Shown here: piece after piece, positions 1 to 29,877 of the stretch | Position numbering within the stretch: the first letter of the stretch is position 1 | How the letters are laid out: each line of letters opens with the position of its first letter | NCBI GenBank assembly: GCA_001797815.1 | Contig: MGQK01000072.1 | Location: 8,216 to 38,092 of the forward strand | Origin: Deltaproteobacteria bacterium RBG_13_61_14 | GTDB lineage: Bacteria; RBG-13-61-14 | DNA length: 29,877 nt | Direction: 5' to 3' | The notes under the pieces: generated by a model | Database searches by the model: none | Seen by the model: only the letters and a program-made list of their open reading frames with translations | Told to the model about the DNA's origin: nothing | Program-made: the position numbers and the translations under genes

Positions 1-600
1 TGGACTGGGGAGGCCGCGGGTGGGGATATCGAGCACCAGCGGCACCGGGATCTCGCGGAAGCGGGGAGGTTCGCCGAGCAGCCGGCCCTGGGAGTCGAAT
101 TCCAGGTAGGCGGGCCGCCGGCCGAGCTCGATCAGGGTGCTGATGTATTCGCGGCCGTGGATGCCGTCGCGGGTCGGGCGCACGATCTCGGACATGTCGG
201 TCCAGATCGAGTCGAAGCCCGGCCCGGAAAAGGGTCCGCGGTAGCCGGCGCCGGAAACCGGGATCGCGCCGGTCTCGGCCTGCTTCCAGATGTTGGCGAT
301 GATTTCCGGTTTCCAATAGTCGTCACCCAGGCGGTCATACTCGGGGTTGCGGATGCGGCTTAGGATATTCTTCTTGCACTCCTGGACGCAGCGCAGGCAG
401 TTCACGCACAGGGCGTCGCCGCTATCCACCGCCTGGCCGGGATCGAACCGGCGCTTGCCGAAAACGTTATACACGCAGGAGGTGCGCTTGACGCATTTCA
501 GGCAGCCCAGGCAGCCCTCGTCCTCCAACGAGGCGAACCGCGCCACGGGCGGGAACCGGGGAGGGGCGGTCTTGACCGAAATCTGGTATTTTTTCGGCAT
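1..600 (-). CDS. Archaeal-type glutamate synthase, ferredoxin/FMN subunit (N-terminal part, cut by window edge)
   Basis: This is the first 200 codons of a gene running off the left edge. The product starts MPKKYQISVK and carries two ferredoxin-like cysteine clusters: Cys30, 33, 36 and 42, then Cys65, 68, 71 and 75 (CVNCLRCVQEC). After these comes the segment GPGFDSIWTDMSEIVRPTRDG and HGREYIS, which I recognise as the start of the FMN-binding glutamate synthase domain of archaeal-type GOGAT. Such enzymes convert 2-oxoglutarate plus glutamine-derived ammonia to glutamate using reduced ferredoxin or a partner flavoprotein. It begins 17 bases after the metF stop, so it is probably the last visible gene of the same transcript. 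With glutamine synthetase upstream it would complete the GS-GOGAT cycle. The catalytic FMN and 3Fe-4S regions lie outside the window. No strong ribosome binding site is visible, so translational coupling to metF is likely. Confidence 0.85.
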   Translation of the reverse strand, partial: MPKKYQISVKTAPPRFPPVARFASLEDEGCLGCLKCVKRTSCVYNVFGKRRFDPGQAVDSGDALCVNCLRCVQECKKNILSRIRNPEYDRLGDDYWKPEIIANIWKQAETGAIPVSGAGYRGPFSGPGFDSIWTDMSEIVRPTRDGIHGREYISTLIELGRRPAYLEFDSQGRLLGEPPRFREIPVPLVLDIPTRGLPSP

Positions 601-617
601 CTTGTTAACTTTCGGGG

Positions 618-1568
618 TCAGGCCCCAATGTTAAGTACGGGCCGGGGTAGCAATTCCGCGGCCGAGATGATCTCGGGCAGCACTTCTTCGTTCTCGATCG
701 CCTGGAGATGCACGCCCCGGATGCCGGGGATGACCCGGACCGCCTCGATCAGTTCCTGGGCGATCATTTTCCCCTCGCTCGCCGGGTTCACGGCGGCGCG
801 CAGGCGGCGGATCAGCTCCTCCGGCACTTCCACCCCGGGCACCTTCTCGTTCAGATACTGGAGCATCCGGGCGGAACGGGGCACGATGATCCCGGCCAGG
901 ATCGCGATTTGATCGCAAAGCCCCATCTCCCGGGCCTTGGCCACCTGCGCGGCAAAGCGCGGCACGTCGTAAACCGCCTGGGTCTGGATGAAGTCGGCGC
1001 CGGCCGCGACCTTCTTGGCCAGCCGGAGCACCCGGAAGGCCTCGGGCGGGGCGAGCGGCGACCAGGCCGCGCCGATGAAAAAGCGGGCCGGCTCCGCGAT
1101 CGGGTCTCCGCTCTCCTGCACCTGCTCGCCCAGGCCCTTGAGGATGGCAAGGAGTTGGATCGAGTCCACGTCATAGACGTGCTTGGCGCCGGGGTGGCCG
1201 TTGAGCTTGCCGGAGGCGCTCGCCTGCTGATGATCGCCGGAAAGGCAGAGGCAGTTCTTGATGCCCAGCGCCGAGGCGCCGAGCAGGTCGGACTGGAGCG
1301 CGATCCGGTTGCGGTCGCGGACAGTCATCTGCATGACCGGTTCCAGGCCGGCCTCCAGCAGGAGCCTGGCGCCGGCGATGCTGGACATGCGCACCACTGC
1401 GGTCTGGTTGTCGGTGACGTTGTAGGCGTCGGCCACGCCGGAGAGGAGCTCGGCCTTGCGCCGAACGGCCGCGGCGTTGGGTCCGCGGGGCGGGCCCACT
1501 TCCACGGTCACCGCGAAGTGCCCGGCCGCGAGCACGCGCTCGAGCCGGCTGCCGGCCCGCTCGGTCAT
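618..1568 (-). CDS. metF: Methylenetetrahydrofolate reductase
   Basis: A 316-residue protein of the MetF TIM-barrel family, which reduces 5,10-methylene-THF to 5-methyl-THF in the cytoplasm. The N-terminal strand FAVTVEVGPPRG, the NVTDNQ segment, the MQMTVRDRNR segment and the LCLSGDH motif are typical of the Wood-Ljungdahl-type short MetF. It lacks the C-terminal extension of eukaryotic enzymes. The start codon overlaps the metV stop by four bases (ATGA). In acetogens and many Desulfobacterota, MetF works as a complex with MetV, and electrons arrive through further iron-sulfur subunits; the upstream MvhD-like gene fits this. The role could be methyl-branch carbon oxidation/fixation or methionine methyl supply; the metV partner favours the former. 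Confidence 0.93.
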   Translation of the reverse strand: MTERAGSRLERVLAAGHFAVTVEVGPPRGPNAAAVRRKAELLSGVADAYNVTDNQTAVVRMSSIAGARLLLEAGLEPVMQMTVRDRNRIALQSDLLGASALGIKNCLCLSGDHQQASASGKLNGHPGAKHVYDVDSIQLLAILKGLGEQVQESGDPIAEPARFFIGAAWSPLAPPEAFRVLRLAKKVAAGADFIQTQAVYDVPRFAAQVAKAREMGLCDQIAILAGIIVPRSARMLQYLNEKVPGVEVPEELIRRLRAAVNPASEGKMIAQELIEAVRVIPGIRGVHLQAIENEEVLPEIISAAELLPRPVLNIGA

Positions 1569-2236
1569 GGCCGCAGGTCCTCCCGCAACACCCGTTTCGG
1601 CCCGCCGTGAAGCGAATTACTCCAGTTCTTGGCCGGCCTAAATTCCAGGAGCTTGTCCAGTTGGCCCCGGGCCTCGGCTCGCTTTACGATCTGATACCAG
1701 ACACACTCCAGGTTCTCGTCCACTTCGCACTTGCCGTCCTTGCGGGTGCCGCCGCAGGGACCGTTCTGCAGGCTCTTGGCGCAGCGCGCCACCGGGCAGA
1801 TCCCGAAGGTCTCGCCCAGCCCGCAATCCCCGCAGGCCTGGCAACGGGCAAGCCACAGACCCGGCTCTTCCCGGATGGCCAAGGCCGTGGTGTTGACGCC
1901 CGGGTAAACCGGGACTTCGGAGTAGCGCTCGGCCACCGCCTGGATGCCGATGCCGCAAGCGATACTGAGCACCGCGTCCACCTGGGGAATCAACGGAGCC
2001 AACTCTTCCACAAACTCCCACTCGCACTGGCGCTCGAGCGTGCGGGTGACTACTTCCGCCGGGTGGCCCTCCTTATGCAAGGCCATGCGCAAAAGCGGCG
2101 CCAGGGTCTCCACTTCCTTCTCCCCGCCGGCCGCGCACTCGGCCACGCAGGTGGCGCAGCCGACCAACAGAATCTTTTTGTGGCCCCGAAGTTTTGCCGT
2201 CAGCTCGGAGAGGGGTTTCCATTCCGCGATAATCAT
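1565..2236 (-). CDS. metV: MetV-type methylenetetrahydrofolate reductase C-terminal/iron-sulfur subunit
   Basis: A 223-residue cysteine-rich protein of the MetV family (methylene-tetrahydrofolate reductase C-terminal domain). The N-terminal half has LLVGCATCVAEC (Cys27, Cys30, Cys34) in a nucleotide-fold-like context. The C-terminal half has CQACGDC, GICPVARC, NGPCGG and a further pair, the usual signature that binds iron-sulfur clusters and zinc. Known MetV proteins sit next to MetF, stabilise it and pass electrons to its flavin. Both ends overlap neighbours by four bases, metF downstream and the MvhD-like gene upstream, so the three are certainly one operon and probably made in fixed stoichiometry. 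Confidence 0.9.
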   Translation of the reverse strand: MIIAEWKPLSELTAKLRGHKKILLVGCATCVAECAAGGEKEVETLAPLLRMALHKEGHPAEVVTRTLERQCEWEFVEELAPLIPQVDAVLSIACGIGIQAVAERYSEVPVYPGVNTTALAIREEPGLWLARCQACGDCGLGETFGICPVARCAKSLQNGPCGGTRKDGKCEVDENLECVWYQIVKRAEARGQLDKLLEFRPAKNWSNSLHGGPKRVLREDLRP

Positions 2237-2694
2237 GGGATCCTCTCTCCCTTCATCGGGTTGGGTCCCAGCGGCCGCACGGCATGGGCGCGTTTCTCGG
2301 CCAGGAGCAGCAACTGGAGCCCGGAGAAATGGAGGCCGCGCTCCATGCCCAGCCGCTCAGCGCCCAGGCCGATCTCCCGGAGATAGCCGCGCGCGTGCTC
2401 GATTCGTCTCTCCGCCTGGAGGTTACCCAACAGCCGCTGGCACTGCTGATAAGGACAGCCCACCACCTGCACGCCGTCCGCGCCTTCGGCTAAAAGCTTG
2501 AGCAAGTGAGACTCTTCCACCTTGCTGGTGCAGGGCATCATCACCAGCTTGGCTGCGAAGCGCGAGGTGGCCTTGGCGGCAATGAAGAGGTCGGCCTCTT
2601 CTTCCACGCAACGCCGGCAGTAAAGCAAGATGATTTCCGGCTTGAAGCCGCTCTGGAGGTCTTCCCGCGTCATCTCGGTTCTCGGTTCCATCAT
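2233..2694 (-). CDS. MvhD/FlpD-like hydrogenase iron-sulfur subunit
   Basis: A 153-residue protein of the MvhD family (methyl-viologen-reducing hydrogenase delta subunit). The opening strand PEIILLYCRRC carries Cys26 and Cys29 where most members have CNWC or CxxC. Later cysteines occur in MMPCTSKV and VVGCPYQQC, the usual pattern for a 2Fe-2S cluster. MvhD proteins connect an electron donor with HdrA flavoproteins, and in acetogen-type clusters they are coupled with MetFV. No HdrA is visible here; it may lie beyond the left edge or elsewhere. The ATGA overlap with metV ties it to the methylene-THF reductase complex. The donor (NADH, ferredoxin or other) cannot be read from this sequence. Confidence 0.85.
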   Translation of the reverse strand: MMEPRTEMTREDLQSGFKPEIILLYCRRCVEEEADLFIAAKATSRFAAKLVMMPCTSKVEESHLLKLLAEGADGVQVVGCPYQQCQRLLGNLQAERRIEHARGYLREIGLGAERLGMERGLHFSGLQLLLLAEKRAHAVRPLGPNPMKGERIP

Positions 2695-2749
2695 CCTTTT
2701 CCGTTCTCACGCCACCAACATCGCTTCCCTGATTCACGCCCCTCCCTGC

Positions 2750-3052
2750 CTACTTTCCCTCGCAAAAACTTTTGGCATAATCGAGGTAGTGCTTGAGCAA
2801 CCACATTTTTTCCAGGAATTCCGGCCAGCCGCACTTGGGTTTGAAGCCTTTCGCCGCCTCGGGTGTCACCAGGCAGCCATGGGTCACGGTGCCCTCGAAC
2901 TCATTCCAGACGTCACCCCAGGTGTCCAGGGCATTTTGCAGGACCGAAGCGTTGACGTTTCGGAAATGCCGGAGCTTCGTTTCAGGCCGAAACGCTTGGA
3001 AATTTGATGACTCTTCCCCGGTGCTCGAAATAATCTTGAATTTCCTGGTCAT
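2750..3052 (-). CDS. Small conserved-looking protein of unknown function downstream of glnA
   Basis: A 100-residue, soluble, probably cytoplasmic protein beginning MTRKFKIISSTGEESS. I do not recognise a named domain. It has a charged N-terminal half, then VTHGCLVTPEAAKGFKPKCGWPEF and a helical C-terminus ending in SFCEGK. Three cysteines (in HGCLV, PKCGW and SFCEG) could bind a metal or cluster, but they form no standard motif. I chose the internal ATG because GAGG lies eight bases upstream; an in-frame ATG at 3106, also preceded by GGAGG, would add 18 unremarkable residues. It sits between glnA and the MvhD-like gene, so a role linked to nitrogen assimilation or the reductase complex is possible but is inference only. 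Confidence 0.7.
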   Translation of the reverse strand: MTRKFKIISSTGEESSNFQAFRPETKLRHFRNVNASVLQNALDTWGDVWNEFEGTVTHGCLVTPEAAKGFKPKCGWPEFLEKMWLLKHYLDYAKSFCEGK

Positions 3053-3106
3053 GATGGAAACCTCGCTTTCTACTGTAGAGGTTCTCTCCTTACCGTTCTC
3101 GTTCAT

Positions 3107-3147
3107 AGGCCTCCAGCCTCATGCCTCATGCCGCAAGCCTCTTCTCC
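3107..3147. repeat. Short degenerate repeat between glnA and the small ORF
   Basis: The 41-base gap after the glnA stop contains the near-tandem units AGCCTCATGCCTCATGCCGC and AAGCCTC. It resembles the other low-complexity intergenic fillers in this window (6586-6615, 17175-17275) in style but not in sequence. It also contributes the ribosome-binding-like GGAGG in front of the alternative upstream start of the small gene. Confidence 0.4.
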
Positions 3148-4560
3148 TCAGCAATCAAAGTAGAGCGCGAACTCCCACGGCGTCGGCCGCATCCGGACCG
3201 GGTTCACCTCCGACCGCATCTTGTACTCGATCCAGGTGTCAATCACGTCCGGGGTGAAGACATCGCCCTTGAGCAGGAACTCGTGGTCTTTCTCCAGCGC
3301 ACCCAAAGCTTCTTCCAGGCTCCCGGGCGTGCTGGGCACGCCTTTCAGCTCCTCGGGGCTTAAGCCGTAGATGTCTTTATCCAGCGGGTTACCCGCCGGC
3401 AGCTTTTTCTGGATCCCGTCCAGCCCGGCCATTAGCATCGCGGCAAAGGCGAGGTAGCCGTTGCAGGAGCCATCGGGGAATCGGATCTCGACGCGCTTGG
3501 CCTTGGGATCGGCGCTATACATGGGGATCCGCAGCGCCGCGGAGCGGTTGCGGCTGGAATAGGCCAGGTTGATCGGTGCCTCGAAGCCCGGAACCAAGCG
3601 CCGGTAAGAGTTGGTGGTCGGGCAGGTGAAGGCGCAGACCGCCGGCGCGTGCTTGATCACCCCGCCGATGAAGTGGAGCGCCAGGGTGCTCAAGCCGCCG
3701 TACTCGCCGCCGGCGAACAAGGGCTTGCCGTCCTTCCAGATCGAGCAGTGCACGTGCATGCCCGAACCGTTGTCGCCGAGGATGGGCTTGGGCATGAAGG
3801 TCACGGTCTTGCCGTTTTTTCGGGCCACGTTCTTGAGCAGGTATTTGAACCACATCAGGTTGTCGCCCATCTTCACCAGGGGCGCGAAGCGCATGTCAAT
3901 CTCGCCCTGGCCGGCCGTGGCCACCTCGTGGTGCTGGGCCTCGATCTCGATTCCTACCGCCTGCAGGACCAGGACCATTTCCGTGCGCAAGTCCTGGAGC
4001 GAGTCGGTGGGCGGCGCCGGGAAGTAGCCTTCCTTATACCGAGGCTTGTAGCCCAGGTTCGGCTTTTCTTCGCGGCCGCTGTTCCAGAAGCCCTCGCTCG
4101 AGTCAATGCAATGGAAGCTGCTATGCTCATCCTGGGAAAAGCGGACGTCATCAAAGATGAAGAACTCGGCCTCCGGCCCGAAGTAGGCGGTGTCGCCGAT
4201 CCCGGCGCTCTGGAGGTATTTTTCGGCCTTGCGGGCAATGTTGCGGGGGTCGCGGGTGTAGGCCTCCTTGGTGACCGGGTCCACGATGTTGCAGATCAGG
4301 CTCAAGGTCGGGTGCTTCATCACTGGGTCCATCACCGTGGTTTCCGCATCCGGCACCACCAGCATGTCGCTGGCGTGGATCGGCTGCCAGCCCCGGATGC
4401 TGGAGCCGTCAAAACCGAAGCCTTCCTCAAAGGACGATTCCTTGAGCTGGTCTATGGGCACCGAGAAATGCTGCCACAGGCCCGGAAAGTCCATGAACTT
4501 GAGGTCCAACATGATCGCTCCGTTTTTCTTCGCAAACTCAAGCACCTCTTTTGGTTTCAT
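3148..4560 (-). CDS. glnA: Glutamine synthetase, type I
   Basis: A 470-residue type I glutamine synthetase, which makes glutamine from glutamate, ammonia and ATP as a cytoplasmic dodecamer. Visible signatures are FDGSSIRGW near residue 50, the GPEAEFF metal ligand segment, [24 protein letters not shown] and the ATP/glutamate-binding NRSAALRIP and [13 protein letters not shown] segments. The adenylylation loop [10 protein letters not shown] has Tyr398 at the position of E. coli Tyr397, so adenylyltransferase control is plausible (GSI-beta type). Length matches the family. The gene has a sigma54 promoter about 105 bases upstream and follows amt, giving an ammonia uptake-to-glutamine route with the P-II sensor in the same direction. 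Confidence 0.97.
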
Positions 4561-4665
4561 GGCCGAATTACCCCTTCTTCTTTTCAGTCAATTTCCACTT
4601 TTGCTGGTGCAAGGGACCAGATTAAACACAACAGAACTAACATTTTTGTCATCGAGATAAAGCAA

Positions 4666-4681
4666 AGCAAACAATGTGCCG
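4666..4681 (-). promoter_or_regulatory. Sigma54 (-24/-12) promoter of glnA
   Basis: Read on the minus strand, the site is CGGCACATTGTTTGCT. It matches the sigma54 consensus TGGCAC-N5-TTGCW at every invariant base, with GG and GC separated by exactly 10 bases. Only the first consensus base differs. Transcription would start near 4655, giving a leader of about 95 bases before glnA. Sigma54 control of glnA under nitrogen limitation is well known, and a sigma54 activator is encoded at 6910-8484, making it the obvious candidate regulator. Confidence 0.8.
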
Positions 4682-4768
4682 AAATCAATACCAATAATAA
4701 ACTTGTTATAAATCATCAGGTTGACCAAAATATCTGGTAATTTTTATGCCTTACTTTCATACCAATTT

Positions 4769-4810
4769 GTAGAATGTAAATTGTAAAATTCTACCCAATG
4801 GTAGCTTTTT
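4769..4810. terminator. Weak hairpin region between amt and glnA with two mutually exclusive pairings
   Basis: In the AT-rich 300-base gap between amt and glnA, GTAGAAT (4769-4775) can pair with ATTCTAC (4788-4794). Alternatively CTACC (4791-4795) can pair with GGTAG (4800-4804), which is followed by CTTTTT on the plus strand. The two helices share the CTAC segment. It may be a weak terminator or antiterminator after amt, but the stems are only 5-7 base pairs. Apart from this and the sigma54 site the gap shows no other feature. Confidence 0.3.
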
Positions 4811-4859
4811 AATAGCCATTCCGAGGTCCAGAGAAAAATCCAATGTCTTTCATCACCCC

Positions 4860-6188
4860 TCAGAAGTTGTAACCACGCTCGTCATGCAAGGAGACATCCA
4901 GACCTTCGGTTTCTTCTTCCGGGTTGACCCGCAGCCCGAGCAGGGCCTTGACCCCTTGAAGAATGATAAAAGTGCCCAGGGCGGAATAGGCCAGGGTGGC
5001 GACCGCGCCGAGGAATTGGACCGGTAGTTGGCGGGCGAAGGTCATTCCCTGCTGGAAGCCGCCGAGCAGGGGCGAGGCAAACAGTCCGGTCAGAATCACG
5101 CCGAGGAACCCGCCCACGCCGTGGACGCCAAAGGCATCGAGGGCATCGTCATAGCCGAACCGCCGCTTCAGACTGGAAGCTCCCCACTGGCAGGCGATCC
5201 CGGCCACGATGCCCATGCCGAGCGCGCCGACCGGGCCCACGAAACCGGAGCCGGGAGTTACCAGGGCCAGACCCGCGACCGCGCCGCTGACAATGCCGAG
5301 CACGCTGGGCTTGCCGTGCTTGATCCATTCCATGAACATCCAACTCAAGGCGGCGGCGGCGCCGGCGATATGGGTCGCGACCATGGCCGCGCTGGCCACC
5401 CCGTTGGCGGCAAGGGCGCTCCCCGCGTTAAAGCCGAACCACCCCACCCAGAGCATGGAGGCTCCGACCACGCACAAGGTCATGCTGTGGGGCGGCATGG
5501 GGGTGGCCGGGTAGCCCTTGCGCTTTCCGAGCACGAGCGCGCTGACCAGGCCGGCCACTCCCGCGCTGATATGCACCACCATGCCTCCGGCAAAGTCGAG
5601 CGCGCCCATTTGATTGAGCCAGCCGTCCGGGCCCCAGACCCAGTGGGCGATGGGCGCATAGACCAGCACGAGCCACAGGCCGGTGAAGAGGAGGACCGCG
5701 GAGAATTTCATGCGCTCGGCGAAAGCGCCGATGATGAGGGCCGGGGTGATGATGGCAAAGGTCATCTGGAACATGGAAAAGAGGGCTTCGGGAATGGAGC
5801 CGTTCTGGGCGGTGCGGCCGATGTGGAAGAGAAACATTTTTGAAAGTCCGCCTAAAAAGCCGGAGCCCGAATCAAACACCAGGCTATAAACCCCGACCAG
5901 CCAGAGGATCGAGACCAGGCAGGTGATGGCAAAGCATTGCATGAGCACGCTGAGCACGTTCTTGGCCCGGACCAGTCCGCCGTAGAAGAGGGCAAGCCCG
6001 GGGATGGTCATGAAGAGGACGAGGGCGGTGGCGACCAGCATCCAGGCGGTGTCGCCGGAGTCGAGCGCGGACTGAGCTTGCGCCCAGGAAAGCGCGGGAG
6101 CCAAAAGAGTGAACAGTGCACAGTAAACAGTGCACAATAATTTCAAGAACCCTAAACCAGGCCTTCTATTTTTCCGATTGAGCTTCAT
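4860..6188 (-). CDS. amt: Ammonium transporter (Amt family)
   Basis: A 442-residue Amt/MEP/Rh channel for ammonium uptake across the inner membrane. After an N-terminal signal peptide ending near SWAQA come about eleven membrane segments. The conserved DTAWMLVATALVLFMT start, the FYGGLVRAKN segment, the FAIITPALIIGAFAER gate region, the first pore histidine in FAGGMVVHISAG and the second in VHGVGGFLG are all present. The cytoplasmic tail is short. The start at 6188 is preceded by GAGGAG at good spacing; longer in-frame starts would read through the P-II gene end. The signal peptide hydrophobic core (LLCTVYCALFTLL, residues 17-29) is encoded by a repeat also found upstream of the P-II gene, which is unusual. 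P-II lies 34 bases upstream, the standard pairing in which P-II gates the channel. Confidence 0.95.
   Translation of the reverse strand: MKLNRKNRRPGLGFLKLLCTVYCALFTLLAPALSWAQAQSALDSGDTAWMLVATALVLFMTIPGLALFYGGLVRAKNVLSVLMQCFAITCLVSILWLVGVYSLVFDSGSGFLGGLSKMFLFHIGRTAQNGSIPEALFSMFQMTFAIITPALIIGAFAERMKFSAVLLFTGLWLVLVYAPIAHWVWGPDGWLNQMGALDFAGGMVVHISAGVAGLVSALVLGKRKGYPATPMPPHSMTLCVVGASMLWVGWFGFNAGSALAANGVASAAMVATHIAGAAAALSWMFMEWIKHGKPSVLGIVSGAVAGLALVTPGSGFVGPVGALGMGIVAGIACQWGASSLKRRFGYDDALDAFGVHGVGGFLGVILTGLFASPLLGGFQQGMTFARQLPVQFLGAVATLAYSALGTFIILQGVKALLGLRVNPEEETEGLDVSLHDERGYNF
6112..6136. repeat. AACAGTGCACA tandem repeat inside the amt signal-peptide region
   Basis: Two copies of AACAGTGCACA occur at 6112-6122 and 6126-6136 and are translated in amt as part of the signal-peptide core. 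A related CAGTGCAC-rich stretch lies at 6586-6615 upstream of the P-II gene. This looks like a mobile or slippage-derived filler that has become coding. Confidence 0.65.
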
Positions 6189-6222
6189 CTTGCATCTCCT
6201 CAGTAGTGGAACCGGTTCACCG

Positions 6223-6561
6223 CTAAATCGCGTCCGGTCCGGTTTCGCCGGTGCGGATGCGCAACGCCTCTTCCAGGCTGAGCACAAAGATCTTGCCGTC
6301 GCCGATGTTGCCGGTCTTGGCCGCGGCGGCGATGGCCTGGACGGCTTTTTCGGTCAGGTCAGAGTTGACCGCGACCAGGATCATGATCTTGGGCAAAAAC
6401 TCGATCTGGTATTCGGCCCCCCGGTATTTCTCGGTATGGCCCTTCTGCCGGCCATAGCCCTTGACCTCGAGGGCGGTCATGCCGCCGATGCCCAGACCGG
6501 TCAACTCTTGGTGGACCTCATCGAGCTTATTCGGCTTGATCATGGCCAAAATCAGTTTCAT
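6223..6561 (-). CDS. glnK: P-II nitrogen regulatory protein
   Basis: A 112-residue P-II protein, a cytoplasmic trimer that senses 2-oxoglutarate, ATP/ADP and, through uridylylation, glutamine. It starts MKLILAMIKP. The T-loop YRGAEYQIEFLPK contains Tyr51, the uridylylation site, and the C-terminal IGDGKIFVLSLEEALRIRTGE is the family's nucleotide-binding signature. The start at 6561 is fixed by AAGGAG eight bases upstream; the reading frame stays open further 5' but that part is not P-II. The gene lies directly before amt, so GlnK is the more likely identity than GlnB, although sequence alone does not separate them. It probably blocks Amt when nitrogen is plentiful and may contact the NifA-family regulator. 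Confidence 0.95.
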   Translation of the reverse strand: MKLILAMIKPNKLDEVHQELTGLGIGGMTALEVKGYGRQKGHTEKYRGAEYQIEFLPKIMILVAVNSDLTEKAVQAIAAAAKTGNIGDGKIFVLSLEEALRIRTGETGPDAI

Positions 6562-6585
6562 GTTCGATCTCCTTTCTGCTTGAAA

Positions 6586-6615
6586 GCAGTGCACGGTGCA
6601 CAGTGCATAGTGAAG
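6586..6615. repeat. CAGTGCAC-type degenerate repeat upstream of the P-II gene
   Basis: The stretch is built from imperfect units of CAGTGCACGGTGCACAGTGC type and lies between the P-II ribosome binding site and an upstream gene remnant. It is the same family as the repeat inside the amt signal peptide. It contains overlapping GTGCAC palindromes. Confidence 0.55.
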
Positions 6616-6626
6616 AGTTTTCGAGG

Positions 6627-6780
6627 TTAAGGTTCCTTGGGCAGGAATCGCTTCAAGTCCATGTCCACGTCGAGGCGGATCGTGAACAACCCGTTGGGAT
6701 ACGGGTTCAAATCGGTCTCGTTGAACCACACCCTGCCCAGGAACAAGTCCACGGACTTGGTATAACAAGTCTTGTGCCAA
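6627..6780 (-). pseudogene. C-terminal remnant of an unidentified gene (possibly an envelope protein)
   Basis: A reading frame with no start codon encodes a protein-like tail including WFNETDLNPYPNGLFTIRL and DVDMDLKRFLPKEP, followed by a TAA stop at 6627-6629. An in-frame TGA lies about 35 bases 5' of the fragment. The amino-acid texture, alternating and aspartate/asparagine-rich, resembles a folded protein rather than random translation, but I cannot name the family. Because porin-like genes sometimes sit next to amt in this group, an envelope protein is one possibility. It is 65 bases 5' of the P-II gene and would be transcribed with it. Confidence 0.4.
6764..6779 (-). promoter_or_regulatory. 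Sigma54-like promoter upstream of the P-II/amt genes (imperfect -12)
   Basis: Minus-strand TGGCACAAGACTTGTT has a perfect -24 element (TGGCAC) and correct spacing, but GT instead of GC at -12. If active it would start transcription near 6752, through the gene remnant into the P-II gene and amt. A 12-base perfect palindrome, GCCAAGCTTGGC (6776-6787), overlaps the -24 element and could be an operator or chance. Confidence 0.4.
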
Positions 6781-6909
6781 GCTTGGCATAGGTTAAAAAT
6801 AAATTTTCAACCTATTGATTTATTGAAGATAATTACTGATGGGAAAAGATAGAGAAATAATTTTATGATGATAAAAAAGATACCTGTTGGTTGGAATGGC
6901 TGACTAATT

Positions 6910-8484
6910 CTACTTCATGGTCCGAAATCTTTTCCAGTCAATGCCATGTTTGCTGATCCGGAGCCCCATCAGCCGCTCGGAGATGCCAAGCTGCCGCGCG
7001 GCCTTGGCCCGGTTGCCCCGCGAGCTTTTCAGCGCTTCCTGGATCATCTCCCGCTCGATATTGTCGAGCGTGGCCTCCAGGGTGCCGCGCTGCTCGGTGC
7101 CGCTCGCCTCCGCGGTCTGCAAAGTCGGCGGCAGGTGGTGGCCGTGGATCACCCCGTCCTCCGAGAGGAGCACCGAACGCTCGATGCTGTTCTCCAGCTC
7201 TCGCACGTTCCCCGGCCAGTGGTAGCTCATCAGCATGTCAATCGCCGGGGTGCAGATGCGGTGGATGGGCTTGTGGTTTTGCTGGCTGTATTTCTCGGCG
7301 AAGAAGTTGGCGAGGAGCAGGATGTCGGTCTTGCGCTCGCGCAACGGCGGCACGTGGATGGAGAAGACGTTAAGCCGGTAATAGAGGTCCTGGCGGAACT
7401 TGCCCTCCTGGAGCAGCGCTTCCAGGTCGCGGTTGGTGGCCGCCATCACCCGCACATCCACCTTGATGGTCGCGGTCCCGCCCACCCGCTCGAACTCTCG
7501 CTCCTGCAACACCCGCAACAGCTTGATCTGGGTGGCCGGCGAGAGGTCGCCGATCTCGTCCAGGAAGAGGGTGCCACTGTGGGCCAGCTCGAACCGCCCC
7601 TTGCGCTGGGCGATGGCGCCGGTGAAAGCGCCCTTCTCGTGGCCGAAGAGCTCGCTTTCGATCACGGTCTCGGGCAGGGCCGCGCAGTTGACCTTGATAA
7701 AGGGCTTGGCCGCGCGCAGGCTGTTGTAATGGATGGAGTTGGCCACCAGCTCCTTGCCGGTCCCGCTCTCGCCCCGGATCAGCACCGTGGCCTCGCTCTT
7801 GGAGACCTGGGCCATCAGGTCGTAAACGTCCCGCATCGCCTTGGAGTTCCCGATGATGTTGGCCGGCTTGAACCGGTCCTTTAACTTCTCCTGCAGCCTT
7901 AAGTTCTCCTCCACCAGGCGCCGGCGCTCTTCCATCGCCGACTGCCTAAGCTTCACCGCCTGCGCAATCATCGAGGCGATGATCGAAAGCAGGCGCATGT
8001 CCTCCTTAAAATCCACCCCCTCCGCGAACAACTGGTCCGCGCTCAAAGCCCCGATCACTTCGTTCCCCAGCTTGATCGGCACGCAGATAAAGGAGATCTC
8101 TTTCTTGTGCAGCGCCGAACGCGCCCCGGTCCGGTTCAAGAACAGCGGTTCCTCTGAGATGTGCGGAACTACCGCCGGCTGGCCGGTCTGAACCACCTGA
8201 CCGGTCACCCCCTCGCCCAGCTTATACCGGCCCCGCTCCTGCTGGCTGGCCGAAAGACCATAGGCCGCCTCGATCGAGATCTCGCCGGTCTCCCGGTGGA
8301 GCAACAAAAGCGTGCCCCGCATCATGCCCATGTGGTCCGCCATCGCTTTCAGCACCGGACCCACCACGTCGCGCAGGTCCATGCTCTTGTCCAGGGTCTG
8401 GCTGACCTCGAAGAGGAGCGACAGCTCCTTGACTTCACGCTTGACTGTTACCTGTTCACTCGGCACACTCATTGTTTCACCCAT
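6910..8484 (-). CDS. NifA-family sigma54-dependent transcriptional activator (GAF-AAA+-HTH)
   Basis: A 524-residue bacterial enhancer-binding protein. The order is an N-terminal GAF domain (about residues 20-185), a short linker, the AAA+ sigma54-activation domain (about 212-440) and a Fis-type helix-turn-helix at the C-terminus ([19 protein letters not shown]). Walker A is GESGTGKE, the sigma54-contacting loop is [10 protein letters not shown] and Walker B is [10 protein letters not shown], all intact, so it should be an active ATPase. The GAF domain with no receiver domain fits NifA-like regulators, not NtrC. It reads in the same direction as glnK, amt and glnA, which carry sigma54-type sites, so it probably activates ammonium assimilation under nitrogen limitation. 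No nif genes are visible. The start is uncertain: ATGs at 8484 and 8472 are both possible. Confidence 0.92.
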
Positions 8485-8626
8485 CCACGAAACTCATACG
8501 AAAAAACTAACCTCTAGGAAACCTTCCCATTGGAATCATACCATAGGGTAGGATATTCAGGCTAAAAAGTCAATTGCAATCAGTATAAAAGCAAAAAATA
8601 TAGGGGTGCAATTTATCGTGCCCAAT

Positions 8627-8650
8627 GTAGGGGCAAGGCTTGCTTTGCCC
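8627..8650. repeat. Degenerate GTAGGGGCAAGG palindrome
   Basis: GTAGGGGCAAGGCT followed by TGCTTTGCCC forms an imperfect hairpin. It is a decayed relative of the perfect 28-base palindrome at 28089-28116, sharing the left arm GTAGGGGCAAGGC exactly. Confidence 0.6.
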
Positions 8651-8722
8651 GAAATAACGTAGACGTGAATGTGGTCGTGAACATGAACGAATCCGTAACC
8701 ACGACTGCACCTGATTCCGGCT

Positions 8723-8748
8723 GTAGGGACGAACCCATGTGTTCGCCC
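8723..8748. repeat. GTAGGGACGAAC...GTTCGCCC hairpin
   Basis: GGGACGAAC (8726-8734) pairs imperfectly with GTTCGCCC (8741-8748) around CCATGT. It starts with the same GTAGGG as the element at 8627 and is probably another variant of the same palindromic repeat type. Confidence 0.5.
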
Positions 8749-8936
8749 AAAGCAGAAATGGTAGCCGCGACTGCTTTTTCGGTCGTGCACATAATGCGAA
8801 ATGAATCGCCTCCAGATTGGGGGCGCGGCTGACCCCAGTCGCGCAAGCTTTCGCAGAAACCTGCCACTACATCTAAGACATCAAACCGAGATAAAAAATC
8901 CTACTTTTTAGGAATTGACAAGCAGATGCTCGGTAT

Positions 8937-9102
8937 GTGCACGAAGAAAAAATCACTGGTGCGGATATTGCCAATAGCACTATTGGAATTTCTCAAGTCA
9001 ATCCTGGCCAGATCCAGGCAAGATTTAGTGGCATATGCGGAGCGGGTTTTGCAATCAGACAGGTTAATGCTGATGGCACAGTGGTCTGCGAGCCTGTAAG
9101 TG
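8937..9102 (+). pseudogene. Fragment of a surface-protein or tail-fibre-like gene
   Basis: The frame encodes KITGADIANSTIGISQVNPG and then CGAGFAIRQVNADGTVVCEPV. The pattern of ADIANSTIG followed by a cysteine-bounded AIRxVNADGTVxCE block is common in secreted or tail-fibre-like proteins of environmental bacteria (established knowledge of that sequence style; no single family can be named). Only about 50 residues survive, there is no proper start and the frame degrades after GGDGD. It lies about 290 bases from the 3' end of tRNA-Asn, a common integration site. Confidence 0.45.
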
Positions 9103-9391
9103 GCGGAGATGGAGATCGAAAAGCGGGAGATGGAAGCGCGGTGGGAACGGCTGGAGCTACCGGTGATTCACAAGGAGATGCTCTCGTTCCTGGTGGCTGA
9201 GTTCGAGGAAGTGATGGCCTCTGACTCGAATCACCCCCCAATAGCCTCATACCCAAAAGTTAACGATAGGAGTATACTTATTGATCGGCGCAGGGCCGTT
9301 CTGGTGCACTTTACCGAACCAGGCTTCGGTTCTCCAGAGGGACATTTGGCTCTTCTGGAAATATATTGTAGTATATATTGCAAATTTTAAT
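9103..9391. other. Stretch between surface-protein fragment and tRNA-Asn, no clear gene
   Basis: A plus-strand open frame from 9100 begins with a charged helical segment (EKREMEARWERLELPVIHKE) that could be a fragment of a real coiled-coil protein. The rest, down to the AT-rich TATATATTG stretch beside the tRNA, looks random. I do not call a gene. The AT-rich end may hold the tRNA's processing or termination signals. Confidence 0.35.
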
Positions 9392-9467
9392 TGGCTCCCC
9401 GGGCCGGACTCGAACCAGCGACCAAGTGGTTAACAGCCACCCGCTCTACCGACTGAGCTACCGGGGA
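9392..9467 (-). tRNA. tRNA-Asn (anticodon GTT)
   Basis: The minus strand folds as a complete 76-base cloverleaf: acceptor TCCCCGG/CCGGGGA, D arm GCTCAGTCGGTAGAGC, anticodon loop CTGTTAA with GTT, and T arm with TTCGAGT. The discriminator is G and CCA is encoded. The anticodon stem has one G-T pair at its first position. A tRNA-Asn plus an AspRS of non-discriminating type (17500-19314) would fit indirect Asn-tRNA formation by GatCAB. Confidence 0.97.
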
Positions 9468-9645
9468 AACAGGGTCGGATGGAAGATAGTTTACTTAAAA
9501 GCGCCAAATTGTCAAGCTGCGCCGAAGGCTTAATCCAACCGTTCGGGAGCGGCATCCATCACCCCTAAGAGTTTGGTGGATTGCGATCTTGCTCCCCGGG
9601 CCGCCGGCAAAGTATCCCTCTTCTGCCCGCCCCGCTAGCTTTGGC

Positions 9646-12045
<2,400 letters not shown>

Positions 12046-12744
12046 GGATACCTCCTCCCTCCGGAGCGGAATTTTAACCGGATCTGGGCCCTAAACCTCT
12101 TGTCATTAATTTAGCAAAGTCTGGGAGAAATGCCACCGTAACCGGGGAAGAGGCAATACCGAGGTGAATAAAGGGCCGCTAATCGTTGCGGAGGTCGCGG
12201 AGGAGGCGGGGGAGAAAAAAGGCGCCGAAGAGCCAGCGGAAGACGTTGATCAGGAATTGCCAGAGGAGCGAGAAGGCGACGAGGGCGGCTGGGTCGTGGG
12301 AGGAAAAAAAGACCTGAAATCCGAGCTGCTCTCTCTTCTCCGAAAGCTTTAACCCTTAGCGTCTTGGCGCCTGCTATGTATCAATCTGTCAAGTGACACC
12401 GACGTCTCTTTTTTGCTCCTCCTCCGCTACGCTTTCGGCACCAGGGTTATCCACAACTCCACAGGCCATCTCTGCGGGGCCATTCAGGCCCCCAGCCGCC
12501 GGGCCTGTGGAGTTCGTGGAGAACCCGTCCTCGATTTCGGGAGGGAGCGTGTTCCGAGCCATCTGCTATTCGATCACGAAAGCGCTCGGCCTTCGGATCA
12601 TTTGATCGGTACGCTCCGGAAGACGGACCAAACTTTGCGACGGGTGAGGAAGCCGAGGCCTCCGCCCAAGGCGCTAACGGTCGCGTCGCTCCCGGAACCT
12701 CTTCAAATCAAAGAACCTGCTTCAACCGCAGCGGGGCCAACGCC
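12046..12744. other. 700-base gap between copA and the IS110 transposase
   Basis: No intact gene is supported. A minus-strand frame ending at TAG 12179-12181 encodes a hydrophobic, membrane-like tail (LWQFLINVFRWLFGAFFLP) without a start codon and may be a remnant of a lost membrane protein; the only named evidence is composition. The right part carries the large inverted repeat described separately. The final 150 bases before the transposase stop are probably IS110 3' flank. Confidence 0.4.
12447..12523. repeat. Nested inverted repeat beginning with a DnaA-box-like TTATCCACA
   Basis: AACTCCACAGGCC (12455-12467) pairs with GGCCTGTGGAGTT (12502-12514), and the arms extend outward to TTATCCAC/GTGGAGAA with two mismatches and one bulge. 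Inside, GGGGCC and GGCCCC form a second hairpin around ATTCA. The left edge TTATCCACA (12447-12455) equals the DnaA-box consensus. No T-run follows, so it is not an ordinary terminator. Confidence 0.65.
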
Positions 12745-13848
12745 TCAGGCCGCTTCCTGGGCCAGGTGCCACATCCGAATCCCCAATTGCCGCATCACTC
12801 CCACGATCAACGCCTTCTTCCGCTCCTTCTTCTGCCCCCGCATTCGCTTCTTAAACCAGGCCCGCCAGCTCGGGGCCAGCCGCACCAGCGCCCAGGACGC
12901 CTGGTTCAGGACCTTGCGCACCCGGGGCGAGCCCATCTTGCTGATGTGTCCCTTGCGATCGCTCCGCTCGCCCGATTCCCACGCCCGCGGCGCCAGGCCC
13001 AGGTAACTTCCCAGCGCCCGCCGGTTCGGAAACCGAGACAAATCCCCCAACTCGGTCAAAAACACCATCGCCGTCAGCGCCGCCACCCCCGGAATCGCGA
13101 CCAGCGCCTCCACCTGCTTCCGATAACGCTCCTCCTCCGCCAACGCCGCCAACGCCGCCACCGCCTTCCCGCCCCGGACCAACTCCTCCTGGTAAAACCG
13201 CAACTCCCGCAACAGGCCCCCTAACACCGTTCCGCCCCCCGCCGGCAACTCCTCCGCCACCCCCTCCAACCACCGCGCGTGCTTCTTGGTCCACGGGTTC
13301 TTGATCCCCTCCGGCGCCCGCCGGCCGTAGCGCCGCAACAACCCGTGAATCTCGTTCTTCACCCCCGCGATCTTATCGCCCAGCCCCAACCGACGCCGAA
13401 CCACCTCCCGATCCTCCCGCAACTCCGCCGGCGGCTTCCACACCACCGGCAGCGAATTCCCCGCCAACATGTGGCCCCGCAGCGCCTCCAACAGCCGCAC
13501 CACGTCCCGCTTATCCGTCTTGTTCGAGCGCTGCTTCGGACTGCTCGGAAGATGCGTCGGCGCCAACACCGCCACCCAATACCCGGCCTCCTCCAGCCGG
13601 TCCGCCAGCCGAAACCCGCTCCCCGAAGCCTCGTAGCACACCCGGATCCGAGCTCCCGGAAACCTCCTCCCACAGCTCTGCAGCAGGCTCAGCAACCCCT
13701 TCACCCCACTCTCCTCCCGGGTGTCCAACTCCCGAAACTCCGGCAACCCTTGGTCCACCGCGATCCCCGCCAGCATCTTCTCCTGGTGCAGGTCAATCGC
13801 ACAGAAAATGTTTTTGCCTTCCTTCACGTTTTGCGCTACCCTGGTCAT
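12745..13848 (-). mobile_element. IS110-family transposase (insertion element core)
   Basis: A 367-residue DEDD-type IS110-family transposase. The N-terminal RuvC-like domain has FCAIDLHQEKMLAG (first catalytic Asp), VCYEASGSGF (Glu) and KTDKRDVVRLLEAL (third and fourth Asp). The C-terminal Transposase_20 region carries LVAIPGVAALTAMVFLTELG, the ALGSYLGLAPRAWESGE stretch and the serine region. The start at 13848 is preceded by AAGGAGG; the frame stays open upstream into a RAYT remnant but that is not transposase sequence. No frameshift is seen, so the enzyme may be active. IS110 elements have no clear terminal inverted repeats and usually make no target duplication, so the ends cannot be set by eye. 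A guide-type bridge RNA would be expected next to the gene, but I could not identify its fold. Confidence 0.93.
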
Positions 13849-13984
13849 GGTCGGTGTCCTCCTTGAATTTGATTTTTTCAAATTTGAGCTGATTGTAACC
13901 CAATCACGCTCGTCGAGGCCACCGACCGATTTATTCATGGTAACTTTGCGTGAAATCTTCCCCCTTTTCTTTGGTTCCGCCTCG

Positions 13985-14114
13985 GCCGGGTTAGGGTATA
14001 TGAATCCGGGCGCAACGACTCGGGCCAAGCCGGCTATGAGCGAATCCTACATCAAATCGCCCGGTTGTGCAAACAAGAACAGGCAAACCAAGATTAAAAT
14101 GAGTAAGGTGTCCC
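13985..14114 (-). pseudogene. REP-associated tyrosine transposase (RAYT) 5' remnant, copy A
   Basis: On the minus strand this 130-base unit reads as a leader followed by codons for GLARVVAPGFIYPNP, the start of the RAYT (TnpA_REP, Y1_Tnp) family, usually MARLARVVAPG...HHVTQRG. The initiating ATG is mutated to ATA and the gene is cut after about 15 codons. It is about 80-85% similar by eye to copy B at 14941-15071, in the same orientation, with long identical runs such as CGAATCCTACATCAAATCGC. Confidence 0.7.
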
Positions 14115-14128
14115 AGCTATATAATGAG

Positions 14129-14383
14129 TTAGCCCAGGAGCCTATCATATTCCGAATGGCTGCCAATCCAAAACCACAGCAACCCTTCCGGAATCTCGAT
14201 GGCCAGGGCTCGATAAGATAGGCCCACCCGGACTGACCGGTAGCGGCCGATTTTCTTAAAGTGGAGGGAGGGGTGTTGAGGGTCCCGCTTCAGCAGTTCA
14301 AAGTTTCTCTCCGCCAGTTGGCGAACCTTCTCCGGAAGCCGTTGAAAGCAATCCCAGAAACCGGGCGAAGCAAAATGTCTCAA
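14129..14383 (-). CDS. RelE/ParE-type toxin of a type II toxin-antitoxin pair
   Basis: An 84-residue basic protein: MRHFASPGFWDCFQRLPEKV, then LHFKKIGRYRSVRVGLSYRALA and LLWFWIGSHSEYDRLL. The order of two N-terminal helices, an Arg-rich beta sheet (SVRVGLSYRAL) and a C-terminal WIGSHSEYDRL strand is typical of RelE/ParE/HigB-fold toxins, most of which cleave mRNA at the ribosome or block gyrase. Which target applies here is unknown. The start overlaps the antitoxin stop by four bases (ATGA). The gene lies only 14 bases from RAYT remnant A, in an accessory region. Confidence 0.82.
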   Translation of the reverse strand: MRHFASPGFWDCFQRLPEKVRQLAERNFELLKRDPQHPSLHFKKIGRYRSVRVGLSYRALAIEIPEGLLWFWIGSHSEYDRLLG

Positions 14384-14580
14384 AGCTCTTTGCTTTTACC
14401 GGCTTGGTGGCCGGCCAAGGCTTCCTCGGCCAGAGAATCCAGCCGGCCCGCCCGGAGATCCTCTTCCAGCTGCCGGTCCCATGCCTCCGCGTCGTATTGC
14501 CGGAACCACTCGCGAAAAGCGGCAAGCTCCGCCGGATCAAACCTTTCGATTTCATGCTCGATCTTCTCAATCTTGGTCAT
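14380..14580 (-). CDS. Antitoxin of the RelE/ParE-type pair
   Basis: A 66-residue acidic helical protein starting MTKIEKIEHEIERFDPAELA, with FREWFRQYDAEAWDRQLEEDL and ending GRLDSLAEEALAGHQAGKSKEL. This is a common antitoxin type found immediately before toxins like the next gene. The C-terminal LDSLAEEAL helix and the tail probably bind and block the toxin. GGAGG is nine bases upstream of the ATG. There is no obvious DNA-binding fold, so autoregulation may rely on the complex or be absent. Confidence 0.82.
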   Translation of the reverse strand: MTKIEKIEHEIERFDPAELAAFREWFRQYDAEAWDRQLEEDLRAGRLDSLAEEALAGHQAGKSKEL

Positions 14581-14668
14581 AAGCCGATACCTCCGTCCGG
14601 TGGTTAATAGTATAAAACCATTCCCCGCAACAACGCAAGCGCGATCAAGGCGTGAATCCGCAGAGGGA

Positions 14669-14752
14669 CTCCGCCGACCTGCCTATGCCCGCCGGAGCTG
14701 GCTTCGCGCAGGCGGGAGCGCTACGTCCTCCGCGAAGGCGGATGGCGCAAAA
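14669..14752. repeat. GC-rich imperfect palindrome cluster upstream of the antitoxin
   Basis: Contains GACCTGCCTATGCCCGCC, GGCTTCGCGCAGGCGG and TCCGC-GAA-GGCGGA hairpin pieces, a composition typical of decayed REP-like sequences. The rest of the 14581-14780 gap shows nothing else; the antitoxin promoter probably lies in the AT-rich 14600-14625 part. Confidence 0.4.
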
Positions 14753-14780
14753 TTACGCAGATGAAATTCAAAGAAGCTCT

Positions 14781-14920
14781 GATACCAACTTTACGTCCGT
14801 CATATAGTGTTGCCCAAGGGTGCCACTGGCTAAGCCCGAAGGGCTTGCCAGTGCACGGGCAAGCTTCGCTTGGCCCGTGGCACCCTGTCCTAACTCTACG
14901 TTTGACGTAAAAATAGTATG
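14781..14920. repeat. Palindromic element predicted to fold as a three-way junction
   Basis: The outer arms (14781-14797 and 14904-14920) share TTTACGTC/GACGTAAA and part of ATAC/GTAT. Inside, AGGGTGCCA (14817-14825) pairs with TGGCACCCT (14878-14886). That stem encloses two hairpins, CTGGC.AAGCCC-GAA-GGGCTTGCCAG and CGGGCAAGC-TTC-GCTTG.CCCG, separated by TGCA. It lies directly next to RAYT remnant B, as REP elements mobilised by RAYT enzymes often do. Confidence 0.75.
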
Positions 14921-14940
14921 ACCATCTCCTTGCACGCCGC

Positions 14941-15071
14941 GCCGGGGGATAGGGTGCATGAGTCCGGGCGCAACCACTCGGGCCAAGCGGGCCATGAGCG
15001 AATCCTACATCAAATCGCCTCGTGGAGCAAGCGAGGGTGGCCAGATCAAGATTAAAATTAGTAAGCTGTCC
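14941..15071 (-). pseudogene. REP-associated tyrosine transposase (RAYT) 5' remnant, copy B
   Basis: The minus strand keeps the typical RAYT leader (GGGGACAGCTTACTAATTTT) and an ATG at 14995 for MARLARVVAPGLMHPIPRRG. The reading frame then runs into the palindromic element, so all catalytic parts (HUH motif and tyrosine) are missing. It is a direct repeat of copy A; the toxin-antitoxin genes lie between them. Confidence 0.75.
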
Positions 15072-15113
15072 CCGATTTAATCAGTTCATTTAAAACAAAC
15101 AAGGCAACTCATA

Positions 15114-15395
15114 CTATTTCTCGCTCGACTTATTCTTGCGAACACCAAATGCATATCCCCCGGGCCATGAGTCTGGCCTTGTACCGTCCAATACTAATCT
15201 ATCTCCTGCAAACTCGGGCAAAAGACGAGGAACAATTGAACTTCTTGATTTAGTGTGCACAACAGGGATTGATGGCCTCTTTCTTACCTTGTTATGACCA
15301 CAAGCAGGACATCTTTTTAACGGGGAATCTTTTATGCTTTGAAGAGCATCAAAGATTTTTAAGCATCTCAAACATTCGTATTCGTAAATTGGCAT
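15114..15395 (-). CDS. FmdB-family zinc-ribbon protein
   Basis: A 93-residue protein beginning MPIYEYECLRCLKIFDALQS, with a zinc ribbon formed by Cys8, Cys11, Cys29 and Cys32 (CPAC). This is the FmdB putative regulatory family, whose function is not well established. The first 40 residues fit the family; the C-terminal half (SIVPRLLPEFAGDRLVLDGT) does not resemble the usual Gly/Ser-rich tail and ends very basic. It starts 21 bases after the upstream coiled-coil gene, with GAGG five bases before the ATG, so the two are probably co-transcribed. Confidence 0.8.
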   Translation of the reverse strand: MPIYEYECLRCLKIFDALQSIKDSPLKRCPACGHNKVRKRPSIPVVHTKSRSSIVPRLLPEFAGDRLVLDGTRPDSWPGGYAFGVRKNKSSEK

Positions 15396-15416
15396 TTAAA
15401 CCTCATGTTGGTCCTT

Positions 15417-16277
15417 TCAAGTTCTATCATCATCTTGACTTGCCTCCAAATCAATTGGCTCAACTCTGATTCGCTTTATAAGTTGAAGACTCTTATGGAG
15501 TGCGAGCAATTGAATATCATCTTCCATTCTTGAACGCAGAACTTTTTGAATTCCTTGGTTGTCAAACCCCGCATTTCGAAGACTGGCTGCAAGGCTATCT
15601 ATTGCCACAGTGTAATCAAGCAAAAGTCGCGTTTCTTCACGACATACTTTTACGGCTATTAGGTCAGTTCTTGCCTTCGTTTCTTTAGCTTTTGCGTCAA
15701 TAAGTCTCGCACGTGCTTCTGTTTCTCTAGCTTCAGCGTTCTTCCGACGTTTCGTGCTTTCTTTGAAGAACAAAGCATCGAAAATCTTATCCAAGAGTTG
15801 CACGGCTGATTTGCTTTTAAGTGCACCTGAAACCAAAAGCAACCATTCCCCGGGTGAGGACATGGAGATTCTTTCGATCTCAGCCCTCCCAGAGGTTGGT
15901 ACTATATCGTAAAGATCATCAACTTGAAATTGAAATTTTACACCAAGTTGCGTAATCCTCGCTGATACTCCAACATTTCTCATGACCGTTATGAACTCCG
16001 CGAATTTCGTTCTAACTTCAACATCGGTCGGTGTCTTCGGTTTCTTCCATGATTTAGGCTGATTCAGCAAACCAAACATCTTAAGATGCTTAATAACATA
16101 ATCGTATGCTTCGCAGGTTTCAGCGATGTATGAAGCGACTCCAACTCTTGCAGAAATGCCGTCAATAGCCAGAAGAGTCCGCGCCAGTTGATCTGCTCGC
16201 CAAATACCGCCGGTCTGAACTTGAATTCTGACGCGACAAGTATATCCATCTTCTGAATTTTTCATTTTTTCACCCAT
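15417..16277 (-). CDS. Unknown protein with a C-terminal coiled coil
   Basis: A 286-residue soluble protein I do not recognise. The N-terminal 175 residues look globular and mixed alpha/beta (RVRIQVQTGGIWRADQLART; MSSPGEWLLLVSGALKSKSA). A strongly charged coiled coil follows (KRRKNAEARETEARARLIDA onward, about 180-215), then a helical tail ending in an acidic EASQDDDRT. There is no signal peptide or membrane segment. Base composition is clearly more AT-rich than the housekeeping genes nearby, suggesting recent transfer. Paired with the orphan at 16441 and the FmdB gene it forms a possible small accessory operon; whether this is defence-related is speculation. Confidence 0.75.
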   Translation of the reverse strand: MGEKMKNSEDGYTCRVRIQVQTGGIWRADQLARTLLAIDGISARVGVASYIAETCEAYDYVIKHLKMFGLLNQPKSWKKPKTPTDVEVRTKFAEFITVMRNVGVSARITQLGVKFQFQVDDLYDIVPTSGRAEIERISMSSPGEWLLLVSGALKSKSAVQLLDKIFDALFFKESTKRRKNAEARETEARARLIDAKAKETKARTDLIAVKVCREETRLLLDYTVAIDSLAASLRNAGFDNQGIQKVLRSRMEDDIQLLALHKSLQLIKRIRVEPIDLEASQDDDRT

Positions 16278-16342
16278 TTCCTCTAATTGGGTTAGACTTT
16301 CGCTTCCTCAAAGAATTCGAGGAACATCATTAACTTGGAATT

Positions 16343-16411
16343 CCCCGTAGCTTGCTACGGGGATGAGTCGCTCTGATATCGAACCCCGATACCCCGCAGC
16401 TTGCTGCGGGG
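16343..16411. repeat. Two tandem hairpins with compensatory base changes
   Basis: Hairpin 1 (16343-16362) is CCCCGTAGC-TT-GCTACGGGG and hairpin 2 (16392-16411) is CCCCGCAGC-TT-GCTGCGGGG. The arms differ at one pair, T-A in the first and C-G in the second, so pairing is preserved. The 29-base spacer contains GAACC, which can pair with GGTTC after the second hairpin. No T-run follows on either strand. Confidence 0.85.
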
Positions 16412-16440
16412 AGGTTCATTTCAGGCTCATCTCTCTCGGT

Positions 16441-17094
16441 TTAGGCTCGTTTGCGGTTCCGTCGAGATGTGGGGTTGCTTTTTATCGTATCGTTTCGCAT
16501 GTTGTCGTCAATCATTTTCCCCTCTTCAAGTTCATTTAAATATACTACGAGATTGCCAGCAATTTTGTCAAAAACCATAGGCAAGAACGGTTGCAGGTCC
16601 AAAAAGGTAGGGTCCGGTTGAAGTGGTCCACCATGGTAATGCCTCATATGCTGTAAAATAACTGCCTTCTCCGATGCGGGAATTAAACTCATAGGATCCC
16701 GAGCATGGTGATCATGCAAATTTGAGAGGTGAATAAAACCGCACCCGAAGCGATAGACAGATTCTGTCCAGCCTTGTAGCTGATTGGCAAGCTCCACCAT
16801 ATCTCGGTCCGTCACCTTTTTCTGTTTGCCATTTGCGATAGTCAATCGCCAATCTTTCCCATTGATGGATGCCTCGATAAGTTGATTGCGAGTGGCTCTA
16901 TCTTCAATTGATAGCAAATAAATCGATCTGATCATCGAGTCAAGTTCTTGCCTTAAGATGGAGACAATAGGCGCATAAAGCCCTGCCGAGTATAAGAGAT
17001 GGATTGCTTGGCGGTGTTCAGCAGATCTCGAACGCACCTGTCTGCAGAAAATTCCCAAACTGTTCATGTGGCTTTTATCTTTTTTCGTTTTCAT
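16441..17094 (-). CDS. Unknown helical protein, possibly HEPN-like
   Basis: A protein of 217 residues beginning MKTKKDKSHMNSLG (a GTG two codons earlier is also possible). It is mainly helical: a charged helix (RSRSAEHRQAIHLLYSAGLY), then IVSILRQELDSMIRSIYLLS, a middle domain with DWRLTIANGKQKKVTDRDMV and RFGCGFIHLSNLHDH, and a basic tail SNPTSRRNRKR. The pairing of an early (A)xxxLYxxGLYxPxxxxLRxxLE-type helix with a later helix near FIHLS recalls HEPN-type or DUF5677-like proteins. I do not see a clear RxxxxH catalytic motif, so this is a weak guess. AT-rich composition and the repeat-bounded position suggest acquisition by transfer. Confidence 0.72.
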   Translation of the reverse strand: MKTKKDKSHMNSLGIFCRQVRSRSAEHRQAIHLLYSAGLYAPIVSILRQELDSMIRSIYLLSIEDRATRNQLIEASINGKDWRLTIANGKQKKVTDRDMVELANQLQGWTESVYRFGCGFIHLSNLHDHHARDPMSLIPASEKAVILQHMRHYHGGPLQPDPTFLDLQPFLPMVFDKIAGNLVVYLNELEEGKMIDDNMRNDTIKSNPTSRRNRKRA

Positions 17095-17100
17095 GACCAC

Positions 17101-17499
17101 AATACTATCTCAAATTCGTTGAGAGCAGGGACACCATACTGATTTTAATTTTTGGTTACCGGGCGGCCGGAAAGGCAGTAGTCAGTAGGCAGCCAGCCTG
17201 CGCGACAAAGCGCTTCGGCGGCGGCACGTAGTCGGTAGTCAGGGAAAACCGTGAAGCGTGAACCGCAAACCGTAAACCGTGAAACCTGGTGCGGGGCACT
17301 GGCGGTTGGGAACGGCCGGAATGAGGCTCGGCCGGGCATGTCGGAATTGTGGCATGGGCGCAAAGGGTTGTCAAGAGCGAAAAGAAGATGGAAAGATTTG
17401 GACCACGAAGGCACGAAGCAAGGCAAGAATAAGAGAATTCGATGATAACGGATTCCCATTCTTTAGCTTGCTCTCTTCGTGTCTTAGTGGTTAACATTT
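17101..17499. repeat. Repeat-filled gap: degenerate tandem units and a long inverted repeat
   Basis: There is no credible gene. At 17175-17255 lie GTAGTCAGTAGGCAG and GTAGTCGGTAGTCAG units. At 17247-17285 are six imperfect 7-8 base units of CCGTGAA/CCGTAAA type. GGACCACGAAGGCACGAAG (17399-17417) is inverted against CTTCGTGTCTTAGTGGTT (17476-17493), a form seen in many environmental genomes. These lie just downstream of aspS. Confidence 0.6.
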
Positions 17500-19314
17500 T
17501 TATTTATCCAGATCCAGTTTGAGGTGGAGTTCCTTGAGCTGGGCCGGGTCAATCTCGGAGGGGGCGTCGGCCATCAGGTCGGTGGCGGTCTGGGTTTTGG
17601 GGAAGGCGATGACGTCGCGGATGGATTCGCAGCCGAGGAGGAGCATGATGATGCGGTCGAGGCCGAGGGCGATGCCGCCGTGGGGGGGAGCGCCGAAGCG
17701 GAGGGCGTTCAGGAGGAATCCGAACTTGCGCTCGGCCTCTTCTTCGCCGATGCCCAGGGCCCGGAAGACCTGAGATTGCACCGGGGCCTGGTGGCTGCGG
17801 ATGCTGCCGCCGCCCAGCTCGACGCCGTTGAGCACCACGTCATAGGCCTTGGCCCGGACCGAGCCCGGGTCGGTCGCGAGCTTTTCGATATCCTCGTCGC
17901 GGGGCGCGGTAAAGGGATGGTGCATGGCGTAGAAGCGCTGGTCCTGGTCGTTCCATTCCAGGAGCGGGAAGTCCTTCACCCAGAGGAAGTCGAGCCGGTC
18001 CTGGGGGATCAGGTTCATTTTCTCGGCGACCATGCGCCGCAGCTCGGCCAGGGCCTGGTGCACGACCTTCTTCTGGTCGGCCATCATCAGGACCAGGTCG
18101 CCCGGCTCGGCTGGCATGGTCTCGCGGAGCCCGTTAAGCTGGGCCTCGGAGTAATATTTCACCGCCGGGCCTTGCCAGCCGGCCTCCCGCAGGCGGATCG
18201 CGGTCAGCCCCTTGGCGCCGAAGGCCTTGAGGTCGTGGGTGAGCTTGTCGGTGTCGGTGCGGCTTAAGCCGGCGCCGGCCTTGACGCAGATGCCCTTGAT
18301 CACGCCGCCTTTTTCCACGGCTTCGGTGAAGAAGCGGTATTCGCATTTTCCCAAAAGATCGGTCAGGTCATGAAGCTCAAGCCCGAAGCGGGTATCGGGC
18401 CGGTCAATGCCGTAGCGGGAGACGGCCTGGTCATAGGTCATGCGGGGGAAGGGAATGGGGAGCTCCAGCCCTTTGATCCCCTTCCAGACCAGCGCAAACA
18501 TTTTCTCGATCAGACTGTAGATATCTTCCGGCTCGACGAAGCTCATTTCCAGGTCAATCTGGGTGAACTCGGGCTGGCGGTCGGCGCGGAGGTCCTCGTC
18601 GCGCATGCAGCGCACGATCTGAAAGTAACGATCGAAGCCGGCCACCATCAGGATTTGCTTGAAGAGCTGGGGGCTTTGGGGGAGCGCGTAGAACTTGCCG
18701 GGGCTCAGCCGGCTGGGCACCAGGAAGTCGCGGGCGCCTTCGGGCGTGCTCTTGGTCAGGAAGGGGGTCTCCACTTCAATGAAGCCGTTGGCGTCGAAGT
18801 AGTGGCGGATCAGGCTGACCGCCCGGTGGCGCTTGAGGATGCGCTGCTGCATCTCGGCGCGGCGGAGGTCGAGGAACCGGTAGCGGAGCCGCACCTCCTC
18901 GGAGACATTGGCCGCGTCCGAGATCAGCGACTCCTTGACCTCGTCCGCCACCAGGAACGGCGTCACCTGGCAGGTGTTGAGCGCCTTAAGCTCGCTCACC
19001 CGCACCTCGATCTCCCCGGTCTTGCGCTCCTCCTTGACCGCCCCCTCCGGCCGGCGCTCGACCTGGCCTTTAATCGCAATTACCCACTCGTTCCGCACCT
19101 GCCTGGCCTTCGAGTAAAGCTCGGCCGAGACGCTTTTCGGGTCCACGATGGCCTGGGTCACGCCCCAGCGGTCGCGGAGGTCGAAGAACAAAAGCTCGGC
19201 ATGGTCCCGGTAGTTCTGGACCCAGCCCATCAAACACACTTCTTTGCCGATGTCGGTCGCGCGCAACTCCCCGCAATGGTGGGTGCGTTTCCAGTTACCG
19301 AGTGCGTCTAACAA
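17500..19314 (-). CDS. aspS: Aspartyl-tRNA synthetase (bacterial type, probably non-discriminating)
   Basis: A 604-residue class II synthetase that charges tRNA-Asp in the cytoplasm. An N-terminal OB-fold anticodon domain (GWVQNYRDH...FFDLRDRWG) is followed by the catalytic core with FLDLRRAEMQQRILKRH, motif 2 (RCMRDEDLRADRQPEFTQID), the bacterial GAD insertion, MHHPFTAPRDED, and motif 3 (GGIALGLDRIIMLLLG). The residue after RD is His38; His at this site (as in Pseudomonas) is linked to non-discriminating enzymes, Leu to discriminating ones (established knowledge; one position only). The start overlaps the upstream small ORF by seven bases and hisS precedes that, forming one operon. Confidence 0.96.
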   Translation of the reverse strand: MLDALGNWKRTHHCGELRATDIGKEVCLMGWVQNYRDHAELLFFDLRDRWGVTQAIVDPKSVSAELYSKARQVRNEWVIAIKGQVERRPEGAVKEERKTGEIEVRVSELKALNTCQVTPFLVADEVKESLISDAANVSEEVRLRYRFLDLRRAEMQQRILKRHRAVSLIRHYFDANGFIEVETPFLTKSTPEGARDFLVPSRLSPGKFYALPQSPQLFKQILMVAGFDRYFQIVRCMRDEDLRADRQPEFTQIDLEMSFVEPEDIYSLIEKMFALVWKGIKGLELPIPFPRMTYDQAVSRYGIDRPDTRFGLELHDLTDLLGKCEYRFFTEAVEKGGVIKGICVKAGAGLSRTDTDKLTHDLKAFGAKGLTAIRLREAGWQGPAVKYYSEAQLNGLRETMPAEPGDLVLMMADQKKVVHQALAELRRMVAEKMNLIPQDRLDFLWVKDFPLLEWNDQDQRFYAMHHPFTAPRDEDIEKLATDPGSVRAKAYDVVLNGVELGGGSIRSHQAPVQSQVFRALGIGEEEAERKFGFLLNALRFGAPPHGGIALGLDRIIMLLLGCESIRDVIAFPKTQTATDLMADAPSEIDPAQLKELHLKLDLDK

Positions 19315-19616
19315 GTTTCTTTTCCTCCAACCGCCTTCTCGCTGCGTGTTTTTCGCGTCATTTGTCCGGATGACTTAGCCCAGATCCTTCTCAGCTTATT
19401 CCAGTTCCTTCTGGCAGCCCTTTTCTCTCGCTCGTTTTGCTCGCGGAGATGAGGCTCCCATCCTAATATTCCGGCCAATTCCAATATCCTCTCGAGAATC
19501 TCGAATTTTTCCGCCGGAGTCATTTTCTCTATTCCAATATTCCAAACCTCGACGATTGGATAAAGAGGCTCATTCGCAATCCTCCATTGATGCAATTTTT
19601 CAGAATCCCAAATCAT
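19308..19616 (-). CDS. Small unknown ORF wedged between hisS and aspS
   Basis: A 102-residue charged, helical protein (MIWDSEKLHQWRIANEPLYP; MTPAEKFEILERILELAGIL; a basic KRAARRNWNKLRRIWAK tail). It overlaps the hisS stop by four bases (ATGA) and the aspS start by seven. These overlaps argue that it is translated, although its base composition is more AT-rich than both neighbours and I know no family. The basic tail might bind RNA. Alternatively it is a late insertion between two synthetase genes. Confidence 0.6.
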   Translation of the reverse strand: MIWDSEKLHQWRIANEPLYPIVEVWNIGIEKMTPAEKFEILERILELAGILGWEPHLREQNEREKRAARRNWNKLRRIWAKSSGQMTRKTRSEKAVGGKETC

Positions 19617-20860
19617 GGTAAATTTAAAATCTTCGATTCGGTTACCAGTTTCTCTTCCCCGGTCAACATTTCCTTGATCTTCACCATTTTTCTTGAAAAC
19701 TCTTCTTCACCGATAATCAAAGCTTCTGGTGCCGCTTTCGCCGCCAATTTCATCTGCGCCTTCAAGCTCTTCGGCTCTTCCTCCAAATACATCTCTACCC
19801 GTTTCCCTTGCTGGCGAAGGGCCAACAATATTTTAAGCGCCGGCTCCCGCATCTTCTCCGTATAGACGATGAAATAATCCAACCGCGCTTCTGCTTCCAC
19901 TGGCTTGGGCATCAGCAGCGCCAGCCGCTCCAGACCCAGGGCGAAGCCGATGCCCGGAACCTCCGGCCCGCCTAAATCCTTGACCAGCCCGTCGTAGCGG
20001 CCGCCGGCCGCAATCGCGTTCTGCGCGCCTAACCCGTCCTCGGCCAGATACTCAAAGGCGGTGCGGGTGTAATAGTCCAGGCCGCGCACGATCCGCGGGT
20101 TCACCCGATAAGGCGTTTCAAACAGTTTCAGGTAATTTTGCAGCCCCTGGAAATGACTCCGGCAGGCCTGGCACAGCGAATCCAGCGCCTGGGGCGCCGC
20201 GGCCGCCGCGGCCCGGCATTTCTCTTCTTTGCAGTCCAGGACCCGGAGCGGGTTCTCCTCTACCCGGCGCCGGCAGTCGGCGCAGAGTTGGTTCTCCTTC
20301 CCCCGGAGAAAAGCCACCAGCTTCTCCCGGTAGCCGGGCCGGCACTCCCGGCATCCGAGCGAGTTGATCTCCAACGCCGCGCCTTTCACCTCCAGTTTTT
20401 CAAAGAGCAGCCGGAGCATGGCCATGATCTCGGCGTCCACCGCGGGTCCGGCATAACCCAGGGCCTCGCACCCCAGTTGATAGAACTGCCGAAAACGGCC
20501 CTTTTGCGGCCGCTCGTAGCGGAACATGGGGCCCGAATAAAAGAGCTTGACCGGCCCGCCCTGGTCCAGCCCGGCCTCGAGAAAGGCCCGGACCAGCGAG
20601 GCGGTGCCTTCGGGCCGCAGGCTCAAGGAGCGCCCCTTGCGGTCGGCAAAGCTATACATCTCCTTGGCCACGATGTCCGTGCTTTCCCCGATGCTCCGGG
20701 TAAAAAGCTCCGTCGCTTCCAGCACCGGAAGCCGAACTTCCCGGAACCCGAAACATTGAAAGAGTTCCCGCGCTTCCTCCTCGATCCGCTGCCACGCCTC
20801 GCTCTCGGGCGGGAGAACGTCGCGGAAACCCTTTACCGCGGTATATCGCTTGGCCGCCAT
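19613..20860 (-). CDS. hisS: Histidyl-tRNA synthetase
   Basis: A 415-residue class II synthetase joining histidine to tRNA-His. It opens YTAVKGFRDVLPPES, has motif 2 with FRYERPQKGRFRQFYQLGCE, the histidine-binding segment RIVRGLDYYTRTAFEY, motif 3 GIGFALGLERLALL and a C-terminal anticodon domain. It carries a pattern of paired cysteines in the insertion (GCRECRPG, CADCRRR, CKEEKCR, CQACRSHF) suggesting a zinc-type site, as in several delta-proteobacterial HisRS. Length fits the family. It leads the hisS-ORF-aspS operon. Confidence 0.96.
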   Translation of the reverse strand: MAAKRYTAVKGFRDVLPPESEAWQRIEEEARELFQCFGFREVRLPVLEATELFTRSIGESTDIVAKEMYSFADRKGRSLSLRPEGTASLVRAFLEAGLDQGGPVKLFYSGPMFRYERPQKGRFRQFYQLGCEALGYAGPAVDAEIMAMLRLLFEKLEVKGAALEINSLGCRECRPGYREKLVAFLRGKENQLCADCRRRVEENPLRVLDCKEEKCRAAAAAAPQALDSLCQACRSHFQGLQNYLKLFETPYRVNPRIVRGLDYYTRTAFEYLAEDGLGAQNAIAAGGRYDGLVKDLGGPEVPGIGFALGLERLALLMPKPVEAEARLDYFIVYTEKMREPALKILLALRQQGKRVEMYLEEEPKSLKAQMKLAAKAAPEALIIGEEEFSRKMVKIKEMLTGEEKLVTESKILNLP

Positions 20861-20971
20861 TTTTTCCCCGGTAGACAGTAAGGAACCGCCCTTGCCTAGA
20901 GCCGCTTTTTCTGCTATTGCTTTATAAGCGAAATTATTATGATATCAAACCTGGCCGTGGAGGTCAATGAT

Positions 20972-21523
20972 ATGAAGAAATGGAAGGCGGGCTTTTTCGC
21001 CGGTTTGTTCCTGGCGGCCGGGCTCGCCGGAGCCAGCACGGTGATTGCGCTGGACCTGAAGGCGCTCTCCCAGCAGGCCGAGGTGATCGTGCTGGGGCGC
21101 TGCCTGGAATCCTCGGTGCGCTGGAACGCGGACCGGACCCGGATCTACACCGACTGGACCGTGGCGGTGGACCAGGCCGTGAAAGGAGCGCCGGGCAAGC
21201 AAGTCGTGGTCCGCCAGTTGGGGGGAGAACTGGACGGCAAAGGCCTGCTGGTCTCGGGCGTGGTGCGGCTCAGCGCGGGCGAGGAGGCGGTCCTGTTCCT
21301 GGGCCCGGCCCGGGAAGGGGTCCGCCGGATCCTGGGGCTGAGCCAGGGCCATTACCGGGTGCAAACCGATCCGGTAACCAGCCGCAAATGGGTCCTGCAA
21401 GCAGTAGAACCGGCGGCCCCGGCCGCCGCCGCTTCCAGCCAGACCGGCGCTTCGGCCGTTCAGGTGTCCCTGGATGAGTTCCTGGCCCAGGTGCGGAAAG
21501 CCGCGGCGGAGGCCAAGCCATGA
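20972..21523 (+). CDS. Secreted protein of unknown function, partner of the matrixin
   Basis: A 183-residue protein starting MKKWKAGFFAGLFLAAGLAG with a clear signal peptide. The mature part has a conserved-looking core (LKALSQQAEVIVLGRCLESS; YTDWTVAVDQAVKGAPGKQV; VVRQLGGELDGKGLLVSGV; GEEAVLFLGPA) that I have seen next to matrixin-type proteases, but it has no named biochemical role. The C-terminal region is Ala-rich and probably disordered. The start at 20972 has GGAGG eight bases upstream; an upstream ATG at 20939 is less likely. Its stop overlaps the protease start (ATGA), implying they are made together. It might be an inhibitor, chaperone or substrate; that is inference. Confidence 0.78.
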   Translation: MKKWKAGFFAGLFLAAGLAGASTVIALDLKALSQQAEVIVLGRCLESSVRWNADRTRIYTDWTVAVDQAVKGAPGKQVVVRQLGGELDGKGLLVSGVVRLSAGEEAVLFLGPAREGVRRILGLSQGHYRVQTDPVTSRKWVLQAVEPAAPAAAASSQTGASAVQVSLDEFLAQVRKAAAEAKP

Positions 21524-22776
21524 AGCGCCGGACCTTCGCGGCGATGATCCTGGCCGGGCTTCTGCTCTGGACCGGCGCCGCTCAGGCGTTCGTGATCTTC
21601 CGGGCCAACGACGGCCAGATGGTCAAATGGGACTGGGCCGCGGAAGGCGGCTCGCTTCCTTACCTAATCAACCCAACCAAAGACGGCGACGCCCTGGGCG
21701 GGGATGACCCGGTCACCGTGTTCCAGGACAGTTTCAGCGTCTGGCTGCCGCCTGAGGTTCCCACTACCGAGGCCAGCGTTACCTGCAGCGGCACCACCGG
21801 CATTGATACCTACGGTCTTCCCGGCGACGACTCCAACGTGCTCCTCTTTGTCAAAGACGATCCTGACCTCGCCAGCGGCGTCCTGGCTGTGACCCTGACC
21901 ATGTATGAAACCACCACCGGCCGGATCATGGAAACCGACATCGCCTTCAACGATGACTATGACTGGCGCACTGACGGCACCGCGGACGGAAAAACCACTT
22001 ATGAATTAGGCGTCGTCGCCATCCACGAGATCGGGCATTTCCTCGGGCTCGACCACAGCTTTGAGGCCAACGTCGGGGGCAGCTTTGACCCGGCCATTGC
22101 CTGCACCATGTGGCCGTATTATTTCGGCACGGAGGAAAGGAGCCTGGAAGACGACGACATTGCCGGGATCACCGCGGTTTTCCCCGATCCGGCGGCCCGG
22201 GCCGCGGCTTTCGGCGCAATCACCGGCCGGGTGACCACCTGGGACGGCCAGCCGTTGTTCGGAATCCACGTGGCGGCGATTACCGCGGCCGGCAAGATCC
22301 CCGCGGTCGGCGCCCTGAGCGCGATCACCGGCTTTTACCAGATTGACAACCTGCCTCCGGGCAGTTACTACCTTTACATTGACTCGCCAGTGATCGAAGG
22401 CAAGTTTTATCCCGCCTTTGTCGCCCCTTATTGGTCTAATTATCAGGGTGGGGCCGATCGAATCAGCTTCATTCAACTTTACCGTCACGTCGTGGCGCCT
22501 TCTGCCGCGTCTCTGAAGGACGGCGACCCGGTTTTTGACCGGGCGCAGGTGGTGAGCGTCAGCGCGGGCGCCACTGTCGCCGACATCAACTTTGTGGTCG
22601 GCTCTCCGCCGGAGATGCTGGCCTATGACTTTGACGGCAGCAGCCGGAACTGCGGCGAGCTGGCCGGGCCGGCCGATACCGGGATGGCGGGTCTTTTTCC
22701 GGCGCTCTTGCCTGCCGGCCTCGGGCTATGGCTCCGCCTGCGCCGGCGCCGGGATGCTAAAGCGGATCGGGGGTAA
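21520..22776 (+). CDS. Matrixin-family secreted metalloprotease with a CTERM-like tail
   Basis: A 418-residue extracytoplasmic zinc protease. Signal peptide MKRRTFAAMILAGLLLWTGA is followed by the catalytic domain with HEIGHFLGLDHS (HExxHxxGxxH, three zinc His and the catalytic Glu) and a Met-turn in ACTMWPYYF. Then come a carboxypeptidase-regulatory-like beta-sandwich (AITGRVTTWDGQPLFGIHVA), a Cys near the end (SSRNCGELAG) and a tail of hydrophobic helix plus RRRR (DTGMAGLFPALLPAGLGLWL, then RLRRRR). Such a tail is like CTERM sorting signals, which are usually cut or anchored by an exosortase-like or rhombosortase-type enzyme. No sorting enzyme is visible here. The gene is coupled to its upstream partner by ATGA overlap. 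Confidence 0.9.
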   Translation: MKRRTFAAMILAGLLLWTGAAQAFVIFRANDGQMVKWDWAAEGGSLPYLINPTKDGDALGGDDPVTVFQDSFSVWLPPEVPTTEASVTCSGTTGIDTYGLPGDDSNVLLFVKDDPDLASGVLAVTLTMYETTTGRIMETDIAFNDDYDWRTDGTADGKTTYELGVVAIHEIGHFLGLDHSFEANVGGSFDPAIACTMWPYYFGTEERSLEDDDIAGITAVFPDPAARAAAFGAITGRVTTWDGQPLFGIHVAAITAAGKIPAVGALSAITGFYQIDNLPPGSYYLYIDSPVIEGKFYPAFVAPYWSNYQGGADRISFIQLYRHVVAPSAASLKDGDPVFDRAQVVSVSAGATVADINFVVGSPPEMLAYDFDGSSRNCGELAGPADTGMAGLFPALLPAGLGLWLRLRRRRDAKADRG

Positions 22777-22782
22777 GAGCTC

Positions 22783-23349
22783 GTGGCCGCGATCGCGGTG
22801 GGGGTGCTGACCGCGAGCGACAAGGGCTCGCGGGGCGAGCGCAAGGACGAGAGCGGGCCTCTGATCCGGGAGCTGGTTCGGCGGATCGGGGGCGAGGTCA
22901 AGCGCTACGAAATTCTGCCCGACCAGAAAGAAGCATTGGCCGACAAACTCCGCGCCTGGGCCGACCAGGACCGCCTCGACCTGATCTTCACCACCGGCGG
23001 CACCGGCTTTTCCCCCCGCGACTTCACGCCCGAGGCCACTCTCGCCGTCTGCGACCGGCTGGCCCCGGGGATCGCGGAGGCGATCCGGGCCGAGGGGCTG
23101 AAAAAAACCCCCAGGGCCATGCTTTCGCGGGCGGTGGCCGGGATCCGCGGCCGCACCCTGATCATCAATCTTCCCGGCAGCGTCAAGGGAGTCCGCGAAT
23201 CGCTGGAAGCCATCCTGCCCGCCCTGCCCCACGCGGTCGAGGTCTTGCGCGGCGAGGCCCGGGACTGCGGGCATGAAGTCAAAGCCCAAAGCCGGCGTCA
23301 AAGCGGGCGGGCGGGTCGAGGCCGCCAGAGGAAGGGTGATCGGCCCTAG
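22783..23349 (+). CDS. mogA: Molybdopterin adenylyltransferase (MogA/MoaB), 3' end altered
   Basis: A 188-residue MogA/MoaB-fold protein starting at a GTG, seven bases after the protease stop. It contains VGVLTASDKGSRGERKDESG, the TTGGTGFSPRDFTPEAT loop that binds molybdopterin, [19 protein letters not shown] and the final helix [20 protein letters not shown]. MogA adenylates molybdopterin before molybdenum insertion. The MogA core ends near residue 166 (GEARDCGHE); about 22 further residues (VKAQSRRQSGRAGRGRQRKG...) are arginine-rich and look out of family. A near-identical copy of the last 193 bases at 27862-28054 ends with a different short tail and stop, so this gene's end was probably rearranged. 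A molybdopterin oxidoreductase lies 5 kb away. Confidence 0.9.
   Translation: MAAIAVGVLTASDKGSRGERKDESGPLIRELVRRIGGEVKRYEILPDQKEALADKLRAWADQDRLDLIFTTGGTGFSPRDFTPEATLAVCDRLAPGIAEAIRAEGLKKTPRAMLSRAVAGIRGRTLIINLPGSVKGVRESLEAILPALPHAVEVLRGEARDCGHEVKAQSRRQSGRAGRGRQRKGDRP
23083..23275. repeat. 193-bp repeat within mogA, copy 1
   Basis: Aligns without gaps to 27862-28054 in the same orientation with 10 mismatches in 193 bases (about 95%). The mismatches affect eight codons; six changes are synonymous and two alter residues (Arg to Ala, Arg to Gly). Confidence 0.93.
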
Positions 23350-23357
23350 TCACGACC

Positions 23358-23660
23358 TTGATGAAGCCGCGAATGCCGGGAAAAAGTTTGTTTGCCAATG
23401 TGGTCCTCTTCCTGGCCGCCTCCCTCCCCACCATCCTGCTCCTGGAAGGGATCGCGCGGGTGGTCCTGTGCCGGGACTTTGGGCAGGGACTGCTCATCGG
23501 CGATCCGTTGCTGGAACTGACTCCCCGCGGTCCGCGGCTTCGGCCGGACCAGCGCCTGGATTGGCCCTCGCCGCTTTCCCGCCGCACCGTCCGCTTGAAA
23601 ACCAATGCCCAAGGCTTCCGCGGGCCAGCCATCGCCCCGGAAAAGAGTCGGCCCCGCCTT
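23358..23660 (+). pseudogene. N-terminal fragment of an SGNH/GDSL-type hydrolase-like gene
   Basis: The frame encodes a membrane anchor (SLFANVVLFLAASLPTILLL) followed by YxLTP-like (ELTPRGPRLRP) and NAQGFRGP segments that precede the catalytic GDS in SGNH-hydrolase-like membrane proteins. The sequence then breaks off at PEKSRPRL, just before the catalytic block would start, and continues as unrelated sequence. It begins nine bases after mogA. It is a truncated gene and the catalytic part is missing. Confidence 0.6.
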
Positions 23661-23771
23661 TTTGCCGGGCGGGGTGTGGGTAACGCGGGGTTGGGAGAAG
23701 CAATTGGCGGAGACAGCGGAGCTGATTGGGGATCGGGGTCCGTTTCATCTTCAGCCCGCTTAACAGGGTAT

Positions 23772-23945
23772 TGAGGCAAGAAGACGATCATTTACTGGAT
23801 GAAAAAGGCGGGCGATAGGATCGCGGAGGAGGAAGAGATCGGGGCGACGCGGCGGGAATTGGCGGCGTGGGGCCAGCGGCGGAACCATCCATGGAAGGGA
23901 GCGATGGTGGCGACGATGTTTACCGGCTGGGTTTACGATTTTTTG
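23772..23945 (+). pseudogene. Fragment of a second IS110-family transposase
   Basis: The frame encodes GKKTIIYWMKKAGDRIAEEE, TRRELAAWGQ and WKGAMVATMFTGWVYDFL. This corresponds to the N-terminal RuvC-like region of IS110-type transposases (the HKKT start and the xGAMEATxFTGWIYDxL segment carrying the Glu region). It is cut on both sides: an in-frame stop lies just before GKKT and homology ends at YDFL. It is a different branch from the intact IS110 at 12745. Its 3' end runs antisense into the end of the YfhO gene. Confidence 0.68.
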
Positions 23946-26580
23946 ACCGGAGTATTTTCCACGGCTTGCTTATCACTATCATGGCTAAGCTCGTGGCCAG
24001 CGAAGTCCAGAGCCCGAGTCTAAAGCTTCGCGGTTGATAGACCATTTCCACGTAATGCGTTCCAGGTGAAAGCGCCAGTCCGCGAAAGGCATGGTTGACC
24101 CGGAGGAGTGTGATTTCCTGGCCTCGGTCAAAGGCTCGCCAACCCGGGAAATAGGTGTCGCTTATAAATAAAATAGCCGGTGCGGACACTCTGCTCAGGA
24201 TGGATACGCGGTTCGGCTGGTAGTCGCTGATCTGCACACCCTCTCCCGCCCCTGGTGGAGGTGGGGAAGGAAGGATAATGGGAGGCTTTTCCAGAACCGC
24301 CATCCGGGCAGGGTCAAATTCTCCGCTAGCCATGAACTTGAGCCTGGCTTCGCGTTCAGGGATGATGCGGATCTGATGGAGGAGAAAGGCCCGGGGCAGG
24401 ACTTGGCGGTTGCGGTAAAGGCTCACATCGCCGCTTTCCGCTAGCTTCTCGAATACGAACTCCTGGTGGTAAACCGCGGGGTCCAGCCAGAGTCCAGAGG
24501 AACTTACCTTCCCTTCTGGCTGGCTGGCTCGGACCCCAAATTGCAGTTCCAGAGTCTGGCCGGCCCAAATGGAGAGATCGAGCGAATGTTTCTGAAATCT
24601 CCGCTCATCCGCCGGAATCTCTTTTTGGAAGATCAGAAACTCCTTCGGATCTGGCGGTCTCCGGGCCAGGAGAGTGAAGATCATCGCGGCAGTTCCTTTT
24701 TCCCTGCCGATCTGGAACTGGAGGCGGTCTCCTTTCTTGACGAAAATGGTATGCCTCCATGCTCCATTGGCTGGGAGAACCAAATTTGGCCGACGATACG
24801 GGCTGGTGGCCGCATCCCTGATCAGGCAGGGAGCCGGCGAACAATCATTCTTCCCCGTGTAGTAAATTGGGTGGTAATCCTGGGAGAACTTTAAGTTTTC
24901 ATGGTCGGTGGCAATAAGCCCCAAGTTTAAAAGATTCAAAAACTTCAGGTTCTCGAACTGAATGAAGTGTCCGCGCTTAAACATGTCAAAGCCTGGCATG
25001 CTTCGGTGCAGCCGAAAGTCCTCCAGTCGCCAGAAGGGCTTAATCAGGTTAAGGAAATCATAGGTCCAGCGCGGTATGACAGACATGAAAAAGTCAAAGG
25101 ATTGTGTATGGTAATAGATGCCCGCCTGGTAAGGAATGGAGAGGGAATGGTGATAGTTAGGATTGGTCAGGTTGAGGGAACGGAGCCCTACAGGCAGGCT
25201 TTGGACATACTTAACGTAGATCGGATCATGTTTCATGAACTCAGCCCCGCCTAGGCGGAGTTGGGTGAGACAAGACAGATAAAAGGCGCCGGTGGTCAGG
25301 GCCAAGATTACAAAGTTTAAACTAGCGCCAATTCTTCGTTGCTTCCTTTGCGCGAAATAATGAAAAGCGGCCATAATAGAAATTATCGCGACGGCCAGAC
25401 CGTTGAGCGCAAGAAAAACATCTTTGCTCGCAGCCCAGCTCAAGGCCAGGGCCAGAAGCAAAAAGAGGAAGCCCTGTGCGCTACTCGCTTCCGAGATAAG
25501 GTGATCCATGGCCTTGCCAGCCAGGACGGCGAGAAAAACTATACCAATGACCATCGTGTAACCGTGCCAGTGAAATCGGTTCAGCACTGGAATCAGGTGA
25601 ACCAGACGTAGACACCCCAGTGTGTTGGTGGAGACGGCAAAGCAAAGGGCGAAGATCACCAGGAGCAGCAAGACTTGTAGGTCCTTCCGCACAAGAACGA
25701 AAGCAAAGAGTACCGAGGCGAGAATCAGCGGGTTGAAAAATAAGAAGTGGAGGAAGTCCTTGTTGACCTTTATGCTCTGTTGCATGAAGAAATCGAGAGG
25801 AAGCTTTGTTGACCGGGTGCTGAAGGCGATAAGCTCGAAAGTGGGCAAGATTTGAACGAGGATTAAGAGGGTTACACCGGTCACGGCCCCGGTAAAAAGG
25901 GCCAGTCGGGAGAGAGCCAGCCTGGGGACTGGACGTAAGAAGAGCCCGTAAAGCATGATGACCAGGACGGCCAAGACCATGATCCGGCCAAAGAATTCGA
26001 GCTGACCTCCCAGCACTTCAAAAAGGCAAATGGCCATGAAACCCAACAGGTAACGGATTCTTGGGAGCAAGAGGAGACGGTAGAGCAAGGCATAACCAAG
26101 GGGCACCAGGCTCAAGGTGAGAAGGTTGGGCAAGAAGTGACGCTGTTCAATTAGGAGAAAGAAGCCAAATCCGGTCTGGATGACGGCCAGCAAGGCCGGG
26201 AAGGGCCGGATCTTGAGGCCACGCAATAAATAATAGAGTCCAAGGTTATAGATCAGGAGATGAAGGGTGAGGCTCATCACTGCGGCCTTATCAAAGGGAA
26301 GCAGGAAATAGATGACGCCAGCAGGAGAAAGGGCACTGGAATGGGACCAGGCCAGGAAAGGGAAACCCGCAAGCAGGCCCGGGCACCAGAGGGGGAGGAA
26401 TCGTTCTTTCAGGGCCTGGTTGACAAAGATGCGGTAGGGCCACCATTCGGCCAGGTTCTCCTCTCCATCCAGGACCAGGGTGCGTCCCGTGGCCAAGCAG
26501 ATGATCAGGGGAAGGAAGGAGAGGAAAAAAAGCAGGCTCGCCAGCAGGAGATCGGGATGACGATGGTAGAGTCGCTTCAT
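23920..26580 (-). CDS. YfhO-family large membrane protein (GT-C-like)
   Basis: An 886-residue protein with about 12-14 membrane helices in the first 60% (opening MKRLYHRHPDLLLASLLFFL) and a soluble C-terminal part that closes with a last helix before a basic tail. Early motifs are EENLAEWWPYR, LPLWCPGLLAGFPFLA and GGQLEFFGRI, typical of YfhO-type proteins thought to be glycosyltransferase-C-like enzymes acting on lipid-linked sugars in cell-envelope polymers. The C-terminal DTYFPGWRAF and NHAFRGLALSPGTHYVEMVY blocks are strongly typical of YfhO. A repeat-coded insert (LPSPPPPGAGEGV, 24239-24274) lies in the soluble part, and the last residues (SKNRKPSR) come from antisense IS110 sequence. The start at 26580 is chosen over 26631 because it begins just before helix 1. 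The acceptor and sugar are unknown; the nearby RfbD remnant suggests an earlier polysaccharide locus. Confidence 0.88.
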   Translation of the reverse strand: MKRLYHRHPDLLLASLLFFLSFLPLIICLATGRTLVLDGEENLAEWWPYRIFVNQALKERFLPLWCPGLLAGFPFLAWSHSSALSPAGVIYFLLPFDKAAVMSLTLHLLIYNLGLYYLLRGLKIRPFPALLAVIQTGFGFFLLIEQRHFLPNLLTLSLVPLGYALLYRLLLLPRIRYLLGFMAICLFEVLGGQLEFFGRIMVLAVLVIMLYGLFLRPVPRLALSRLALFTGAVTGVTLLILVQILPTFELIAFSTRSTKLPLDFFMQQSIKVNKDFLHFLFFNPLILASVLFAFVLVRKDLQVLLLLVIFALCFAVSTNTLGCLRLVHLIPVLNRFHWHGYTMVIGIVFLAVLAGKAMDHLISEASSAQGFLFLLLALALSWAASKDVFLALNGLAVAIISIMAAFHYFAQRKQRRIGASLNFVILALTTGAFYLSCLTQLRLGGAEFMKHDPIYVKYVQSLPVGLRSLNLTNPNYHHSLSIPYQAGIYYHTQSFDFFMSVIPRWTYDFLNLIKPFWRLEDFRLHRSMPGFDMFKRGHFIQFENLKFLNLLNLGLIATDHENLKFSQDYHPIYYTGKNDCSPAPCLIRDAATSPYRRPNLVLPANGAWRHTIFVKKGDRLQFQIGREKGTAAMIFTLLARRPPDPKEFLIFQKEIPADERRFQKHSLDLSIWAGQTLELQFGVRASQPEGKVSSSGLWLDPAVYHQEFVFEKLAESGDVSLYRNRQVLPRAFLLHQIRIIPEREARLKFMASGEFDPARMAVLEKPPIILPSPPPPGAGEGVQISDYQPNRVSILSRVSAPAILFISDTYFPGWRAFDRGQEITLLRVNHAFRGLALSPGTHYVEMVYQPRSFRLGLWTSLATSLAMIVISKPWKILRSKNRKPSR
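24239..24274. repeat. GC-rich repeat insert inside the YfhO gene
   Basis: The plus-strand string CCCTCTCCCGCCCCTGG with TGGAGGTGGGGAAGG resembles the common mobile-palindrome type seen between genes in many environmental genomes. Here it is in frame and gives the Pro/Gly-rich LPSPPPPGAGEGV. Confidence 0.5.
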
Positions 26581-26746
26581 TTCATTGCCTGACTTGTTTA
26601 GATTTGTAACCAAGCCCCAATCGCAGTTCATAACCTTGCTGCCGGCCTATGAGATGAAGCTCGGACAAAGGTGTTACTCTTTGATCTAGTGGACCGTGGT
26701 CGGTCATCATCGGGTTGTTGGGAGGTTCTCCCGCTCCTTTCAGAGC

Positions 26747-26992
26747 CTAGCCGGGCGCGCCGGGCGCGAAACCGGGAAAGCTTTGCCGCATCCTCCTTGC
26801 AATCTCCACCCGATGAAAGGCCGCGGTGTTTAGCACCGCCTCGGGCTTATGCTCCGCCAGAACCGAAAGCGTCCGTTCAAGGTCGGTAACTTCGATGTCG
26901 TCATGGGTGAGGGAAATTAAGCAATGCGAACTCTGGAGCTTCTGGAACTCCTGGCCCAATTGTCCATTCGCGCCGATGATTACAATTTTCAT
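26747..26992 (-). pseudogene. N-terminal fragment of dTDP-4-dehydrorhamnose reductase (RfbD-like)
   Basis: The frame starts MKIVIIGANGQLGQEFQKLQ, the Rossmann GxxGxxG signature, and continues DDIEVTDLERTLSVLAEHKP and EAVLNTAAFHRVE, typical of RfbD, which makes dTDP-L-rhamnose. After HRVE the sequence becomes unrelated (RRMRQSFPGFAPG) and stops at 81 residues of about 290 expected. All of the catalytic Tyr-Lys region is missing, so it cannot be active. It probably marks a former envelope-polysaccharide locus next to YfhO. Confidence 0.75.
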
Positions 26993-27331
26993 CTCTAATC
27001 CGATGGGGAACGACTTAACGAATTATAACAAGCTCTGGATTCTTTGACAAGGCAGGCAAAGTTCGCCGGCCGCTTTGAGGTCTGGCGGTGACCAAGCTGT
27101 CCAGGTTCAGACACATGGCAAATACTCGACCTACTTTCCTGGGCGCGCGCCGTTTGAGTGCAACCCCCCAAAGGCGCTCTACGCCTTCTTCTCTTGGCGG
27201 CTTCGCCCCGTTAACCGCCTTCTTCTCTTTTTTCAGCCCACCCCGAATTTTCGGGAACACCATAGAATGGCGCTAACTTAAGCCTTCCTGTATTTATTTC
27301 GATGTTGAAATTCCCGGAATAATTTTCTGGG
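26993..27331. other. 340-base gap with tandem hairpins 27171-27233
   Basis: No gene. AAGGCG (27171-27176) pairs with CGCCTT (27182-27187) followed by CTTCTCTT. GGCGG (27196-27200) pairs with CCGCC (27215-27219) followed by TTCTTCTCTTTTTT. The 14-base string CGCCTTCTTCTCTT occurs twice (27182-27195 and 27216-27229). The second hairpin with its T-rich tail could stop plus-strand transcription, but no plus-strand gene lies upstream. Confidence 0.45.
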
Positions 27332-27373
27332 TTGATTGAGGAGCTGATAGTTTTTCGGCCGGCATTTTCGGGC

Positions 27374-27835
27374 GCGTGGTTCCAGGCGCAGGCCTATTGC
27401 CACTGGAAAAAAGCCCGCCTGCCCACCGAGGCGGAATGGGAATGGGCGGCGCGGGGGCCGGAGGCCCCGATCTGGCCCTGGGGCGATGAATTTGAATGTA
27501 GCCGAGCCTGCACCTCGGTCCGACCCTGCCGCAGCTACGATACCTGCCCCGTGGGCACCCACCCCGGGGGTCAGAGCCGGTGGGGAGTGGAGGATCTGGC
27601 CGGCAACGTCTGGGAATGGAACCAAGATGCCTATGCGGTCTGGGACCAAGCCGAGCCGGAGAAGTTGCTCACCGCCGGGGAAGAGGCCCGGCGACCCCGG
27701 GTCATCCGGGGCGGCTCCTGGCGGGAAACCGAGCCTTATTCCTTGCGTTCCTCGGAGCGAAGCAGCGGCCCCCCGGGCCAGGCCTTTTTCAACGTGGGTT
27801 TCCGGTGCGTTCAATCCGTGAGTTCCAACCCCTAA
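27374..27835 (+). pseudogene. C-terminal fragment of an FGE/SUMF1-type (formylglycine-generating-enzyme-like) protein
   Basis: The frame runs AWFQAQAYCHWKKARLPTEA, EWEWAARG, WPWGDEF, then GVEDLAGNVWEWNQDAY, RVIRGGSW and FNVGFRCVQ. These are the well-known blocks of the FGE-sulfatase/EgtB-like domain, covering its C-terminal two thirds. The N-terminal part, normally ending in VSW before FQAQAYC, is missing and replaced by unrelated sequence, so the gene is truncated. It ends directly before the second mogA fragment. Confidence 0.8.
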
Positions 27836-27861
27836 TTTCCAACTAATTTCCAATCCGAGCC

Positions 27862-28068
27862 ATCCGGGCCGAGGGGCTGAAAAAGACGCCCAGGGCCATG
27901 CTTTCGCGGGCGGTGGCCGGGATCCGCGGCCGCACCCTGATCATCAACCTGCCCGGCAGCGTCAAGGGAGTCCGCGAATCGCTGGAAGCCATCCTGCCCG
28001 CCCTGCCCCACGCGGTCGAGGTCTTGGCCGGCGAGGCCGGCGATTGCGGACATGACAGCAGGCAGTAA
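27862..28068 (+). pseudogene. Second copy of the mogA 3' end
   Basis: It encodes [20 protein letters not shown] through [19 protein letters not shown] and a TAA stop at 28066-28068. The first 193 bases match mogA 23083-23275 with ten changes. It has no start codon or N-terminal domain. The short, orderly ending here is closer to an ordinary MogA C-terminus than the basic tail at 23349. Confidence 0.9.
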
Positions 28069-28075
28069 ATAGTGC

Positions 28076-28189
28076 CTGTAGCGAAAATGTAGGGGCAAGG
28101 CATGCCTTGCCCCTACGGATGGCCATGAATCAATAACTTACGGGCGAACGGAAATCGTGATGATGGCATACAAAGGCATTTCGCTACAG
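28076..28189. repeat. Fold-back element with a perfect 28-base palindrome inside
   Basis: The outer arms CTGTAGCGAAAATG (28076-28089) and CATTTCGCTACAG (28177-28189) pair with a single bulge. The left part holds a perfect palindrome (28089-28116, half GTAGGGGCAAGGCA), related to decayed copies at 8627 and 8723. The element begins eight bases after the mogA fragment stop. The remaining gap up to 28377 holds a CAGTAGATAGTAGGCAG degenerate run (28191-28207) and CGCGGCTGACCCCAG (about 28267-28281), and no gene. Confidence 0.8.
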
Positions 28190-28377
28190 ACAGTAGATAG
28201 TAGGCAGAATGCCGGGGAAATCAGATAACCAACCATAGCCGAGCTTCCGGTCCTGGCGCGGGTAAAGGCCGCGGCTGACCCCAGGAGCCGTCGTTCTTTG
28301 GCTCGCCGCGACGCAGGGCATCGCACCCCCTGAATCAATGGGGTCGGGACCTCTCCAGAACAAAGCGAACTACTTTT

Positions 28378-29877
28378 TCATGAGCCGGCGACCTTAACCG
28401 GGATCCCGTCCAGCACCGAGATCCCCGAAAACTGGTCATAGAAATTCTCGTCCGTCACCTCGTTCACGTTCACCCCCGGGTGCTCTCTGGCCACCCTCAA
28501 CTTCACGCCTTCCCGGTCGTGGCCCCAACCAAAGGGCATGCTGACCACCCCCGGCATGATGTCGTCAGTGATCTCCACCGGGACGTTGATCTCCCCGATC
28601 CCGGTCGAGAGCTTGACCGGCCGTCCCTTCTCCAGACCCAGCCTCGCTGCGTCCGTCTTGCTGATGATTAACGAGCAGTCGGGCTTCCCCTTGACCAGGC
28701 GAAGGCTGTTGTGCATCCAGGAGTTGTTGCTTCGCAACGTCCGGCGGCTGACCAACAGGAATTCATCCGGGGGCGGCGCCGACCAGGGTTCGATCCTTTT
28801 TTCGAGCCGATCCAGGTCTTTAACCAACCCCGGGGGGACCAGGTTGATCTTCCCGTCCCGGGTGCAAATGATCTTTTCCAACCTGGGTTCGAGCGGCCCC
28901 AGGTCCATCCCGTGCGGTTCCCTTTTCAGTTTTTCGAGAGACAGCTTATGCGGCCCGAGCTTGAGAAGCAGGTTTAACTGCCGCTCCGGGGACAGCCCAT
29001 AAAGCGCTTTCCTTTTGATCCATCCGACCGAGGCCGAGAGGGCGCCCGAATGTTTTTCCACGCGATACAACAGGTCGAGCATGACCTCCCAGTTGTGCTT
29101 CGCTCCCTCCGGTTTTTGGAAAACGGGCGGCGCGTAGCGGGCGACGTTTCGGATGGCCATGGCGTGCTCGAGCAGGGGGTAATGATCCGTTTCCAGGGGA
29201 CTGGTCGGAGGCAGGATGAGGTCGGCATAGCGGGTAGTTTCGTTGATGTAGAAATCAATGGCGACCATGAACTCCAGACTCTTGAGGGCGCGGTCAATCC
29301 GCTTGGTGTTGGGCAACGAAAGCGCGGGGTTTCCGGCGTTGGTCACCAGCGCCCGGATCTGGCCCGGACCGGGCGTCTCGATTTCCTCGGCAAAGACCGC
29401 CGCCGGGAACTCGCCGTTGAACTCCGGCAGGCCGCTGACCCTGCTTTTCCATCGGTTGAAGTATCCCGGCTGGCGGAGGATTTTGGAGAGCCCGACCAGA
29501 TCCACCGCCGGCGTGGTGAACATGACGCCTCCCGGCCGGTCAACATTCCCGGTCGCGACGTTAACCGCATCAATCAGCCAGGTGGCCAGGCTCCCGAACT
29601 CCTGGGTGCTGGTCCCCCTGCGGCCGTAGCAGGCCGCCTTCTGGGCGGAGGCGAACTCGACGGCGATCGCTCGAATGTCTGCCTCCGAGAGTCCGGTCGC
29701 CTTCGCCGCGCGGGAGGGCGGGAACCCTTTTGAGATCTCTTTGATTCGGTCCAGGCCGTTGATCCTTTGTTCGAGCGGTCCCGGATGGGAAAGGCCTTCC
29801 TCGAACATGACGTTCAGCAGCGCCAGCAGAAAAAGCGCATCTGTCCCGGGCCGGATGAAATAATGCGCATCCGCGAT
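28378..29877 (-). CDS. Molybdopterin-dependent oxidoreductase, C-terminal 500 residues (cut by window edge)
   Basis: The frame is open to the right edge, where it reads DAHYFIRPGTDALFLLALLN, the molybdopterin-binding segment of the DMSO-reductase superfamily. Further on are YGRRGTSTQEFGSLATWLID, VTNAGNPALSLPNTKRIDRA, DFYINETTRYADLILPPTSP (LExDHY follows) and the MopB C-terminal beta-barrel with DAARLGLEKGRPVKLSTGIG and MPFGWGHDREG. The N-terminal 4Fe-4S region and the residue binding Mo/W are outside the window, so the substrate cannot be told. It converges on mogA, whose product feeds cofactor to such enzymes. Length suggests about 700 residues in full. Confidence 0.92.
   Translation of the reverse strand: MADAHYFIRPGTDALFLLALLNVMFEEGLSHPGPLEQRINGLDRIKEISKGFPPSRAAKATGLSEADIRAIAVEFASAQKAACYGRRGTSTQEFGSLATWLIDAVNVATGNVDRPGGVMFTTPAVDLVGLSKILRQPGYFNRWKSRVSGLPEFNGEFPAAVFAEEIETPGPGQIRALVTNAGNPALSLPNTKRIDRALKSLEFMVAIDFYINETTRYADLILPPTSPLETDHYPLLEHAMAIRNVARYAPPVFQKPEGAKHNWEVMLDLLYRVEKHSGALSASVGWIKRKALYGLSPERQLNLLLKLGPHKLSLEKLKREPHGMDLGPLEPRLEKIICTRDGKINLVPPGLVKDLDRLEKRIEPWSAPPPDEFLLVSRRTLRSNNSWMHNSLRLVKGKPDCSLIISKTDAARLGLEKGRPVKLSTGIGEINVPVEITDDIMPGVVSMPFGWGHDREGVKLRVAREHPGVNVNEVTDENFYDQFSGISVLDGIPVKVAGS

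Follow-up and report, generated by a model that had tools for sequence, protein, structure and literature searches.

A repeated mogA 3' end beyond a stretch of broken genes, and gene-end stubs elsewhere, in a deltaproteobacterial draft genome

In Deltaproteobacteria bacterium RBG_13_61_14 (GCA_001797815.1), a 4.6-kb stretch of broken genes separates mogA from a second copy of the mogA tail. The locus raises the question of how this second gene end, and the genes in front of it, came to lie where they do. The window considered here, that is the whole stretch of 29,877 nucleotides that was analysed, corresponds to C72:8216-38092 (C72 being contig MGQK01000072.1) and ends with the contig, which cuts off a molybdopterin oxidoreductase gene (28378-29877, minus strand, PF00384 and PF01568). 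The draft genome comprises 4.74 Mb in 132 contigs, with N gaps, and has a mean G+C content of 61%.

The mogA gene, its second 3' end and the interval

The intact mogA gene (22783-23349, plus strand, 188 codons) matches its family profile over the full length (PF00994, positions 1-144 of 144, E 8e-34) and is the only full MogA of the genome; the remaining full MoCF_biosynth matches sit in much longer open frames and, judged by this length, are probably MoeA/CinA-like. DNA self-comparison reveals a direct repeat between 23080-23276, within mogA, and 27859-28055, both on the plus strand. The repeat is 197 nt long, ungapped and 94.4% identical (11 mismatches, E = 3e-83). A sequence-only reading of the window had placed the downstream copy at 27862-28054, inside these limits, and had described it as running into an orderly stop. 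Both observations are borne out: the repeat match and codon comparison delimit a mogA 3' stub (27859-28068, plus strand) with its own stop after GHDSRQ. The edges of the repeat are abrupt: a few bases beyond either end, similarity is no higher than chance. Similarity past the gene end, or 5' remnants of a second copy, would be a sign of tandem duplication, and neither was seen, similarity ending at 23276/28055 on one side and at 23080/27859 on the other. The mogA tail DNA is present in just these two copies in the draft genome; the idea that it is a dispersed mobile fragment is ruled out by its being found nowhere else.

The eleven substitutions within the 197-nt repeat fall in nine codons, of which seven are changed synonymously (dS 0.16, dN 0.02, dN/dS about 0.13). 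Given eleven random substitutions, at least seven synonymous codons would be obtained with P = 0.014. A recount over the 193 nt considered earlier agrees with the six synonymous changes then found among eight changed codons. Since their differences are mostly synonymous, the two copies appear to have diverged as functional genes. The earlier proposals of an insertion at the mogA 3' end, involving a second 3' end that had diverged under selection, and of capture from a relative, here the more likely course than a fresh duplication, are both supported by these values. The longest run identical in both copies, 75 nt at 23173-23247 (plus strand; 27952-28026 in the stub), has P = 0.05 against shuffled mismatches and is the proposed crossover patch.

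The basic tail of the upstream mogA, singled out in the sequence-only reading as foreign to the family, is not special: mogA tails are variable within the family, and the L074 mogA, from the same order, is also basic-tailed, ending GTKKYRNPQTRKKGRGVK. Searches of the genome sample with this tail (23277-23349), with the join (27815-27870) and with the flank beyond 28055 revealed a single dispersed element, a palindrome in the flank. This perfect, REP-like palindrome of 28 nt, GTAGGGGCAAGGCATGCCTTGCCCCTAC, occupies 28089-28116 and has 89-100% matches on C82, C130, C124, C129, C62, C81, C60 and C71. It recurs on most contigs sampled, and a near-copy lies at 8624-8650 of the window.

Four truncated genes and one intact YfhO gene had been read between the copies. 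Partial Pfam coverage confirms two of the truncated genes, an N-terminal stub of an RmlD/RfbD-type gene (26747-26992, minus strand, PF04321 positions 1-67 of 287) and a C-terminal stub of an FGE/SUMF1-domain gene (27377-27835, plus strand, PF03781 positions 97-254 of 255). The identities given to the other two, SGNH-like and IS110, are not borne out by Pfam, which gives no match for either piece up to E <= 1. The former (23358-23660, plus strand) is the N-terminal stub of a gene without an assigned family, termed 'X', and its one relative in the genome is likewise a stub, on contig C71; the latter is a short open stretch (23799-23960, plus strand) with no second genomic copy. The gene for a YfhO-like large membrane protein (23920-26631, minus strand) is open across 903 codons and in this respect intact, but its Pfam match (PF09586, E 2e-7) covers the C-terminus only. 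Its G+C content is 53%, and its composition is among the lowest 4% of 2.7-kb windows.

Two further pieces were absent from the sequence-only reading. One is a dispersed, MITE-like non-coding repeat (27095-27250), truncated and without its right end, with matches of about 82-89% on C129, C110, C62, C81 and C130. The other is the 3' end of a dispersed transposase-like repeat (27265-27388, minus strand), with matches of 85% and 80% on C124 and C76, which abuts the FGE stub and may be of IS4 type, as its C-terminal motif suggests. The MITE-like repeat, about 250 nt long with inverted terminal repeats CTGTCCAGGTTCAGATACATGGTAAAC, was also seen at loci L025-L028 and L030. No recombinase gene is found among the Pfam matches within the interval.

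Several features of the surroundings can be added. A Matrixin (M10) metalloprotease gene with a carboxypeptidase-regulatory-like domain (21520-22776) lies a few bases 5' of mogA on the same strand, and hisS (19613-20860) lies near mogA on the opposite strand; a HisRS homologue stands immediately 5' of mogA in three Dehalococcoidia loci (L041, L043 and L044). The region 12745-15079 of the window holds a complete IS110-family transposase gene, one end of which has a 134-nt direct repeat, 81% identical (13988-14121 and 14946-15079). A search for RNA families and tRNAs gave a single tRNA-Asn, far from the interval.

A related island and gene-end stubs elsewhere in the genome

A paralogous island on another contig (C71:55487-59280, i.e. 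15487-19280 of locus L149) keeps the order of the interval: an 'X' stub (C71:55487-55657, about 53-55% identical to that of the window), reverse-strand envelope genes of the PMT_2 and GDSL families, and a C-terminal FGE stub (C71:58674-59114), which shares 68% protein identity with the FGE stub of the window and is cut at nearly the same point. Because the order of genes and stubs matches, the interval seems to derive from a unit that occurs at this second place, there without mogA. The interval is thus no random gene graveyard, being partly common to C71. Within about 45 nt after the C71 FGE stub there is a 121-nt stub of the neighbouring ABC permease gene; the FGE stub falls outside, not inside, the duplicated permease pair. 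A general link between FGE stubs and gene-end stubs was considered and rejected: 2 of 11 FGE matches adjoin gene-end stubs (on C71 and C72), and those of the other stub loci that were viewed in sequence are without FGE.

The mogA arrangement is not unique and recurs at other genes of this genome, a fact that is invisible from the window alone. A survey of 2.39 of the 4.74 Mb (1,721 called genes), in which each protein was compared with its surroundings and cases were picked by hand, identified 11 loci with an intact gene, usually one or two cargo genes, and then an orthologue-like stub of the gene's own end. All stubs are direct, on the strand of their gene. Nine are 3' ends lying downstream (on C72, at mogA, and on C62, C24, C71, C3, C81, C124, C39 and C66) and two are 5' ends lying upstream (C44 and C16). 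Most are about 50-200 nt long. The permease stub of C71 derives from near the gene end, not from the end itself, and is separated from its gene by two small genes. The cargo includes a 23S_rRNA_IVP gene on C62, a DUF374 gene on C66, an open reading frame without family on C39 and a short hairpin repeat on C81, and no recombinase was recognised in the cargo of these other stub loci.

Some of these loci carry small gene pairs. At L182 (C24), 5466-7391 comprises a gene, a nucleotidyltransferase-HepT pair of toxin-antitoxin type and then a diverged copy of the last 100 nt of the gene, with its own stop. At L248 (C44), 12948-14350, a nucleotidyltransferase-HEPN pair is inserted 5' of an indolepyruvate-oxidoreductase-like gene, and 5' of the pair there is a copy of the ribosome-binding site and about the first 19 codons of this gene. 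At L151 (C62), 10934-12562, the 23S_rRNA_IVP gene, which encodes a four-helix bundle, separates a gene from a copy of its last 101 nt.

Genes and stubs are 64-98% identical in nucleotides, with dS ranging from 0.07 to saturation. For most stubs dN/dS is about 0.1-0.5 (C62 0.54, C124 0.75), values whose lowness is in part an effect of ascertainment, as detection by protein similarity favours conserved stubs. In six of the 11 pairs, one identical run is longer than expected from shuffled mismatches (P about 0.05 or less): 58 nt on C62 (P<0.001), 36 nt on C16 (P=0.001), 26 nt on C124 (P=0.002), 29 nt on C44 (P=0.01), 17 nt on C3 (P=0.02) and the mogA patch on C72. The run on C62 stands within an otherwise diverged pair. 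C66 is borderline, and C24, C39, C71 and C81 have no significant patch across the main segment.

The same survey applied to 80 loci from other genomes (1.0 Mb, 698 genes) gave no gene-end-stub locus; these loci are short, about 12.5 kb each, and the chance of finding none at the same rate is about 0.02, so that the control is weak but consistent. Local repeats occurring exactly twice in the first 1.69 Mb of the genome are all direct, none being inverted except one self-palindrome. A literature search for the gene-end-stub pattern itself returned nothing directly on it.

Alternative origins of the second gene end

The second mogA might be what remains of a tandem pair: a complete second gene, produced by local duplication or arriving as a whole orthologue, would later have been reduced to its last 197 nt by insertions and deletions. 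Such decay is in keeping with the direct orientation of all local two-copy repeats, with the transposable remnants of the interval and with the occurrence of tandem paralogues in this genome, for example an acyl-CoA-dehydrogenase-type pair on C93. However, random decay would equally leave 5' and internal remnants, whereas the stubs are mostly short and mostly 3' (nine against two). Moreover, a single-copy gene such as mogA is unlikely to be retained for long as a tandem pair, and the identical patches require an additional explanation. This origin is possible but rather unlikely.

Misassembly, in the sequence-only reading the main alternative, would have merged into one contig the alleles of two co-occurring strains, with and without cargo, the stub and its flank being the allele of the cargo-less strain. 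It is kept as a rival, the genome being a draft in many contigs with N gaps, but is decidedly improbable. No stretch of more than 75 nt is the same in both mogA copies. N runs are absent from their vicinity and from the junctions of the other loci, C124 excepted, while cargo joined in the middle of a gene would need reads spanning the junction. The divergence of the pairs extends from about 2% to 36% of nucleotides, a range that no single strain pair gives. This spread of stub ages disfavours co-assembly of one strain pair and also fresh duplication in place followed by neutral decay.

Prophage e14 inserts in the 3' end of icd. Phage 21 does so too, replacing 165 bp (PMC4129442). The layout at mogA resembles that of the replaced icd end: an intact gene with an alternative 3' end, an insert, and a displaced 3' end of similar length. 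A site-specific integrative element at the mogA 3' end, as had been suggested earlier, would then have lost its integrase. In contrast to icd, there are neither integrase nor phage genes here and several unrelated target genes show the same layout, with one or two cargo genes and no recognised recombinase. The nine tyrosine-recombinase matches (PF00589) of the genome are all on contigs other than C72. Among 80 mogA loci of other genomes there is no convincing 3'-end repeat; a second match to the locus's own mogA occurs in L091 alone and is weak (66% over 70 nt). A site-specific element at mogA is rejected as very unlikely: no recombinase is recognised, and the layout does not recur convincingly at mogA in the other genomes.

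Transport of the mogA tail a few kilobases downstream by an insertion sequence or the MITE-like repeat is the least probable origin of all, in spite of the MITE-like and transposase-like remnants adjoining the FGE stub and the hairpin repeat between the C81 copies, since both orientations and distant copies would be expected whereas the unique local copies are all direct, and no dispersed element ends at the stub borders 27859 or 28055.

Single-crossover integration and the entry of foreign genes

The best reading, in which we place about even confidence, is a single-crossover (Campbell-type) integration of incoming DNA bearing a homologous gene end. The crossover would have occurred within the patch of identical sequence, here 23173-23247. 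It would have left a complete mogA, its last part perhaps that of the donor, followed by the incoming genes and then by the mogA stub, which would begin where the incoming homology starts and continue into the original downstream flank. The donor part would thus comprise mogA after the patch and the stub before it. Later, transposable repeats and deletions would have trimmed the incoming genes to stubs. Events of this kind seem to have been frequent in the genome, and after each of them cargo came to separate a gene from an orthologue-like stub of that gene's end. For this course of events we infer a circular intermediate, a donor, a direction of exchange and the order of the steps.

Single crossover entails a direct duplication flanking the insert, which is found at mogA and at the other loci, and a patch of identity long enough for RecA-type exchange, which in mogA measures 75 nt (P = 0.05). 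The identical patches are the expected trace of an exchange at such a patch. The mechanism does not predict the 3' bias of the stubs (9 to 2), which counts against it; the bias would stem from selection, insertion on the 3' side being favoured because promoter and reading frame are kept. Neither a donor nor an empty site was found: relatives of the same order carry mogA in an unrelated context, and synteny comparison with two genomes of that order gave no neighbourhood in common.

After xenologous gene displacement in situ, a complete gene and a diverged second version of it stand at the same site. The mogA locus likewise has two diverged versions together, one complete, but the second version is an end only and cargo lies between. 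Homology-facilitated illegitimate recombination shares with the arrangement described here the homology at a single end but deletes host DNA there, whereas here gene ends are duplicated (PMC3240628). A closer likeness is provided by conjugation in E. coli with pJA2, where a gene end is directly duplicated with the incoming DNA between and homology on one side: when DNA with a lacZ end was introduced, part of that end was duplicated in 56 of the 60 integrants analysed (PMC3240628). The duplications in 14 sequenced integrants measured 109-950 bp, a size similar to that of the stubs here (about 50-200 nt), and the authors ascribe these to a single crossing-over of a circular molecule with loss of part of the homologous end (PMC3240628). 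Unlike these integrants, the loci of this genome are old natural footprints, at many genes and with diverged homologues, and involve no known vector or selection.

That ten or more comparable loci occur in roughly half of the genome suggests that this bacterium has repeatedly acquired DNA through recombination at gene ends. It is conceivable, if quite unlikely, that the lineage repeatedly inserts small cassettes (nucleotidyltransferase-HEPN/HepT pairs, the 23S_rRNA_IVP gene, single genes and envelope-glycan islands) at gene boundaries by an uncharacterised route that needs no integrase, the interrupted gene being restored with the end of a diverged homologue and its old end left behind. The broader pattern of stubs is more interesting than the case of mogA alone. 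If the reading of gene-end recombination is right, gene-end stubs would be a fossil record of the entry of foreign genes without integrases or transposases, marking the point of exchange, the cargo and how far the donor had diverged. Any genome could then be scanned for such stubs as a measure of one-sided recombination with diverged relatives, a process that is difficult to observe by other means.
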